In this document: piece after piece, positions 1 to 64,000 of the stretch
Layout of the letters: each line of letters begins with the position of its first letter
How positions within the stretch are numbered: position 1 is the stretch's first letter
Position numbers and translations under genes: made by a program
The notes under the pieces: model-generated
Told to the model about the DNA's origin: nothing
What the model saw: only the letters and a program-made list of their open reading frames with translations
The model's database searches: none
Source: Pseudoxanthomonas beigongshangi
Lineage (GTDB): Bacteria; Pseudomonadota; Gammaproteobacteria; Xanthomonadales; Xanthomonadaceae
Assembly: GCF_016820515.1 (NCBI RefSeq)
Contig: NZ_JADHDV010000011.1
Coordinates: 80,903 to 144,902 of the forward strand
DNA: 64,000 bases
Direction of reading: 5' to 3'

Positions 1-341
1 ACCGCGCGCTGGAGGAGGCGGTGCTGACCAAGCAGCAGAACCGCTTCAAGCCGGAAGTGGCGCGCAAGTGGGTGGAAGTGGTGTACGAAGGCTTCTTCCA
101 CGATCCGATCAAGACCGACCTGGAAGCCTTCCTGGCGTCCTCGCAGGCGACCGTCAATGGCGAGGTCGTGCTGGAAACCCGCGGCGCCCGCGTCGACGCG
201 GTGGCGGTGAAGTCGCCGCACCTGCTCAATGCAAAGGGCGCGACCTACGCCCAGTCGGCCGACTGGGGCGTGGAGGAGGCGGAAGGCTTCATCAAGCTGT
301 TCGGCATGAGCAGCACGCTGTGGGCCGAGATCAACCGCTGA
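1..341 (+). CDS. argG: Argininosuccinate synthase, C-terminal part
   Basis: This is the 3' end of a gene that starts before the window; the open frame runs from base 3 to a TGA at 339-341. About 112 residues are visible. Argininosuccinate synthase joins citrulline to aspartate using ATP in the arginine pathway. The visible part fits the C-terminal oligomerisation region of the ArgG family (a [21 protein letters not shown] stretch, then an acidic [11 protein letters not shown] helix). The first in-frame GTG at 21 is an internal codon, not a start. The next six or seven genes complete arginine synthesis on the same strand. The stop codon overlaps the ATG of the next small ORF (TGATG), suggesting coupled translation. 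The identification rests on partial sequence plus strong context. Confidence 0.85.
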
Positions 342-610
342 TGGTCTTTCTGGCGCGAACGCGTTCGGGCTTGCGGGAAGCGTTGGATTTGGCGACCGTT
401 GCTGGTGGCGCCGTCTCGTGTAGCGCGGCCGCGATCTCCGAGAATGGTTTCAGGAGTCACCAGGGCGTGCCGCTGACCCGCTTCTCCGATTCGATTTCGT
501 TCGCGCATGTAGAAGATATCGCACGGGCGATCGCGACCATAGATGAGCATCATCCGGGTGTCCGGATATGGCTAGAACAGCACGAGACAAGGGCGGGCTC
601 CAATGAGTGA
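341..610 (+). CDS. Small unknown protein between argG and the deacetylase
   Basis: An 89-residue ORF fills the gap between argG and the deacetylase gene. Its ATG overlaps the argG stop (TGATG) and its TGA at 608-610 lies inside the first codons of the next gene, which starts at 603. Overlap at both ends is what a translated gene in an operon looks like. I do not recognise the protein. The first half is hydrophobic and small-residue rich (around TVAGGAVSCSAAAI); the second half is charged and probably helical (HVEDIARAIATIDEHH). It uses more A/T-ending and rare codons (cga, ata, cta) than the flanking genes, so it may be recently acquired or fast evolving. It could also be non-functional sequence that happens to be open. 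Confidence 0.5.
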   Translation: MVFLARTRSGLREALDLATVAGGAVSCSAAAISENGFRSHQGVPLTRFSDSISFAHVEDIARAIATIDEHHPGVRIWLEQHETRAGSNE

Positions 611-1697
611 GTTGCTTGAAAGCAGTTTGCGTCATCTCGAACAGTTGGTGTCCCACGACACCCGCAATCCGCCGCGCGCCATCACCACCGGCGGCATCTT
701 CGACTACATCCGCGCGCAGTTGCTGGACTTCAATGTCGAGGTGATCGACCATGGTGCCGGCGCGGTGTCGCTGTTCGCCGTGCGCGGGCAGCCGAAGCGG
801 GTGTTCAACGTGCACCTGGACACGGTGCCTTCGTCGCCGGCGTGGACCGCCGATCCGCTGAAGCTGCGGGTCGAGGGCGACCGTGCCATTGGCCTGGGCG
901 CCTGCGACATCAAGGGCGCCGCCGCCGGCCTGATCGCCGCCGCGCAGGTCACCTCGGGCGACGCCGCGTTCCTGTTCTCCAGCGACGAGGAAGCCAACGA
1001 CCCGCGCTGCATCGCGGCGTTCCTCGCACGCGATCATGGTTTCAGCGAAGCCATCGTCGCCGAGCCCACCCAGGGCCAGGCGGTGCTGGCGCATCGCGGC
1101 ATCAGCGCGGTGCGGATGGCGTTCAAGGGGCAGGCCGGGCACGCTTCGGCCGAGAACGCGTTGTCGCTGAGCGCGCTGCACAACGCGATGCGCTGGGGCA
1201 CCACCGCGCTGGATCATGTGCAGGCCCAGCACCACCTGCGTTTCGGTGGTCTGACCGGACTGCGCTTCAACATCGGCCGGGTCGAGGGCGGCATCAAGGC
1301 CAACATGATCGCGCCCAGCGCCGAAGTGCGGTTCGGCTTCCGGCCGCTGCCGTCGCAGGACATGGACGCGTTGCACGCGCAGTTCCGCGCGTTCGCCAAC
1401 CCCGACGCGCTGGCCGAGTACGAGGAGACCTTCCGCGGCCCATCGCTGCCTTCAGGCGACGTCGCCCGCGCCGAGGAGCGACGCCTGGCCGCGCGCGATC
1501 TGGCCGACGAACTCGGCTTGCCGGTCGGCAACGCGGTGGACTTCTGGACCGAGGCCTCGCTGTTCTCGCAGGCCGGCCTGACCGCGCTGGTGTACGGCCC
1601 GGGCGACATCGCCCAGGCGCATACCGCCGACGAATGGGTCGCGCTCGACCAGCTTCAACACTACGCCGCCACCGTGCAGCGGATTTTCACCGCATAA
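603..1697 (+). CDS. argE: N-acetylcitrulline deacetylase (M20 family)
   Basis: A 364-residue M20 metallopeptidase-family deacetylase. In Xanthomonadaceae the enzyme at this place, next to the argB fusion, removes the acetyl group from N-acetylcitrulline rather than from acetylornithine, because carbamoylation happens on the acetylated substrate. Visible signatures are the metal-binding NVHLDTVP near residue 60, GLGACDIKGA near residue 97, the catalytic SSDEEAND near residue 125, an AEPT motif, and a final histidine in GPGDIAQAHTADEW near residue 340. The fourth residue group and the length fit the family. It sits between argG and argB on the same strand with an 18-bp gap downstream. The acetylcitrulline specificity is taken from the known xanthomonad pathway and not proved by the sequence. 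Confidence 0.88.
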   Translation: MSELLESSLRHLEQLVSHDTRNPPRAITTGGIFDYIRAQLLDFNVEVIDHGAGAVSLFAVRGQPKRVFNVHLDTVPSSPAWTADPLKLRVEGDRAIGLGACDIKGAAAGLIAAAQVTSGDAAFLFSSDEEANDPRCIAAFLARDHGFSEAIVAEPTQGQAVLAHRGISAVRMAFKGQAGHASAENALSLSALHNAMRWGTTALDHVQAQHHLRFGGLTGLRFNIGRVEGGIKANMIAPSAEVRFGFRPLPSQDMDALHAQFRAFANPDALAEYEETFRGPSLPSGDVARAEERRLAARDLADELGLPVGNAVDFWTEASLFSQAGLTALVYGPGDIAQAHTADEWVALDQLQHYAATVQRIFTA

Positions 1698-1715
1698 CCG
1701 AGACCCGCAGAAACG

Positions 1716-3032
1716 ATGGAATCGAACAAGCAAACCCGGCAGACCATCATCCGGCTGCTCTCCAGCATGGCCAGCGCGAAGGAGATTTCGCAGTACGTCA
1801 AGCGCTTCTCGCAGCTGGACGCCAAGCGCTTCGCCGTGGTCAAGGTCGGCGGCGCGGTGTTGCGCGACGACCTGGAGGCGCTGACCTCCTCGCTGACCTT
1901 CCTGCAGGAAGTCGGCCTGACCCCGATCGTCGTGCACGGCGCCGGCCCGCAGCTGGACGAGGAGATGAACGCCGCCGGCATCGTCAAGCAGACCGTCAAC
2001 GGCCTGCGCGTGACCACGCCGGAAGTGCTGGCGATCGTGCGCAAGGTGTTCCTGCAGCAGAACCTGGCGCTGGTGGAGGCCCTGCAGCAGGGCGGCGCGC
2101 GGGCGACCTCGATCGTGTCCGGCGTGTTCGAGGCCGAATACAAGGACCAGCCGACCTACGGCCTGGTCGGCGACGTCACCCGCATCAACCTGGCGCCGAT
2201 CGAGGCCAGCCTGCACGCCGGGTCGATTCCGGTCATCGCCAGCATGGGCGAGACCGTCGGCGGGCAGATCCTCAACATCAACGCCGATTTCGCCGCCAAC
2301 GAACTGGTGCAGGTGCTGCAACCCTACAAGATCATCTTCCTGACCGGCACCGGTGGCTTGCTGGGCGCTGACGGCAAGGTCATCGACTCGATCAACCTGT
2401 CCACCGAGTACGACGAGCTGATGGCGCAGCCGTGGATCAACGGCGGCATGCGGGTGAAGATCGAGCAGATCAAGGACCTGCTGGACAAGTTGCCGCTGAC
2501 CTCGTCGGTGTCGATCACCAAGCCGGCGGAACTGGCCAAGGAACTGTTCACCCATCGCGGCTCCGGCACGCTGGTGCGGCGCGGCGAACGGGTGCTGCGC
2601 TTCGATTCCTGGGAAGGCGTGGATCGGCAGCGCCTGCGCGAGCTGATCGAATCGAGTTTCGGGCGGCGCCTGCTGCCGGACTATTTCGAGCGCACCGCGC
2701 CGCATCGCGTCTACATCAGCGAGAACTATCGCACTGCGCTGATCCTGACCCACGAGGACGGCTTCGCCTACCTGGACAAGTTCGCGGTGCTCGACGACGC
2801 GCAGGGCGAAGGCCTCGGGCGTGCGGTCTGGCACGTAATGCGCGAGGAAAACCCGCAGCTGTTCTGGCGTTCGCGCCACAACAACCCGGTCAACATCTTC
2901 TACTACGCCGAGTCCGACGGCTGCTACAAGCAGGAGAAGTGGAAGGTGTTCTGGTACGGCATCGACAGCTTCGACGACATCGAGCGTTGCGTGGCCCATT
3001 GCCGCACGCGCCAGCCGACCCTGGTGGATTGA
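1716..3032 (+). CDS. argB: Bifunctional N-acetylglutamate synthase-kinase
   Basis: A 438-residue fusion that both makes N-acetylglutamate and phosphorylates it, the first two steps of arginine synthesis. Residues about 1-280 are an amino-acid kinase domain: [12 protein letters not shown] (phosphate loop), [12 protein letters not shown] (substrate), [11 protein letters not shown] and [15 protein letters not shown] (nucleotide). Residues about 285-438 are a vertebrate-like NAT acyltransferase domain, with [14 protein letters not shown] as the probable acetyl-CoA loop. Plain ArgB is about 260-300 residues, so the extra 150 mark the fusion. Such NAGS-kinases are known from Maricaulis and Xanthomonas and are typically feedback-inhibited by arginine. 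No separate argA is seen nearby, in line with this. The next gene begins two bases after its stop. Confidence 0.93.
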
Positions 3033-3033
3033 G

Positions 3034-3651
3034 ATGACGACGGACACGACTGGCCTCTGGCAGCAGGTTCCCCGGCTGGAAGGACGCCACGCACGCCTGG
3101 AGCCGCTGCAGCGCGCACACGCGGACGGCCTGCGCGCGGCACTGGAAGGCGATGCCCTGGCCGCGCTCTGGTACACCAATGTGCCGCGCGCGGCCGAGGT
3201 CGACACCTACCTGGATGGCGTGTTCGCCACCCAGGCGCAGGGCAGGATCCTGCCGTTCGTGGTGCGGGATGCCGCCGGCGACATCGTCGGCAGTACGCGC
3301 TTCTATGATCTGGAACCCACGGTGCCGCGCGTCAGCATCGGCTACACCTGGTACGCGCCGCGGGTGCAGCGTACCGGCCTCAATACCGAAGCCAAACTCC
3401 TGCTCTTGACCCATGCGTTCGAAACGCTGGGCTGCATCAGCGTGATGTTCGAGACCAGCTGGTTCAACCAGCGCTCGCGCGCGGCCATCGCCCGCCTGGG
3501 CGCGAAACAGGACGGCGTGCTGCGCAACCATCGGCGTCATGCCGATGGCAGCCCGCGCGATACCGTCATTTTCTCCATCCTCGACAACGAATGGCCGGCG
3601 GTGAAGCGCAACCTGCTTTCGCGCCTGGCCCAGCATGAGTCCTCCCCATGA
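3034..3651 (+). CDS. GNAT acetyltransferase of RimJ/RimL type
   Basis: A 205-residue GNAT-fold acetyltransferase. It shows the RimJ/RimL layout: N-terminal [19 protein letters not shown], central VGSTRFYDL and [22 protein letters not shown] (acetyl-CoA site), then [21 protein letters not shown], the usual segment with the conserved Asn and Ser. The substrate is unknown; relatives acetylate ribosomal protein or peptide N-termini, or small amines. It lies between the two halves of the acetylglutamate route (argB and argC), starting 2 bp after argB and overlapping argC by 4 bases (ATGA), so it is co-translated with arginine enzymes. A role in arginine metabolism is possible but the sequence does not show it. 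Confidence 0.8.
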
Positions 3652-4619
3652 AAACCGTCGGCATCGTCGGCGCGCGCGGACATACCGGCGCCGAACTGAT
3701 CAAACTGATTGCCCGCCATCCGCAACTGGAACTGGCGTTCGTGTCCTCGCGCGAGCTGGACGGACAGAAAGTCAGCGACCACATCGCCGATTTCGCCGGC
3801 GGACTGCGCTACGAAAACCTCAGCCATGAACAGGTCGGCGGCAGGGGCGCCGACGCCGTGATCCTGGCGCTGCCCAACGGCAAGGCGGCCGAACTGGTCG
3901 CCGCCATCGATACGCAGGCGCCGGAGACGGTGGTGGTGGACCTGTCCGCCGATTATCGCTTCAACTCCGACTGGTACTACGGCCTGCCGGAACTGACGCG
4001 CGACGCCTATGCCGGGCAGAAACGCATCAGCAATCCAGGCTGCTATGCCACCGCGATGCAACTGGCGATCGCGCCGGTGCTGGACCAACTGGCAGGCCCC
4101 CCCCAGTGCTTTGGTGTTTCTGGCTACTCCGGCGCCGGCACCACGCCGTCGGACAAGAACAATGTCGAGCTGCTGCGCGACAACCTGATGCCGTACGCGC
4201 TGACCGATCACATGCACGAACGCGAGGTCAGCCGGCACCTGGGCGTGCCGGTGGAGTTCATGCCGCACGTGGCGCCGCATTTTCGCGGCATCACCATGAC
4301 GGTCAACCTGTATCTGCAACAGGCGGTCAAGCGGGACGACATGCGCGATCTGTACGGGCAGCGTTACGCCGGCGAACCGCTCGTCCGCGTTACCGATGAC
4401 GCGCCATGGGTGAGTCGCATCGCCGGCCGGCATGGTGTGGAAATCGGTGGATTCACCGTGGCGCCGGGTGGCAAGCGCATCGTGGTGGTGGCGACCCTGG
4501 ACAACCTGCTGAAGGGCGCGGCGACCCAGGCAATGCAGAACCTCAACCGCGCCTTCGGCTTCGACGAACTGGAGAGCATTCCGGTGGACACATTCCATCA
4601 CGAGGAGGGCAGGGCATGA
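3648..4619 (+). CDS. argC: N-acetyl-gamma-glutamyl-phosphate reductase
   Basis: A 323-residue NADP-dependent reductase that turns N-acetylglutamyl phosphate into the semialdehyde. The N-terminal Rossmann start is [18 protein letters not shown]; the catalytic cysteine lies in [12 protein letters not shown] near residue 130; a [14 protein letters not shown] stretch and an [12 protein letters not shown] segment near residue 190 match the type-1 enzyme. Start chosen at the ATG that overlaps the stop of the upstream GNAT gene. A run of eight cytosines at 4097-4104 codes for the GPPQC segment; the frame stays open here, but the run is a potential slippage site. argH starts inside its last codons. 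Confidence 0.93.
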
Positions 4620-5914
4620 GCGACCTGTTGTGGCAGAAGCCCGGCATCACGGTCGACGCGGAAATCCAGCGGTTCCTGGCCGGCGACGACGTGTTGCTGG
4701 ATCGCGAATTCTTCCTGCACGACATCCAGGCCAGTACCGCGCATGCGGAGGGGCTGCAACATATCGGCATCCTGTCGGCGGACGAGCTGGCCGGGCTGAA
4801 GCGCGAGCTGGCTGCACTGGCCGAGGATTTCAGCACCGGCCGCTTCGTACTGGACGAGCGCTACGAGGACGGCCATTCCGCCATCGAGGCGCGGTTGACC
4901 GAGCGTCTGGGCGACGCCGGCCGCAAGATCCACACCGGCCGCAGCCGCAACGACCAGATCCTGGTCGCCACCCGCCTGTGGCTGAAGGAAAAGCTGGCGC
5001 GCACGGCGGCGCTGTGCCGCGAGGTCGCCAAGGTCGCCCTGGATCGCGCGGTGGCCGAGCAATCGCTGCCGCTGCCCGGCTACACCCATATCCAGCGGGC
5101 GGTGGTGTCGTCGGCGGGCATGTGGTGGGCCGGCTGGACCGAGGCGTTCATCGACAACGCCATCCGTGCCGGCGATACCCTCAAACTGGTCGATGCCAAT
5201 CCGCTGGGCACCGCGGCCGGCTATGGCGTTAATCTGAAGCTGGATCGCGAGCACACCACCGTGGCGCTTGGCTTCGAGCGCATGCAGATCAGCCCCATCT
5301 ACGCGCAACTCTCGCGCGGAAAGTTCGAGATGGCCGCGCTGGAAGCACTCGGCGCCGCGACCCTGGACCTACGCCGCATCGCCTGGGATCTGTCGCTGTT
5401 CACCAGCGCCGAATTCGGTTTCGTCGCGCTGCCTGCGCAGTACACCACCGGCAGTTCGATCATGCCGAACAAGCGCAATCCCGATGTGATCGAACTGATG
5501 CGCGCCACCCACGCCAGCGTGGCGGCGGCGCGCACCGAGATCGAACAGTTGCTGTCGCTGCCATCCGGCTACCACCGCGATCTGCAGGCCAGCAAGGGTG
5601 CCATCTTCCATGGCTTCAGTCGCGGCCTGCCGGCGCTGGAACTGTTGCCGGCGTTGCTGGCCAACCTGGAATGGCGCGAGGACCGGCTGCGCGCGGCGAT
5701 CGATTCGGGCATGTACGCGACCGACGTGGCGGTGGAAGCCGCGGTGGCGGGCATACCCTTCCGCGAGGCCTACAAGGCCGCTGCCGCGGCGGCGGACACG
5801 GCCGGGCAGGGACGTACCCCGGAAGGCAGCCTGGATGCGCGGGTGTCGCCGGGCGCCGCCGCCGACCTGCGGCTGGATACCCTGCGCCGGCGCCTGGTCG
5901 CGTTGGAGGGTTGA
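4616..5914 (+). CDS. argH: Argininosuccinate lyase
   Basis: A 432-residue enzyme of the fumarase/aspartase superfamily that splits argininosuccinate into arginine and fumarate, the last step of arginine synthesis. Signatures are [18 protein letters not shown] near residue 105, GYTHIQRAV near residue 155, and the superfamily signature [13 protein letters not shown] near residue 281, which holds the catalytic serine. The start is the ATG overlapping the argC stop (ATGA); the open frame extends far upstream but that part is only argC in another frame. The protein is slightly shorter than the 455-460 residues of many ArgH enzymes, as usual in this lineage. A cupin gene follows after 3 bp. Confidence 0.94.
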
Positions 5915-5917
5915 CTC

Positions 5918-6274
5918 ATGTCGCCGGTCAGTCGCGCCAATGCCGAACACTACGCGTGGGGCCAGGGCTGCGATGGCTGGCATCTGCTCAAGGATGCGGG
6001 CCTGAGCGTGATCGAGGAGCGGATGCCGCCGGGTACGGCGGAAGTCAGGCACTTCCACGCCCAGGCGCGCCAGTTCTTCTACGTGCTGGATGGGCAGGCC
6101 GAACTGGAAGTGGAAGGCGCCGTTTCCCTGCTCCAGGCCGGACAGGGGCTGCACGTCGCGCCGGGGCAGGCGCACCGGATGCGCAACCGTGGCGGCACGG
6201 ATGCGCGCTTCCTGGTGATTTCGTCCCCGCGTGCGCACGGCGATCGCCATCCCGCGCCGGAGAATCGTGCATGA
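5918..6274 (+). CDS. Small single-domain cupin protein
   Basis: A 118-residue cupin. The first cupin motif is PPGTAEVRHFHAQARQFFYVLDG (metal-binding His, His and possibly Gln/Glu positions near residues 46-55) and the second is GQGLHVAPGQAHRMRN near residue 88, giving a complete small beta-barrel with probable metal ligands His-His and His. The function is unknown: such stand-alone cupins can be isomerases, dioxygenases or ligand sensors. It starts 3 bp after argH and overlaps the following YCII gene by 4 bases, so all three are in one transcription unit with arginine genes. No pathway role can be assigned from the sequence. Confidence 0.8.
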   Translation: MSPVSRANAEHYAWGQGCDGWHLLKDAGLSVIEERMPPGTAEVRHFHAQARQFFYVLDGQAELEVEGAVSLLQAGQGLHVAPGQAHRMRNRGGTDARFLVISSPRAHGDRHPAPENRA

Positions 6275-6531
6275 AGACCCGCTACCTGGTGATGGCGATG
6301 CGGACGCCGGACTTCCGCGATGACGTCATCGCGCCGCACCACGCTTTCCTGGATGGCCTGCGCGAGGCGGGCCTGCTGGAAATGACCGGCGGTTTCAGTG
6401 ATCGCAGCGGCGGCGCCTATCTGCTGGCGGGCATCGGTTCGCTCGATGAGGCACGCGCCATCGCCGCGCGCGATCCGCTGGCGATCACCGGCAGTTCGCT
6501 GCTGACCGTGTACGAATGGAACACCCGTTGA
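6271..6531 (+). CDS. YCII-related protein
   Basis: An 86-residue protein with the YCII (YciI-like) ferredoxin-like fold: a start MKTRYLVMAM, then IAPHHAFLDGLREAG with the conserved His near residue 23, a GGAYLLAGIGSLDEARAIAARDP segment with the typical acidic DP turn, and a C-terminal strand ending TVYEWNTR. Family members include small oxidoreductase-like or hydrolase-like enzymes and many of unknown function. The start codon overlaps the cupin stop (ATGA), and proB begins 22 bp after its stop, so it is a link gene between the arginine and proline blocks. Confidence 0.8.
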   Translation: MKTRYLVMAMRTPDFRDDVIAPHHAFLDGLREAGLLEMTGGFSDRSGGAYLLAGIGSLDEARAIAARDPLAITGSSLLTVYEWNTR

Positions 6532-6553
6532 AGAAGCCGCCACCGAGTCCGAC

Positions 6554-7696
6554 ATGAGCCACGCCGCCATTCCGTTCGCTGCGCAGACCCTGCCGACGTG
6601 GAAGCGCGCGGTGCTGAAGGTCGGCAGCAGCCTGCTGGCCAACGAAGGCGAGGGGCTGAGCCCGAGGCATGCGCTCAATCTTGCGCAGTTCGTGTCCTCC
6701 AGCTTGCTGGTCGGCCGTGAAGTGGTGATCGTGTCCTCCGGCGCGGTCGCCGCCGGACGCGGGTTGCTGCATCGCAAGCCGGCCGCGGGCGTCGCGATGG
6801 CGGAACGGCAGGCGCTGGCCGCGCTCGGGCAGGCGCAGCTGATTGGCCTGTGGCAGCGCTTCTTCGAGCGTCCGGTCGCGCAGGTGCTGCTCACCCATGA
6901 CGATTTGCGCAACCGCCGGCGCTATCTCAACGCCCGCGCCACCCTGCAGGAACTGCTGGCGCTGGGCGCGTTGCCGGTCATCAACGAGAACGACACCGTG
7001 TCGGTGGACGAACTGAAGCTGGGCGACAACGACAACCTGGCCGCGGTGGTGGCGGCGCTGGTCGATGCGGATGCGCTGTTCATCGCCACCGACATCGACG
7101 GTTTCTATTCGGCCAACCCGCGCACGCATGCGGATGCGAGGCCCATACTCGACGTGGAAGCGTTGACGCCCGAATTCTTCGCCATGGCCGGTGGCGCCGG
7201 CAGCGGGGTCGGCACCGGCGGCATGCACACCAAGCTCGAAGCCGCGGCCAAGGCGGCGGCGGCCGGTATCGAAACCTTCCTGTTCAACGGTACCCGCGCC
7301 GAGACCCTGTCCGCGCTGGCGGCCGGGCGCCTGCACGGCACCCGCTTCCGACCGGCCCAGAACCGCCTTGCCGCGCGCAAGTACTGGCTGCGCAACGTAC
7401 CGGTGGAAACCGGCGCGATCCTGGTCGATGCCGGTGCGGCCGGCGCGGTGCGCGAGCGCGGTGCTTCGCTGCTGCCGGGGGGCGTGGTCGGCGCCGAAGG
7501 CGATTTCCGTCGCGGCGACATGGTCGAGGTGCGCCTGCGCGAGGGCGGTGACCAGTGCATCGCGCGCGGCGTGAGCCAGTACTCGGCCATCGACATCCGC
7601 CGCATCGCCCGCCGGCACTCGCGCGAGATCGAGGCCATACTCGGCTACAGCTACGGCGAGAACGTCGTGCACCGCGATGATCTGGTCGTGCTCTGA
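6554..7696 (+). CDS. proB: Glutamate 5-kinase
   Basis: A 380-residue enzyme that phosphorylates glutamate in the first step of proline synthesis. The amino-acid kinase domain covers residues about 15-260: [44 protein letters not shown] (glutamate and ATP site) and TDIDGFY. A C-terminal PUA domain occupies residues about 285-375 ([24 protein letters not shown]...). Full length for the PUA-containing form. It follows the YCII gene by 22 bp and is followed by proA after 37 bp, the standard pair. In characterised ProB proteins proline inhibits the kinase; this is family knowledge. Confidence 0.95.
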
Positions 7697-7733
7697 GCCG
7701 GCCATACGAATACCAGCAACGGGACCGAACACG

Positions 7734-8993
7734 ATGAGCACCATCCAGCAACAGGCCCTGCAATGCCGCGACGCCGCGCATTCCATCGCGCAGCTGTCCA
7801 GCGACGCCAAGAACACGCTGCTGCGGGCGATGGCCGACGCGCTGGAGGCCGACCGCGAAGCGATCCTGGCCGCCAACGCGCGCGACATGGAAGCCGCCGC
7901 CGCCAAGGGTATCACCGGCGCGATGCTGGATCGGCTGAAGCTCGACGACAAGCGCCTGGCCGGGATCGCATCCGCCGTGCGCGAAGTGGCGGATCTGCCG
8001 GATCCGGTCGGGCAGGTGACCCGCGAGGAAATCCGCCCCAACGGGATCCGCATCCGGCGCGTACGCGTGCCGCTCGGCGTGGTGGCGATGATCTACGAAG
8101 CGCGTCCCAACGTCACCGCGGACGCGGCCACGTTGTGCCTGAAGGCCGGCAACGGGGTGATCCTGCGCGGTGGCTCGGAGGCGATCCATTCCAACACCGC
8201 CATCGCGGCTGTGCTGCGCGGCGCGCTGCGTGCGCAGGGCCTGCCGGAGGCGGCGCTGACCCTGGTCGAGGATCTGCGGCGGGAGACCATGGTTGAACTG
8301 CTGCAACTCAACGACGTCATCGATCTGGCGATCCCGCGCGGTGGCGAAGGACTGATCCGGTTCGTCGCCGAACACGCGCGGGTGCCGGTGATCAAGCATT
8401 ACAAGGGCGTCTGCCATCTGTTCGTGGACGCCAGCGCGGATCCGCAACTGGCCCTGCGCCTGCTGCTCGACGGCAAGGCTTCCCGGCCGGGCGTGTGCAA
8501 TGCGCTGGAGACCCTGCTGGTGCACGGTGACATCGCCCCGGTCTTCCTGCCGCTGGCGGCGGAAGCGCTGCGTGGTCGCGGCGTGCAACTGCGTGCAGAC
8601 GAGGCGGCGCGGAACTGGATGCCGGAAGCGGCGGCGGCGACCGAGGACGACTACGCGGCCGAATTCCTCGATCTGATTCTCGCGGTGCGGGTGGTGGACG
8701 ACCTGGAACAGGCCATCGCGCATATCCGCCGGTTCGGTTCCGATCACACCGAGGTGATCGCCACCAACGACGCGGGCAACGCGGACCGGTTCGTGCAGGC
8801 GCTGCGTTCGGCGGTGGTGATGGTCAACGCCTCGTCACGCTTCAGCGACGGCGGCGAACTGGGGCTGGGCGCGGAAATCGGCATCTCGACCACCCGCCTG
8901 CACGCCTACGGCCCGATGGGCGCCGAGTCGCTGACGGTCGAACGCTTTGTCGTCCGCGGCGAAGGCCAGGTCCGCCACCCCGACCTGCTGTAG
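7734..8993 (+). CDS. proA: Glutamate-5-semialdehyde dehydrogenase (gamma-glutamyl phosphate reductase)
   Basis: A 419-residue aldehyde-dehydrogenase-superfamily enzyme that reduces glutamyl phosphate to the semialdehyde. Visible are [17 protein letters not shown] near residue 123, the long [15 protein letters not shown] nucleotide segment, the catalytic cysteine in [15 protein letters not shown] near residue 259, and a C-terminal [17 protein letters not shown]. The start is the ATG at 7734 (MSTIQQQAL); an in-frame upstream stretch overlaps proB and is not needed. Its TAG stop at 8991-8993 is part of the GTAG that begins a palindromic repeat right at the gene end, so the last bases of the gene are supplied by the repeat. 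Confidence 0.94.
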
Positions 8994-9056
8994 AGCGGAG
9001 CTCGCTCCGCTCCGTCGGTTTCGGATGGAAGAGCAGCCGAGCAAGCTCGGCTCTAC
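8990..9056. repeat. Single GTAG-type palindromic (SMAG-like) repeat
   Basis: A 67-bp element begins with GTAGAGCGGAGC and ends with GCTCGGCTCTAC, so its ends are inverted copies. Inside are two hairpins: AGCGGAGCTCGCTCCGCT at the left and AGCCGAGCAAGCTCGGCT at the right. It is the same element as the units of the 20738-21113 array, with a different middle. It lies between proA (whose stop codon it supplies) and the convergent MFS gene. GTAG-headed REP elements like this are known in Stenotrophomonas as SMAG; the match is by pattern. Confidence 0.85.
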
Positions 9057-9062
9057 GCTTCT

Positions 9063-9095
9063 ACCAATCCCGAATCCCGATTCCCCAATCCCGGC
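9063..9095. repeat. AATCCCG/AATCCCC heptad-like intergenic repeat
   Basis: A short run of near-heptamer repeats (CCAATCCCGAATCCCGATTCCCCAATCCCG type) directly after the palindromic element and just before the end of the MFS gene. The same motif recurs at 46229-46322 as a perfect inverted pair and in degraded form near 33795-33825. It is intergenic in all three places. I know such GGGATT-type repeats as common in xanthomonad genomes; no function is evident. Confidence 0.7.
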
Positions 9096-9098
9096 CCC

Positions 9099-10382
9099 TC
9101 ACCACGTATCCTCCAGGAACCGCGGCTTGCAGGCCAGGTAGCCACCCACCAGCAGCACGCCAATGCACAGCACCAGGAAACCGAACGGCCACGACCAGCC
9201 GTGGGTATGCTCGTGCAGCAGGCCGAACATCAGCGGTCCCAGGCAGGACAGCGAATAGCCCACGCCCTGCATGAAGCCAGACAGCGACGCGGATCCGGCC
9301 GGTGTGCGCGTGCGCAGGTTGATCATCGTCAGCGCCAGCGGGAAGGTACTGGGTCCCATGCCCAGCAGCGCCACCCACAGGGCCGGCGCGGCCATCGGTG
9401 CCCACAGCAGGCCGGAAAAGGCGACCGCGTAGAATGCCGCGCACGCGAGCACGACCGTATAGGGATTGCGCATCCGCACCGCCAGCGCCGGCATCGTCAA
9501 CGACGCGACCAGGCCGAGCGCGGAAAACAGGCCGACCATCGTGCCGCCCAGCGCTTCGCTGCCGCCGGCCTCGATCAGCAACTTCGGCAACCAGGTGAAC
9601 ATCGAATACGTCACCAGCGAGGTCATGCCGAACATCAGCGCCATGCCCCAGGCGACCGGCGATCGCCAGACCCGGCCGCGTGCGGCGGGCGCGGACAGTT
9701 CCGGTGCCTCGTCGCCGCCGGTGACGGCCTGGTCATGCATTTGCGCCATCGGCGTGTCGTGGCGCCGTTCGATCCACAGCACGCCGATCCACGGCAGCGC
9801 CGCGGCCACCGCGAACAGTGACCACAGGCCCAGCGAAATCTGCCAGTTGCTGGCCGCCATCACCGGCACGGCCAGCAGGGCCGGCAGGATGGTGCCGGCT
9901 TGCAGGACGGTGATGTAGAGGGTGCTGACCGTGCCCACACGGTCGGCAAAGTAGCGCTTCACCAGCGGGGGCAGCACGATGTTGCCGATGCCCATGCCGG
10001 CCAGCGCCACCGCCGAGGCGGCAAGCAGCGCGCCGCTGCCACCGGCCAGGCTGCGCAGCAGCAGGCCGACGGCGGCCAGCGCCATCGCCAGCAGCGCGGT
10101 GCGTTCCAGGCCGATGCGGTGGGCGATGCCGGGCGTGAGCACGCCGAACAGCGCGAACGCGGCGGTCGGCAACATGCCGAACACGCCGGTCATGGTGGCG
10201 CCGAAACCGAACAGGTGGCCCAACTGGTCCAGCAGCGGCGTCAGCGAGGTCACCGCCGTGCGCAGGTTGAACGCGGACAGCACGATGCCGGCCAGGATCA
10301 GGCCACGTCCGGACCATAGCGGAACGGAGGAACCCGGTGGGGAGGGGGAAGTCGAGGGGGAGGCGTGTTGCGGGGATTTCAT
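9099..10382 (-). CDS. MFS transporter of the CynX/NimT (cyanate permease-like) type
   Basis: A major-facilitator membrane protein of about 427 residues with twelve predicted hydrophobic segments and a hydrophilic central loop near residues 195-225. Its start region (GLILAGIVLSAFNLRTAVTSLTPLLDQ) and GFGATMTGVFGMLPTAAFALFG closely follow the CynX/NimT family, whose members include cyanate and 2-nitroimidazole transporters; most are of unknown substrate. Start taken at the ATG at 10382 (MKSPQHASPSTS), giving a short soluble N-terminus; a second ATG 9 bases upstream is equally possible. It is convergent with proA and lies downstream of pgaD, 86 bp away, in the same direction, but nothing links it to the polysaccharide. 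Confidence 0.85.
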   Translation of the reverse strand: MKSPQHASPSTSPSPPGSSVPLWSGRGLILAGIVLSAFNLRTAVTSLTPLLDQLGHLFGFGATMTGVFGMLPTAAFALFGVLTPGIAHRIGLERTALLAMALAAVGLLLRSLAGGSGALLAASAVALAGMGIGNIVLPPLVKRYFADRVGTVSTLYITVLQAGTILPALLAVPVMAASNWQISLGLWSLFAVAAALPWIGVLWIERRHDTPMAQMHDQAVTGGDEAPELSAPAARGRVWRSPVAWGMALMFGMTSLVTYSMFTWLPKLLIEAGGSEALGGTMVGLFSALGLVASLTMPALAVRMRNPYTVVLACAAFYAVAFSGLLWAPMAAPALWVALLGMGPSTFPLALTMINLRTRTPAGSASLSGFMQGVGYSLSCLGPLMFGLLHEHTHGWSWPFGFLVLCIGVLLVGGYLACKPRFLEDTW

Positions 10383-10467
10383 CGCCCGCATTATCGCCGA
10401 TGCGCGCTGGCGACGGTGTGCCGCCAAGGCGACACACCGTCCCGGCAATCCCGTGCGAGGTCCGCGA

Positions 10468-10935
10468 TCAGCCGCCGGTGTTGGCGCTCAGGGCCGGACG
10501 GCTCATCGATTCGGGAATCGCGTGATCGTTCATGTGCAGCAGGGTGACCTTGGACTGGCCAAGCTGATTCGCCAGCGCCAGGCTAGCGCCCAGGCGTTCT
10601 GCCACCTCGTCCACGCCCACGTCCTCCTGCGGGCTGCGCCGATCCTGGGAAGCGAAGCGCCAGCGGTTGTACTCGGCCCAACCGATCAGTGCGAGTGCGC
10701 AGACCGCGGCCATCACCGGGATGGCGACGATCAGGAACGGTTCCACCTGGTGCTGGCGCGTGTACAGCTCGAAGAACGCCGTGCGCACGCCCAGCAGCCA
10801 CAGGATCAGGGTGACCAGTGGCAGCCACAGGTAGATGTACAACCCCCAGAAGGCGGCGGTGACGAAGCCCCACGCAGCGCGCTTCAGGCGCGGCTGGGCA
10901 TACGGTTTGCGGATGAGGCGGGAATCGTATTTCAT
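10468..10935 (-). CDS. pgaD: Poly-beta-1,6-GlcNAc synthase subunit PgaD
   Basis: A 155-residue inner-membrane protein with two transmembrane segments (about residues 22-48 and 66-90) followed by a cytoplasmic tail. Position, size and topology are those of PgaD, which with PgaC forms the c-di-GMP-activated PNAG synthase in E. coli. The sequence is poorly conserved in general, and the opening YDSRLIRKPYAQP and the aromatic first membrane helix (AFWGLYIYLWLPL) are the recognisable parts. Its start overlaps the pgaC stop by 4 bases. It is the last gene of the pgaABCD operon. Both PgaC and PgaD contact c-di-GMP in E. coli; whether this one does is inferred. Confidence 0.88.
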   Translation of the reverse strand: MKYDSRLIRKPYAQPRLKRAAWGFVTAAFWGLYIYLWLPLVTLILWLLGVRTAFFELYTRQHQVEPFLIVAIPVMAAVCALALIGWAEYNRWRFASQDRRSPQEDVGVDEVAERLGASLALANQLGQSKVTLLHMNDHAIPESMSRPALSANTGG

Positions 10936-12179
10936 CGGATACCTCGATCAGGACTGACCCACGTGGCGCGCTTGCCGCGCCGTTTCAACAAGGTCTTGGG
11001 AAGCGCGACCACGGTGGTGAACAGGCTCAGCAGCCAGTACGCCATCGGGTACCAGATCATCCAGAAGTAATTGCGGCCGACCTGGGTTTCGTAACGGCGG
11101 TCGATGATGATGCTGCTGGCGAACTGCGCCATGCAGACCATCGCCAGGATCACGCCGTGCCAAGAGGGCAGGATGGTGTGCACGTACAGCGCCGGCGGCA
11201 GGGCGATGAACTTGCCCAGCGCCCACAGCACGATGATCAGCAGCATCGTGTAGGCCCACAGCACACTGAGCAGGTACTCGAGCAGGACGCCCCACATCCG
11301 CCGCTTGCGCCAGCTGAGGAAGTCGCGGCCGTGGCGCAGCAGCACTTCCACGCCACCCTGCGCCCAGCGCAGGCGCTGCCGCCACAGGCCCTTCAGGGTC
11401 TCCGGCATCAGGATGAAGCACAGCGCGTTCGGCTCGTAGCGGATGTCCCAGTGATCCAGTTGCAGGCGCCAACTGATGTCGATGTCCTCGGTCACCATGT
11501 CATCGGCCCAGTAGCCGATACGGTGCAGGGCGGTGCGGCGGAACGCGCTGATCACGCCGGAGACGGTGAAGATGCGTCCATACACGCGCTGGGCGCGCTT
11601 GATCATGCCGATGATCGAGGAGAACTCGCCGACCTGCAGCCGGCCCAGCAGGGTCGAGCGGTTGCGGATGCGCGGGTTGCCGGTGACCGCGCCCACGCGC
11701 GGGCCGGAGGTCAGGTGCCAGACCATCCAGTGCGCGGCGTATTCGTCCAGCAGCGCATCGCCGTCGATGCAGACCAGGTATTCGGACTGCGCGGCGAGCG
11801 CGCCCATGCGCAGCGCGTTGGCCTTGCCCAGGTTGCGATCCAGGTGGATCACCCGCAGCCGGTCGTGGCGCTCGGCCATGGCATTGAGTGCGGCGGCGGT
11901 GTTGTCGCGGCTGCCGTCGTTGATCGCGATGACCTCGAAGTCGGGATACTTCTGCAGCAGCGCGCTGCCGATGGTTTCCTCCGCGTTGTCACCCTCGTTG
12001 TGGCAGGGGATGAGGATCGAAACCTTCGGGAAGGCGGCCAGCGGCGGCGGATCGGTGCGCTGGCGCGCGTGGCGCTCGCGACGGAAGTAGTAGTACAACC
12101 CGCCCGACATCCAGAAGAACGACATGATGATCGGATACAGGAAGGCGAATTCGAAAAGGACGGCGAGGATCTTGTCCAT
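10932..12179 (-). CDS. pgaC: Poly-beta-1,6-N-acetylglucosamine synthase PgaC
   Basis: A 415-residue GT2-family membrane glycosyltransferase that polymerises UDP-GlcNAc and feeds the chain across the inner membrane. N-terminal membrane segment (residues 5-30), then the catalytic core: VSILIPCHNEGDN, AINDGSRDNT, CIDGDALLDEYA (DxD), TEDIDISWRL (general base) and RQRLRWAQGG (the Q/RxxRW motif). Three or more C-terminal membrane segments follow. All catalytic motifs are intact. It begins 2 bp after pgaB and overlaps pgaD by 4 bases. A second, related synthase is encoded divergently at 16643, so the genome has at least two PgaC-like enzymes at this locus. Confidence 0.95.
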   Translation of the reverse strand: MDKILAVLFEFAFLYPIIMSFFWMSGGLYYYFRRERHARQRTDPPPLAAFPKVSILIPCHNEGDNAEETIGSALLQKYPDFEVIAINDGSRDNTAAALNAMAERHDRLRVIHLDRNLGKANALRMGALAAQSEYLVCIDGDALLDEYAAHWMVWHLTSGPRVGAVTGNPRIRNRSTLLGRLQVGEFSSIIGMIKRAQRVYGRIFTVSGVISAFRRTALHRIGYWADDMVTEDIDISWRLQLDHWDIRYEPNALCFILMPETLKGLWRQRLRWAQGGVEVLLRHGRDFLSWRKRRMWGVLLEYLLSVLWAYTMLLIIVLWALGKFIALPPALYVHTILPSWHGVILAMVCMAQFASSIIIDRRYETQVGRNYFWMIWYPMAYWLLSLFTTVVALPKTLLKRRGKRATWVSPDRGIR

Positions 12180-12181
12180 GA

Positions 12182-14050
12182 TCAGCGCTCCTCGTACGGG
12201 AAGCCACGGGCGGAGATGCCGGCACGGGCATCGGGCATGCGCGGCAGGTCGGCGATGAAGTCATCCGGGTACCAGCCCAGATGGCGAACGCCCTGGGCCT
12301 GCAGGCGACGGATGAGGGCATTGATGCGCGGGCCGGGAATCGGCTTGCGGGTATTCCAGTCGACGGTCTGCAGTTCGAACAGGGTCTGCGACAGTTGCGG
12401 GTCCTGCTTGCGTACCGCCGCCACCAGTTCGTCCAGCCACTTCTCCGGACGCCGGCTGCCTTCCATCCACGGCATCGCCATCAGCGCGGTGTGATCGTAG
12501 GCGCGGTTGAACAGATCCAGCCGCTGCGCGAACCAGGCCTGGCTCTGCGGTTCCAGCACGGGGCGCGCGTACATGTTGCGCACGGTCTTGAGCTTGGGAC
12601 GCCAGCGCTCGGCGGCGTTCCTCAGTTCCAGGGTGAAGTCGATCAGCGCCTGCGTGCGCGCCTCGGTGTTGCCGGGAGCGAGCGTGGCCAGTTCGGTGTC
12701 GCGCAGGTAGGCATCGTCATGGAACAGGAGTCCTTCCATGTACGAGGCGACCGCCAGGTCCTCGTAGATGCCGGCGATGGTCCGGCGCACGTCCGGACGG
12801 GTGAAGTCCAGCCGCGGGATGCCGTCGGCCTCGCGGCTGGCGATGGCCATGCCGGGCACCTGCTGCGGGAGCTTGTAGGCCATCACCGGCAGCCAGGCGA
12901 ACACCTTGACATGGGCGCGGGTGTACAGCTGCCAGGCGACCCGGTTGTACAGATCCGCGCGTACCGGCATGAAGCGGTTGGGGAAGTACAGCGCGTCGGC
13001 GGCACCATCGCCATCCGGGTCGGCGAAGGCCTGCAGGAACACATGCGAGGGGCCGATGCGGTTGACGCGCTCGATCAGCAGGTCCAGGTTGCGCGCCTGC
13101 TGTTGCGGGTCAGGGTCGTAGACCGCGTCCAGGTCGATCTGCAGGGCACGGATGCCTTCGGCTTCCGGATCGTGGCGGAGCTCATAGGCCAGTTCGGTGA
13201 CGGTCGGATTGTCCATCACCAGCAGGCGGGCCAGGCCGTGCAGGTCCGCGGTCACCGGCGTGCTGGGGCCTTCCAGATCGAAGGACACCGGCATGCCCAG
13301 CGATTCGGCGATGTCGTTGCTCACGCTGCTGTAGGCGGCGTAGGGCCACACGATGGCGCGCGGCGCCTGGCCCAGGTGCCGGCGGATCAGATCGCTGCTG
13401 GTCGCCAGATCCGAGCGCACGCGCTCGCGGTACGCGGCTTCGGTTTCATAACGCCCGGCTGCCGGATCGTAGATGCGGGTGATCGCGGCCGGGGTCTGGT
13501 TGCCCTGCGGGTTGGACTGCACGCCTTTGTGCAGGGCGTTGGTGTGGCTGGCGACTTCGACCAGCCCGCTGGCCTGCATCTCCCGCAGTTGATCCCAGGT
13601 GACGAAATCGTCGCGGGTGAACATGCGCGGACCGTAGTCGATCTCCTGGCCGGCGGGCATGTCGACCCAGCCGGTGATCACCGCCGCCAGCGCCGGGTAG
13701 TTGTAGGCGCGCAGCAGCGGGAAGGCATGCGTGTACAGGCTGCGCAGGCCGTCATCGAAGGTCAGCAGGACCGGCTTGGCCGGCAGCGGCTTGCCGCCGC
13801 GGGAGGCTTCCACCACCTGCGACAGCGACACCGGGTGGTAGCCGTGCCCGGCCAGCCAGTCCAGGTGCGCGGCGAAGTTCTGGGTGCTGACCGCGTAGGC
13901 GTCGGCGTCGCCTTTCTTGGCGACATCGTCGCGGATGTCGTGATAGCTGAGCACCAGCAGCGGCTCGGCGGCACGCGCGGCGAGCATCGGCGCGAACAGC
14001 GCCAGTGCGCACAGGGCCAGCAGCAACCAGGTTGGACGTACGGACTTCAT
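12182..14050 (-). CDS. pgaB: Poly-beta-1,6-GlcNAc N-deacetylase PgaB
   Basis: About 622 residues. A cleavable signal peptide (ending near ARAAEP) leads to a CE4 polysaccharide deacetylase domain: LSYHDIRDD, LLTFDDGLRSLYTHAFPLL (metal Asp pair) and a SHTNALHKG histidine motif. The C-terminal half is the PgaB GHL13 hydrolase-like domain (DLDAVYDPDPQQQARNLDLL, AWLPVMAYKLP, LFHDDAYLRD). PgaB partially deacetylates PNAG in the periplasm so that it can be exported. Unlike E. coli PgaB there is no clear lipobox cysteine. Three consecutive ATGs (14056, 14053, 14050) overlap the pgaA stop; 14050 is favoured because GGGGAG then sits 7 bases upstream. Confidence 0.93.
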   Translation of the reverse strand: MKSVRPTWLLLALCALALFAPMLAARAAEPLLVLSYHDIRDDVAKKGDADAYAVSTQNFAAHLDWLAGHGYHPVSLSQVVEASRGGKPLPAKPVLLTFDDGLRSLYTHAFPLLRAYNYPALAAVITGWVDMPAGQEIDYGPRMFTRDDFVTWDQLREMQASGLVEVASHTNALHKGVQSNPQGNQTPAAITRIYDPAAGRYETEAAYRERVRSDLATSSDLIRRHLGQAPRAIVWPYAAYSSVSNDIAESLGMPVSFDLEGPSTPVTADLHGLARLLVMDNPTVTELAYELRHDPEAEGIRALQIDLDAVYDPDPQQQARNLDLLIERVNRIGPSHVFLQAFADPDGDGAADALYFPNRFMPVRADLYNRVAWQLYTRAHVKVFAWLPVMAYKLPQQVPGMAIASREADGIPRLDFTRPDVRRTIAGIYEDLAVASYMEGLLFHDDAYLRDTELATLAPGNTEARTQALIDFTLELRNAAERWRPKLKTVRNMYARPVLEPQSQAWFAQRLDLFNRAYDHTALMAMPWMEGSRRPEKWLDELVAAVRKQDPQLSQTLFELQTVDWNTRKPIPGPRINALIRRLQAQGVRHLGWYPDDFIADLPRMPDARAGISARGFPYEER

Positions 14051-14052
14051 CA

Positions 14053-16128
14053 TCATTCTCCCCACCGCAGTTCGGCATCGAAGCCGAAGCGTTCTTCACG
14101 GACCCCGTCGTAGACCGGGCGCGACCAGCTGACCCCGTAGGTCAGCACCCGGCCGAGCGCGAATTTCCATTCGTGCTCGTAGCGCAGCGCCGGCACCCAG
14201 TGGGTGCCGAAGCCTTCCTGCCAGTAGCGGCCGGCGGTGGCGGTGAGGCGATGGCGGAAATGGCGCTCGTATTCGCGCCACACCAGGTGATCCGCGCGCA
14301 GGCCCAGTTCCAGCGAACCGTCACGCGAGGGATTGAAGTACGGTGTGTCCCGGCGGCTGCCGCGGCTGCCGTAGAGACCGGCCAGGCCGTCGAGCAGGAA
14401 GTAGGGACGGGTCCACAGGCGCTGTTCGGCATTGAGGTTGAGCGCGGTGCGGCGGTTGCCGTCCTCGTAACGCCAATGGGTGAGCCCGCCACGGAATTCA
14501 GTGCGCTCGTTGCGCTCGTACACCAGGTTGATCGCGGCGCTGTCGGCGGTGATGCCGGCGTCACGCGCCTGCAGCGAGGCGTCGGCGTCATTCCGGCGCA
14601 GCGAAAGCTGGCCGTCGAGGGTATCGCTGAAGCGCCAGCCCACGTCCAGCGACACGCCGGTGCCGCCGACGCGGTCACTGGCGTGGTAGACGCCCAGGTG
14701 GGTGTCCAGGCGGTCGTAGGCGTAGCGCACGCCGACGCCCTGCCGGCGATGATGGATGCGATCCCGATCGAAGTCCGCCCAGCGGTCGTCGGCCACGGCG
14801 GTTAGGCGCCAGCGGTCATCGAACAGCGGCGATTGCACTTCCACGCCATATTCGCCGTCGCGGTTGCCGAACGGTGTGTTGCCGCTGCCGCCGTTGCTGC
14901 GCGCGCCGGCCACGTAGGCGCGCCATTGCCAGCCGCGATGATTGCGCCAGAGTTCGTCCATGCGCTGTACGTTCGGCTGGTCGCCGTATTCCCTGACCAG
15001 CAGATCGTGCAGATCGCGGGCCTGGTCGTCGCGGCGCAGGGTGACCAGCGCCTCGACCTGGCCGACGCGCGCATTGACGTCGCGTTCGTCCAGCGTGGAG
15101 GCCATGCGGAAGCGCTCCAGCGCCCGCTCCGGCCAGCCGCGCATCATGTAGACCTGGCCGAGCGAGGTCTGCATGCCGGCGTTGTTGGGCGCGATGCCCA
15201 GCATGGCGGTGATGTCGCGTTCGGCGCTGGGCAGGTCCTCGGAGAAGGCGCGCAGCATCGCCAGGGTGCTGTCCGTGTCGGCGCGGCGCCAGTTCTGGCT
15301 GCCCTGGCGCGCGCCCGGCGCGTACAGCCAGGCCGGCTGGGTCTCGCGATAGGCTTCCAGGCCGCGGATGGCGGTGGTGGGCCGCTCGCTTTCCAGATAG
15401 GCGTAGGCCAGTTGCATGCGCACGTCGCTGTTGTCCGGATCGGCCTTGAGCGCGGCTTCCAGCACCGGCGCGGCCTCGAACGGACGCTTGAGCGCCATGA
15501 ACGAATCGCCCACCGCGGGTAGCGCGTAGGCGGGCACCGCGAGTCCGGCGGTGTCGTTCAAGGCCTGGTATTCGTCGACCACCTGCTGGTGGCGTCCCAG
15601 CTTCGACAGCAGGATCAGCCGGTCATAACGGATGCGGGTCGGCAAGGTTGGATCGTTCGCCGGACTCCGTCGCAGATATTCCTCGATGGCGCTGTCGGCC
15701 ACACGCGCCTCGGCCAGGCGGTTGCGCTCGTTTTCCGGGTAGGCCTGCGACCACAGGATCAACCGGGCCAGGTAGTTGGCTTCGAACTGCTCGCGCTGCG
15801 CGGCATCGAACAGCTCGGGGCGGGCGCGGTACATCGCCCAGGCCTGGTAGCTGTTGCCGACATCGCCCAGGGTCAGGGTACGCAGGCGGTACAGCTCGGG
15901 ATCGTCCGGGCGCTGGGCCTGCAGGCGTTCGAATATCGCCAGGGCGTCCAGCCAGCGCGACTCGTCGCGCAGGCGGGCGGCCTGCGCAAGCGAGGCCTCG
16001 TGCCCCGGATCGTTGCCGGCGCCGGCCGGCGGGAAGGTGGGAGTGGTGGCGGGTGCCGCTGCCAGAGCCGGCAGGCCGGTCGCACCCATGGCGCATGCAA
16101 GCGCCCAAGACAATGTGGTTCTTTTCAA
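14053..16128 (-). CDS. pgaA: Poly-beta-1,6-GlcNAc export porin PgaA, TTG start
   Basis: A 691-residue outer-membrane exporter. A signal peptide (MKRTTLSWALACAMGATG) is followed by TPR repeats (about residues 40-350, e.g. LPTRIRYDRLILLSKLGRH, NAGMQTSLGQVYMMRGWPERA) and a C-terminal beta-barrel (about residues 385-691) rich in alternating aromatic strands. TPRs bind deacetylated PNAG and the barrel lets it out. The start is a TTG at 16128: an in-frame TAG lies seven codons upstream with no ATG or GTG between, and the next ATG (16089) would delete most of the signal peptide; GGCGGAA precedes the TTG. A TTG start implies modest translation. First gene of pgaABCD; see the 16129-16642 control region. 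Confidence 0.9.
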   Translation of the reverse strand: MKRTTLSWALACAMGATGLPALAAAPATTPTFPPAGAGNDPGHEASLAQAARLRDESRWLDALAIFERLQAQRPDDPELYRLRTLTLGDVGNSYQAWAMYRARPELFDAAQREQFEANYLARLILWSQAYPENERNRLAEARVADSAIEEYLRRSPANDPTLPTRIRYDRLILLSKLGRHQQVVDEYQALNDTAGLAVPAYALPAVGDSFMALKRPFEAAPVLEAALKADPDNSDVRMQLAYAYLESERPTTAIRGLEAYRETQPAWLYAPGARQGSQNWRRADTDSTLAMLRAFSEDLPSAERDITAMLGIAPNNAGMQTSLGQVYMMRGWPERALERFRMASTLDERDVNARVGQVEALVTLRRDDQARDLHDLLVREYGDQPNVQRMDELWRNHRGWQWRAYVAGARSNGGSGNTPFGNRDGEYGVEVQSPLFDDRWRLTAVADDRWADFDRDRIHHRRQGVGVRYAYDRLDTHLGVYHASDRVGGTGVSLDVGWRFSDTLDGQLSLRRNDADASLQARDAGITADSAAINLVYERNERTEFRGGLTHWRYEDGNRRTALNLNAEQRLWTRPYFLLDGLAGLYGSRGSRRDTPYFNPSRDGSLELGLRADHLVWREYERHFRHRLTATAGRYWQEGFGTHWVPALRYEHEWKFALGRVLTYGVSWSRPVYDGVREERFGFDAELRWGE

Positions 16129-16194
16129 AACGTTCCGCCCCTGTCGCTAACAGTTGGGTCCCCCGGGGGAGACCGTGCTGGTGGTCCTTGGATT

Positions 16195-16210
16195 TGTGAT
16201 GAGTCGCACA
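16195..16210. promoter_or_regulatory. CRP/Clp-like palindrome 1 (or leader hairpin)
   Basis: TGTGATGAGTCGCACA fits TGTGA-N6-TCACA with one mismatch (G for T). It is extended to perfect 9-bp arms GGATTTGTG and CACAAATCC at 16190-16215. In the pgaA mRNA leader the same palindrome would form a 9-bp hairpin with an 8-base loop, so it may act on DNA, RNA or both. It lies 67-82 bp upstream of the pgaA start codon. Confidence 0.5.
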
Positions 16211-16285
16211 AATCCTGCCAAGTCTAGGAAGCGGTACCCAAAGGGCGCCCAAACGGGACGATTCTGTTAATAATCCATAAATTTA

Positions 16286-16301
16286 TGTGATGTAACTCAC
16301 T
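16286..16301. promoter_or_regulatory. CRP/Clp-like palindrome 2
   Basis: TGTGATGTAACTCACT fits the CRP/Clp consensus TGTGA-N6-TCACA at nine of ten core positions. It sits in the A/T-rich island, 158-173 bp upstream of pgaA. Relative to a possible minus-strand -10 (CAGAAT, 16261-16266) its centre is about 40 bp upstream of the expected start point, which is the class II activator position. Clp is the xanthomonad CRP homologue, reported to lose DNA binding with c-di-GMP. Confidence 0.6.
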
Positions 16302-16517
16302 AAAAATCACGATCAATCGGCCTTGCTTGCCCGGTTTCCCGCCGAAAACACGAGTCGGGGTGGGGTTTGTGAGCGATACGTGACAGGTTCCGCGTGAGGC
16401 TCGAAAGCATCCCGAAAAGCGGAACTCCCGGGGCGGGCGGGCCTGAGCCACCGGAAATGCGGCCTTCGGAGCCATCAGGTGGGCAGGACCAAAAGTGACC
16501 CTTTGCGTCACAAAACG

Positions 16518-16531
16518 GTGATTTGAATCAC
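16518..16531. promoter_or_regulatory. CRP/Clp-like palindrome 3
   Basis: GTGATTTGAATCAC is a perfect inverted repeat apart from its central two bases, and has the CRP/Clp core GTGA-N6-TCAC; the outer bases (G instead of T/A) are off-consensus. It lies about 60 bp upstream of the sigma-54 -24 element, roughly -85 to -100 from the predicted start point, a usual place for an enhancer-binding or co-regulator site. Confidence 0.5.
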
Positions 16532-16590
16532 GAAACTGTAACGAAGGCTCGGAGAGGCGATGAGAGGTCACATTGCCCGGCCCGCCGGGT

Positions 16591-16606
16591 TGGCACGCGA
16601 ATTGCT
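16591..16606 (+). promoter_or_regulatory. Sigma-54 (RpoN) promoter upstream of the second synthase gene
   Basis: TGGCACGCGAATTGCT matches the sigma-54 consensus TGGCACG-N4-TTGCW exactly, with GG at 16592-16593 and GC at 16604-16605 separated by the required 10 bases. The predicted start point is near 16617, 26 bases ahead of the ATG at 16643. Transcription from such promoters needs an AAA+ enhancer-binding protein; which one is unknown. Confidence 0.8.
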
Positions 16607-16642
16607 CGATGACAGGCACATCCGCTCCGTGTCCACGCCGCC

Positions 16643-18064
16643 ATGTACGACGCCCATTCGCCTTCAGACGCCCCTCCGTGGGACGGTGCCCGTACCCGGC
16701 CGCCGGAGCCGCCCGTGCCCGCGCCGGTTCCTGTGCCGGAATTCCGTCGCTTCTATGTGCCGATCCGCCTCAAGTACGTGCTGGTGCTGGCCGTCGCGCT
16801 GGCGTGGGCCGGACTGAGCGTCAAGCTGTCCCAGCCCTGGCTGCATGAATTGTCCGCCCACGTGGGCTTCGCCCTGGCGCTGGTCGTGATCATGTTCATC
16901 GCCTACGTGCCGGGCTTCATGAACGCGTTCCTGATCGGCTCCATCCTGGCCGACCGCCGTCCGCGCCTGCGCAGGTTCGAACGCCTGCCCGATGTCTGCG
17001 TACTGGTCGCCTGCTACAACGAGGCGGAGAACATCGCCGACACCCTCACCAGCCTGTCGCGCCAGGATTACCCGGGCGAAATCGAAGTGGTCGTGATCGA
17101 CGATGGTTCCATCGACGACAGCGCCGCGATCGCCCGCGCGACCGCGGCCGACCAGGCGCGCCCCGGCCTGCGCATCCGCGTGCTGAACCAGCCGAAGAAC
17201 GGCGGCAAGTCCAAGGCCCTCAATCGCGGCCTGGCGGAAACCCGGCAGGCGCTGGTGGTCACCGTCGACGGCGATTCCTATCTGCGTCCGGACGCGCTGC
17301 GCAAGCTGGTGGAACGGTTCCTGTCGGATCCGGCCGGCACCGTGGCGGTGGCCGGCGCTGTGCTGGTGCGCAACTCGCGCGAGAACTGGCTGACCCGCAG
17401 CCAGGAATGGGATTACTTCCACGGCATCGCCGCGGTCAAGCGCATGCAGAGCATGTATCACGGCACGCTGGTCGCGCAGGGCGCGTTTTCGCTGTACACC
17501 CGCGAGGCGCTCGAACAGGCCAACGGCTGGCCGGAGTGCGTGGGCGAGGACATCGTGCTGTCGTGGGCGCTGCTGAAGACCGGCGCGCGCATCGGCTACT
17601 GCGAGGAAGCCTGCCTGTTCACCCGCGTGCCGGAGAAGCTCGGCCAGTTCTCCAAGCAGCGCCAGCGCTGGTCACGTGGCCTGATGGAAGCTTTCGCTCG
17701 CCACGGCAGCCTGCTGTTCAAGCCGCGCATGACCACCTTGTTCATCTGGTGGAACCTGCTGTTCCTGCCGCTGGATCTGGTCTACACGCTGGCCTTCATT
17801 CCCGGCTTGATCCTGGCGCTGTTCGGCTTTTACTGGATCGCCGGTATCATGACGCTGCTGGTACTGCCGCTGGCGGCGTTGTGGAACCTGATCATCTTCC
17901 GCGTGCAGTCGAAGATGTTCAAAAGCCAGGATCTGCGCGTACGCCGCAACATCAGCGGATTCCTGTTCTACACCCTGGCCTACACCATGATCCTGCAGCC
18001 GGTCTGCGTCCTGGGGTATGCCGCCGAAATCCTGCGCCTGCGCAAGACCTGGGGGACCAAATGA
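16643..18064 (+). CDS. Second PgaC-like membrane glycosyltransferase (GT2)
   Basis: A 473-residue processive GT2 synthase. A proline-rich N-terminus is followed by two membrane segments (about residues 48-98), the catalytic domain (VCVLVACYNEAEN, VVIDDGSIDDS, VTVDGDSYLRPD, VGEDIVLSWALL, KQRQRWSRG) and C-terminal membrane segments (about residues 365-465). All GT2 motifs are intact. It resembles PgaC but has no pgaB or pgaD partner; the next gene is an outer-membrane barrel overlapping it by 4 bases. The Xanthomonas xagB product is a PgaC-like synthase in a Clp-regulated biofilm operon and may be the counterpart, though I cannot confirm orthology. Expression from the sigma-54 promoter at 16591 is likely. 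The polymer made is unknown. Confidence 0.85.
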   Translation: MYDAHSPSDAPPWDGARTRPPEPPVPAPVPVPEFRRFYVPIRLKYVLVLAVALAWAGLSVKLSQPWLHELSAHVGFALALVVIMFIAYVPGFMNAFLIGSILADRRPRLRRFERLPDVCVLVACYNEAENIADTLTSLSRQDYPGEIEVVVIDDGSIDDSAAIARATAADQARPGLRIRVLNQPKNGGKSKALNRGLAETRQALVVTVDGDSYLRPDALRKLVERFLSDPAGTVAVAGAVLVRNSRENWLTRSQEWDYFHGIAAVKRMQSMYHGTLVAQGAFSLYTREALEQANGWPECVGEDIVLSWALLKTGARIGYCEEACLFTRVPEKLGQFSKQRQRWSRGLMEAFARHGSLLFKPRMTTLFIWWNLLFLPLDLVYTLAFIPGLILALFGFYWIAGIMTLLVLPLAALWNLIIFRVQSKMFKSQDLRVRRNISGFLFYTLAYTMILQPVCVLGYAAEILRLRKTWGTK

Positions 18065-18993
18065 GAAAGTGTGCCGTCGCCGCCGCCCTGGGATGGGCGC
18101 TGGCGATTCCCGTGTTGTCCGCCCATGCCGCCGAGGATGCGCCGGCCGCGCGCCCGGCGCTGCGGACGGACTTCTGGATGGGCTCCGATGCGGACGACAA
18201 CGAAACCCGCAAGCTGGCACTGGGCTGGGACATCCAGCACCGCGATATCGAGCACTGGTGGGGCGTGAAGGTCGAACGCGCGCGCTTCTCCGGACGCGAC
18301 TGGTCCGAATCCGAGAACCGCGCCTACCTGAGTGGCGCCGGCAGCCTGGGCAAGGACTGGCGCTGGGACGGCGACATCGGCAGCAACGGCGACGACCTGC
18401 TGGGCCGCGCCTCGATCCACAGCACCGATCCCTGGCGGAAGGAAATCTTCGTCGAGCGCGAAGTCCTGGAAACCCGACGCGGCGTGCGCGAGGGCTGGGT
18501 GCAGACCTTCGCCGGCGCGGCCATCGACATGCCCTTCAGCGATCGCTGGTCCGCCAGCCTGGTCGCCGGCGTGCAGGACTTCGGCACCGGCGACAACCTG
18601 CGCACCCACCTGCGCGGCAACCTGGTCTATGCGTTCGCGCCGGAGTACGGCCTGAGCGCGCAGCTGCGCACCCGCTACTACCGCAACAGCGAAGCCTTCG
18701 AGGCCGACTACTATTCGCCCCCTTGGTACGGCGAAGCGCTCGGCGTGCTGGCCTGGCGCCGCCACATCGGCGGCTACCAGTGGAGCGCGCGCGCCGGCTG
18801 GGGCCGCCAGCGCAGTTCCGAGGAGGGCTGGAAGCGCGCCCGCCTGGCCGAGTTCGGCGTGGAGACCCCGCGCTGGAAGGACGCCTGGCTGCGCCTGGAC
18901 GCCGGCTACACCGATACTCCGGTACTGACCGATACCGGCACCGGCAGCTACGCCTACCGCTACGTGCGCCTGCAGGCGTTCGTGGTGTTCTGA
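18061..18993 (+). CDS. Outer-membrane beta-barrel protein paired with the second synthase
   Basis: A 310-residue exported protein. A signal peptide of about 25 residues (MRKCAVAAALGWALAIPVLSA, ending HAAED) precedes a run of alternating polar/aromatic strands with Gly/Tyr/Trp-rich turns, and the chain ends in a phenylalanine (QAFVVF), the classic C-terminal signal for outer-membrane assembly. Length suits a 12- to 16-strand barrel with no TPR part. It looks like a stand-alone version of the PgaA barrel. The start overlaps the glycosyltransferase stop (ATGA), so the two are made together, and export of the polymer made by that synthase is the obvious role. I do not recognise a named family. 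Confidence 0.75.
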   Translation: MRKCAVAAALGWALAIPVLSAHAAEDAPAARPALRTDFWMGSDADDNETRKLALGWDIQHRDIEHWWGVKVERARFSGRDWSESENRAYLSGAGSLGKDWRWDGDIGSNGDDLLGRASIHSTDPWRKEIFVEREVLETRRGVREGWVQTFAGAAIDMPFSDRWSASLVAGVQDFGTGDNLRTHLRGNLVYAFAPEYGLSAQLRTRYYRNSEAFEADYYSPPWYGEALGVLAWRRHIGGYQWSARAGWGRQRSSEEGWKRARLAEFGVETPRWKDAWLRLDAGYTDTPVLTDTGTGSYAYRYVRLQAFVVF

Positions 18994-19075
18994 GATCCGG
19001 GAAGGTCTTGCCGGCCGGCGAGGTGCCTGCCGGCCTTCGGCCCCGTGGAATGGGGGACTTTCGGTCTTCGGGCAC

Positions 19076-19106
19076 AAAAAAACCCGAAAAACATTCGTTT
19101 TCCAGG
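19076..19106 (-). terminator. Rho-independent terminator of the tRNA-Pro gene
   Basis: On the minus strand a 10-bp stem (CCTGGAAAAC / GTTTTTCGGG, two G-U pairs) with a GAAT loop is followed by seven T. It starts about 20 bases after the tRNA 3' end. Confidence 0.85.
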
Positions 19107-19126
19107 CTTGATTGCGACCTATCGAT

Positions 19127-19203
<77 letters not shown>

Positions 19204-19215
19204 TGTGAGCCGGCT

Positions 19216-19244
19216 ATTCTATTCAGGACGCCGACGGACGGCAA
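19216..19244 (-). promoter_or_regulatory. Sigma-70-type promoter for tRNA-Pro
   Basis: On the minus strand TTGCCG (-35) and TAGAAT (-10) are 17 bases apart, and the -10 ends 12 bases before the mature tRNA 5' end. The position and spacing are right for a stable-RNA promoter. Confidence 0.7.
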
Positions 19245-19329
19245 CAGTTTTTTGCATGCCTGCCCCCGGCGCGCCGTTCAGTCTTAGAATGACGGCCCTC
19301 GATATCGCTCGTCCCCCCGGAGTTTTCGC

Positions 19330-20724
19330 TTGATCAAGCCACGCACGCCGCCAGGAGTGATGGAACTGCTGCCGCGCGAGCAGATCGCGTTCCAGCGCAT
19401 GCTGGACACCATCCGCCGCAACTACGAGCGCTTCGGGTTCCTGCCGGTGGAAACCCCGGTGTTCGAGCTCTCGGAAACCCTGCTGACCAAATCTGGCGGC
19501 GAGACCGAGCGCCAGGTCTATTTCGTGCAGTCCACCGGCGCGCTGGCCAAGACCGAGGCGGGTTCCGCCGAGGGCCTGCCGGAACTGGCGATGCGCTTCG
19601 ACCTGACTGTGCCGCTGGCCCGCTACGTGGCCGAGCACGAGCACGAACTGACCTTCCCGTTCCGGCGCTACCAGATCCAGCGGGTGTACCGGGGCGAGCG
19701 TGCCCAGCGCGGCCGGTTCCGCGAGTTCTACCAGTGCGATATCGACGTCATCGGCAAGGACGCGCTCAGCATCCGCTTCGACGCCGAGATTCTGGCGGTC
19801 ATCCACGCGGTCTTCAGTGATCTGGGCATCGGCAAGTTCACCATCCAGCTCAACAACCGCAAGCTGATGCGCGGCTTCTTCGAGGCCCAGGGCATCGCCG
19901 ACGGCGAACGCCAGGCGCTGGTGCTGCGCGAGGTCGACAAGCTCGACAAGCGCGGCGCCGACTACGTGCGCGAGACCCTGCAAGGTCCGGATTTCAACGT
20001 GCCGGCCGAAGCGGTCGCGCGGATTCTCGAATTCGTCGCCGTGCGCTCGACCAGCCATGCCGACGCATTGGCCCGCCTGGAAGCGCTGGGGCAGGGCAAC
20101 GAGACACTGGCCCGGGGCGTGGCCGAGCTGCGCGAAGTGCTGGAACTGGTGCATGCGCTGGGCGTTCCCGAGAGCGACTATTGCCTCAACTTCTCGATTG
20201 CACGCGGCCTGGATTACTACACCGGCACCGTCTACGAGACCCAGTTGGACGACTACATCCAGATCGGCTCGATCTGCTCGGGCGGCCGCTACGAGGATCT
20301 GGCCAGCCACTACACCAAGTCGAAGTTGCCCGGCGTGGGCATCTCCATCGGCCTGACCCGCCTGTTCTGGCAGTTGCGCGAGGCCGGACTGATCGCCGGC
20401 AGCGACGAGAGCAGCGTGCAGGCGATGGTGGCGCTGATGGACGATGACGCGCTGGCCGATTCGCTGGACATCGCCCGTCGCCTGCGCGTCGCCGGCATCA
20501 ATACCGAAGTGCAGATGGAAGCGCGCAAGTTGGCCAAGCAATTCCAGTACGCCTCGCGCGCGGGCATCCGGTTCGTGGTGCTGGCCGGCGAGGACGAACG
20601 CGCCCGCGGCATGGTCACGGTGAAGGATCTGGTCCGCGAACAGCAGTTCGAGGTCAAGCGCGAGGAACTGGCCAGCAGCCTGAAGGTGGAGCTGGAGCAG
20701 GCCCGCGCGCTCGCGGGCCGCTGA
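19330..20724 (+). CDS. hisS: Histidyl-tRNA synthetase, TTG start
   Basis: A 464-residue class II aminoacyl-tRNA synthetase charging tRNA-His. Motif 1 region near residue 35 ([13 protein letters not shown]), motif 2 in [27 protein letters not shown] (residues 115-141), the HisA-type signature [12 protein letters not shown] near residue 296, motif 3 in [15 protein letters not shown] near residue 338, and a C-terminal anticodon-binding domain ([14 protein letters not shown]...). The start is a TTG at 19330 supported by GGAG seven bases upstream; [18 protein letters not shown] is the expected N-terminus. It is not in the his operon but lies about 2.4 kb upstream of it. A palindromic repeat array starts 13 bp after its stop. 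Confidence 0.94.
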
Positions 20725-20737
20725 AAGCACGCGAACG

Positions 20738-21113
20738 GTAGAGCGGAGCTTGCTCCGCTGCTTTTCGCGCGTGGTTTGAGTCCGCGCAGCCGAGCGAGCT
20801 CGGCTCTACATGGGTAGAGCGGAGCTCGCTCCGCTGCTTTTTCGCACGTGGTTTGAGTCCGCGCAGCCGAGCAAGCTCGGCTCTACATGGGTAGAGCGGA
20901 GCTTGCTCCGCTGCTTTTCGCACGTGGTTTGAGTCCGCGGAGCCGAGCGAGCTCGGCTCTACGTGGGTAGAGCGGAGCTCGCTCCGCTGCTTTTCGCGCG
21001 TGGCTTGAGTCCGCGGAGCCGAGCGAGCTCGGCTCTACATGGGTAGAGCGGAGCTTGCTCCGCTGCTTTTCGCGCATGGTTGAGTCCGCGGAGCCGTGCA
21101 AGCCCGGCTCTAC
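20738..21113. repeat. Tandem array of five GTAG (SMAG-like) palindromic units
   Basis: Five head-to-tail units of 76-77 bp start at 20738, 20814, 20891, 20967 and 21043. Each begins GTAGAGCGGAGC(T/C)... and ends GCTCGGCTCTAC, and contains two hairpins (AGCGGAGCTTGCTCCGCT and AGCCGAGCGAGCTCGGCT types) joined by a nearly constant GCTTTTCGCGCGTGGTTTGA linker. Units differ by single bases, mostly compensated within hairpins (TT/TC and GCGAGC/GCAAGC loops), and the fifth is more worn. This is a BIME-like array of REP elements. It fills the whole hisS to diguanylate cyclase gap, and its last unit provides the TAG stop of the cyclase gene at 21110-21112. No REP-associated transposase gene is in the window. 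Confidence 0.93.
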
Positions 21114-22915
21114 AGCGTGCGCACGCAATCGCGGCCTTCGGCCTTGGCGGTATAGAGCGCCTGGTCGGCGACCTGCAGGGCGGAATCGATGCTGTTCTTG
21201 TCGATGTCCACGCAATGCACGCCGATGCTGGCGGAGATGGGAATGTCCAGATCCCCGCTGCGGCAGGGCCGATCGCGCAGGCGCTGGCGCAGTTCCTCGG
21301 CCACATTGCTGGCCTCGTCCAGATCCATGTCGGGCAGGGCGGCGATGAATTCCTCGCCACCGAAGCGCGCAACCAGCGCGCCGTAAGGCCGCAGCGTTTC
21401 GGCCATCGTGTTGGAAGTCCAGCGCAGGCAGTCGTCGCCGACCAGATGGCCGTAGGTATCGTTGATGCGCTTGAAGTGGTCCAGATCGATCATCAGCAGC
21501 GAGATGGGCTGCTGGCTGTTGCGCGCCTGCGAGAGCAGGTGTTCGAAGGCTTCGCGGAAGTGGGTGCGATTGTAGAGTTCGGTCAGCCCGTCCAACTGGC
21601 TGAACTCGCGCAGGCGCAGGTGCGCGGCTTCCAGTTGCTCCAGCGCGCTGCGCAACTCGCCGGTGCGTTGTTCGACCTTGATTTCCAACTGGTCGCGCGA
21701 TTCGCGCACGATCCGCTCGTTCTCGTTGCGCAGCGAGGCGTAGCGGTAGCCCAGCGCGACCGACAGCAGCAGCATTTCCAGGGCCGAACCGATCTGCACG
21801 CTGTACTCGGTGACGAAGTTCTTGGGCAGCGCGCCGAAGGCGACCATCGCGACCATCGCGATGCCCGCCAGGAACATCGACCAGGCCAGCAGGAACAGCT
21901 TGGCCGGCTTGTAGCCGCTGCGCATGGCAACCACCGCCTCGACCGCGATCCAGGCCACGCTCAGGATCACCGCGACCACCGCCAACTGGGTGGATAGCCG
22001 GATGGGAATCCAGGTGGTGGCGACGCTCAGCACCACGAACAGCGCGATCATGCCCAGGCCGATGCGGTCACCCAGCGGCCAGCGCCGGGCCAGGCCTAGG
22101 AAATTGCGTGCGAACTGTTGCATGCCGATCTGCGCCAGGCAGATCGAAAGCGGTACGGCCTTGTCCGCCAGCCACGGTGAATGCGGCCACAGGTACTCGA
22201 AGCCCAATCCGTACAAGGTGAACAGCACCAGCCCGAACGCGCTGATATGGAACATGTACCAGAAGTAGCTGGCGTCGCGCAGGGTCAGCCACAACACCAG
22301 GTTGTAGGTGAACAGCGCCAGCAGGATGCCGTAGTACACACCCATCGCGAACTGTGCGTCGCGCGAGAGTTCGGCGAAGGCGGTTGGCGTGTACAGGGCC
22401 AGCGGCACCTGCATCGAGCTCTGGCTTTCCACCCGGACGAACAGATCCGCCGGCTGTCCGGGCGGCAGGTCAAGCTGGAAGTTCGGATGCCGGTAGCGCA
22501 CGCTGCGCTGCTCGAAATGCAGGTGATCGCCACCGGCCTGGTGGAACAACTGGCCGTCGGGGTAGCGCACGTACACGTCCAGCCGATCGCTCAGCGCGTA
22601 CTGCTGGACCAGCAGCCAGCGCGGTTCCTGCAGGTTGCGATTGAGCAGGTTGACGTGGAACCAGTAGGCGCCGGGCTGGAAACCGAAGGATGCATCGTCG
22701 CCTGGCAATGGCCGGAAGCGTCCCGCCCGCAGGCTGGTCTCGATCGCCCGGATATCGGCCCGGCCATCGCTGTCGTGGAAATAGGTCGTATGGGGACCCA
22801 GGGCATGGGTGGCCGCATCGCCTGACATCACCAGTGGTGCCTGCGCCTGCGCGAGCGCGCAGAACAGCATCAGCGCGGCCAGCAGCCAGCGAAGTCCGCG
22901 GATGGCTTCCCTCAT
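21110..22915 (-). CDS. 7TM-DISM membrane diguanylate cyclase
   Basis: A 601-residue membrane sensor. A signal peptide (residues 1-25) leads to a periplasmic 7TMR-DISMED2 carbohydrate-binding-like domain (about 40-165), seven transmembrane helices of the 7TMR-DISM type (about 185-385), a coiled coil (residues 385-440, NENERIVRESRDQLEIKVEQ) and a GGDEF domain with an active RFGGEEF near residue 517. It should make c-di-GMP in response to a periplasmic ligand. The product-binding inhibitory site (RxxD upstream of the signature) reads RPYG, so feedback inhibition is probably lost. It is encoded convergently with hisS; its TAG stop lies in the last repeat unit. Nearby pga genes are a plausible but unproven target. 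Confidence 0.92.
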   Translation of the reverse strand: MREAIRGLRWLLAALMLFCALAQAQAPLVMSGDAATHALGPHTTYFHDSDGRADIRAIETSLRAGRFRPLPGDDASFGFQPGAYWFHVNLLNRNLQEPRWLLVQQYALSDRLDVYVRYPDGQLFHQAGGDHLHFEQRSVRYRHPNFQLDLPPGQPADLFVRVESQSSMQVPLALYTPTAFAELSRDAQFAMGVYYGILLALFTYNLVLWLTLRDASYFWYMFHISAFGLVLFTLYGLGFEYLWPHSPWLADKAVPLSICLAQIGMQQFARNFLGLARRWPLGDRIGLGMIALFVVLSVATTWIPIRLSTQLAVVAVILSVAWIAVEAVVAMRSGYKPAKLFLLAWSMFLAGIAMVAMVAFGALPKNFVTEYSVQIGSALEMLLLSVALGYRYASLRNENERIVRESRDQLEIKVEQRTGELRSALEQLEAAHLRLREFSQLDGLTELYNRTHFREAFEHLLSQARNSQQPISLLMIDLDHFKRINDTYGHLVGDDCLRWTSNTMAETLRPYGALVARFGGEEFIAALPDMDLDEASNVAEELRQRLRDRPCRSGDLDIPISASIGVHCVDIDKNSIDSALQVADQALYTAKAEGRDCVRTL

Positions 22916-23027
22916 TCCCGTCCCCGATCCAGAGCACCCGCCGGGCCGGCGGACCGGCCGCCAGTTTAACCGTGGGACCGGGGGAGGCCGGGAGGGGCCG
23001 GACTTGACGGGGCCTGGAGGCTCAACT

Positions 23028-23051
23028 AATGTATTAACGCATTAGTACATT
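23028..23051. promoter_or_regulatory. Operator-like palindrome ahead of the TrpR-like gene and his operon
   Basis: AATGTATTAA-CGCA-TTAGTACATT is an inverted repeat with 9 of 10 arm positions matching, in an A/T-rich patch 50 bp before the regulator's start codon. TrpR-family proteins bind such TAGTAC-type palindromes (E. coli trp operator arms contain CTAGT/ACTAG). It is most likely the autoregulatory operator for the regulator at 23101 and the whole his operon. Confidence 0.7.
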
Positions 23052-23100
23052 GATTGGGCCGGTCGCCGGTCCCTGATTTCCCGGACCCCACTGACTCCCC

Positions 23101-23433
23101 ATGAAGCGCCGCCCCGCCATTCCCGACGATGACCGCGCCGAAAGCGCCTCCCTGCAGGCGCTTTCCCAGGCGCTGGCCAGCCTGGGCGAAGCCGGGCAGG
23201 TGCGGGCATTCCTGGAAGACCTGTGCACACCGGCCGAGTTGGAGGCCATGGCCGACCGCTGGCGGGTGGTGCCGCTGCTGCTCAAGGGCGTGCCTTACCG
23301 GGAAATCCATGAGCTGACCCAGGTCAGCGTGACCACCATCGGGCGGGTCGCCCGCACCCTCGAACGGGGCACCGGCGGCTACGCCACCGCGTTCCAGCAG
23401 CAGCAACCGCGCGCCAACGGCGCCTCCCACTGA
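23101..23433 (+). CDS. TrpR-like (YerC/YecD family) regulator heading the his operon
   Basis: A 110-residue all-helical protein of the Trp-repressor superfamily, YerC/YecD branch. The helical core [32 protein letters not shown] is followed by the helix-turn-helix [20 protein letters not shown] (residues 69-88). It is the first gene of the his operon, 10 bp ahead of hisG, and has a 24-bp palindrome just upstream. I recall comparative-genomics predictions of a TrpR-family histidine regulator ('HisR') in Xanthomonadales; the layout here agrees. It would be expected to repress the operon when histidine is plentiful; no his leader peptide or attenuator was seen. Confidence 0.85.
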
Positions 23434-23443
23434 GTTTCCTCCC

Positions 23444-24358
23444 ATGAGTCCCAGGGTTGTACCCGCGACGCGCGATCGCCTGCGCATCGCCATCCAGAAA
23501 AGTGGCCGCCTGGCCGAACCCGCGCGCGCGCTGCTCGCCGCCTGCGGACTGAGTTGGCGCGAGAGCCGCGACAAGCTGTTCTGCTACGGCGAATCGCTGC
23601 CGATCGACCTGCTGCTGGTGCGCGACGACGACATTCCGGGCCTGATTGCCGACGGCGTGTGCGACTTCGGCGTGGTCGGCCGCAACGAACTGGACGAACA
23701 GGCCGGCGAACGCGCGCGCATCGGCCTGCCGGCGGCCTACCGGGAACTGCGTCCGCTCGGCTTCGGCCAGTGCCGGCTGATGCTGGCGGTGCCGGACAAC
23801 TGGGAATGGCTGGGCGCGGCGCAACTGCAGGGCCTGCGCATCGCCACCAGCTATCCGGCAATCCTGTCGGACTGGCTGCGGCGCCAGGGCGTGGAAGCGG
23901 GTGTGGTGGAGTTGTCGGGTTCTGTGGAAATCGCCCCGCGCCTGGGCACCGCCGACCTGATCTGCGATCTGGTTTCCAGCGGCGCGACCCTGGCGGCCAA
24001 CCAGCTCAAGCCGGTGGAAACCCTGCTGGACAGCGAGGCCGTGTTGGCCGGTCCGGTCCGCGAGTTCGAGGACGAGCGCGCGGGACTGGCGGCGATGCTG
24101 CTGCGCCGGGTCGACGGCGTGCTCAAGCTCAAGGACAGCAAGCTGCTGATGTTCCGCGCCAACCGCGACACCGTCGCCGAACTTTCGCGCCTGCTGCCGG
24201 ATGCGGAACCGCTGGTCCAACTGCCCGGTTCCGGCGAAGGTCCGCTGTCGCTGCAGACCATGTGCCACGGCGCCATCACCTGGCAGCGGCTGGAAGAACT
24301 GGAACGCGCCGGCGCGCAGGGATTGATGGTGCTTTCGGTCGAGAGGTCGCTGGCATGA
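23444..24358 (+). CDS. hisG: ATP phosphoribosyltransferase, long form
   Basis: A 304-residue enzyme catalysing the first, committed step of histidine synthesis, joining ATP and PRPP. N-terminal [18 protein letters not shown], the phosphate loop region [27 protein letters not shown] (residues 160-186) with the PRPP-binding pattern, and a C-terminal PII-like regulatory domain (residues about 225-304) mark the long form, which needs no HisZ and is inhibited by histidine. Its last bases overlap the hisD start (ATGA). It opens an unbroken run of eight his genes. Confidence 0.94.
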
Positions 24359-25647
24359 ATCGCTTGATCTGGTCCCGCCTCGATGGCGAACAACGCCGCG
24401 CCGCCCTGCGCCGTCCGGTGCAGGTGGTGGCCCAGCGCACCCGCGACGCGGTCGCCGCGGTGCTGGCGGAAGTGCGCCAGCTCGGCGACCCGGCGCTGCG
24501 CGAATTCACCAGCCGTTTCGACGGTGTGGCGCTGGACGATTTCGAAGTGCCCGCGGCGGAGTTCGCCGCCGCCGAAGCGGCGGTGGCGCCGGCGCTGAAG
24601 CAGGCGATGGAGGAGGCGGTCGCCCGCATCGAAGCCTTCCACCGCGCGGGCATGGCCCAGCCGTACGCGGTCGAAACCGCACCCGGCGTGCTTTGCGAAC
24701 GGATGATCCGGCCGATTGCGCGGGTGGGCCTGTACGTCCCGGCCGGCAGTGCGCCGTTGCCTTCCACCGCATTGATGCTGGGCGTGCCGGCGCGCCTGGC
24801 CGGTTGCCGCGAGGTGGTGCTGTGCACGCCGCCGCGCGCCGACGGCAGCGCCGATCCCGCCGTGCTGGTGGCCGCGCGGATGACCGGTGTGACCCGCGTG
24901 TTCAAGTTGGGCGGCGCGCAGGCGATCGCGGCGATGGCGTTCGGCACCGCCAGCGTGCCCCGCTGCGACAAGCTGTTCGGACCGGGCAACAGTTACGTGA
25001 CCGAGGCCAAGCAGCAGGTCGCGCAGGCCGGCGTGGCCGCCATCGACATGCCGGCCGGGCCGTCGGAAGTGCTGGTGATCGCCGATGCCGGCGCGGATCC
25101 CGCGTTCGTCGCGGCGGATCTGCTGTCGCAGGCCGAGCACGGCCCGGATTCGCAGGTGCTGCTGTTGTCGGACGCGCCTTCGCTCATCGACCGCGTCGCG
25201 GTGGAACTGGAACGCCAACTCGCGGCGTTGCCGCGCGCGGCGATCGCGCGCCAGGCGCTGTCCGCCTCGCGCCTGATCGAAGTGGAACGGCTGGACGATG
25301 CGTTCTCGGTCAGCAACGAATACGCGCCCGAGCACCTGATCCTGGCCCTGCGCGACCCGCGCGCCTGGCTGGAGCGGGTGGAAGCGGCAGGCTCGGTGTT
25401 CCTGGGCGATTACACGCCCGAAGCGCTGGGCGACTATTGCAGCGGCACCAACCACGTGCTGCCGACCAGCGGCGCCGCGCGCGCCTACAGCGGCGTGAGC
25501 GTGGCCAGCTTCCAGAATTTCGTCAGCGTGCAGGCGGCCAGCCGCGCGGGCATCGGCCGCATCGGCGCGTGCGCCTTGACCCTGGCGCGCGCCGAGGGAC
25601 TTGATGCGCATGCCAACGCGGTCGCGCTGCGGCTGGAGGCGGCATGA
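24355..25647 (+). CDS. hisD: Histidinol dehydrogenase
   Basis: A 430-residue zinc enzyme that oxidises histidinol to histidine in two steps with NAD. Visible are [16 protein letters not shown] near residue 125, the signature [20 protein letters not shown] near residue 226, [13 protein letters not shown] with the zinc-ligand region near residue 257, and EHLILAL plus [23 protein letters not shown] near residues 320-370. Start ATG at 24355, overlapping the hisG stop; the open frame upstream is hisG in another frame. hisC begins inside its last codons. Confidence 0.95.
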
Positions 25648-26753
25648 ATACGCCCGACAACAAGGCGGCAAATGCCGGAGTGCTGAGTCTGGTCAGGCCC
25701 GACCTGCGCGGTTTCGGTGGCTACAAATCGGCCCGCACCGAAGCCTTGCGCGGGGATGTCTGGCTCAACGCCAACGAGTCGGCCTGGTCCAACCCGGCCG
25801 ACGCGGGCGCGACCTGCCAGCGCTATCCGGAACCGCAACCAGCAGCCTTGCGCGCGGCGCTGGCCGACTTGTATGGCTGTGCCCCGGAGCAGTTGCTTAT
25901 CGGCCGCGGCAGCGACGAGGCCATCGATCTGCTGGTGCGCGCGCTGTGCGTGCCGGAACGCGACGGGGTGGTGATCAGCTCGCCGGTCTTCGGCATGTAC
26001 GCGGTGTCCGCGCGATTGCAGAACGCACCGCTCATCGATGTGCCGCTGCGCGATACCGAGCAGGGCTTCGAGCCAGATTTGGATGGACTGGCCGCCGCCG
26101 CGCTGGCGAACGGCGCCAAGCTGGTGTTCCTGTGCTCGCCGACCAATCCCACCGGACGCGCCTGTACGCGGGAGGAAATCGCGGACCTGGCCGGGCGCCT
26201 GGCCGGTCGTGCGCTGCTGGTGGTCGACGAGGCCTATGTGGAGTTTTCCGATGTTCCCTCGGCCAGCAACTTGATTGCGCGGTTCCCCAATCTGGTGGTG
26301 TTGCGCACGCTGTCCAAGGCGCACGCGCTGGCGGCCGCACGAATCGGCGTGGCGATCGCCGCGGAGGAACTGATCGCCGTGCTGCGTGCCTGCCAGGCGC
26401 CGTATCCGGTGCCTGCGCCCTGCGCGGAACTCGCGCTCGCCGGCCTGGCGCCGGCGGCGCTGGCGCAGACCCGGCAGCGGGTGGAACGGGTGCGGCGCGA
26501 ACGCGAGCGGATGCGGGGGGCGCTGGCGGCGCTTCCCGGCGTGCGTCGCGTCTATCCCTCGCAGGGCAACTACCTGCTGGTGCGGTTCGACGATGCCGAC
26601 CGAGTGTTCACCGCGCTGCTGTCCACCGGCGTGGTGGTGCGCGACCAGCGCGCCGCGCCGCAACTGGGCGATGCGCTGCGGATCAGCATCGGCAGTCCGG
26701 AGCAGAACGAACGGGTGCTGGCGGCACTGGCCGTGCGGGAGGCGGCGGCATGA
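25644..26753 (+). CDS. hisC: Histidinol-phosphate aminotransferase
   Basis: A 369-residue PLP-dependent class I/II aminotransferase acting on imidazole-acetol phosphate. It shows [12 protein letters not shown] near residue 37, [15 protein letters not shown] near residue 90, [12 protein letters not shown] near residue 160, [11 protein letters not shown] near residue 193, and the PLP lysine in [15 protein letters not shown] near residue 226. Both ends overlap neighbours by 4 bases (hisD and hisB), indicating translational coupling. Confidence 0.94.
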
Positions 26754-27823
26754 CTCCGATCCTGTTCATCGATCGCGACGGCACCCTCATCGAGGAACCG
26801 GCCGATTTCCAGATCGACGCCTACGAGAAGATCCGGTTCGTGCGCGACTGCATTCCGGCGTTGCTGAAGCTGCGCGACGCCGGTTACCAGTTCGTCATCG
26901 TCAGCAACCAGGACGGACTGGGCAGCGAAGGCTATCCGCAGGCGTCGTTCGATGGTCCGAACGATCTGATGCTGCAGATCTTCGAAAGCCAGGGCATCCG
27001 TTTCCGCGAAGTGCTGGTCGACCCGAGCTGGCCGGAAGAGAACCGTCCGACCCGCAAGCCCGGCATCGGGCTGGTCCTGCACTATCTCCAGGATCGCGAC
27101 ATCGACTGGGCGCGCTCGGCGATGGTCGGCGACCGGCCCACCGATATCCAGTTCGCCGACAACCTGCGCATCCGCGGTTTCCAGCTGAAGACCTCGCAGT
27201 TCGGCGGCGACTGGGACTGGCCGTCGATCGCGCATGAACTGGCCGATGCGCCGCGCCGGGCAGATGTCCAGCGCAATACGAAGGAAACCCGTATCCGCGT
27301 GGAGTTGGATCTGGATCGGGTGGCCGAGCCGGTCATCCGCACGGGACTGCCGTTCTTCGACCACATGCTGGAACAGATCGGCAAGCACGGCGGTTTCGCC
27401 TTGCGCATCGACACCGAGGGCGATCTGCACATTGACGAGCACCACACGGTGGAGGACACCGGCCTGGCGCTGGGACAGGCGCTGAAGCAGGCGCTGGGCG
27501 ACAAGCGCGGCATCGGCCGCTACGGCTTCACCCTGCCGATGGACGAAACCCTGGCCAGCGCGGCGCTGGATTTCAGCGGCCGGCCGTACTTCGTGTTCGA
27601 CGGTGAATTCCGCCGCGAGCGGGTCGGCGATCTGCCCACCGAACTGGTGCCGCATTTCTTCCGCTCGCTGTGCGACGCCTCCGGCCTCAACCTCAACCTG
27701 AGCGTGCGCGGCGACAACGACCACCACAAAATCGAAGCCTGCTTCAAGGCGCTGGCGCGCGCGTTGCGCCAGGCGATCCGGCGTGAAGGCGCGGAACTGC
27801 CCTCGACCAAGGGAGCGTTGTGA
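26750..27823 (+). CDS. hisB: Bifunctional histidinol-phosphatase / imidazoleglycerol-phosphate dehydratase
   Basis: A 357-residue fusion. Residues about 1-165 are a HAD phosphatase with [12 protein letters not shown] (nucleophile Asp and acid Asp), VSNQDGL, and RKPGIG and [13 protein letters not shown]. Residues about 170-357 are the dehydratase, with [15 protein letters not shown], two metal-binding histidine motifs ([10 protein letters not shown] and [10 protein letters not shown]) and [20 protein letters not shown]. It performs steps 6 and 8 of the pathway. This fusion is typical of gammaproteobacteria. Overlaps hisC by 4 bases; its TGA overlaps the hisH start (TGATG). Confidence 0.95.
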
Positions 27824-28419
27824 TGCAGGTGGCGTTGGTGGATGCCGGTGGCGCCAACATCGGTTCGGTCCGCTACGCGCTGGAGCGCCTCGGCGTGGCC
27901 GCCACGCTCACCGCGGATTCGGCGGTCATCCGCGCCGCGGACCGGGTCATCCTGCCTGGCGTGAGCACCGCGGCCACGGTGATGGCGCGGCTGCGCGAGC
28001 AGGGACTGATCGAGGTGCTGCGGCAACTGGAACGCCCGTTGCTGGGGGTCTGCGTCGGAATGCAGCTGTTGTTCGAACATTCGGAAGAAGACGACACGCC
28101 CTGCCTGGGCCTGTTGCCGGGGCGGGTGGCGCGATTGTCGCCGGGTCCCGGCATCCGGGTCCCGCACATGGGCTGGAACACGCTGCGTACGCAGCGCGGA
28201 TCCGGTCTGACCACTGGCCTGGACGGCGGCCATGCCTATTTCGTGCACAGCTACGCCGCGCCGGTCGGTGCGGATTGCCTGATGAGCACCGAGCATGGCC
28301 AGCCGTTCGCGGCGGTGGTGCAGCGTGGCCGCGTGGCCGGTGCGCAGTTCCATCCGGAGCGCTCGGCCGAGGTCGGTGCGCGGCTGATCCGGAACTTCAT
28401 CGAAACGGGATTGCAATGA
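27823..28419 (+). CDS. hisH: Imidazole glycerol phosphate synthase, glutaminase subunit
   Basis: A 198-residue class I glutamine amidotransferase that feeds ammonia to HisF. The oxyanion region is [12 protein letters not shown], the nucleophile cysteine lies in [16 protein letters not shown] near residue 77, and the His-Glu pair is in [13 protein letters not shown] near residue 178. A start at the ATG at 27823 overlaps the hisB stop; a GTG one codon earlier is possible. Its stop overlaps the hisA start (ATGA). Confidence 0.94.
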
Positions 28420-29186
28420 TGGCCGCGGTATCGGCGGGCGCGCGCGCGCAACAGGACTTCCAGGCCTATCCGGCCATCGACATCCGCGACGGCCGGGTCG
28501 TGCGGCTGGCGCAGGGCGACTATGCGCGCGAGACCCGCTATGGCGACGATCCGCTGGCGGTCATCCGCGGCTATGCGGAACAGGGCGCGCGCTGGCTGCA
28601 TCTGGTGGATCTGGATGCGGCCCGCGCTGGCGGCTACACCCTGGCGCCGCTGCTGCGCGATATCGCCACCACCACCGGGCTGCGGGTCCAGACCGGCGGC
28701 GGCGTGCGCTCGCGCGAGGATGTCGCGCGCCTGCTCGATGCCGGCGCGGCGCGGGTGGTGATCGGGTCGCTGGCGGTACGCGAACCGGAGGCGGTGCTGG
28801 CCTGGTTGGCCGAGTTCGGCGCCGAGCGCATCACCGTGGCGCTGGACACGCGCCAGGACGCCGCCGGCGTCTGGCGATTGCCGGTGCACGGCTGGACCGA
28901 GGACGCCGGCGTGACCCTGGATGAACTGGCGGTCCGCTTCGAGGCCGGCGGACTGGTCCACGCGCTGAGCACCGATATCGCCCGTGACGGGATGCTGTCC
29001 GGCCCCAACCTCGATCTGTACCGGCACCTGGGCGCGATTGCGCCGCGGCTGCGCGTGCAGGCGTCCGGCGGTGTCCGCGCGCTCGACGATATCGTCGCCG
29101 CGCGCGCGCAGGGCTGTGCCGGCATCGTGCTGGGGCGCGCGCTGCTGGAAGGCCGCTTCAGCGTGGCCGAGGCGCTGTCATGCTGA
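28416..29186 (+). CDS. hisA: ProFAR isomerase
   Basis: A 256-residue beta/alpha-barrel isomerase that opens the ribose of ProFAR to give [27 protein letters not shown] near residue 20 carries the N-terminal catalytic Asp; [13 protein letters not shown] near residue 90 is a phosphate-binding loop; [19 protein letters not shown] and [18 protein letters not shown] near residue 190 hold the second catalytic Asp. Two adjacent ATGs (28416, 28419) overlap the hisH stop. A 10-residue N-terminal extension ([13 protein letters not shown]) before the barrel is unusual but small. hisF starts 7 bases before its end. Confidence 0.93.
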
Positions 29187-29956
29187 GCCGGCGCATCATC
29201 CCGTGCCTGGACGTGCGCGACGGCCGCGTGGTCAAGGGCGTGCGCTTCCGCGATCACGTCGACATGGGCGACATCACCGAGCTGGCATTGCGCTACCGCG
29301 ATGCCGGCGCCGATGAACTGGTGTTCTACGACATCGGCGCCAGTCCGGAAGGGCGCTCGGTGGACTACGCATGGGTGGAGCGGGTCTCGCGCCTGCTCGA
29401 CATTCCGTTCTGCGTGGCAGGCGGTATCCGCGACGTGGATACCGCGCGGCGTGTGCTGCACGCCGGCGCGGACAAGATTTCGGTCAACACGCCGGCGCTG
29501 GAACGTCCCGCGCTGATTGGCGAACTGGCAAAGGCCTTCGGCGTGCAATGCGTGGTGGTCGGTATCGATTCGGTGCGCGAGGCCGACGGCGAATGGCGGG
29601 TGCGCCAGTACACCGGCGATCCGGCACGTACCCGCGCGCTGCCGGTGCGTACGCTGGACTGGGTGGGCGAGGCGCAGCGGCTGGGCGCGGGCGAAATCGT
29701 GCTCAACTGCATGGACAGCGACGGCGTGCGGCGTGGCTACGACATCGAGCAACTGACCGCCGTGCGCGCGCTGTGCGCGGTGCCGCTGGTGGCTTCCGGC
29801 GGTGCCGGGGAACCCGAGCATTTCGCCGAGGTATTCCAGCGTGCCGATGTCGATGGCGCGCTCGCCGCCAGCGTGTTCCACAGTGGCCGGATCGCCATTC
29901 CGGATCTGAAGACCTACCTGCGCGGGCAGGGCACCGAGGTGCGTGATGTCGCTTGA
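29180..29956 (+). CDS. hisF: Imidazole glycerol phosphate synthase, cyclase subunit
   Basis: A 258-residue beta/alpha barrel that cyclises PRFAR with ammonia from HisH, also releasing AICAR for purine synthesis. Catalytic aspartates are in [16 protein letters not shown] (residue 11) and [13 protein letters not shown] (near residue 177); [23 protein letters not shown] and [12 protein letters not shown] are the phosphate-binding loops. Length as expected. It overlaps hisA by 7 bases and hisIE by 11 bases. Confidence 0.95.
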
Positions 29957-30548
29957 ACCGGAACAACTGGATTGGAACAAGGGCGACGGCCTGCTGCCGG
30001 TGATCGTGCAGGATGCCTCGACCCGCCGCGTGTTGATGCTCGGTTACATGAACCGCGAAGCCCTGGAGGCGACCCTGGCCAGCGGCCGGGTGACCTTCTA
30101 CAGCCGCAGCAAGCAGCGCCTGTGGACCAAGGGGGAGAGTTCCGGCCACGTGCTGGAAGTGCGGGCCATCGAGGCTGATTGCGACAACGACACCCTGCTG
30201 GTCCAGGCGGTGCCGCACGGGCCGACCTGTCACCTCCAGCGCGCCAGTTGCTTCGCGGAGGCGCCGGGCTCGTTCCTGGCCGAACTGGACGCGCTGGTGG
30301 CGCGCCGCGAGCGCGAGCGCCCGGCGGGCAGCTATACCACCCGGCTGTTCGAGGAAGGCGTGCGCCGGATTGCGCAGAAGGTCGGCGAGGAAGGCGTGGA
30401 GACGGCGTTGGCCGCCGTGGCGCAGGACGAGGCGGCGCTGCTCGGCGAAAGCGCGGACCTGCTGTATCACCTGCTGGTACTGCTGCGCAGCCGCGGGCGG
30501 GGTTTGGCCGACGTCGAGGCGTTGCTCGCGGCCCGCCATTCCGCCTGA
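29946..30548 (+). CDS. hisI: Bifunctional PR-AMP cyclohydrolase / PR-ATP pyrophosphohydrolase
   Basis: A 200-residue HisIE fusion catalysing steps 2 and 3. The cyclohydrolase part (about 1-110) has [32 protein letters not shown], the zinc-binding [10 protein letters not shown] and [13 protein letters not shown]. The pyrophosphohydrolase part (about 115-200) has [33 protein letters not shown] and [13 protein letters not shown]. Start chosen at ATG 29946 ([10 protein letters not shown]), inside the end of hisF; the GTG at 29943 is the alternative. Last gene of the his operon. Confidence 0.94.
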
Positions 30549-30630
30549 ACCTGCATCGCGGTGGCGAGGTACGCCGCTGCCGCACGATAATCGGCGGGTT
30601 GCCCGAGGGGCGTCGCCGGAATCCGTGGAT

Positions 30631-32292
30631 ATGACCCAGCGCGTGGTATGGCTGCCGCTCGTCGTCCTGTCGTTGTTGGCCATTGCGGATGCGTCCGCGT
30701 CGTCGCGGGCAGAGGACGCCACCGCGGCCACGCAGGAGGCGGCCGCGGCCACCGGACAGGCGTTGGCCGAAGTGACCGGGGTGATCTACCTGGATGCCAA
30801 CGGCAACGGCCGCCGCGATCCGCGCGAACAGGGCCTGGCCGGAGTGAAGGTCTCCAACGGCCGCGATGTCGCCGTCAGCGACGCGCGGGGGGGCTACCGG
30901 CTACCCGGACGCGAGCGCGCCACCGTCTTCGTGATAAAGCCGCCGGCGTACGCCGTGCCGACGGGCGCCGACGGCTTGCCCCGGTTCTGGCAGCATCTGT
31001 TCCCGCAGGGGTCGCCCGCGCTGAAGTACGGCGGCATTCCGGCCGCCGCCGTCCCGGCCCAGGTGGATTTCGGCCTGTTGCCCGCCATGCGGCGCGGGAG
31101 CGGCTCCAGCCTGGAGATGCTGGTGTTCGGTGACCCGCAACCGAAGACGCGGACCGACGTGGATTACTACGCGCGCGACATCGTGGTGCCGTTGGTCGGC
31201 CGGCACGGCGCCCGCCTGGGACTGAGCGTGGGCGATATCGTCAATGATGATCTGAGCCTGTATCCGGCCATGAACCAGGTGACGGCGAAACTGGGCGTGC
31301 CTTGGCTGCACGTGGCCGGAAACCACGATCTGGATTTCGACGCGCAGGCCGACGAGGACTCGTTGCTGAGTTTCCGCAACGTCTACGGTCCGGACACCTA
31401 TGCGTGGGAGGAGCCGCAGGCCAGCTTCATCGTGCTGGACGACGTGGTCTATCGCCCCGGCCAGAAACCGGCCTACATCGGCGGCCTGCGCGAGGAGCAG
31501 TTCGATTTCCTGCGCCAGTATCTGGCGACCTTGCCGAAGGATCGCCGGGTGGTGATTGCCGCGCACATCCCGTTCTTCGATCCCCTCCCGGGTGTGGAGA
31601 CTTTCCGCCGTGCCGACCGCGAACGCCTGTTCACCCTGCTGCGGGAACATACGCAGGTGCTGCTGATCAGCGCGCACACCCACAACCAGCGCCACTACCG
31701 TCATGGCGCGGACACCGGCTGGCAGGGCGCGCAGCCACTGCACGAGTACAACGTCGGCGCCACTTGCGGCGCGTTCTGGTCGGGGGTGAAGGATGCGCAG
31801 GGCATCCCCGACACGACCATGAGCGACGGCACTCCCAACGGCTACGCGTGGCTGACGATCCAGCCGGATGGCGGCTATGCGTTGCGCTACCACGTGGCGC
31901 GCGCCGCCGGTGATCCGGCGATCGGCCTGCACGCGCCGAAGGTGTTGCGACAGGGCGCCTATCCGGCCTACGGCGTATACGCCAACGTCTACATGGGTGA
32001 AGCCGATACGCGGGTCGAATATCGCATCGACGGCGGTGAATGGAAACCGATGCGGCGTGTACTGCAGGCCGATCCGGCGCTGCTGGCGGAGAACATCGCG
32101 GATGACACCGCGACCGCGTTGCGTGGCTACGATCGTTCGCCGGAAGCGGACACCTCCACCCACCTCTGGCGCGGCGCGCTGCCGACGGATCTGGCAGCGG
32201 GCGAGCACCGCATCGACGTGCGGGCATTCGATCGGTGGCGGGGCGAGCAGGCCACGTCCACCACCTATCGGCTGCAGCAGGCGGCCGAATAG
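30631..32292 (+). CDS. Exported calcineurin-like phosphoesterase with N- and C-terminal accessory domains
   Basis: A 553-residue protein starting with a signal peptide (MTQRVVWLPLVVLSLLAIAD). Residues about 45-150 form an SdrD-B/Ig-like N-terminal domain (VTGVIYLDANGNGRRDPREQ, a possible calcium-binding turn). The metallophosphoesterase core has FGDPQ near 166, GDIVNDD near 200, AGNHDLDF near 229, AAHIPF near 312 and SAHTHNQRH near 346, giving the full set of two-metal ligands. A C-terminal domain (about 430-553) is of the calcineurin-like C-terminal type. It acts outside the cytoplasm on an unknown phosphoester. It starts 82 bp after hisIE, possibly read with the his operon but without functional link. 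Confidence 0.85.
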   Translation: MTQRVVWLPLVVLSLLAIADASASSRAEDATAATQEAAAATGQALAEVTGVIYLDANGNGRRDPREQGLAGVKVSNGRDVAVSDARGGYRLPGRERATVFVIKPPAYAVPTGADGLPRFWQHLFPQGSPALKYGGIPAAAVPAQVDFGLLPAMRRGSGSSLEMLVFGDPQPKTRTDVDYYARDIVVPLVGRHGARLGLSVGDIVNDDLSLYPAMNQVTAKLGVPWLHVAGNHDLDFDAQADEDSLLSFRNVYGPDTYAWEEPQASFIVLDDVVYRPGQKPAYIGGLREEQFDFLRQYLATLPKDRRVVIAAHIPFFDPLPGVETFRRADRERLFTLLREHTQVLLISAHTHNQRHYRHGADTGWQGAQPLHEYNVGATCGAFWSGVKDAQGIPDTTMSDGTPNGYAWLTIQPDGGYALRYHVARAAGDPAIGLHAPKVLRQGAYPAYGVYANVYMGEADTRVEYRIDGGEWKPMRRVLQADPALLAENIADDTATALRGYDRSPEADTSTHLWRGALPTDLAAGEHRIDVRAFDRWRGEQATSTTYRLQQAAE

Positions 32293-32329
32293 CGGCACGC
32301 GCCGGGACAGGCGAAAACCCGACAGGAAC

Positions 32330-32920
32330 ATGCCGATGGCCAACGATGCGCTCGACCTTCCGATCAAGCTGTTCCGCAACGCCGCGGCCTGGGAAAAATG
32401 GCTCGCCGCGAATACGGGTACTCCGGGCTTGTGGCTGAGGATCGCCAAGAAGGACGCGGGCGTGGTTTCCGTGAGCTATGCCGAGGCCCTGGAGGTGGCG
32501 CTGTGCCATGGCTGGATCGACGGTCAGCGCCGCACGTTCGACGAACAGAGTTTCCTGCAACGGTTCACCCCGCGACGCCCGCGCAGCCTGTGGTCGAAAA
32601 TCAACGTCGGCAAGGCCGAGGCACTGATCGCCTCGGGCCGGATGCGCGAGGGCGGCCTGCGTGAAATCGAACTGGCACGCGCCGACGGACGCTGGGCTGC
32701 GGCCTACGCAAGCGCGGCGGTGATGGAGGTGCCGGCGGAACTGGCGGCGGCGCTGGCGAAGGCACCGAAGGCCGCGAGCTTCTTCGAAACCCTGGACCGC
32801 ACCAACCGCTACGCGGTCTGCTGGCGCGTGCACACGGCGAAGAAGGCGGAAACCCGGGCGGCCCGCATCGAAAAACTGGTCGCGATGCTGGCGCGCGGCG
32901 AGAAGATCCACGCGAAATAG
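32330..32920 (+). CDS. YdeI/OmpD-associated family protein
   Basis: A 196-residue cytoplasmic protein of the YdeI (OmpD-associated / bacteriocin-protection) family. LPIKLFRNAAAWEKWLAANTG, GLWLRIAKKDAG and the signature VSYAEALEVALCHGWIDGQRR (near residue 47) followed by SFLQRFTPRRPRSLWSKINVGKAEAL are highly characteristic. The C-terminal part has PAELAAALAKAPKAASFFETLDRTNRYAVCWRVHTAKKAETRAARI. The molecular role is not known. The ATG at 32330 is preceded by an AGGA Shine-Dalgarno sequence (GACAGGAAC). A strong terminator follows 12 bp after the stop. Confidence 0.88.
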   Translation: MPMANDALDLPIKLFRNAAAWEKWLAANTGTPGLWLRIAKKDAGVVSVSYAEALEVALCHGWIDGQRRTFDEQSFLQRFTPRRPRSLWSKINVGKAEALIASGRMREGGLREIELARADGRWAAAYASAAVMEVPAELAAALAKAPKAASFFETLDRTNRYAVCWRVHTAKKAETRAARIEKLVAMLARGEKIHAK

Positions 32921-32932
32921 CGGCGCAAATGA

Positions 32933-32955
32933 AAAACGCCCCGGCGGGGCGTTTT
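32933..32955. terminator. Bidirectional hairpin terminator
   Basis: AAAACGCCCC-GGC-GGGGCGTTTT: a 10-bp stem, 3-base loop, with A and T flanks that allow termination in both directions. It separates the YdeI-like gene from the convergent mtnC. Confidence 0.85.
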
Positions 32956-32963
32956 CGGTTCCC

Positions 32964-33019
32964 GGCTGGCTGGCGAATGCTGGCTGGCGGGACGTGCTGG
33001 CGAGCGCGGGCTGGCTGGC
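32964..33019. repeat. Three interspersed GCTGGCTGGC copies
   Basis: Between the terminator and mtnC, GCTGGCTGGC-type sequence occurs at 32965-32974, 32979-32988 and 33010-33019 on the + strand, with degenerate CGTGCTGGCGAGC between. It is short and of unknown meaning. Confidence 0.5.
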
Positions 33020-33083
33020 AACGGCGCGCAGTCTAGCCGTTGTCGCTGCCGGATGATGAAATGCGAATCGCTCGCAACAAGCG

Positions 33084-33782
33084 TCAGTGCGGCAGTTCGA
33101 TGGCGTCGAACGCGGTGACGCGCGGATGGCCGTTGGCGGCGCCGTCAAGCCGGGGCTGCGGATAGTCCTGCGGACGATCGATCAACTGGGTGCGCATGCC
33201 GGCTTCACGGGCCGCGTCCAGTTCCTCGACCACGTCGGACAGGAACAGGATTTCGCCGGCCGGCGCGCCAATCCGCTCGGCGATGCGGCGATAGCTGTCC
33301 GCCTCGCGCTTGCCGCCGATTTCGGTGTCGAACCAGCCCGAAATCATCGGGGTCAGGTCGCCCGCGTCGCTGTGGCCGAAAAACAGCTTCTGCGCCGGCA
33401 CCGAGCCGGAGGAATACACGTACAGCGGATAGCCCTGCTCGTACCACCGGGCGAGCGCCGGCGCCGCATCCGGGTAGATGTGCGCGGTGAAGTCCGCGTC
33501 GCGGTAGCCCGCGTCCCAGATCATGCCCTGCAGCGCCTTCAGCGCGGTGTGCTTGCGATCCTGATCGATCCAGCCCTGCAGGGTCTCCACGATGACATCG
33601 TCACTGCAGATCGCGCCGTGTTCGGTGGCGACCGCATCCAGCCAGCGGCGCACCTCCGGTTCCTGTCCGTGTTCGCGGACGAAGCCGGGCAGGGCGCGGC
33701 GGGCGTAGGGAAACAGCACGTCCTTGACGAAGGAGATGCTGCTGGTGGTGCCTTCGATATCGGTGAGGATGGCGCGGAGCAT
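33084..33782 (-). CDS. mtnC: Acireductone synthase (enolase-phosphatase E1)
   Basis: A 232-residue HAD-superfamily enzyme of methionine salvage that enolises and dephosphorylates 2,3-diketo-5-methylthiopentyl-1-phosphate to the acireductone. The nucleophile motif is [20 protein letters not shown] at the N-terminus; [17 protein letters not shown] near residue 122 is motif [22 protein letters not shown] near residue 182 is the acidic motif. It is the last of three mtn genes on the minus strand and is convergent with the YdeI-like gene. Confidence 0.95.
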
Positions 33783-33873
33783 GGGGCGGGTGGATTTCGG
33801 GAATGGGGAATGAGTTGGGAACGGCGGCGCCCGGCGGCGGGCACGCCACCGCGTCGCGGGAGGCGGAACGGGC

Positions 33874-34434
33874 TTACTCGGGCCGGGTCGGACCGTTGTA
33901 GCGCGGGAACTGCTGGGCGATGGTGGTGCCGGTGAAATGGCCGACCCAGCCGTCCGGTTCGGTGAAGAAACGGATCGCGACGAAATGCGGTTCCGGCCCC
34001 ATGTCGAACCAGTGCAGGGTGCTGTCCGGCACGGCGATCAGATCGTCCTGGACGCACTCCACCTCGTAGACCTTGTCGTCCACGTGCAGGGTGAACAGGC
34101 CCGAGCCGGCGACGAAGAAGCGCACTTCGTCTTCCTTGTGGTAATGCTCGTCGAGGAACTTGGCGCGCATTTCCTCGCGCTTGGGGTTGTCCGGCGCGAT
34201 GCTGACCACGTCCACCGTCTTGAACCCGCGTTCGCTGACCAGCCGGTCGATGTCGGTGCGGTAGGCGTCCATCACGTCCTCCGGCGCGGCGCCCGGCTGG
34301 ATCGCCTTGTTGGCTTTCCAGCGCTCGAAGGTCACGCCGACCTTCTGCAGCTCGGTGGCGATGAAATCGGGATCGTAGCTGGCGAACTCGGGGGTGACCG
34401 GGTCGCTTTCATGGAAGATGCGGAGGCGGCTCAT
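33874..34434 (-). CDS. mtnD: Acireductone dioxygenase
   Basis: A 186-residue cupin dioxygenase that turns acireductone into the methionine keto-acid and formate (iron form) or an off-pathway product (nickel form). Metal ligands are in [18 protein letters not shown] (His, His, Glu) near residue 95 and the last His in [11 protein letters not shown] near residue 138. Length and opening ([11 protein letters not shown]) fit the bacterial family. It lies between mtnB (101 bp upstream) and mtnC (91 bp downstream), all on the minus strand. A worn copy of the GGGAATGGGGAAT-type repeat lies between it and mtnC. Confidence 0.96.
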
Positions 34435-34535
34435 GGCGATATGGCTCGACGCGTGGGGAATACAAGGGTAGCAGGCACCTGGTTCCGGTCCAGTTACCGC
34501 GCAGGCGCGCGGCGTGGCACGGGGTTATCAGCGGC

Positions 34536-35180
34536 TCAGCGCCGGCAACCCAGCTTGCGCAGCTCCAGTTCGCAGTGGAACAGGAACTCGAAGGCTTCCA
34601 GGTGGCGGCGAGCTTCGGCCATGTCGCGGCCCCAGGCGTACAGGCCGTGGCCGTCGATCAGGTAGCCCCACAGCGGCTGCCGGTCCAGCAACGCGTCGAC
34701 CTGGGCGGCCAGGGTCGGCATGTCCTGGGTGTTGCTGAACACCGGCACCTGGATTTCGGTCTCGTGGGTGGTATTGCCGTGGAACGCCTTGAGCAGCTCG
34801 TAGCCTTCCAGCCGGATGTGGCCGGCGCCGGCGTACAGCCGCGAGGCGATGGTCTGCACCGGCGAATGGGTGTGCAGCACGCAGCCGATCTCGGGGAAGC
34901 GGCGATACAGCTGGGTGTGCAGCAGGGTCTCGGCGGAGGGACGGTGGTCGCTGCCGACCGCCTTGCCGTCGAAGTCCACCACCATGATGTCGGCTTCCTC
35001 CAGCCGCCGCTTGTCGCGCCCGGATACGGTGATGGCGGCGTGGCGATCGTCCAGCCGGTGCGAGAAGTTGCTGCTGGTGGCCGGCGTCCAGCCGGCCTGC
35101 GACAGCTCGCGGATGTTGCTGATCAACAGCTTCGCCAGTTCGCTCAGGCGTCCGGCGTCATAGGGCAGGGGGGCGTTCAT
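34536..35180 (-). CDS. mtnB: Methylthioribulose-1-phosphate dehydratase
   Basis: A 214-residue class II aldolase-fold enzyme that dehydrates 5-methylthioribulose-1-phosphate. It shows the zinc-binding [15 protein letters not shown] near residue 95, [19 protein letters not shown] near residue 52, [12 protein letters not shown] and a final [26 protein letters not shown] near residue 183 with the third histidine. First of the mtnB-mtnD-mtnC group. The earlier salvage enzymes (mtnA, mtnK or mtnP) are not in this window. Confidence 0.94.
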
Positions 35181-35259
35181 GGCGCCATTTTAGCGCCTGC
35201 CGCCCCGGCTGGGCGGGACGGCGCGAGGACGGGGCGCAGGCGCGGCCCGGTGGCGTGGT

Positions 35260-36684
35260 TCAGCGCCGCAGCTTGCTGTGGCGGTGACCGTACAGGAAGT
35301 AGATCGCGAAACCGACCGCCGTCCAGACCGCCATCAGGAACCAGTTGTGCGCGGTCATCGCCGACAGCAGCGCCAGGCAGCACAGGATGCCCAGGGTGCA
35401 GATCAGCCAGGCGGCCGGAATCCGGAACGGGCGCGGCAGGTCGGGCTGGGTCCGGCGCAGGATCAGCACGCCCAGGCAGACCGCGGCGAAGGCGATCAGC
35501 GTACCCATCGAGGTCAGCTCGCCCAGCACGTCCAGCGGGAACAGCGCCGCCAGCAGGGCGATGCCGATGCCGGTGATGACGGTGTTGATGTGCGGGGTGC
35601 GGTACTCGGGATGGATCCTGGTGAACACCGGCGGCAGCAGGCCGTCGCGGGCCATGATCATGAAGATGCGCGGCTGGCCGATGATCATCACCAGCACCAC
35701 CGAGGACAGGCCGACCAGCGCGCCGATTTCCACCACCACGCGCAGCCAGCCCAGTTGCGGATGCGCGGCCACCGCGGTGACCACCGGTTCGTCGGTGCCC
35801 AGCAGGGTGTAGGGCACCAGTCCGGTCATGACCGCGGCCATCGCGATGTACAGCACCGTGCAGATGGCCAGCGACAGCAGCATGCCGACCGGCATGTCGC
35901 GTTGCGGACTATGCGACTCCTGCGCCGCCACCGAAACCGCCTCGAAGCCGATGTAGGCGAAGAACACCATCGAGGCGCCACGCAGCACGCCTTCCCAGCC
36001 GAACTTGCCGGGGCCTTCGTTGGCCGGGATGAAGGGCTGCCAGTTGGCCGGATCCACGTACTTCCAGCCGACCACGATGACCAGCACGATCAGGCCGCTC
36101 TTGAGCAGCACCATCGCCATGTTCATCGCCGAGGACTTGCGGATGCCGACGTAGCACAGCCAGGTCAGCAGCAGCACGATGGCGGCGGCGGGCAGGTTGG
36201 CGATGGCGCCGGTCGGTTGCAGCTTGGCGTCCAGCGGCGCGCTGACCAGCGCCGCGGGCAGGTGGATGTCGAAGTGTTCCAGCAGGCTGAGGAAATAGCC
36301 GGTCCAGCTGACCGCGACCGCCGAGGCCGAGACGCCATATTCCAGTACCAGCATCCAGCCGATGAACCAGGCCGCCAGTTCGCCGAGGGTGGCGTAGGTG
36401 TAGGTGTAGGCGCTGCCGGACACCGGCACCATCGCCGCGAACTCGGCATAGGCCAGCGCGCAGAAGGTGCAGCAAATCGCCGCCAGCACGAAGCTCAGCA
36501 TGATCGCCGGGCCGGCGTGGTTGGCCGCCGCCTGGCCGGTGATGACGAAGATGCCGCCGCCGATCACCGCGCCGATGCCCAGCGCGGTCAGGCCCCACGG
36601 TCCGAGGGTGCGGCGCAGGCTCAGGCCTTCGGCGTCGCTATGGCTGGCATGGGGGTGCTTGGTGGCCCAGAGTTGTCCGAACAT
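35260..36684 (-). CDS. APC-superfamily amino-acid permease, copy A
   Basis: A 474-residue amino-acid/polyamine/organocation transporter with twelve predicted membrane helices. The unwound first helix GIGAVIGGGIFVITGQAAANHAGP is the substrate-site signature; VFFAYIGFEAVSVAAQES in helix 6 is the other. The close similarity to the YhdG/CAT-type family suggests cationic or neutral amino acids, but the substrate is not decidable. Start at ATG 36684, one codon after a TTG. It is a paralogue of the gene just upstream (36801-38273); both keep the SHSDAEGLSLRRTL- or LKRTL-type entry and end in HSKLR, indicating tandem duplication. Confidence 0.9.
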   Translation of the reverse strand: MFGQLWATKHPHASHSDAEGLSLRRTLGPWGLTALGIGAVIGGGIFVITGQAAANHAGPAIMLSFVLAAICCTFCALAYAEFAAMVPVSGSAYTYTYATLGELAAWFIGWMLVLEYGVSASAVAVSWTGYFLSLLEHFDIHLPAALVSAPLDAKLQPTGAIANLPAAAIVLLLTWLCYVGIRKSSAMNMAMVLLKSGLIVLVIVVGWKYVDPANWQPFIPANEGPGKFGWEGVLRGASMVFFAYIGFEAVSVAAQESHSPQRDMPVGMLLSLAICTVLYIAMAAVMTGLVPYTLLGTDEPVVTAVAAHPQLGWLRVVVEIGALVGLSSVVLVMIIGQPRIFMIMARDGLLPPVFTRIHPEYRTPHINTVITGIGIALLAALFPLDVLGELTSMGTLIAFAAVCLGVLILRRTQPDLPRPFRIPAAWLICTLGILCCLALLSAMTAHNWFLMAVWTAVGFAIYFLYGHRHSKLRR

Positions 36685-36763
36685 CAATCCACTTCCAATC
36701 GTCGTTCCTCATCAAGACGTATGGACGGGCGATATCCCGGCCACCGTCATGATGCATGCAATG

Positions 36764-36789
36764 AAAAAGGCCGGCGCCGTGCGCCGGCC
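36764..36789 (-). terminator. Terminator after amino-acid permease copy B
   Basis: On the minus strand GGCCGGCGC-ACG-GCGCCGGCC forms a perfect 9-bp stem followed by five T, starting 11 bases after the permease stop. It separates the two paralogous permease genes into independent units. Confidence 0.85.
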
Positions 36790-36800
36790 CGTTCGGGCCC

Positions 36801-38273
36801 TCAGGCCTTCTGCCGCAGTTTGCTGTGGTGGTAGCCGTAGCTGAAATAGATCAGCAGGCCGAACACGGTCCAGCCGACGAAGATCGGCCAGTGCTCCACG
36901 AAGGGCTGCCAGAACAGATACAGGCAGGCGAGCGCGCCCACGGGGCAGATGATGTTCGCCAGCGGCACGCGGAACGGGCGCGGCAGTTCGGGGCGGGTAT
37001 AGCGTAGTACCAGCACGCCGATGCAGACGGTGGCAAAGGCCAGCAGGGTGCCCATCGACACCAGCTCGCCCAGCACGTTGAGCGGCATCAGGCCGGCCAG
37101 GATGGCGGCGAGCACGCCGACGATGATCGTGCCGACGTAGGGCGTGCGGAACTTGGGATGGACCTTGCCGAACAGCTTCGGCATCAGGCCGTCCTTGGAC
37201 ATGCTGTAGAAGATGCGCGGCTGCGCCATCAGCATCACCAGGATCACCGAGGACAGGCCGGCGATGGCGCCGATTTCCACCGCGGTCTTCAGCCACGACA
37301 GATCCGGGAACGCTTCCAGCGCGGTCGCCACCGGCTTGGGCGTGCCCAGCAGGCTGTAGTGGGTCATGCCGGTCAGCACCGCGCACACCACGATGTAGAT
37401 GACCGTGCAGATCGCCAGCGAGCCGAGAATGCCGATCGGCATGTCGCGCTGCGGGTTCTTGGCCTCGCCGGCGGCGGTGGAGACCGCGTCGAAACCGATG
37501 TAGGCGAAGAACACGATCGCCGCGGCGCGGGTCACGCCCTCGAAGCCGAACTTGCCCGGGCCTTCGTTCGGCGGAATGAACGGGGTCCAGTTGGCCGGAT
37601 CGATGTGCTGCAGGCCGAAACCGACGAACAGGCAGATGACGGTGACCTTGATCGCCACCACGATCGCATTGACGAACGCGGACTGGGTGATGCCGACGTA
37701 GCAAAGGCCGCTGATGGCGGCGACGATCAGGATCGCCGGCAGGTTGAACAGGCTGCCGGTGGAAACGAAGTCGGTGCCGTTCCAGTCGATCGGCGCCTGG
37801 GTGAGCTGCATCGGGAAAGGCAGGTGCAGCGTGGTGGTGATGAAGCTGACCAGGTAACCCGACCAGCCCACCGCGACGGTGGAGGAGGCGAACAGGTACT
37901 CCAGCACCAGGCACCAGCCGATGAACCAGGCGACGAATTCGCCCAGGGTGGCATAGGAGTAGGAATAGGCGCTGCCCGACACCGGCATCAGCGCGGCGAA
38001 TTCGGCATAGCACAGGCCGGCCAGGGCGCAGGCGAAACCGGCCAGCACGAAGCTCAGCATGATGGCCGGACCGGCATGGTTGGCCGCCGCCTGGCCGGTG
38101 AGCACGAAGATGCCCGCGCCGATGACCGCACCGACGCCCAGCATGGTCAGGTGCTTCGCTGTCAGGGTCCGTTTGAGGGTGGCCTCGCCATCGAGGCTGC
38201 CTTCGAAGGGTTCACCGGCATCCACATGGCCGGCCGGTTCGACCGGCTTGACCCTGAACAAAGATTTGAGCAT
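36801..38273 (-). CDS. APC-superfamily amino-acid permease, copy B
   Basis: A 490-residue permease with twelve predicted helices. The substrate-site helices are GVGAVIGAGIFVLTGQAAANHAGP and VFFAYIGFDAVSTAAGEA. Start at ATG 38273 (MLKSLFRVKP) with GGGGAAG eight bases ahead; a longer in-frame version starting at 38321 is less likely. Across the length it aligns with copy A, e.g. FIPPNEGPGKFGFEGV versus FIPANEGPGKFGWEGV. A 40-residue hydrophilic N-terminus (VEPAGHVDAGEPFEGSLDGE) differs from copy A. Substrate unknown within the cationic/neutral amino-acid group. Confidence 0.9.
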   Translation of the reverse strand: MLKSLFRVKPVEPAGHVDAGEPFEGSLDGEATLKRTLTAKHLTMLGVGAVIGAGIFVLTGQAAANHAGPAIMLSFVLAGFACALAGLCYAEFAALMPVSGSAYSYSYATLGEFVAWFIGWCLVLEYLFASSTVAVGWSGYLVSFITTTLHLPFPMQLTQAPIDWNGTDFVSTGSLFNLPAILIVAAISGLCYVGITQSAFVNAIVVAIKVTVICLFVGFGLQHIDPANWTPFIPPNEGPGKFGFEGVTRAAAIVFFAYIGFDAVSTAAGEAKNPQRDMPIGILGSLAICTVIYIVVCAVLTGMTHYSLLGTPKPVATALEAFPDLSWLKTAVEIGAIAGLSSVILVMLMAQPRIFYSMSKDGLMPKLFGKVHPKFRTPYVGTIIVGVLAAILAGLMPLNVLGELVSMGTLLAFATVCIGVLVLRYTRPELPRPFRVPLANIICPVGALACLYLFWQPFVEHWPIFVGWTVFGLLIYFSYGYHHSKLRQKA

Positions 38274-38419
38274 TCGCGACTTCCCCGGAGTTGGCGACCG
38301 GTCTTGGCCGGTGCCTGTCATTTGGCGGTCACGGGTGTGTGGGTCACCCGCACGGAAGCGCTGTACCTTGCCAAAGCGAGCCGGGGATCACAAGCGCGGA
38401 TGCAGCACGGGGAGGGATA

Positions 38420-39019
38420 ATGGCGGCGAGCATCATTCTCCGCATAACTGAACAGGGCAGGCGCGTGTTTGAATCACCGTTGATGGAACAATTGCAGGTC
38501 TATCGGGCGCGCTGGCCCGAGGAGGCCGCGGTCGTGGAGGACTTCCTCGAACTGCTGGCGGATTCGCGCAATCCGTTCCTGCGCGAACGCCTGGAGGGGC
38601 ATTTCACCGGCGGCGCCTGGCTGGTCAGCGCCGACGGCCGGCGCACCCTGCTGACCCACCACCGCAAGCTGGCGCGCTGGCTGCAACTGGGCGGCCATGC
38701 CGACGGCGACACCGACATGGGCCAGGTCGCGCTGAAGGAAGCCGAGGAGGAATCCGGCTTGCCGGATCTGAAGCTGGACGACACCGCCATCTTCGATCTG
38801 GACCGGCACTGGATTCCGGAACGCAAGGATGTGCCGGGACACTGGCACTACGACGTCCGCTACGTGATTCGCGCCGGCGCGGACGAACGCTACGTGGTTA
38901 GCGAGGAATCGCTGGACCTGGCTTGGCGCGAGATCGCGCCGATCGCCGACGAGCCCGACGAATCGCTAAGCCGGATGGCGCGCAAGTGGCTCGCCGCCCA
39001 GGCGCAGGCCGGGGCCTGA
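38420..39019 (+). CDS. NUDIX hydrolase
   Basis: A 199-residue NUDIX-fold protein. The Nudix box is GHADGDTDMGQVALKEAEEESGL (about residues 93-115): the catalytic KEAEEESGL fits REUXEEXGU with Lys for Arg, while the upstream glutamate of the GX5E part is replaced by Asp. An N-terminal helical region (MEQLQVYRARWPEEAAVVEDFLELLADS) precedes it. The substrate, probably a nucleoside diphosphate derivative, is unknown. Start at ATG 38420 is supported by GGAGG eight bases ahead. It is divergent from permease copy B. Confidence 0.82.
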   Translation: MAASIILRITEQGRRVFESPLMEQLQVYRARWPEEAAVVEDFLELLADSRNPFLRERLEGHFTGGAWLVSADGRRTLLTHHRKLARWLQLGGHADGDTDMGQVALKEAEEESGLPDLKLDDTAIFDLDRHWIPERKDVPGHWHYDVRYVIRAGADERYVVSEESLDLAWREIAPIADEPDESLSRMARKWLAAQAQAGA

Positions 39020-39108
39020 TCGACCGTTGACGATTGAATCGCGCGTCGCGGCCTGGACGCGCGGCCGATGGTTTTGCCGGGAGACATCGGTGGTGGAAGG
39101 CCCCGCGC

Positions 39109-39792
39109 TCAGCTGCGCGCCACCACCTCGTCGATATGCCGCAGCAGATCGGCCGGATCCTCGTAGACACGGAACGCGCCCGAGCGCTCCAGTTCCTCCT
39201 GGCCGTAGCCACCGGACAGCAGGCCCACGCCAAGCGCGCGGGCGCGCTGGGCGGCCAGCATGTCCCAGATGCTGTCGCCGATCACCAGCGAGCGGGTGAT
39301 GTCCACGCCCAGCCGATCGGCGGCGGCGATGAACAGATCCGGATCCGGTTTGGCATGGCGCACCAGATCGCGGGTGATCACCGGCACCTGCGCCGGATCC
39401 ACCCCCAGTGCATGCAGGTTGTGCGCGGCGGTCTCCATCCGGCCGCTGGTGGCGATGCCCCAGGGGATGCCCTGTTCGGTCAGGAACGCCAGCAATTCGC
39501 GCGCGCCCGGCAGAGGCTGCACCGCGCGCTGTTCCGATTGCCGCGAATACGCCTCGGCGTGCCAGCGGCGCAGGCGATCCAGCCGATCCTCGGTGATGTC
39601 CAGGCCGGTCTCGCGCAGCAGGATGTGGGTGAACAGGCCGCCGCTCATGCCGATCTTGCGATGAATCCGCCACACCGACAGATCCACGCCCTCGCGATCG
39701 AGGGCTTCCTTCCACGCCAGCACGTGCTGGTAGACGCTGTCCACCAGCGTGCCATCGAGATCGAACAGGAATGCGGTATCCGCGCGGGCCAT
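39109..39792 (-). CDS. HAD-family phosphatase (beta-phosphoglucomutase/phosphoglycolate-phosphatase-like)
   Basis: A 227-residue HAD hydrolase. Motif I FLFDLDGTLVDSVYQHVLAW near residue 8 has both aspartates, motif II is GIATSGRMETAA near residue 110, motif III a lysine in RHAKPDPDLFIAAA near residue 147, and motif IV VIGDSIWDMLAA near residue 172. A helical cap lies at residues 20-90. The specific substrate is not clear; phosphoglycolate or sugar phosphates are typical. It lies 86 bp downstream of serA on the same strand, so it may be part of that unit, and serine-pathway phosphatase activity is conceivable but SerB proteins look different. Confidence 0.85.
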   Translation of the reverse strand: MARADTAFLFDLDGTLVDSVYQHVLAWKEALDREGVDLSVWRIHRKIGMSGGLFTHILLRETGLDITEDRLDRLRRWHAEAYSRQSEQRAVQPLPGARELLAFLTEQGIPWGIATSGRMETAAHNLHALGVDPAQVPVITRDLVRHAKPDPDLFIAAADRLGVDITRSLVIGDSIWDMLAAQRARALGVGLLSGGYGQEELERSGAFRVYEDPADLLRHIDEVVARS

Positions 39793-39878
39793 CGTTTTTC
39801 TCCTCCGGAAACGTTGCGAGCGGCCAGTAGCCGCTTCAAAACGATGCGGGCGGCCAGTGGCCGCCCGCGGGAATGAAC

Positions 39879-41120
39879 TCAGTACAGGATGCGCGTCCGC
39901 AAGGTACCGGGAATCGCCGACAGCGCGTCCTTCAACTCGGCGCTCTGCTCCTCGGTCGCGGTGACGTCGATCACCACGTAGCCGACCTTGGGATCGGTGC
40001 GCAGGAACTGGCCGTCGATGTTGACGTTGTGCTTGCTGAAGATTTCGTTGATCTGCGACAGCACGCCCGGCACATTGCGGTGGATATGCAGGATCCGGCG
40101 ACTGCCGTCGTGGCCGGGCAACGTGACCTCGGGGAAGTTGACCGCCGACAGGGTCGATCCGTTGTCGCTGTAGCGCACCAGCTTGGCCGCCACTTCCACG
40201 CCGATATTGTCCTGCGCTTCCAGCGTGCTGCCGCCGACGTGCGGGGTCAGGATCACGTTGTCGATACCGCGCAGCGGCGATTCAAAGGCCTCCGCATTGC
40301 CCTTGGGTTCGACCGGGAAGACGTCCACCGCCGCGCCGCCGACCGCGCCGGACCTCAATGCCGCGGTCAGCGCATCGATGTCGACCACGGTGCCGCGCGA
40401 GGCGTTGATCAGGTGCGCGCCGTGTTTCATCTTCGCGATCTGCGTGGCGCCGAACATGCCCTGGGTCGCGGCGGTCTCCGGCACGTGCAGGGTCACCACG
40501 TCGCTGCGCGCAAGCAGATCGTCCAGGCTGGTGGCAGAGCGCGCGTTGCCCAGCGAGAGCTTGGTTTCGATGTCGTGGAAGATCACGTTCATGCCGATCG
40601 CCTCGGCCAGCACGCCCACCTGGGTGCCGATATGGCCATAGCCGATGATGCCGAGCGTCTTGCCGCGCGCCTCGTGGCTGCCGGCGGCCGACTTGGACCA
40701 GCCGCCGCGATGGCATTCGGCGTTCTTCTGCGGGATGCCGCGCATCAGCATGATCGCCTGCGCGATCACCAGCTCGGCCACGCTGCGGGTATTGGAATAG
40801 GGCGCGTTGAACACCGGGATGCCGGCCAGCTCGGCCGCTTCCAGATCCACCTGGTTGGTGCCGATGCAGAAGCAGCCCACCGCGATCAACCGGCGCGCAT
40901 GCGACAGCACGTCCCCGGTCAGGTGGGTGCGCGAACGGATGCCGATGATGTGGGCCTCGGCGATGCGCTGCTTGAGCTCGTCCTCCGACAGCGACTTGTC
41001 GTGGAAATCGATCTGCGTGTATCCGGCGGCGCGGAAGGTTTCCACGGCGGTCTGGCTCACTCCCTCCAGCAACAGCACGCGGATGTCCTGCTTCGGATAG
41101 GAGGTCTTCTTGGTCGACAT
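39879..41120 (-). CDS. serA: D-3-phosphoglycerate dehydrogenase
   Basis: A 413-residue NAD-dependent 2-hydroxyacid dehydrogenase making phosphohydroxypyruvate, the first step of serine synthesis. The Rossmann loop is GIIGYGHIGTQVGVLAE near residue 158, catalytic Arg in NASRGTVVDIDAL near residue 238, the His in LTPHVGGSTLEAQDNIG near residue 290; a C-terminal ACT domain (about 340-413, VLSQINEIFSKHNVNI) senses serine in the E. coli type. Length matches E. coli SerA (410). It is divergent from a D-2-hydroxyglutarate-dehydrogenase-like gene 186 bp away, an arrangement with metabolic meaning because SerA also reduces 2-oxoglutarate. Confidence 0.95.
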   Translation of the reverse strand: MSTKKTSYPKQDIRVLLLEGVSQTAVETFRAAGYTQIDFHDKSLSEDELKQRIAEAHIIGIRSRTHLTGDVLSHARRLIAVGCFCIGTNQVDLEAAELAGIPVFNAPYSNTRSVAELVIAQAIMLMRGIPQKNAECHRGGWSKSAAGSHEARGKTLGIIGYGHIGTQVGVLAEAIGMNVIFHDIETKLSLGNARSATSLDDLLARSDVVTLHVPETAATQGMFGATQIAKMKHGAHLINASRGTVVDIDALTAALRSGAVGGAAVDVFPVEPKGNAEAFESPLRGIDNVILTPHVGGSTLEAQDNIGVEVAAKLVRYSDNGSTLSAVNFPEVTLPGHDGSRRILHIHRNVPGVLSQINEIFSKHNVNIDGQFLRTDPKVGYVVIDVTATEEQSAELKDALSAIPGTLRTRILY

Positions 41121-41306
41121 TGCGGCGGGCGCGAGGTGGCGGGGAAGGGCTTTCCACTATGCCAGAAGCGGCGCGCCTTTGCTGCATCGCCACATGCCCC
41201 GGAACGCTGGTTCCCAAATGGTTTCGGCTGCAACCGGCGCGCCGTCTGGACGCGCCGCAGCATCGCTGGCACGCTGGCGTTCCCCCGATGCCGTCCGTAC
41301 GAATCA

Positions 41307-42698
41307 ATGACCGATCCGCGTTTGCAGGCGCTGCAGCAGGCCGTGCCCGAGTTGCGCCTGACCACCGAAGCCGCCGAGCTGGAACATTACGGCCGCGACT
41401 GGACCCGCCGCTGGACGCCGGCGCCGCTGGCGATCGCGCTGCCGGCCACAGTGGAGGAAGTGCAGGCCATCGTGCGCTGGGCCAACGAAAACGGCGTGGC
41501 GGTGGTGCCGTCCGGCGGCCGCACCGGCCTGTCCGGCGGCGCGGTGGCGGCCAACGGCGAACTGGTGCTCAGCCTGGAGCGGATGAACAAGGTGCTGGCC
41601 TTCGACGCGGTCGATCGGACCCTGACGGTGCAGCCGGGCATGGCGCTGGAGGCGGTGCATAACGTTGCCCGCGAACACGGACTGGTCTACCCGGTCGATT
41701 TCGCCGCGCGCGGTTCCTGTTCGATCGGCGGCAACATCGCCACCAACGCCGGCGGCATCCGGGTCATCCGTTACGGCAACACCCGCGAATGGATCGCCGG
41801 CCTCAAGCTGGTGACCGGCACCGGCGAATTGCTGGATCTCAATCGCGGGCTGATCAAGAACTCCAGCGGCTACGATCTGCGCCAGCTCGTCATCGGCTCG
41901 GAGGGCACCCTGGGCGTCGTGGTCGAGGCCACCCTGCGGCTGACCGACCCGCCGCCGCCGACCAACGTGATGCTGCTGGCGCTGCCCTCGTTCGAGGTGC
42001 TGATGCGGGTGTTCGCCGAGTTCCGCGCGCGCCTGCAACTGGAAGCCTTCGAGTTCTTCACCGAGCGGGCGCTCGAGCACGTGCTGGCGCACGGCGCGCA
42101 GCCGCCGTTCGCGGAAGTCCATCCCTATTACGTGGTCACCGAATTCGCGATCGGCGACGAGGCGAAGGAAACGGCGGCGATGGCCGCGTTCGAGGCCTGC
42201 CTGGAGCAGGGCTGGGTCAGCGACGGCGTGATCAGCCAGAGCGACGCCCAGGCCGCCCAGCTGTGGCGCCTGCGCGAGGGCATCACCGAGGCGCTGGCGC
42301 GCTACAAGCCGTACAAGAACGACGTGTCGGTGCGGATTTCGGCGATGCCGGCGTTCCTGGCCGAGACCCAGGCGCTGCTGGGCGATGCCTACCCGGATTT
42401 CGAGGTGGTCTGGTTCGGCCACATCGGCGACGGCAACCTGCACATCAACGTGCTCAAGCCCGATGGCCTGGACGATGCCGAATTCGTCCGCCAGTGCGAA
42501 CACGTGACCAAGCTCCTGGCGGCCTCGCTGCGGCGGCACGGCGGCAGCATTTCCGCCGAGCATGGCATCGGCCTGGTCAAGAAGCCCTACCTGGACAGCA
42601 CGCGCGGCGCCGCGGAAATCGTGGTGATGCGCGGGATCAAGCGGGTGCTGGATCCGAACGGGCTGATGAACCCGGGCAAGCTGTTCGACCCGGACTGA
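41307..42698 (+). CDS. FAD-linked oxidoreductase, probable D-2-hydroxyglutarate dehydrogenase
   Basis: A 463-residue flavoprotein of the GlcD/D-lactate dehydrogenase family. The PCMH-type FAD-binding domain (about 35-215) has VAVVPSGGRTGLSGGAVA, GSCSIGGNIATNAGG and LIKNSSGYDLRQLVIGSEGTLG; the C-terminal domain has the metal-binding WFGHIGDGNLHINVL near residue 372 and a SISAEHGIGLVKKPYL histidine/lysine motif near residue 416. Candidates are D-2-hydroxyglutarate, D-lactate and glycolate dehydrogenases. Divergence from serA favours D-2-hydroxyglutarate dehydrogenase, as in Pseudomonas stutzeri, where the two are coupled. Start at ATG 41307 (MTDPRLQAL). No electron-transfer partner genes lie next to it. 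Confidence 0.85.
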   Translation: MTDPRLQALQQAVPELRLTTEAAELEHYGRDWTRRWTPAPLAIALPATVEEVQAIVRWANENGVAVVPSGGRTGLSGGAVAANGELVLSLERMNKVLAFDAVDRTLTVQPGMALEAVHNVAREHGLVYPVDFAARGSCSIGGNIATNAGGIRVIRYGNTREWIAGLKLVTGTGELLDLNRGLIKNSSGYDLRQLVIGSEGTLGVVVEATLRLTDPPPPTNVMLLALPSFEVLMRVFAEFRARLQLEAFEFFTERALEHVLAHGAQPPFAEVHPYYVVTEFAIGDEAKETAAMAAFEACLEQGWVSDGVISQSDAQAAQLWRLREGITEALARYKPYKNDVSVRISAMPAFLAETQALLGDAYPDFEVVWFGHIGDGNLHINVLKPDGLDDAEFVRQCEHVTKLLAASLRRHGGSISAEHGIGLVKKPYLDSTRGAAEIVVMRGIKRVLDPNGLMNPGKLFDPD

Positions 42699-42712
42699 CG
42701 GAACCTGCTTTT

Positions 42713-42860
42713 GTAGGAGCGACGTTAGTCGCGACCGTGCAAGGTCGGGGCAAGCGCGGTCGGCATTCAAGCGGGAAGGTCCGGGTCAAGGTCCATGAGG
42801 ACCGATCCCGGCTTGGGGTGCCGGCCCGGACGACACGGTCGCGACTGACGTCGCTCCTAC
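42713..42860. repeat. Inverted pair of GTAGGAGCGACG-type REP elements
   Basis: Two 27-bp arms at 42713-42739 and 42834-42860 are inverted copies with 26 of 27 bases matching. Each begins GTAGGAGCGACGT(T/C)AGTCG and is itself a small palindrome (GCGAC/GTCGC). Together they could make a large hairpin around a 94-bp middle. It is a second REP family, distinct from the GTAGAGC elements, though it too begins with GTAG. It fills the gap between the flavoprotein and DUF2388 genes. Confidence 0.88.
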
Positions 42861-42933
42861 AAGGAGGGATTCAGGCGATTCGGGAGATTTGCGGTAGTCT
42901 TTGCCAACCCCTGATTCGAGTGTCTTTCCGCGC

Positions 42934-43233
42934 ATGAAACGCCTGCTTGTCGCCAGCGCGCTGCTGGTCCTTTCGATTCCCGCTTTCGCCGGCAGCTTCG
43001 CCGGTTCCTCCGCCGGCGCCTCCTCGGCCGGTTCCTCCGCCTCGTCGGGCAGTTCCTCCGGCGACGACAAGGTGGTGCTGCAAGCCCGTGACGACGCCGC
43101 CAGCTTCGTGGCCAGCGAAGGCCGCATCCGCGGCGCGCGCCTGGAAGCTGCGCTGCGGCACCTGCGCGAACGCGACACGAACGCGCGCGAGGCCAGCGAC
43201 ATGGCCCTGGCGCAGGCCATCCTGGCGCTGTGA
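42934..43233 (+). CDS. DUF2388 small exported protein
   Basis: A 99-residue protein with a signal peptide (MKRLLVASALLVLSIPAFAG), a low-complexity Ser/Gly/Ala linker (residues 20-42) and the conserved DUF2388 core DDKVVLQARDDAASFVASEGRIRGARLEAALRHLR, ending ASDMALAQAILAL. The family is known from Pseudomonas with no known function. Its TGA overlaps the GTG start of the DUF4105 gene (GTGA), so the two are co-translated. The open frame upstream of the ATG at 42934 has no good start. Probably periplasmic. Confidence 0.85.
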   Translation: MKRLLVASALLVLSIPAFAGSFAGSSAGASSAGSSASSGSSSGDDKVVLQARDDAASFVASEGRIRGARLEAALRHLRERDTNAREASDMALAQAILAL

Positions 43234-45122
43234 ATCCGGGCGGCCGGAACCCGCGCCGCGCCGGCGCGGGCTTCCGCGCCCTGGCCCTGCTGGCGGCGCT
43301 CGCCTGCGTCGCCGGGCACGCGCAGGCATCGCCGCGCCTGCGGCTGGATTCCGCCGGTCTCCAACCCGATGAAATCGCCGCCAGCGAACGACTGCTGGCC
43401 GAGGCGGTCGCGCGACTGACACCGGCGATGCGCGCGACGCTGGATCGCGACATCCGCGTGCAGTGGAGCCCGCGCCTGGACGCGCAGGTGCATGGCCGCG
43501 CCACCGGTGATCGCCTGCTGCTCAACCGGAACCTGCTGGCTGGGCTCATGGCCTCGCCCGCAGTGGGCGAGGGCGACGGACGTCCGGCCCTGGCCGCGCT
43601 GCTGCACGAACTGGGACATTTCCTCGATCGCTCCGCGAGCGGCGCGATGTCACGGGATCCGCGCCTGCTGGATCTGGCCGGCTGGCAGATCCGCGCCACG
43701 CCGGGCCTGACCCGGCTGATGGGGCGCCGGCGCGGCAACGATTTCCGCGAACGCAGCCCGGATCCTTACGAACTGCACAATCCCCGCGAATACGTCGCGG
43801 TGAACCTGGAGCATTTCCTGCTGGATGCCGACTACGCCTGCCGGCGACCGGCGCAGTACCGCTACTTCACGCAGCGCTGGGGGGCACCCGCGGTCGCGAG
43901 TGCGGCATGCGCGGATGGATTCGCCTACGTCGATGCGGGCGACGTGGGCGCGGGCGCGGATGCGGCGTCGGCGACCGGCGGACGGCTGGGCACGCTGGAT
44001 CCAGAACGGATCTACCAGGTGGATTACCTGCTGGCCGAAGGCAACGACGCGATGATGAGCCGCTGGGGGCACAGCATGCTGCGGCTGGTGATCTGCGCGC
44101 CAGGGCGGCCGCTCGGCCCGGATTGCCGGCTGGACCTGGAACACCACCGGGTGCTGTCGTTCCGCGCCTTCGTGGGCGATCTGCAGATTTCCAGCTGGCG
44201 TGGGCTGACCGGCCGCTATCCCTCGCGCCTGTTCGTGCTGCCGCTGGATCAGGTGATCGACGAGTACACCAAGATCGAGCTGCGCGGCCTGCAATCCGTG
44301 CCGCTGCGGCTGGAGCGCTCGGAAATCGCAACGCTGGTCGAGCGTGCCGCGCAGCTTCACTGGAGCTATGACGGCCACTACTTCTTCCTCGGCAACAATT
44401 GCGCGGTGGAAACCTACAAGCTGCTGCGCGACGGCGCGCCCCGGCTCGGCGACGCGGATCTGGGCGGCATCACCCCGACCGGGCTGGCGCGGCGATTGCA
44501 ACGCGCCGGCATCGCCGACGGGACGGTGCTGGCGGATCCGGCGCGGGCGCTGCGCGAGGGATACCGCTTCGATTCACTGCGCGAGCGTTTCCAGGGCCTG
44601 TTCGAGGTCGCCCGCGCGCGGACGGACCTGCCGCAACGCGAAGTCGAGGAGTGGCTGGCCACGTCCCCGCAACAGCGGCGTCCGTGGCTGGAACGTGCCG
44701 ATCTGAAGGCGGCCGCCGCGTTGCTGGTGCTCGAACAGGCGGCGCGACGGCAGCAGGAATCGCGGTTCCGCGAGGCGTTCAAGCGTCGCTACCTGCAATC
44801 AGGTGGCGATGAGCTGGGCGCGGCGGCCGGGACCTTGCGGACATTGCTGCGGGAAACCGCCTGGATGAGCCGCCCCGCGGATCTGCTCGAAGGCGCCGGC
44901 TATGGCTTGCCGCAGGCGGAAGAACGGACAGCGCTCCAGGCCGGCAGCGCGGCCCGGCGCGAACGCCTGCGCGATCTGGAGCGGCAGCTGGACCAGCAGG
45001 CCCGATCGCTGCTCAGTCCGGCCCAGGCCCGAGATCGCGAGGCCGTCGATGCCAACATCGCATGGCTGGGCGCGCACCTGCGCGAACTGCATCGCCAGGC
45101 CGGCGGACTGCAGCTGAACTGA
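43230..45122 (+). CDS. Exported DUF4105 protein with N-terminal HExxH zinc-peptidase-like domain
   Basis: A 630-residue protein. A signal peptide (about residues 1-33, LALLAALACVAGHAQAS) leads to a first domain with a zinc-metallopeptidase motif ALLHELGHFLD (His126-Glu127-His130) and later YVAVNLEHFLLD. The central DUF4105 domain (about residues 260-420) shows RWGHSMLRLVICAP, LSFRAFVGDLQI and FFLGNNCAVETYKLL. The last 180 residues are charged and helical. Start is GTG at 43230, overlapping the DUF2388 stop. The metallopeptidase motif suggests a periplasmic protease or peptidoglycan enzyme, but no substrate is known. DUF2388/DUF4105 gene pairs also occur in Pseudomonas. A convergent GNAT gene follows at once. 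Confidence 0.8.
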   Translation: MNPGGRNPRRAGAGFRALALLAALACVAGHAQASPRLRLDSAGLQPDEIAASERLLAEAVARLTPAMRATLDRDIRVQWSPRLDAQVHGRATGDRLLLNRNLLAGLMASPAVGEGDGRPALAALLHELGHFLDRSASGAMSRDPRLLDLAGWQIRATPGLTRLMGRRRGNDFRERSPDPYELHNPREYVAVNLEHFLLDADYACRRPAQYRYFTQRWGAPAVASAACADGFAYVDAGDVGAGADAASATGGRLGTLDPERIYQVDYLLAEGNDAMMSRWGHSMLRLVICAPGRPLGPDCRLDLEHHRVLSFRAFVGDLQISSWRGLTGRYPSRLFVLPLDQVIDEYTKIELRGLQSVPLRLERSEIATLVERAAQLHWSYDGHYFFLGNNCAVETYKLLRDGAPRLGDADLGGITPTGLARRLQRAGIADGTVLADPARALREGYRFDSLRERFQGLFEVARARTDLPQREVEEWLATSPQQRRPWLERADLKAAAALLVLEQAARRQQESRFREAFKRRYLQSGGDELGAAAGTLRTLLRETAWMSRPADLLEGAGYGLPQAEERTALQAGSAARRERLRDLERQLDQQARSLLSPAQARDREAVDANIAWLGAHLRELHRQAGGLQLN

Positions 45123-45124
45123 GC

Positions 45125-45586
45125 TCAGGCGTTCTCGTCCAGCCAGCGGGTCATCAGCCGGCGCGGATGCGCGTCGTAGCCGCTGCGCTGGTAGATGCCG
45201 TGGGCGTGCTCGTTGTCGTCGCTGACTTCCAGCCGTACCGCGCGCAGGCCTTCGCGCCGGCACAGCGCTTCCACCTCGGCCAGGGCCAGCTTGCCCAGGC
45301 CGCCGCTGCGCTGGGTGGGCAGGACGTACAACTCGTCCAGCAAGCCGTAGCGCCCGCCGAACTCCAGGCTGAAGCAGAAGCCGACCACGATGTAGCCGGC
45401 CAGCGTGCCGCCGCGTTCGATCAGCAGCAGGCGACCGTTGGCGGGATCGCGCAGCAGGGCGTCGAGCGCCTCGCGCAGCATCGCCTCGTCCCACGGAATG
45501 TCCTCGTCGGCGTAGAACTCGCGGACGATCGGAACCAGCGTGTCAATGTCATCGGCGGTGGCGAGACGGAAGCGGGGCTCGGACAT
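45125..45586 (-). CDS. GNAT acetyltransferase
   Basis: A 153-residue GNAT-fold protein. It has FRLATADDIDTLVPIVREFY at the start, the acetyl-CoA-binding TQRSGGLGKLALAEVEALCRREG near residue 100 and RLEVSDDNEHAHGIYQRSGYDAH near residue 120. The substrate is unknown. Convergent with DUF4105 (2 bp between stops) and downstream of the efpL terminator, so it is expressed separately. Confidence 0.82.
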   Translation of the reverse strand: MSEPRFRLATADDIDTLVPIVREFYADEDIPWDEAMLREALDALLRDPANGRLLLIERGGTLAGYIVVGFCFSLEFGGRYGLLDELYVLPTQRSGGLGKLALAEVEALCRREGLRAVRLEVSDDNEHAHGIYQRSGYDAHPRRLMTRWLDENA

Positions 45587-45609
45587 GACGCGTTGCAGGT
45601 TGAAGAATG

Positions 45610-45644
45610 AAAAACAAAAAGGGCGGGCCCTCGCGGACCCGCCC
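45610..45644 (-). terminator. Rho-independent terminator of efpL
   Basis: On the minus strand GGGCGGGTCC-GCGA-GGGCCCGCCC forms a 10-bp stem (one G-T) followed by TTTTTGTTTTT. It begins 18 bases after the efpL stop. Confidence 0.9.
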
Positions 45645-45661
45645 CGGAACCGTGGGCGGCG

Positions 45662-46228
45662 TCAGTCGGCGCGGCCGCCGAATTCGCCGGTGGTGGTGTT
45701 GACCAGGATGCGTTCGCCGTTGGTGATGTACTCGGGCACCATGATTTCGATGCCGGTGCTCAACTTGGCCGGCTTCGGGCGCTTGGTGGCGGTGCCGCCC
45801 TTCAGTTCCGGCGGGGTTTCCACCACTTCCAGGGCCACGTGCTGCGGCAACTGAAGGGCCACCGGCAGTTCATCGATGACCTGCACGTAGCAACCGGCCA
45901 GCCCGTCGGTGATGTAGCCGGCGTCATCGCCCAGCACGTCCGCATCCAGCGTGTACGGCGTGTAGTCCTCGTCGTCGAGGAACACGAAGGCGTCGCCGTC
46001 CTTGTACGAGAACGTGGCCTGGCGGCGCAGCAGTTCCACTTCGGTCAGGTTGTCGTCGGCATCGAAGCTGGCGTCCAGCTTGTTGCCGCCCGGCACGCTG
46101 TACATGGTGAAGCGGAAGCGCACGTTGCCGCCACGCCCCTGCGGCGAGCTGCGGTCGATGTCGCGGATCTGGTACACGCCGCCGTTGTGCTCGACGACGT
46201 TTCCTTTCTTGATGTCGAATGCTTTCAT
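45662..46228 (-). CDS. yeiP: EF-P-like protein EfpL (YeiP), no visible Shine-Dalgarno
   Basis: A 188-residue elongation-factor-P paralogue of the YeiP/EfpL type, which helps ribosomes past proline-rich and other difficult stretches. It aligns with E. coli YeiP ([27 protein letters not shown] loop with Arg at the functional tip, [45 protein letters not shown]), and lacks the modifiable Lys of true EF-P. Three EF-P-type domains are complete. The ATG at 46228 is preceded directly by intergenic repeat sequence (CCCAATCCC) with no Shine-Dalgarno, so translation initiation must be weak or leader-dependent. Own terminator downstream. The organism should also have a true EF-P elsewhere. Confidence 0.93.
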
Positions 46229-46322
46229 GGGATTGGGAATTCGGGATTGGGGATTCGGGAAAAGCGGGATGGGTTTCGGTGGAGTGCTTCTGCGAATCTC
46301 CAATCCCGAATCCCCAATCCCG
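46229..46322. repeat. Inverted pair of GGGATTGGGGATTCGGG heptad repeats
   Basis: The 19-bp sequence CGGGATTGGGGATTCGGGA at 46242-46260 recurs exactly as its reverse complement at 46304-46322, with further GGATTGGGAATT copies to the left. The pair fills the whole gap between the SDR stop (46325) and the efpL start (46228), touching both genes. In RNA it would be a 19-bp hairpin with a 43-base loop. Same repeat family as 9063-9095. Confidence 0.9.
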
Positions 46323-46324
46323 GC

Positions 46325-47095
46325 TTACTTGGGTGCCAGCCGGACGGCGCCGTCGAGGCGGATCGTCTCGCCGTTGAGATAGGTGTTGCAAAGGATGTAG
46401 GCGACCAGGTCGGCGAATTCGTCGGGCTTGCCCAGGCGCGAGGGGAACGGGATCGATGCGCTGAGCGATTGCTGCACGGCCTCGGGCATCCCATCGACCA
46501 TCGGGGTCCAGAAGATGCCCGGAGCGATGGTCATCACCCGGATGCCGAAGCGCGACAGCTCGCGCGCCATCGGCAGGGTCATGCCGACCACGCCGCCCTT
46601 GGAGGCCGAGTAGGCGGCCTGGCCGATCTGGCCTTCGTACGCCGCCACGCTGGCGGTGTTGATGATCACGCCGCGTTCGCCGTCGGTGCCGGCCTCGTTG
46701 TGCTGCATCAGGTTGGCGGCGGCCTTGGCCACGTTGAAGCTGCCCACTAGGTTGACCAGCACCGTGCTCTGGAAGGTCGACAGCGGCATCGGCGCTTCCT
46801 TGCCCAGCACGCGACCGGCGCCGAGGATGCCGGCACAGTTGACGGCGGCGTTCAGCCCGCCGAGGAATTCGCTGGCGGCGGCGATGTTCGCGGTCACGCC
46901 GGCCTCGTCGGTGACGTCGGTGCGGAAGTAGCGGGCATTGGCCTCGCCCAGCGCGGCGACCGCGGCCGCGCCCTTGTCGTCGTTGACGTCGAACAGCGCG
47001 ACCTTGCCGCCCTGCGCGACCAGATGCTGGGCCACGGCGAAGCCGAGGCCGGAGACGCCGCCGGTGATGACGGCGCGGGTAGCGGACACTTGCAT
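46325..47095 (-). CDS. Short-chain dehydrogenase, 3-hydroxyacyl-CoA dehydrogenase type II-like
   Basis: A 256-residue SDR. The cofactor loop is VITGGVSGLGFAVAQHL, NAG motif NCAGILGAGR, active-site Ser in INTASVAAYEGQIGQ and YSASK near residue 158, and APGIFWTPMVDGMPEAVQ after it. This pattern is the HSD10 (3-hydroxy-2-methylbutyryl-CoA / 3-hydroxyacyl-CoA dehydrogenase type II) type, an enzyme of isoleucine and fatty-acid breakdown, fitting the leucine catabolic genes next door. Start taken at ATG 47095 with CAGG upstream; an ATG ten codons earlier is possible. It lies 69 bp downstream of the GGDEF-EAL gene on the same strand. Confidence 0.87.
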   Translation of the reverse strand: MQVSATRAVITGGVSGLGFAVAQHLVAQGGKVALFDVNDDKGAAAVAALGEANARYFRTDVTDEAGVTANIAAASEFLGGLNAAVNCAGILGAGRVLGKEAPMPLSTFQSTVLVNLVGSFNVAKAAANLMQHNEAGTDGERGVIINTASVAAYEGQIGQAAYSASKGGVVGMTLPMARELSRFGIRVMTIAPGIFWTPMVDGMPEAVQQSLSASIPFPSRLGKPDEFADLVAYILCNTYLNGETIRLDGAVRLAPK

Positions 47096-47164
47096 GCGGG
47101 AAACCTGGGACGGAAAGACCCGCATTTTACGCGAATGACCGGTCGCCCCGGCAGCGGTGCGCGC

Positions 47165-49762
47165 TCAGCCGTTGGAGGCGCGGTCCAACGGCAGGTCCAG
47201 GCGGCGGGCGAACTCGTCCGGCGACAGCCCCGGGGCGAACAGGAAGCCCTGGCCGACCGGCACGCCCAGTTGCAGCAGGAACTGGCGCTGGGCCTCCGAT
47301 TCCACGCCCTCGGCGACCAGTCCCAGGCCCAGGCTGCGGGCGATCGCGGAAACCGCCTGGCAGACCGCCACGTCGGAACGGTTGTTCGGCACGCCCTCGG
47401 TGAACAGCTGGCTGAGCTTGAGCCCGTGGATGGGCAGTCGGCGCAGGTAATTGAGCGCGCTGTAGCCTTCGCCGAAATCGTCGATGGTCAGCACCACGCC
47501 CAGCGCCTTGAGCCCGGCAAAGGTACGCAGGGTGGACGGCGCGTCCTCGATCAGCACGCGTTCGGTGAACTCCAGCTCCAGCGCCGAACCCGGCAACTGG
47601 AACTCTTCGAGCAGGCGGCGCACCTTGTCGGCCAGATCCTCGCCGACGAACTGGCGATAGGAGACGTTGACCGCCACCCGCACGATGCCCAGGCCCTGAT
47701 CGCGCCACTCCGCGACCTGGCGGCAGGCCTCGCGCAGCACCCAGCTGCCGATGTTGACGATGTCGCCGGTGGTTTCGGCGTGACTGATGAACAGGTCCGG
47801 GCGCAGTTCGCCGAGCTGGTGGTTCTGCCAGCGGATCAGCGCCTCGGCGGCGACGATCCGGCCCTGGCGCAGATCCACCTGCGGCTGGTAGACCAGCCGG
47901 AATTCCTGGTTGTCCACCGCGCGCCGCAGCTGGGTCTCGATCTGCAGGCGATCCTGCTGGCGCTGCGCCAGTTCGGGCGAGAACACCTGCCAGCCGTTGC
48001 GGGCGCGGTGCTTGCTGTCGTACATCGCGATGTCGGCGTTCTGGATCAATTGCTGCGGGCGCAGGCCATCGTCGGGCGCACGCGCGATGCCGATGCTGGC
48101 GGTGATCGAAAATTCGTCCTGGTCGAAGCGGAAGGCTTCGGCGAACGCCCGCAGGATGGCGTCGGCGAGGCGCTCGGGCAGGGCACGGTCGCCGCCGGCA
48201 TCGCAGACCACCAGGAACTCGTCGCCGCCGAAGCGCGCGATCATGCCGTGCTCGCCCACCGCATCGCGGATGCGGTTGGCCGCCTGCACCAGCAGCTCGT
48301 CGCCGGCGTTGTGGCCCAGCACATCGTTGATCATCTTGAAGCGGTCGAGATCGATGTACAGCACCGAAGCCTGCGGGTGGACGGGATCGGCCAGGCGCTC
48401 GGCGATTTCGGTCAGCACCGCGTCGCGGTTCATCAGGCCGGTGAGCGGATCGGTGCGGGCCTGGATGCGCAGGGTCTCTTCCGCCTGCTTGTCGGTGGAG
48501 ATGTCCTGCAGGGTGCCGGTGATCCGCGAGTTGCCGGGGTCGCCGGGCTCGGCGTCGCCGATCACCCGGATCCAGAACGGCTGGCCGTCGTGGCGGCGTC
48601 CCTGCAGCTCGAGATCGAAACCGGCGCCACCGGTGGCGACCCGTTCCACCATGCAACGCAGGCGCCGCCGATCCGGCTCGCGCAGGCAGGCCAGCAGCGC
48701 ATCGAGGGTATCGGGGGGCAGGGCGGCACCGAGGATGCGGATGGCTTCCTCGGTCAGGTACAGGCGGTCGCGGGCGATGTCCCATTCCCAGCCACCGATG
48801 TGCGCCAGCGACTGCGCGCGATCGAACAGCGCGCTGTCGCGCTTGAGCTCGGTCACGTCGCTGAACAGCGAAGTCACCTGTGCCGGCCGGTTGCCGCCGG
48901 GCAGGAACTGCGGCACCGAGGTGACCGTCAACCAGATCATCTGCCGGCGCTGGCGGTGGTACATACCCAGCAGCGCGCTCTCGACGACATGGCCGGTATC
49001 CAGCGCGCGCTGCGCCGGAAGTTCGTCGCGGCGCAACTCGCGACCATCCGCCCCGACGATGCGCCAGTGTTCGATGCCCAACTCGTCGGCCGTGCGCTGA
49101 TCCTCGCGGATGCCGAAGATGCGCATGGCCGCGCCGTTGCAGTACTGCAGGCCCAGATCGTGGTCCTGCACCACGATGCCCTTGTCGATGGTTTCCATCA
49201 GTTCGCGGTAGCGCATCTCCGCTTCCCGCCGCGTACTGATGTCGCGTGCCACCGCGACGATGCTCTTGCGCCCGTCGAAATTGATGTTGGCCGAATGCAC
49301 TTCGACCGGGAAGCGGCTGCCGTCGCCGCGCATGTTGGTGACCTCGATGACATAGGTGTCACCACGGTTGAGCGTCTCCCAGACCGGCATCAGGTGATCG
49401 CGCGGCAGATCCGGGTTGAGCACGTTGATGTTCTTGCCGACGATCTCCTCGCGCGGCCGGCGGTAGGCGCGCATGCCGGCGCGATTGAGATCCATCACCG
49501 TCCCGTCCTCGGCGATGATGCTGACCGGATCGGGCACGGCGTCGAAAAGATTGCGGTAGCGCTGGCGTTCGGCTTCCGCGCTGGCCAGCGCGGCAAGCAG
49601 GGTCTCGCGGGCGCGGGCGAGCAGGGCGCGGGTTCCCTCGTCGACCGCGGGATCGGCCATCGCGCGGGCGATGGCCTGCAAGGTGGCTTCGGTCTCCGGC
49701 GCGACGGGGACGGCCGCCGGGCTGGCGGCATCGTCCGGGGCCGACGCGCCGGCGACGTTCAT
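47165..49762 (-). CDS. PAS-GGDEF-EAL c-di-GMP turnover protein
   Basis: An 865-residue cytoplasmic protein. Order: Ala-rich helical N-terminus (1-75), three PAS domains (about 75-195, 200-320 and 330-430; e.g. YRNLFDAVPDPVSIIAEDG, FDRAQSLAHIGGWEWDI), a GGDEF domain with RFGGDEF near residue 508, and an EAL domain with AEALIRW near residue 637, EFTERVL, TIDDFGEGYSAL near 760 and VAEGVESEAQ. The EAL metal and general-base residues (E, N, E, DD, K, E) all look present, so both making and cleaving c-di-GMP are possible; the cyclase RxxD site is missing. Its ATG overlaps the mvaB stop (ATGA). What the PAS domains sense is unknown. Confidence 0.92.
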   Translation of the reverse strand: MNVAGASAPDDAASPAAVPVAPETEATLQAIARAMADPAVDEGTRALLARARETLLAALASAEAERQRYRNLFDAVPDPVSIIAEDGTVMDLNRAGMRAYRRPREEIVGKNINVLNPDLPRDHLMPVWETLNRGDTYVIEVTNMRGDGSRFPVEVHSANINFDGRKSIVAVARDISTRREAEMRYRELMETIDKGIVVQDHDLGLQYCNGAAMRIFGIREDQRTADELGIEHWRIVGADGRELRRDELPAQRALDTGHVVESALLGMYHRQRRQMIWLTVTSVPQFLPGGNRPAQVTSLFSDVTELKRDSALFDRAQSLAHIGGWEWDIARDRLYLTEEAIRILGAALPPDTLDALLACLREPDRRRLRCMVERVATGGAGFDLELQGRRHDGQPFWIRVIGDAEPGDPGNSRITGTLQDISTDKQAEETLRIQARTDPLTGLMNRDAVLTEIAERLADPVHPQASVLYIDLDRFKMINDVLGHNAGDELLVQAANRIRDAVGEHGMIARFGGDEFLVVCDAGGDRALPERLADAILRAFAEAFRFDQDEFSITASIGIARAPDDGLRPQQLIQNADIAMYDSKHRARNGWQVFSPELAQRQQDRLQIETQLRRAVDNQEFRLVYQPQVDLRQGRIVAAEALIRWQNHQLGELRPDLFISHAETTGDIVNIGSWVLREACRQVAEWRDQGLGIVRVAVNVSYRQFVGEDLADKVRRLLEEFQLPGSALELEFTERVLIEDAPSTLRTFAGLKALGVVLTIDDFGEGYSALNYLRRLPIHGLKLSQLFTEGVPNNRSDVAVCQAVSAIARSLGLGLVAEGVESEAQRQFLLQLGVPVGQGFLFAPGLSPDEFARRLDLPLDRASNG

Positions 49763-50652
49763 GTGGCCGCCATCGCCTTGCCGGCCTTGCTGCCGGTCTC
49801 GCGGCCGAGCAGGGCGGCGAGCCAGCGGCCGGTTTCGCCCAGCCGGTCCAGGTCGACACCGGTGGCGATGCCCATGCCGTGCAGCATGTAGACCACGTCC
49901 TCGCTGGCGACGTTGCCGCTGGCGCCCTTGGCGTAGGGACAGCCGCCGGTCCCCGAGACCGCGGCGTCGACCACCCGCACGCCTTCCTCCAGGCATGCCA
50001 GGATGTTGGCCAGCGCCTGGCCGTAGGTGTCGTGGAAATGCACCGCCAGCGACGATAGCGGCACCACGCTGGCGACCGCCTGCAGCATCACGCGCGCCTT
50101 CAGCGGGGTGCCCACGCCGATGGTGTCGCCGAGCGAAATCTCGTAGCAGCCCAGTTCGTGCAGCCGGCTCGCGACCCTGACCACGTCGGCCACCGGCACA
50201 TCGCCCTGATAGGGGCAACCGAGCACCGTGGACACGTAGCCGCGAACCCGCACTCCGTCGGCGGCGGCGCGCGCCAGCACCGGCCGGAAGCGCTCGATGG
50301 ATTCGTCGATGCCGGCATTGATGTTCTTGCGGTTGAACGCTTCGGAAGCGGCGGTGAACACCGCGATTTCCTCCACGCCGACCGCGCGCGCGCGGTCGTA
50401 GCCGGTCTCGTTCGGCACCAGCACCGGATAGGCAACACCCGGTTCGCGATGGATCCCCGTGAACACTTCCGCCGCGTCGGCCAGTTGCGGCACCCAGCGT
50501 GGACTGACGAAGCTGGTGGCCTCGATGGTGCGCAGGCCGGTACGGGAGAGGCGATCAATGAGTTCGATCTTGTCGGCGGTGGCGATCACCGCCTTCTCGT
50601 TCTGCAGGCCGTCGCGCGGACCGACCTCGACGATGCGGACGAAGTCGGTCAT
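49759..50652 (-). CDS. mvaB: Hydroxymethylglutaryl-CoA lyase
   Basis: A 297-residue enzyme splitting HMG-CoA to acetyl-CoA and acetoacetate, the last step of leucine breakdown. Signatures are EVGPRDGLQNEK, ATSFVSPRWVPQLADA, NRKNINAGI, the metal-binding HFHDTYGQALANI near residue 200, and the catalytic cysteine in GTGGCPYAKGASGNVASED near residue 232. The start at ATG 50652 (MTDFVRIVEV) overlaps the lipoprotein stop by 4 bases, and its own stop overlaps the GGDEF-EAL start. It is embedded in the liu/mcc group together with mccA and liuC. Confidence 0.94.
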   Translation of the reverse strand: MTDFVRIVEVGPRDGLQNEKAVIATADKIELIDRLSRTGLRTIEATSFVSPRWVPQLADAAEVFTGIHREPGVAYPVLVPNETGYDRARAVGVEEIAVFTAASEAFNRKNINAGIDESIERFRPVLARAAADGVRVRGYVSTVLGCPYQGDVPVADVVRVASRLHELGCYEISLGDTIGVGTPLKARVMLQAVASVVPLSSLAVHFHDTYGQALANILACLEEGVRVVDAAVSGTGGCPYAKGASGNVASEDVVYMLHGMGIATGVDLDRLGETGRWLAALLGRETGSKAGKAMAAT

Positions 50653-51269
50653 GGCGCGGCCTCCATGCCGGCGCGGCGCAGGCGCGGATTGCGCGAGGCG
50701 GGATCGAAGCTGTCGAACAGCCCCGGATCCGCCGCCAGCGTCGCCCGCAGTGCGTCGGCCTCGCCTCCCAGCAGGTACACCATCGTGTCGACCTCGCGAA
50801 TGCCCGGGTCGCCCTGCTGGATGCGTTCGAGCGCGCGGCTGGCCCGCGGCATCGCCACTTCCAGCACGTCGTCGGCGATGCGGTACTTGAGCAGCAGCAC
50901 GCTGGTGGCGGGCAACTTGCTGTTTCCCGCCGGCGCTTTCGGGTCGTTGAACAGATCGCGCATGTCGTCCTGGTCCAGCGCCAGGTAGCGCGTGCCGTCG
51001 AGTTCGAAACCCAGCGCGCGGAACCGGGTGCGCGGCGTCTTGCCGCTTTCGACCAGCGAGACCTGGCACTGCGCGTCGATCTCGGCGTAGTCGCCGGAGC
51101 CCAGCGGCATCTTTTCCGGATCCGCGCCGGGCAATGGCAGCCAGCGGCCGGCCAGGGCCGGGTCGCAGCCCAGTTCGGCGGGAGCGCGTTCGAACATCAG
51201 GCAGCCGGGCAGGGCCGGCAACGCGAGGGCCAGCAGGAACAACAGCGGCATGCGGCGGCGGCCCGTCAT
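50649..51269 (-). CDS. Lipoprotein of unknown function in the leucine-degradation operon
   Basis: A 206-residue protein with a lipoprotein signal peptide (MPLLFLLALALPALPGC) whose lipobox LPGC puts the lipidated Cys at about residue 23. The mature part is globular with mixed strands (WLPLPGADPEKMPLGSGDYAEID, TRYLALDQDDMRDLFND, DDVLEVAMPRASRALERIQ) and no domain I recognise. It lies between mccA and mvaB with 4-base overlaps at both ends, so it is co-translated with catabolic enzymes although it is expected in the outer membrane or periplasm. Residue 2 after the Cys is Leu, so outer-membrane sorting is likely. Confidence 0.72.
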   Translation of the reverse strand: MTGRRRMPLLFLLALALPALPGCLMFERAPAELGCDPALAGRWLPLPGADPEKMPLGSGDYAEIDAQCQVSLVESGKTPRTRFRALGFELDGTRYLALDQDDMRDLFNDPKAPAGNSKLPATSVLLLKYRIADDVLEVAMPRASRALERIQQGDPGIREVDTMVYLLGGEADALRATLAADPGLFDSFDPASRNPRLRRAGMEAAP

Positions 51270-53257
51270 TCCAGGGTCACCAGGACGGCATCGGCTTCGA
51301 CGAAGTCGCCGGCGCTGGCGCGCAGCTCGCCCACCACGCCATCGCGCGGGGCCTTCAATGCCAGCTCCATCTTCATCGCTTCCATCACCAGCAGTTCCTG
51401 GCCCGTGGTCACCGTGTCGCCGGCCTTGGCGCGGACCACCACCACGCGGCCGGGCATCGGCGCGCGCACGCGGTGGTCTCCCCCGGCATCGGCGGTCGCG
51501 GTCCTGCGATAGGCGGGCACCTGTTCCAGCACGACCCGCTGCCGGCCGTCGTGGACGGTGATGCGCTCGCCTTCCCGCAGGACGCGGAAACGCCGTGCTT
51601 CATGATCCATACGCAAACCGAGCAGGTCGCCGGTCAACCGCGCGCCCTCGATGGCGTGGGTGCGGCCGTCGTGTTCGATGGCATAGCGGCCCTGGGTACC
51701 CTGTGCCTTCAGGGCGAAGGTCTGTCCCCGGTGGACGAAACTCAGCGGCCGCTGGCCGGCATGGCCCAGCCGCCAGCCGTCGGCGATGGCCCAGGGCGAA
51801 CCCGGATCGGCGGACGCGCGCGCGGTATCGCCGGCAGCGGCCTCCTGCGCGAGCAGGGTGGCGGTGGCGGCGGCCAACAGGGCGGCCGGGTCGGGTTCGC
51901 CGGCGGCGAGGAACTCGTCCAGGTGCCGATCCAGGTAGCCGGTATCGATGCGCCCCTCCAGCACCGCCGGGTGGCGCGCCAGCCGCTCCAGGAACGCGAT
52001 GTTCGACTTCGGCCCGATCACGTCGCACTGTTCGAGCGCGTCGCGCAGGCGCGCCAGCGCGGCGGGGCGGTCGCGGTCGTGGACGATCAGCTTGGCAATC
52101 ATCGGATCGTAGAAAATGGTGACCGTATCGCCTTCGGTCACGCCCGAATCGATGCGCACGTGCGGGTCCGTCGGCGGCAGCCGCAGGCGCTCCAGCCGGC
52201 CCGAACCGGGCAGGAACCCGGCTTCCGGATCCTCGGCGTACAGGCGCACCTCGATGGCGTGGCCCTGCTGCGGAATCGCGTCCTGCGCCAGCGGCAGCGG
52301 CTCGCCGGCCGCCACCCGCAACTGCCACTCCACCAGGTCCAGGCCGGTGGTCATCTCGGTGACCGGGTGCTCGACCTGCAGGCGGGTGTTGGTCTCCATG
52401 AAGAAGAATTCGCCGTCGGGTGCGACGATGAATTCGACCGTGCCGGCATTGACGTAGTCGATCGCCTGCGCGGCAAGGATGGCGGCCTGGCCCATCGCCG
52501 TGCGTTGCGCCGGGGTCAGGAACGGCGAGGGCGCTTCCTCCAGCACCTTCTGGTAGCGCCGCTGCGCCGAACACTCTCGCTCGTTGAGATGCAGGGTATG
52601 GCCGTGGCGATCGGCGAACACCTGGATCTCGATGTGGCGCGGCGTGGACACGTAGCGTTCCAGCAGCACGCGGTCGCGGCCGAAGGCGTTGGCCGCCTCG
52701 CGCTGGCAGCTTTCCAACTGGGCGATGAAGTCGTCCAGCCGGTGCACGATCCGCATGCCCTTGCCGCCACCGCCATGGGCGGCCTTGATCATCAGCGGGA
52801 AGCCGATCCGTGCGGCCTCGCGCGACAGCGTGTTGGGCGATTGATCCTCGCCGGTGTAGCCCGGCACCACCGGTACGCCGGCGGCGGCCATCAACTCCTT
52901 GGCTCCGGCCTTGCTGCCCATCTTGCGCATCGACGCCGCGCCCGGGCCGATGAAGACCAGACCCGCCGATTCCACCGCCTCGGCGAAGTCGGCGTTCTCC
53001 GACAGGAAGCCATAGCCGGGATGGATGGCCTGCGCGCCGCAGCGGCGCGCGACTTCCAGAATGGCGTCGCCGCGCAGGTAGCTGTCGGCCGGCCGCGGCC
53101 CGCCGATCGGCCAGGCCTCGTCCGCCTGGCGCACGTGCTGTGCGTCGGCGTCGGCTTCCGAATACACCGCAACGGTGCGGATGCCGAGGCGACGGCAGGT
53201 GCGGATCACGCGGCAGGCGATTTCGCCGCGGTTGGCGATGAGGATCTTGTCGAACAT
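51266..53257 (-). CDS. liuD: Methylcrotonyl-CoA carboxylase, biotin-containing subunit
   Basis: A 663-residue biotin-dependent carboxylase alpha subunit. The biotin carboxylase part (about 1-450) has FDKILIANRGEIACRVIRT, AHGGGGKGMRIV (ATP-grasp loop), ERECSAQRRYQKVLEEAP and GEFFFMETNTRLQVEHPVTE. A linker domain follows, and the C-terminal biotinyl domain (about 590-663) has LLVMEAMKMELALKAPRDG, with biotin on the second K-containing motif Lys. Propionyl- and geranyl-CoA enzymes look similar; neighbours (liuC, mvaB and mccB) make methylcrotonyl-CoA (leucine breakdown) the best choice. It overlaps the lipoprotein start by 4 bases. Confidence 0.9.
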   Translation of the reverse strand: MFDKILIANRGEIACRVIRTCRRLGIRTVAVYSEADADAQHVRQADEAWPIGGPRPADSYLRGDAILEVARRCGAQAIHPGYGFLSENADFAEAVESAGLVFIGPGAASMRKMGSKAGAKELMAAAGVPVVPGYTGEDQSPNTLSREAARIGFPLMIKAAHGGGGKGMRIVHRLDDFIAQLESCQREAANAFGRDRVLLERYVSTPRHIEIQVFADRHGHTLHLNERECSAQRRYQKVLEEAPSPFLTPAQRTAMGQAAILAAQAIDYVNAGTVEFIVAPDGEFFFMETNTRLQVEHPVTEMTTGLDLVEWQLRVAAGEPLPLAQDAIPQQGHAIEVRLYAEDPEAGFLPGSGRLERLRLPPTDPHVRIDSGVTEGDTVTIFYDPMIAKLIVHDRDRPAALARLRDALEQCDVIGPKSNIAFLERLARHPAVLEGRIDTGYLDRHLDEFLAAGEPDPAALLAAATATLLAQEAAAGDTARASADPGSPWAIADGWRLGHAGQRPLSFVHRGQTFALKAQGTQGRYAIEHDGRTHAIEGARLTGDLLGLRMDHEARRFRVLREGERITVHDGRQRVVLEQVPAYRRTATADAGGDHRVRAPMPGRVVVVRAKAGDTVTTGQELLVMEAMKMELALKAPRDGVVGELRASAGDFVEADAVLVTLE

Positions 53258-53304
53258 GCGGGTCGGGATTTCCGTGTCGGTTCGGTAGGAAAGCGAGGCG
53301 AGGA

Positions 53305-53697
53305 TCAGGCCGGCGCGTGGCAGACCGCTTCGACGTTGTTGCCGTCGGGATCGATCACGAACGCGGCGTAGTAATCGGGATGGTAGTGCGGGCGCAGGCC
53401 CGGGGCGCCGTTGTCGGTCGCGCCCGCAGCCAGGGCCGTGGCATGGAAGGCATCGACGGCGCCGCGGTCGGGGGCGACGAAGGCGACATGGGTGCCGGTG
53501 CCCGGACGCGCGCCGGTGCCGACCCAGAACGCCGGTTTGCGCGGCGGTCCGAATCCGCAGCCCTGGTAGCCACCCGGGCCGGTTTCGCGCTCGGTCACTT
53601 CCATGACCACCGCGTAGCCCAGCGGTGCGAGCACCCGTTCGTAGAAAGCGCGGCTGCGCGGATAGTCGGCGACGGCAAAACCAGCATGGTCAATCAT
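53305..53697 (-). CDS. VOC (glyoxalase/bleomycin-resistance-like) protein
   Basis: A 130-residue vicinal-oxygen-chelate fold protein: MIDHAGFAVADYPRSRAFYERVLAPLGY with the first metal His, central AFVAPDRGAVDAFHATALAAG and C-terminal YHPDYYAAFVIDPDGNNVEAV with the terminal His/Glu metal site. Substrate unknown. It lies between liuC and mccA on the same strand (47-51 bp gaps), so probably in the same transcript. It may be an isomerase or epimerase on a CoA ester, but the sequence does not show it. Confidence 0.83.
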   Translation of the reverse strand: MIDHAGFAVADYPRSRAFYERVLAPLGYAVVMEVTERETGPGGYQGCGFGPPRKPAFWVGTGARPGTGTHVAFVAPDRGAVDAFHATALAAGATDNGAPGLRPHYHPDYYAAFVIDPDGNNVEAVCHAPA

Positions 53698-53748
53698 GTC
53701 GGCACACCTTGGAGGGAAGAGGGCGGCGCGCTCCCCGCGCCAGTGGCG

Positions 53749-54549
53749 TCAGCGCGCGGGCACCCAGGCCGGCGCGCGTTTTTCCAGGAAGGCGGACAGG
53801 CCTTCCTGGCCTTCGGCCGACACCCGCAGGCGCGCGATCAGCGCGGCATTGTCGGCATCCAGGCAATCACGGTCCGCCTGCGCGGCGACCCGGGTGACCA
53901 GTTGCTTGGCGGTGGCGGCGGCCTGCGGTCCGGCCTTGAGCAGCAGATCGATCTGGCGTTGCACCGCCGCATCCAGCGCGTCGGCTTCGACCACCTGGTG
54001 CAGCAGGCCGATGTCCAGCGCGGTGGCGGCGTCGAAAATCTCGGCGGTCGCGAACCAGCGCCGGGCCTGGCGCGGCCCGATCGCGGCAATGACGTAGGGC
54101 GAAATCACCGCCGGCAACAGACCGAGTTTGCTCTCGGTCAGCCCGAACTTCGCCTCCGGCACGCCGATGGCGATATCGCAGCAGGCCACCAGACCGACCC
54201 CACCACCGAACGCCGCGCCATGCACGCGTGCGAGAGTCGGACGCGGCAGTTCGTCCAGCGTGCGCATCAGTCGGGCCAGCGCCAGCGCGTCCTCGCGGTT
54301 CTCGGCTTCGCCGGCGGCGGCCATGCCGCGCATCCAGTTCAGATCGGCCCCGGCCGAGAACGAGGCGCCGGCACCTTCCAGCACCACCACCCGGACATTG
54401 GGGTTGGCTCCAGCCCCTTCCAGTTCACGGGTCAGCTGCGTGATCAGGCCGGCGTCGAACGCGTTGTGCAGTTCCGGGCGGTTCAGCCGCAGCCGCAACA
54501 CGCCATCATCCAGATGGCTGGCCAGCGCCGGTGCGTGCGGCTCCGTCAT
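53749..54549 (-). CDS. liuC: Enoyl-CoA hydratase, probable methylglutaconyl-CoA hydratase
   Basis: A 266-residue crotonase. The oxyanion region is FSAGADLNWMRGMAAAGE near residue 67, then LARVHGAAFGGGVGLVACCDIAIG near residue 105 and KFGLTESKLGLLPAVISPYV near residue 135 with the catalytic glutamate. The DLNWM form is typical of methylglutaconyl-CoA hydratase of leucine breakdown; mvaB (HMG-CoA lyase) and the carboxylase subunits nearby complete the pathway from methylcrotonyl-CoA. The ATG at 54549 has GGAGGAGC just upstream. First gene of the minus-strand group, back to back with feoA. Confidence 0.9.
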   Translation of the reverse strand: MTEPHAPALASHLDDGVLRLRLNRPELHNAFDAGLITQLTRELEGAGANPNVRVVVLEGAGASFSAGADLNWMRGMAAAGEAENREDALALARLMRTLDELPRPTLARVHGAAFGGGVGLVACCDIAIGVPEAKFGLTESKLGLLPAVISPYVIAAIGPRQARRWFATAEIFDAATALDIGLLHQVVEADALDAAVQRQIDLLLKAGPQAAATAKQLVTRVAAQADRDCLDADNAALIARLRVSAEGQEGLSAFLEKRAPAWVPAR

Positions 54550-54623
54550 GTCTGCTCCTCCCGAAAGCGGCAAATGATAGCCCCTGCGCCGATTTTGGCC
54601 TTCGTGCGCTGCGGCGATGCTAC

Positions 54624-54642
54624 AATGAGAATAGTTCGCATT
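54624..54642 (+). promoter_or_regulatory. Fur box overlapping the feo promoter
   Basis: AATGAGAATAGTTCGCATT is a 19-bp imperfect palindrome (AATGxGAA / TTCxCATT) of the Fur type. It starts inside a TACAAT -10-like sequence (54621-54626) and ends 16 bases before the feoA ATG, so bound Fe-Fur would block transcription of feo. Confidence 0.7.
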
Positions 54643-54658
54643 TGAGAGTTGCCGCGTG

Positions 54659-54900
54659 ATGCTGACCGAATTGCCTCCCCGGACCCTGGCCATCGTCGAA
54701 TCGGTCGACGACAGCCACCCCAACGACAACATCGCCCGCCGCCTGCGCGAGCTGGGTTTTGTCGACGGCGAGGAGGTGCAGATCGTCGCCAAGGGACCGC
54801 TGGGCGCCGAACCGCTGCTGGTGCAGGTGGGCTTCACCCGTTTCGCCCTGCGTCGCAGCGAGGCGGCGCGGATCCGGGTCCGTCCGGCGGGAGCGGCGGC

Positions 54901-54904
<4 letters not shown>
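54659..54904 (+). CDS. feoA: Ferrous iron transport protein A
   Basis: An 81-residue SH3-like cytoplasmic protein needed for FeoB function. The FeoA pattern VDDSHPNDNIARRLRELGFVDGEEVQIVAKGPLGAEPLLVQVG is clear, with the C-terminal strand FALRRSEAARIRV. Start at ATG 54659; a GTG one codon earlier is possible. Its stop overlaps the feoB start (ATGA), and a Fur box lies directly upstream, so iron-repressed expression is expected. Confidence 0.93.
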
Positions 54905-56751
<1,847 letters not shown>

Positions 56752-56752
56752 C

Positions 56753-57007
56753 GTGGACGGCTCGCTGATCCTGCAATACGCGATCATCGGCCTGCTGGCG
56801 CTGGCCAGCGTGTGGGTGGTGCTGAAGAAGCAGTTTCCGGGCACGCTGCGCAAGGCGCGGGTGGCGTTGGCGCTGCCGTTGCTGCGCGAGGGTCGTCCAG
56901 GCTGGTTGCATGCGCTGGGGCGCTGGATCGCGCCGGAGCCGCGCGGTTCCGGTGGTGGCGATGGCTGCGGCGGCTGCAACAGTTGCGGGCCGTCGTCGAA
57001 GGTCTGA
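56753..57007 (+). CDS. Small Cys-rich membrane protein after feoB (DUF6587-like)
   Basis: An 84-residue protein starting with GTG at 56753, one base after the feoB stop. It has one transmembrane segment (LILQYAIIGLLALASVWVVLKK, about residues 5-26), a basic middle and a C-terminal glycine/cysteine cluster GDGCGGCNSCGPSSKV with four... three cysteines in CxxCxxC spacing. It matches in place and form the FeoB-associated Cys-rich small proteins; in other bacteria these are thought to help Fe(II) handling or gating of FeoB. Iron or an iron-sulfur centre may bind to the cysteines, which is inferred. Confidence 0.8.
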   Translation: MDGSLILQYAIIGLLALASVWVVLKKQFPGTLRKARVALALPLLREGRPGWLHALGRWIAPEPRGSGGGDGCGGCNSCGPSSKV

Positions 57008-57011
57008 CCGC

Positions 57012-58508
57012 CTAGAACACCCGCGCCAGCACCCAGCCGACGAAGAAGCCGTACGAGGCCAGCGTGGTCCAGCCATTGCCCGCGGCGGCGGACAATGGAA
57101 TCCGCTGGCTGCGCGCGTAGAGTCCGTCAAACAGCGCAAGGCCCAGTGGGACCATGGCGAAGCCGACCGCCCCGGCCGACCACAGATCGGGAAGCGTGTC
57201 GGGCAACAAGGGCTGCATGGCGATGCCACCCAGCAGGAATCGCAAGGCATCGAAGCTGCGTCGCCAATGAATCAGGGCGGCGGGAACAACCAGCGGGTAC
57301 GCCAGCCAGTCCACTCCCGACAGCGCGGCCAGGACCAGGCCCGTCACTGCCAGCAACACCGGTATCAGCGCGCGTCGGTTCTCGTTGGCGGAACCGTTGT
57401 CGCCGAGGCTGATCGCGTGTAGCCACACCATCAGGCGCCAGCCGCCCTGGATTGCCAGGGCAACTCCACCGACCACCAGCGCGGTCGGCAGGGCAGGGCG
57501 CGATTGCGCGAACACGACCGGTGCGAGCAGATAGCCCAGCAGCGCCAACAGGACGGCGCGTGCCAGCATCGGCAACCAGCGCCAGACGCCGAGATAGTCC
57601 TTGCGGGCAAGTTGCCGGAAGAACTGATCCTGGCCCGGATCAATGCCATCCGGCAGATCGCCGTAGTCCTCGCTCAGGCGTTGCGACAACCGGGCGATGC
57701 GCGCGGACATTCCCGGCACGCAGGCGATGGCCAGCGCCTGCGGCCATCGGAAAGGGCGCTTGAGCTGGCGGATCGCCAGCGGACGTGGCTCGTCGTAGCG
57801 GGAAGTCTGCTCGCGTTCGATCGCCCAGCGCACCGCCATCCGTTGCTCCAGCCAATAGTCCTGCTGGCCGAAGAAGGTCTCCAGCGCGGACAGGTTCGCG
57901 GGTGGAATCGTGACGCCGTCGTAACCCAGGCGCTGGAACAGCGCATCGCCGACCGACTGTTTCAGTTCCAACTGGTAAAGGTCGTCGTGTGCCGCCAGCC
58001 AGGCCGACAGTACGGCGGGAGGTGTATCGCGGGCCCGTTGCACGGTTTCCGCGAAAAAACCATCGAAGTCGAAGCGTCGCGTGGTCGCATCCGCAACCGC
58101 GGAGGCCGCTGCTGCGGCGGCGCTGGCGACCGGCGATGGCAGGTGCGGCGTGCGCCCGGAGATCAGCGCGTCCAGTTGTTCCGCGTCGAGCAGGACGGTG
58201 TGCGCCGTCGCGGGATCCGCCAGCAGTTCCGTTTCCCCGTGTCCATGTTCCCGTCCGGCCTGCGGCTGGTCGTCATCGCCGACCGCGGCTACGTCCGCCG
58301 CTTCGATGTCGTCTTCCTCTTCCTCCCAGGCGGCTGCCATCGCCCGCTGCCGGCAATGCTGGAGGGCTTGTTGGTAGGCCTCGTGCAGGCGCTGGAAACC
58401 TTCCGGATCGTCATCCGGCCGGGTGACCTTCAGGCGTCGCGCGTAGGCGCGCTTGATCGCGCTTTCATCCGCGTCGCGGGGAACGCCCAGCAGATCGAAC
58501 GGAGCCAT
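57012..58508 (-). CDS. Membrane-anchored J-domain protein, likely HscC co-chaperone
   Basis: A 498-residue protein. The N-terminal J-like domain (residues 1-50, PFDLLGVPRDADESAIKRAYARRL and PEGFQRLHEAYQQAL) has TRPDD where DnaJ has HPD: the key histidine is replaced by arginine. An acidic linker and a helical middle domain follow, then at least six membrane segments (about residues 315-498). E. coli DjlB/DjlC, the partners of HscC, have similar architecture and neighbourhood. It starts 1-2 bases after the hscC stop, so the pair is co-translated. With the altered tripeptide, whether it stimulates HscC ATPase in the usual way is open. Confidence 0.82.
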   Translation of the reverse strand: MAPFDLLGVPRDADESAIKRAYARRLKVTRPDDDPEGFQRLHEAYQQALQHCRQRAMAAAWEEEEDDIEAADVAAVGDDDQPQAGREHGHGETELLADPATAHTVLLDAEQLDALISGRTPHLPSPVASAAAAAASAVADATTRRFDFDGFFAETVQRARDTPPAVLSAWLAAHDDLYQLELKQSVGDALFQRLGYDGVTIPPANLSALETFFGQQDYWLEQRMAVRWAIEREQTSRYDEPRPLAIRQLKRPFRWPQALAIACVPGMSARIARLSQRLSEDYGDLPDGIDPGQDQFFRQLARKDYLGVWRWLPMLARAVLLALLGYLLAPVVFAQSRPALPTALVVGGVALAIQGGWRLMVWLHAISLGDNGSANENRRALIPVLLAVTGLVLAALSGVDWLAYPLVVPAALIHWRRSFDALRFLLGGIAMQPLLPDTLPDLWSAGAVGFAMVPLGLALFDGLYARSQRIPLSAAAGNGWTTLASYGFFVGWVLARVF

Positions 58509-58509
58509 C

Positions 58510-60204
58510 TCAGGCCTGCGACTCGATGTGCTGGAGCATGGCGGCGAAATGGGTGCGGTGTTCGCGGATCACGTCGGGATCCTGGCTGTCGAGCGCGCCG
58601 CGGAAGCGCACCAGCGCGTCCTGCAGATCGCCGCGTGCCCACAGCAGTTCCTCGTACAGGCGCTCGGCGCGGGCGATCAGGCTGAGGTTCTCCTGCTGGT
58701 CGCGCGGGTGGATCTTCAGTGCCGCCAGCGTCGCCAGGCGTTCGCGGATCTCGGCCTGCGAGAGGATGCCCGGGTTCTGTTCCAGGATGACCTCGTGGGT
58801 CTCGCCGGTGGCGACCACGGTGGCCTCGACCTGGAGCAGGCCGTTGACGTCGTAGGTGAAACGGATGTCCACCGGGTTCTCGTGCGCGGCCTTGGCCGGG
58901 ACCGCCACGCTGATCTTGCCCAGCCGCACGTTGTGCTCCACCCGCGGGCTTTCGCCCTGGAAGATCTCGAATTCCACCTGCCGTTGCCAGTCCTGCAGCG
59001 GCTGGTAGCGCTCGACCCGGCTGACCGGCACCGTGCTGTTGCGGTGGATGATTGGCGAGAAGATGCCGCTGGTGACCTGGCCGTTGGCCCCCTGCTGGCT
59101 GGTGCCGACGCCGAGGGTGTGCGGACAGACATCGGTGAGGATCACTTCCTCCAGCTTCTCGTCGCGCGCCTTCATGCCGGCCGCGATCGCCGCGCCCACC
59201 GCGATGGCTTCGTCGGGATTGATGTGGCGCAGCGGCAGCCGGCCGAACATGCGCGACACCAGCCGTGCCGTCAGCGGCATCCGCGAAGCGCCGCCGACCA
59301 GCACGATGTCGTCCAGCTGCGCGGGTGTGAGCCGGGCGTCGCGCATGGCGCGTTCCAGCGGCGCGCGCAGGCGCTGCACCAACGGCTCGCAGATGCGGGC
59401 GAAACGGGCTTCGTCCAGCTGCCAGCTGCGTGCCTGCCCGGCCAGCGTCAGTTCGACGGCATGTTCGGTAGCCGACGCGTGCGAGAGCTCGCGCTTGAGC
59501 AGTTCCAGCCGGCGCAGCAGTTGCGCCGATTCGGCCGGTTGCAGGGTGCCCGGGGCGATGCCGAGATCCTGCAGGCAGGCATCGCGCAGCGCATGCAGGA
59601 AATCCTCGCCGCCGAGGAAGTTGTCGCCGGCGCTGGCGTGCACTTCCATCACGCCCTCGAACATTTCCAGGATCGACACGTCGAAGGTGCCGCCGCCCAG
59701 ATCGAACACCAGGAAGCGTCCGCCGCCTTCGCGTTGCTGCAGGCCGTAAGCCAGCGCCGCCGCGGTGGGTTCGTTGATCAGCCGCTCGACCTTGATGCCG
59801 GCTAGCTCGCCGGCGATGCGGGTCGCCTTGCGCTGGGCGTCGCCGAAGTAGGCGGGCACGCTGATGACGGCTTCGCCGACCTTCTGGCCAAGGTGCGCCT
59901 CGGCGTCGGCGATCAGCGCGCGCAGCACCAGCGCCGATAGTTCCTCCGGCCGGAAGGAATGCTTGCCGAGCCGGGTGACCCGATCAGTGCCCATCCAGCG
60001 CTTGAAATGCGCCACGCTGGACTGCGGATGGGTAATCAGGCGCTCGCGCGCGGCTTGCCCGACCAGCACCGCGTCCTGGCCATCCACGCTGACCACCGAC
60101 GGCGTCAGGTAGCTGTTCAGCGCATTCGGAATCAGCTGTGGTCCCTGTTCGCCATACACGCCCACCAGCGAATGGGTGGTCCCCAGATCAATGCCGACAA
60201 TCAT
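58510..60204 (-). CDS. hscC: Hsp70-family chaperone HscC
   Basis: A 564-residue Hsp70 shorter than DnaK (about 640). The ATPase domain shows [52 protein letters not shown] and [15 protein letters not shown]; the peptide-binding domain has [22 protein letters not shown] and a [10 protein letters not shown] strand. The lid is short, as typical for HscC. It is transcribed with the membrane J-domain gene after it and lies 100 bp downstream of a zinc-ribbon gene. Substrates of HscC are not known. Confidence 0.92.
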
Positions 60205-60304
60205 TCAGTCCCCTGGATCCTTCCCTGCATCGGCGATCAGTGTAAGGGCAGGGAAGCAGTGGCGGGTACCCGGAGGATGCGGCGCGCTCGCCCGCAGGCG
60301 GTCT

Positions 60305-60670
60305 TCAGCGACGCGGCCCGCGGCCACCCGGCCGCGGGAACATCTCCACGCTCAGGGTGAAGGTGCGCTGCTCGCCCGGCTGCATCGCGCCCACGCCGAC
60401 CACCTGGCGGGTGACTTCCTCGCCACGATCGTTGCGGATGCTCATCACCACCGAGTACTCCCAGGGACCGCCATCGGCGGGATGGCGGACGCTGCCCTCC
60501 ACCTTCAGCGGCACCACCGTCTGCGCCGTGCGCGCGGCCGCCAGCGACGCCTCGTCGAAGCGCAGGTGGTGGCGGCACGCCGGGCAGACCGCGGCGCTTT
60601 CCAGGATGGTGGTCTTGCAGTGCGGGCAGGTACGGGTCGCCCCGGCCATCCCCGGGCGCGGGCTGCTCAT
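60305..60670 (-). CDS. Zinc-ribbon protein of unknown function
   Basis: A 121-residue protein with a double-Cys zinc ribbon at residues 15-32 (CPHCKTTILESAAVCPAC), followed by a globular part with beta strands (TVVPLKVEGSVRHPADGG, WEYSVVMSIRNDRGEEVTRQVVGVGAMQPGEQRTFTLSVEMF) that looks like an immunoglobulin-like fold (a FxxEM-type end). No named family recognised. It lies 3 bp after the bactofilin stop, so the two are one unit. It may interact with it or with HscC, which is inferred from position only. Confidence 0.7.
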   Translation of the reverse strand: MSSPRPGMAGATRTCPHCKTTILESAAVCPACRHHLRFDEASLAAARTAQTVVPLKVEGSVRHPADGGPWEYSVVMSIRNDRGEEVTRQVVGVGAMQPGEQRTFTLSVEMFPRPGGRGPRR

Positions 60671-60673
60671 GCC

Positions 60674-61207
60674 TTAGCCGGCGTCTGGACCATTGGCCGC
60701 CTTGGCGGCGCGCGGCGCGGCCTTGTCCTCTTCCCAGCCGAAGTCGGCCTGGCCGCGCATCCGCGAACCGGCCGCGACGGTCAGCGAGCCGGCCTTGACG
60801 TCGCCGACCAGCACGCCGGAGGCGAGCAGCTCCACCCGCGAGGCGGATTCGATGTTGCCCTCCAGCTCGCCGGCGATGATCACCTTCTTGGCACGCACGC
60901 CGCCGTTCAACTTGGCGCCGTTCTCGATGGTGAGGTCGCCCTGCACATTGACGTCGCCCTTGAACTTGCCGGCGATGCGGATGTGGCCGGTGCCCTCGAT
61001 CTTGCCCTCGATGGTCAGGTCGGCGGCGATCAGCGATTCCTTGACTTCGCGCTCGGGGGCGGGGGCCGCGCGCATGCCCGGCGGATTGCTGACGGTCGGG
61101 GAAAAATCCGCGGCCGCCGTGGATTCGCGCGCAGGCGCGGGCGAAGGTTCCGGCGGCAGCGGAACGGCATCCTTCTTGGCGGGGCCTTGGTCTTTCCAGA
61201 TGGACAT
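60674..61207 (-). CDS. Bactofilin (polymer-forming cytoskeletal protein)
   Basis: A 177-residue protein with a low-complexity N-terminus (residues 1-55, PPEPSPAPARE...) and the bactofilin beta-helix core (about residues 55-165), built of short repeats such as ADLTIEGKIEGTGHIRIAGKFKGDV, VNVQGDLTIENGAKLNGG, VRAKKVIIAGELEGNI and SRVELLASGVLVGDVKAGSL. Bactofilins self-assemble into filaments without nucleotide and act as scaffolds at poles or the cell envelope. It is followed by the zinc-ribbon gene in the same unit. The start at 61207 is the ATG of MSIWKDQGPAKK. Confidence 0.9.
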   Translation of the reverse strand: MSIWKDQGPAKKDAVPLPPEPSPAPARESTAAADFSPTVSNPPGMRAAPAPEREVKESLIAADLTIEGKIEGTGHIRIAGKFKGDVNVQGDLTIENGAKLNGGVRAKKVIIAGELEGNIESASRVELLASGVLVGDVKAGSLTVAAGSRMRGQADFGWEEDKAAPRAAKAANGPDAG

Positions 61208-61362
61208 AAAGCGGCAACTCCGGGCGATGTGAACGGCCGACTATCGCCCGTCGCCGGGGTCAAGGTTGTGACCGTCTTTGCCCATTGGTCGGTTCGTTGC
61301 CCTGATTCATGCGAGGGTCGGCGATGTGCAGGCCGTACTCACGCAGCTGAAGAGGGGGGCGG

Positions 61363-62112
61363 TCAGCGGCCGCCGGCGACGTCGAGGAAGGTGCCGCTGG
61401 TGTAGCTGGCTTCCTCCGAAAGGAGCCAGAGGATTGCCCGGGCGACCTCTTCGGGCTGGCCGCCGCGTTTCATCGGCACAAACGCCTTGACCCGTTCCAC
61501 CCGGTCCGGTTCGCCGCCGCTGGCATGCATGTCGGTATGGATGAACCCGGGACGCACCGCGCTGACCCGGACACCGTCGGCGGCGACTTCCTGGGCCAGC
61601 CCGACCGTGAGCGTATCCAGCGCCCCCTTGGAGGCGGCGTAGTCGACGTACTCGCCGGGGGAACCGGTGCGCGCCGCCACCGAGGACACGTTGACGATCG
61701 CGCCGCCACGGCCGCCCCGGCGGGTCGACATGCGCCGGATCGCCTCGCGGCAGCAGAGCAGGGGGCCGACCACGTTGGTGGCCAGGATGCGCTGCACGCG
61801 GGCCGCGTCCATCGCCTCCACCCGCATCTGGGTTTCCAGCACGCCGGCATTGTTGACCAGCGCATCGAGCGGCCCGAAGGCGCCGTCCACTTCCGCGAAC
61901 AGGCGTTCCACTTCGGCTTCCACCGCGATATCGGCGACGAACGCGGCGGCCCGCCCGCCGTCGGCGCGGATGCGCTCGACCAGCGCGTGCGCGGCGACGG
62001 CATCGCGCCGGTAGTTGATCGCCACCGTGTAGCCGCGCGCGGCGGCCAGGCGGGCGGTGGCGGCGCCGATGCCGCGGCCGCCGCCGGTCACCAGCAGGAC
62101 AGGCGCCGCCAT
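61363..62112 (-). CDS. Short-chain dehydrogenase/reductase in the mccB unit
   Basis: A 249-residue SDR. Cofactor loop LLVTGGGRGIGAATARLAAARG, NNAGVLETQMR, active-site SSVAARTGSPGEYVDYAASKGALD (Tyr and Lys near residue 155 and 159) and RPGFIHTDMH. The NYRRDAVAAHALVERIRADGG segment favours NADPH. The substrate is unknown. It starts 3 bp after the mccB stop (62112 versus 62116) and so is co-translated with the carboxylase subunit, suggesting a role in acyl-CoA or branched-chain metabolism, though it lacks a clear HSD10 pattern. Confidence 0.83.
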   Translation of the reverse strand: MAAPVLLVTGGGRGIGAATARLAAARGYTVAINYRRDAVAAHALVERIRADGGRAAAFVADIAVEAEVERLFAEVDGAFGPLDALVNNAGVLETQMRVEAMDAARVQRILATNVVGPLLCCREAIRRMSTRRGGRGGAIVNVSSVAARTGSPGEYVDYAASKGALDTLTVGLAQEVAADGVRVSAVRPGFIHTDMHASGGEPDRVERVKAFVPMKRGGQPEEVARAILWLLSEEASYTSGTFLDVAGGR

Positions 62113-62115
62113 GGA

Positions 62116-63723
62116 TTACATCCGGAACACGCCGAAGCGCGCCGGTTCGATCGGTGCGTTGAGCGAGGCCGACAGGCCGAGGCCGAGCACGCGGCGGGTG
62201 TCGGCCGGATCGATGATGCCGTCGTCCCACAGCCGCGCGGTGGCGTACCAGGGACTGCCCTGGGTTTCGTATTGCTCGCGGATGGGGGCCTTGAAGGCTT
62301 CTTCCTCTTCCGCCGCCCAATGGCCGCCGCCGGCCTCGATGCCATCGCGCCGGACCGTGGCCAGCACGCTCGCGGCCTGCTCGCCGCCCATCACGCTGAT
62401 GCGCGCGTTGGGCCACATCCACAGGAAGCGCGCGCCGTACGCGCGTCCGCACATCGCGTAGTTGCCGGCGCCGAAGCTGCCGCCGATGACGACGGTGAAC
62501 TTGGGTACCGACGAACAGGCCACGGCGGTGACCATCTTGGCGCCGTCCTTGGCGATGCCGGCGTTCTCGTACTTGCGGCCAACCATGAAGCCGGTGATGT
62601 TCTGCAGGAACACCAGCGGGATGCCGCGCTGATTGCACAGTTCGATGAAGTGCGCGCCCTTGAGCGCGCTCTCGGAAAACAGGATGCCGTTGTTGGCGAC
62701 GATGCCGACCGGATAGCCGTGCAGGTGGGCGAAGCCGGTCACCAGGGTCTTGCCGTAGCGCGCCTTGAATTCGTCCAGTTCGCTGCCGTCGGTGATGCGG
62801 GCGATGACCTCGCGGATGTCGAACGGGCGGCGGGTGTCCTTCGGCACGATGCCGTACAACTCGTCGGCCGGATGCAGTGGCTCGCGCGCTTCGCGCACCG
62901 CGACCGGTACGGCCTTGCGCCGGTTGAGGTTGCCGACCAGGCGGCGGGCGATCTGCAGGGCGTCGCGATCATCCTCGGCGAAGTGATCGGCCACGCCGGA
63001 CACGCTGGTATGCACGTCGGCGCCACCCAGCGCCTCGGCATCGACGACTTCGCCGGTGGCGGCCTTCACCAGCGGCGGGCCGCCCAGGAAGATGGTGCCC
63101 TGTTCCTTGACGATGATCGATTCGTCGCTCATCGCCGGCACGTAGGCGCCGCCGGCGGTGCAACTGCCCATCACCACTGCGATCTGCGGAATGTTGTCGG
63201 CGCTCAGGCGCGCCTGGTTGTAGAAGATCCGGCCGAAGTGCTCGCGATCCGGGAACACTTCGTCCTGCAGCGGCAGGAACGCGCCGCCGGAGTCGACCAG
63301 GTAGATGCAGGGCAGGCGGTTCTCGCGCGCCACTTCCTGCGCGCGCAGATGCTTCTTCACCGTCATCGGGAAGTACGTGCCGCCCTTGACCGTGGCATCG
63401 TTGGCGACCACTACCACTTCCTGGCCCATCACCCGGCCGATGCCGCAGACCATGCCGGCGGCGGGCGCGGCGCCGTCATACATGTCCTCGGCGGCCAGCG
63501 GGGCGATTTCCAGGAACGGCGAACCGGGATCGAGCAGTGCGGTGATGCGGTCACGCGCCAGCAGCTTGCCGCGCTCGGTATGGCGCTGGCGTGCCTTGTC
63601 GCCACCGCCGTCCGCGGCCCGGGCCAGGCGGCGATCGAGTTCGGCGACCAGCGCACGATGGTATTCGGCGTTGTCGAGGAATTCCTGCGAACGCGGATCG
63701 AGTTGCGAAGTGATGGCGGACAT
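62116..63723 (-). CDS. liuB: Methylcrotonyl-CoA carboxylase, carboxyltransferase subunit
   Basis: A 535-residue acyl-CoA carboxyltransferase subunit carboxylating 3-methylcrotonyl-CoA with the biotin subunit. Signatures: [95 protein letters not shown], and [46 protein letters not shown]. The DxEHFGRIF form is characteristic of methylcrotonyl-CoA carboxylase beta. Start at ATG 63723 ([16 protein letters not shown]). The biotin subunit gene is 8.9 kb away at 51266, so the two halves of the enzyme are encoded in separate groups. Confidence 0.93.
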
Positions 63724-63792
63724 GCGGCGACCGGAACGGGAAAGGCGGCATGTAAACACAAAGCCGCAGGTCCGCCAAACTTTCCGCGCCGC

Positions 63793-63823
63793 AAAAAAAC
63801 AAGGCCCGCTTGCGCGGGCCTTG
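63793..63823 (-). terminator. Terminator of the Ala/Lys-rich gene
   Basis: On the minus strand CAAGGCCCGC-GCAA-GCGGGCCTTG forms a perfect 10-bp stem followed by seven T; it starts about 25 bases after the stop of the partial gene. Confidence 0.9.
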
Positions 63824-63847
63824 TCGTGTTCGGCGTTGGCCGGACGA

Positions 63848-64000
63848 TTACTTCTTGGCTTCTTCAGCCTTGGCGTCAGCCTTGTCGGCCACTTCGGCAG
63901 CCTTGTCGGCGGTCGCCTGGGCGGCGTCGGCCACGGCGCCAGCCGCGGTGGCGGCAGCGTCGGTGGTGGCAGCGGCAGCGGCGTCGCCAGCCTGGGCGGC
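63848..64000 (-). CDS. Ala/Lys-rich protein, C-terminal end
   Basis: The last 50 codons of a minus-strand gene that continues past the window end; TAA at 63848-63850. Composition is about 60% Ala with Lys/Glu/Asp spaced 3-4 residues apart ([22 protein letters not shown]). Such sequences form charged amphipathic helices, as in late-embryogenesis-abundant-like, phasin-like or surface-linker proteins. I cannot assign a family from this piece. A strong terminator lies just downstream. Confidence 0.7.

Follow-up and report, generated by a model that had tools for sequence, protein, structure and literature searches.

In the analysed window, a stretch of 64,000 nucleotides from Pseudoxanthomonas beigongshangi (contig NZ_JADHDV010000011.1, positions 80,903 to 144,902), the gene order around the locus of interest leads from argC through proB and proA to a gene for an MFS transporter, the minus-strand genes pgaDCBA, a plus-strand pair of genes encoding a GT2 and a predicted outer-membrane barrel, tRNA-Pro(CGG), and hisS. 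The first-pass annotation had described a complete pgaABCD cluster here and, divergent from it, a two-gene unit lacking a deacetylase, TPRs, and PgaD and preceded by an exact sigma-54 consensus, and this description is borne out. All four pga genes (10468-16128, minus strand) exceed their NCBIfam cut-offs, the stop codon of the GT2 gene overlaps the start codon of the barrel gene (ATGA), and the unit holds no gene for a deacetylase or PgaD, the next genes being tRNA-Pro and hisS. The features of the locus, in which the interval between proA and tRNA-Pro(CGG) is termed the slot, are as follows:

7677..8993, plus strand: proA, above the TIGR00407 cut-off; left border of the slot
9099..10448, minus strand: MFS transporter gene in the proA-pgaD interval (PF07690; CynX/NimT subfamily below cut-off)
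10468..10935, minus strand: pgaD, above the TIGR03940 cut-off (134 bits versus 31)
10932..12179, minus strand: pgaC, above the TIGR03937 cut-off (649 bits versus 422)
12182..14065, minus strand: pgaB, above the TIGR03938 cut-off (786 bits versus 322)
14053..16128, minus strand: pgaA, above the TIGR03939 cut-off (422 bits versus 367), with TPRs and a PF21197 barrel
16205..16220, minus strand: weak sigma-54-like element upstream of pgaA (9/12; equalled by 15/300 shuffles)
16286..16301, no strand: CRP/Clp-like site on the pgaA side (9/10 to TGTGA-N6-TCACA; a score without a shuffle control)
16495..16511, no strand: palindrome GTGAC-N7-GTCAC, a candidate activator site
16518..16531, no strand: CRP/Clp-like half-palindrome GTGA-N6-TCAC (8/10 to TGTGA-N6-TCACA; equalled by 5/200 simple shuffles)
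16591..16606, plus strand: predicted sigma-54 -24/-12 element of the pair (12/12 match; kept in relatives)
16643..18064, plus strand: first gene of the pair, encoding a 473-aa GT2 of the polysaccharide synthase type (PF13641, 9.9e-33)
18061..18993, plus strand: second gene of the pair, encoding a 310-aa predicted outer-membrane barrel without TPRs (hydrophobic segment at the N-terminus, Phe as last residue)
19127..19203, minus strand: tRNA-Pro(CGG), found with ARAGORN; right border of the slot
19330..20724, plus strand: hisS, above the TIGR00442 cut-off; right flank

The GT2 of the pair has Pfam matches of the transferase type only, among them no c-di-GMP-binding domain, and carries the DDGS, VDGD, GED, and QRQRW (QxxRW) motifs of a processive synthase. 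Its location in the inner membrane is predicted from membrane helices seen only in a low-confidence structure model (pLDDT 56.7, poor), which was left out of the fold search. PgaC is the nearest named family by profile search, and as the protein scores 169.3 bits against the PgaC/IcaA model TIGR03937, where the cut-off is 422.3, and 121 bits against the NodC model, it is a relative of these enzymes and not a PgaC. A tree of 31 GT2 proteins separates 24 pair-type proteins and relatives from seven PgaC-type proteins at 100/100 support, a split that carries a long-branch warning. Closer to the GT2 of the pair than PgaC (~30% identity) are relatives encoded on plasmid records of Acidithiobacillus, Cupriavidus, and Peptoclostridium (45-50% identity) and, in pieces, on a Sphingomonas plasmid (54%), while for one Firmicute record with a GT2 relative no barrel is listed alongside. 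The 310-residue partner matches no Pfam family, TPRs included, so that no periplasmic TPR scaffold is found by Pfam within the two-gene unit, and its structure model adopts a predicted 16-strand fold of the PgaA/BcsC type, as would be expected of a dedicated outer-membrane secretin.

The two genes travel together. Among 198 Xanthomonadaceae genomes the barrel occurs in at least 21, from at least 11 of 54 genera, and GT2 orthologs (E < 1e-200) occur in at least 20, the same genomes less one with a GT2 fragment (G063); the next GT2 match lies at 3.7e-48. In 21 of 21 loci the GT2 adjoins the barrel; the G103 copy is cut, and that of G063 is a fragment. A survey of 398 genomes across the phylum found the barrel in at least three, the genome of the window included, and both of the distant ones have an overlapping GT2 gene upstream. 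At most 11 candidates per genome were scored for the barrel, 8 for the GT2, and 5 in the phylum survey, so these counts may be low; a further, weak barrel match (G040, E 6.8e-5 over 63 residues) was dropped, as its region had no match to ten window proteins. Co-occurrence and the predicted barrel fold support the proposal that the pair is a second synthase-export unit.

The pair is judged to be no part of pga. Among 38 Pseudoxanthomonas genomes pgaA is present in 11 and the pair in 17; 14 of these 17 have no pgaA, which does not support the earlier proposal of a single switchable module comprising pair and pga. Both are present only in the window's genome, G012 (where proA lies on a different contig from the rest), and G103. 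The pair adjoins proA in 10 of the 14 pair-only genomes, with hisS opposite in five within the stretch read, and sits elsewhere in the other four, while in the eight pga-only genomes pga lies near proA in seven, six of them with hisS opposite, and elsewhere in one. Of the 13 genomes with neither, seven could be read from proA to hisS and are empty of both, three were read on the proA side only, and three were unread; in one of the seven (L174) proA and hisS are 350 bp apart, and in another (L173) an MFS gene lies between them. tRNA-Pro(CGG) is present in 27 of 27 loci scanned, all chosen for holding hisS, and in two other genera pga is found beside proA or hisS (L139, L140, L143). Mutual exclusion of pair and pga was considered as a statistical rule (3 genomes with both, 14 with the pair only, 8 with pga only, 13 with neither) and is not claimed, since Fisher's test across the 38 genomes gives p 0.28. 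In Pseudoxanthomonas the pair looks like an independent cassette, mostly beside proA and often with tRNA-Pro(CGG)-hisS opposite, at an address where other species carry pgaABCD instead and where the clade of the window has both head to head. It follows that the control region said to be shared by the two units, which does exist in the window as a divergent junction, is the point where two cassettes that use the same address meet, a junction found in one clade.

The predicted promoter of the pair is conserved as well. Its element, TGGCACG-CGAA-TTGCT, contains the -24 GG and -12 GC at a kept position and would place the transcription start near 16617. The pattern TGGCAYG-N4-TTGCW occurs without mismatch twice in the 4.23-Mb genome, the second time inside a 655-codon open frame, versus no occurrence of the reversed control pattern, and dinucleotide shuffles of the 120 bp upstream of the pair in the window reach the element's score in 1 of 300 cases. 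Looser matches carry no weight, since with up to two mismatches the window contains 19 against 14.8 expected. Conservation in relatives is stronger evidence for the element than these chance statistics. In a first set of upstream regions 13 of 13 score at least 10/12, with 0-4 of 300 shuffles equal in eleven (four in L027), 13 in L029, and 15 in L026; a further 16, scored without shuffles, include 10 at this level, nine of them with the GG/GC core, and two more regions both have the element. In all, and with L091, L092, and L096 left out of the scan, 24 of 31 regions combine the core with a score of at least 10/12, and the element is missing or degraded in seven, namely six loci of other genera that are without it and one that is without the GC. 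Conservation of pair and promoter in relatives, which had been set beforehand as one test of the proposal, therefore holds in the genus and also in several genera close to it. The genome encodes two sigma-54 genes and gives seven strong matches to an activator-domain model, including FleQ- and NtrC-type proteins, a model that also matches 14 of 14 control genomes.

The palindrome GTGAC-N7-GTCAC precedes the -24/-12 element by ~96 bp, and 9 of 13 pair upstream regions show GTGAC-N-GTCA in a comparable location. A regulon inferred from it was rejected, the tandem palindrome pattern with at most one mismatch matching the genome once and a control pattern also once, which by count is chance level. 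A FleQ-type protein (PF06490) is encoded in the genome and was considered as the activator of the pair; it was rejected, the FleQ box, which we take to be GTCA-N6-TGAC, being the reverse of the palindrome found here. DNA folding of 16490-16560 is nothing special (z -0.62), and the neighbouring CRP/Clp-like site at 16518-16531 is variably retained among relatives.

Sigma-54 has previously been linked to exopolysaccharide genes (PMC3162934), and the pga side appears similar to that of the pair. Among 12 pgaA upstream regions scanned (G005 and G103 were left out), 10 have an element that contains the GG/GC core and scores 10-11/12, equalled by 1-14 of 300 shuffles, two of these regions (L139 and L140) being near-copies from one genus. 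Nine of the ten elements and the window's own weaker copy, which reads from 16220 to 16205, occupy a single set of neighbouring columns in the alignment, with diverging flanks, the tenth (L143) lying elsewhere; the form typical of the genus is TGGCA-N3-TTTTTGC, and one region of the scan (L169) has no sigma-54-like element. Judged by these motifs, sigma-54 control in this lineage seems to extend to both divergent units, a point absent from the first-pass annotation that argues against separate switching by sigma factor and weakens the earlier suggestion that the pair is turned on under different conditions. In the nearest named relative found, Pseudoxanthomonas sp. z9, whose barrel is 97% identical, the junction of pga and the pair is missing, and with it the two elements and the initial 81 codons of the GT2 gene.

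Among known systems, the PNAG machinery encoded by pgaABCD likewise joins a GT2 synthase to a barrel that shares the predicted 16-strand PgaA type. The pair differs from it in having no TPR-barrel PgaA and neither PgaB nor PgaD in the unit, and in a GT2 that falls under the PgaC/IcaA cut-off and into a separate clade. In E. coli, NfrB and NfrA of the N4 glycan receptor pathway form a comparable core of a GT2 and a 16-strand barrel pore and are described as belonging to an exopolysaccharide pathway (PMC8669472); NfrA is reported there to carry TPRs and NfrB a c-di-GMP-binding domain, whereas the Pfam matches of both proteins of the pair include neither TPRs nor an MshEN-like domain. The Wzp porins are described as export porins that resemble the PgaA barrel and have no TPR, but they have 18 predicted strands and serve OPX-protein pathways (PMC9603273), whereas the barrel of the pair has 16 predicted strands and lies beside a synthase. 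The xagABCD locus of Xanthomonas is also a GT2-based biofilm polysaccharide locus, with four genes to the pair's two, and is likened to it here by description only (PMC3609779, PMC3528676). Both pgaABCD and xagABCD are reported to be present in X. oryzae pv. oryzicola and to rise in an rpfG mutant, whose biofilm requires xag, with gum, and not pga (PMC3609779), by analogy a precedent for two such systems per cell. A pga-like organization without pgaB and pgaD is known from environmental bacteria, where it is called a rearrangement of pga, with the possibility that the two genes have diverged beyond recognition; that account of pga variants, as far as its relevant part extends, includes no TPR-less barrel (PMC7112194). 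Among the top literature matches, at the level of titles and abstract openings, a synthase paired with a TPR-less barrel is undescribed, and as far as these matches show, the pair is a real, conserved, and undescribed variant of synthase-dependent polysaccharide secretion.

We lean, by a little more than an even chance, towards the reading that GT2 and barrel constitute a minimal synthase-dependent machine exporting a second matrix polymer. The sigma-54 element together with an activator, possibly bound at the palindrome 16495-16511, would turn on the pair; the GT2 would polymerize a GlcNAc-type sugar into a homopolymer and thread it across the inner membrane; and the barrel, without TPR arm, PgaB deacetylase, or PgaD, would release the polymer through the outer membrane unmodified. 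In the PNAG system the TPR domain of PgaA is described as binding the polymer and tuning PgaB (PMC9384988); the two genes of the pair encode neither, so that their product would not be deacetylated.

Gram-negative synthase-dependent systems are reported typically to contain a TPR component along with modifying enzymes (PMC7112194). Genes elsewhere in the genome might accordingly supply the pair with a scaffold, either a TPR protein or a lipoprotein, and conceivably also with a modifying enzyme, making this an ordinary system with scattered genes. In the Acidithiobacillus relative, an open frame of 339 aa next to the GT2 gives a TPR match, if a very weak one (E 0.06). We consider this unlikely, though it is the strongest of the alternatives: no such gene is present in the window's unit, and the pair occurs in differing neighbourhoods, at loci queried with the window proteins only.

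A common barrel fold is, moreover, no proof of function for the 310-aa protein, which might be a porin or an envelope enzyme, the GT2 making a short or lipid-linked surface glycan. General porins are among the best Foldseek matches of the barrel model, and Foldseek E-values by themselves fail to separate out the secretins, as OpdQ ranks fourth and PgaA seventh, but in VIA-align the three polysaccharide secretins outscore every other barrel by a clear margin. The lumen appears nearly neutral (+19/-15 by a rough parity estimate), unlike the anionic lumen reported for PgaA (PMC9603273), yet a neutral lumen is equally compatible with an unmodified polymer, and this explanation seems somewhat less probable than the preceding one.

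It is a little more doubtful still that the -24/-12 elements are unused and that transcription of the units depends on other promoters, for example under a Clp-type regulator. CRP/Clp-like sites are present upstream of both pair and pgaA, and Clp is reported to repress xagA in X. campestris (PMC3528676); against this, the element of the pair is kept at 10-12/12 with its core in 16 of 16 readable Pseudoxanthomonas loci although the flanks have diverged, also where the pair sits outside the slot (L025, L085, L183, L184). Finally, it is highly improbable that the GT2 serves as an additional PNAG synthase feeding the adjacent PgaB/PgaA, as adjacency in three genomes and the affinity to PgaC might suggest, given its score far under the PgaC cut-off, its separate clade, the lack of PgaD, and the many pair-bearing genomes without pgaA.

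Beyond the minimal machine itself, a broader generalization is offered more tentatively, as falling somewhat short of an even chance: that in several proteobacterial classes the export of an unmodified polymer takes no more than a single synthase and a single secretin barrel free of TPRs, and that in the tRNA-Pro-anchored slot of Pseudoxanthomonas two sigma-54-driven cassettes replace or flank each other. If two proteins suffice, the strict needs of export would be separated from the additions represented by TPR scaffold and deacetylase, and the passage of a polymer across the periplasm in the absence of a TPR arm poses a mechanistic question that a two-gene system would make testable. The interchangeable cassettes of the slot would, if this is true, show swaps of matrix type between close relatives.

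The slot at window positions 7677-19330, flanked by proA on one side and by tRNA-Pro(CGG)-hisS on the other, varies in content by species: some carry pga there, some the GT2-barrel pair and some the two together, and in others it contains an MFS gene or lacks both systems. In Pseudoxanthomonas sp. z9 (L014/L087), the closest named relative found, the stretch matching about 16151-16921 of the window is absent, comprising the pgaA-GT2 intergenic DNA from about 16151 and GT2 codons 1-81. Because the intergenic region is missing, both predicted promoters, on the pgaA side and on the pair side, are lost with it. This gap may be a real deletion, or else an assembly fault.

Relatives of the GT2, and a copy of the pair, are also carried on plasmids. 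The tiny (6.5 kb) plasmid p5 of an Acidithiobacillus sp. (L094) bears a GT2 relative (50%); upstream of it lies a C39-peptidase piece, and the frame downstream looks broken. A plasmid of the Firmicute Peptoclostridium acidaminophilum (L095) encodes a GT2 relative at 45%, with no barrel among its annotated neighbours. On a Sphingomonas daechungensis plasmid (L093), the pair copy lies in several separate frames and has apparently decayed.

The next gene past hisS is the following:

21110-22915, minus strand, 7TMR-DISM diguanylate cyclase

In the hisS-cyclase gap (about 20883-21100, minus strand), open frames encode recurring ARLRGLKPRAKSSGASSALP-like units, and these translated frames point to putative short repeated DNA there. 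The cyclase gene itself is retained in many relatives, including those with neither system in the slot.
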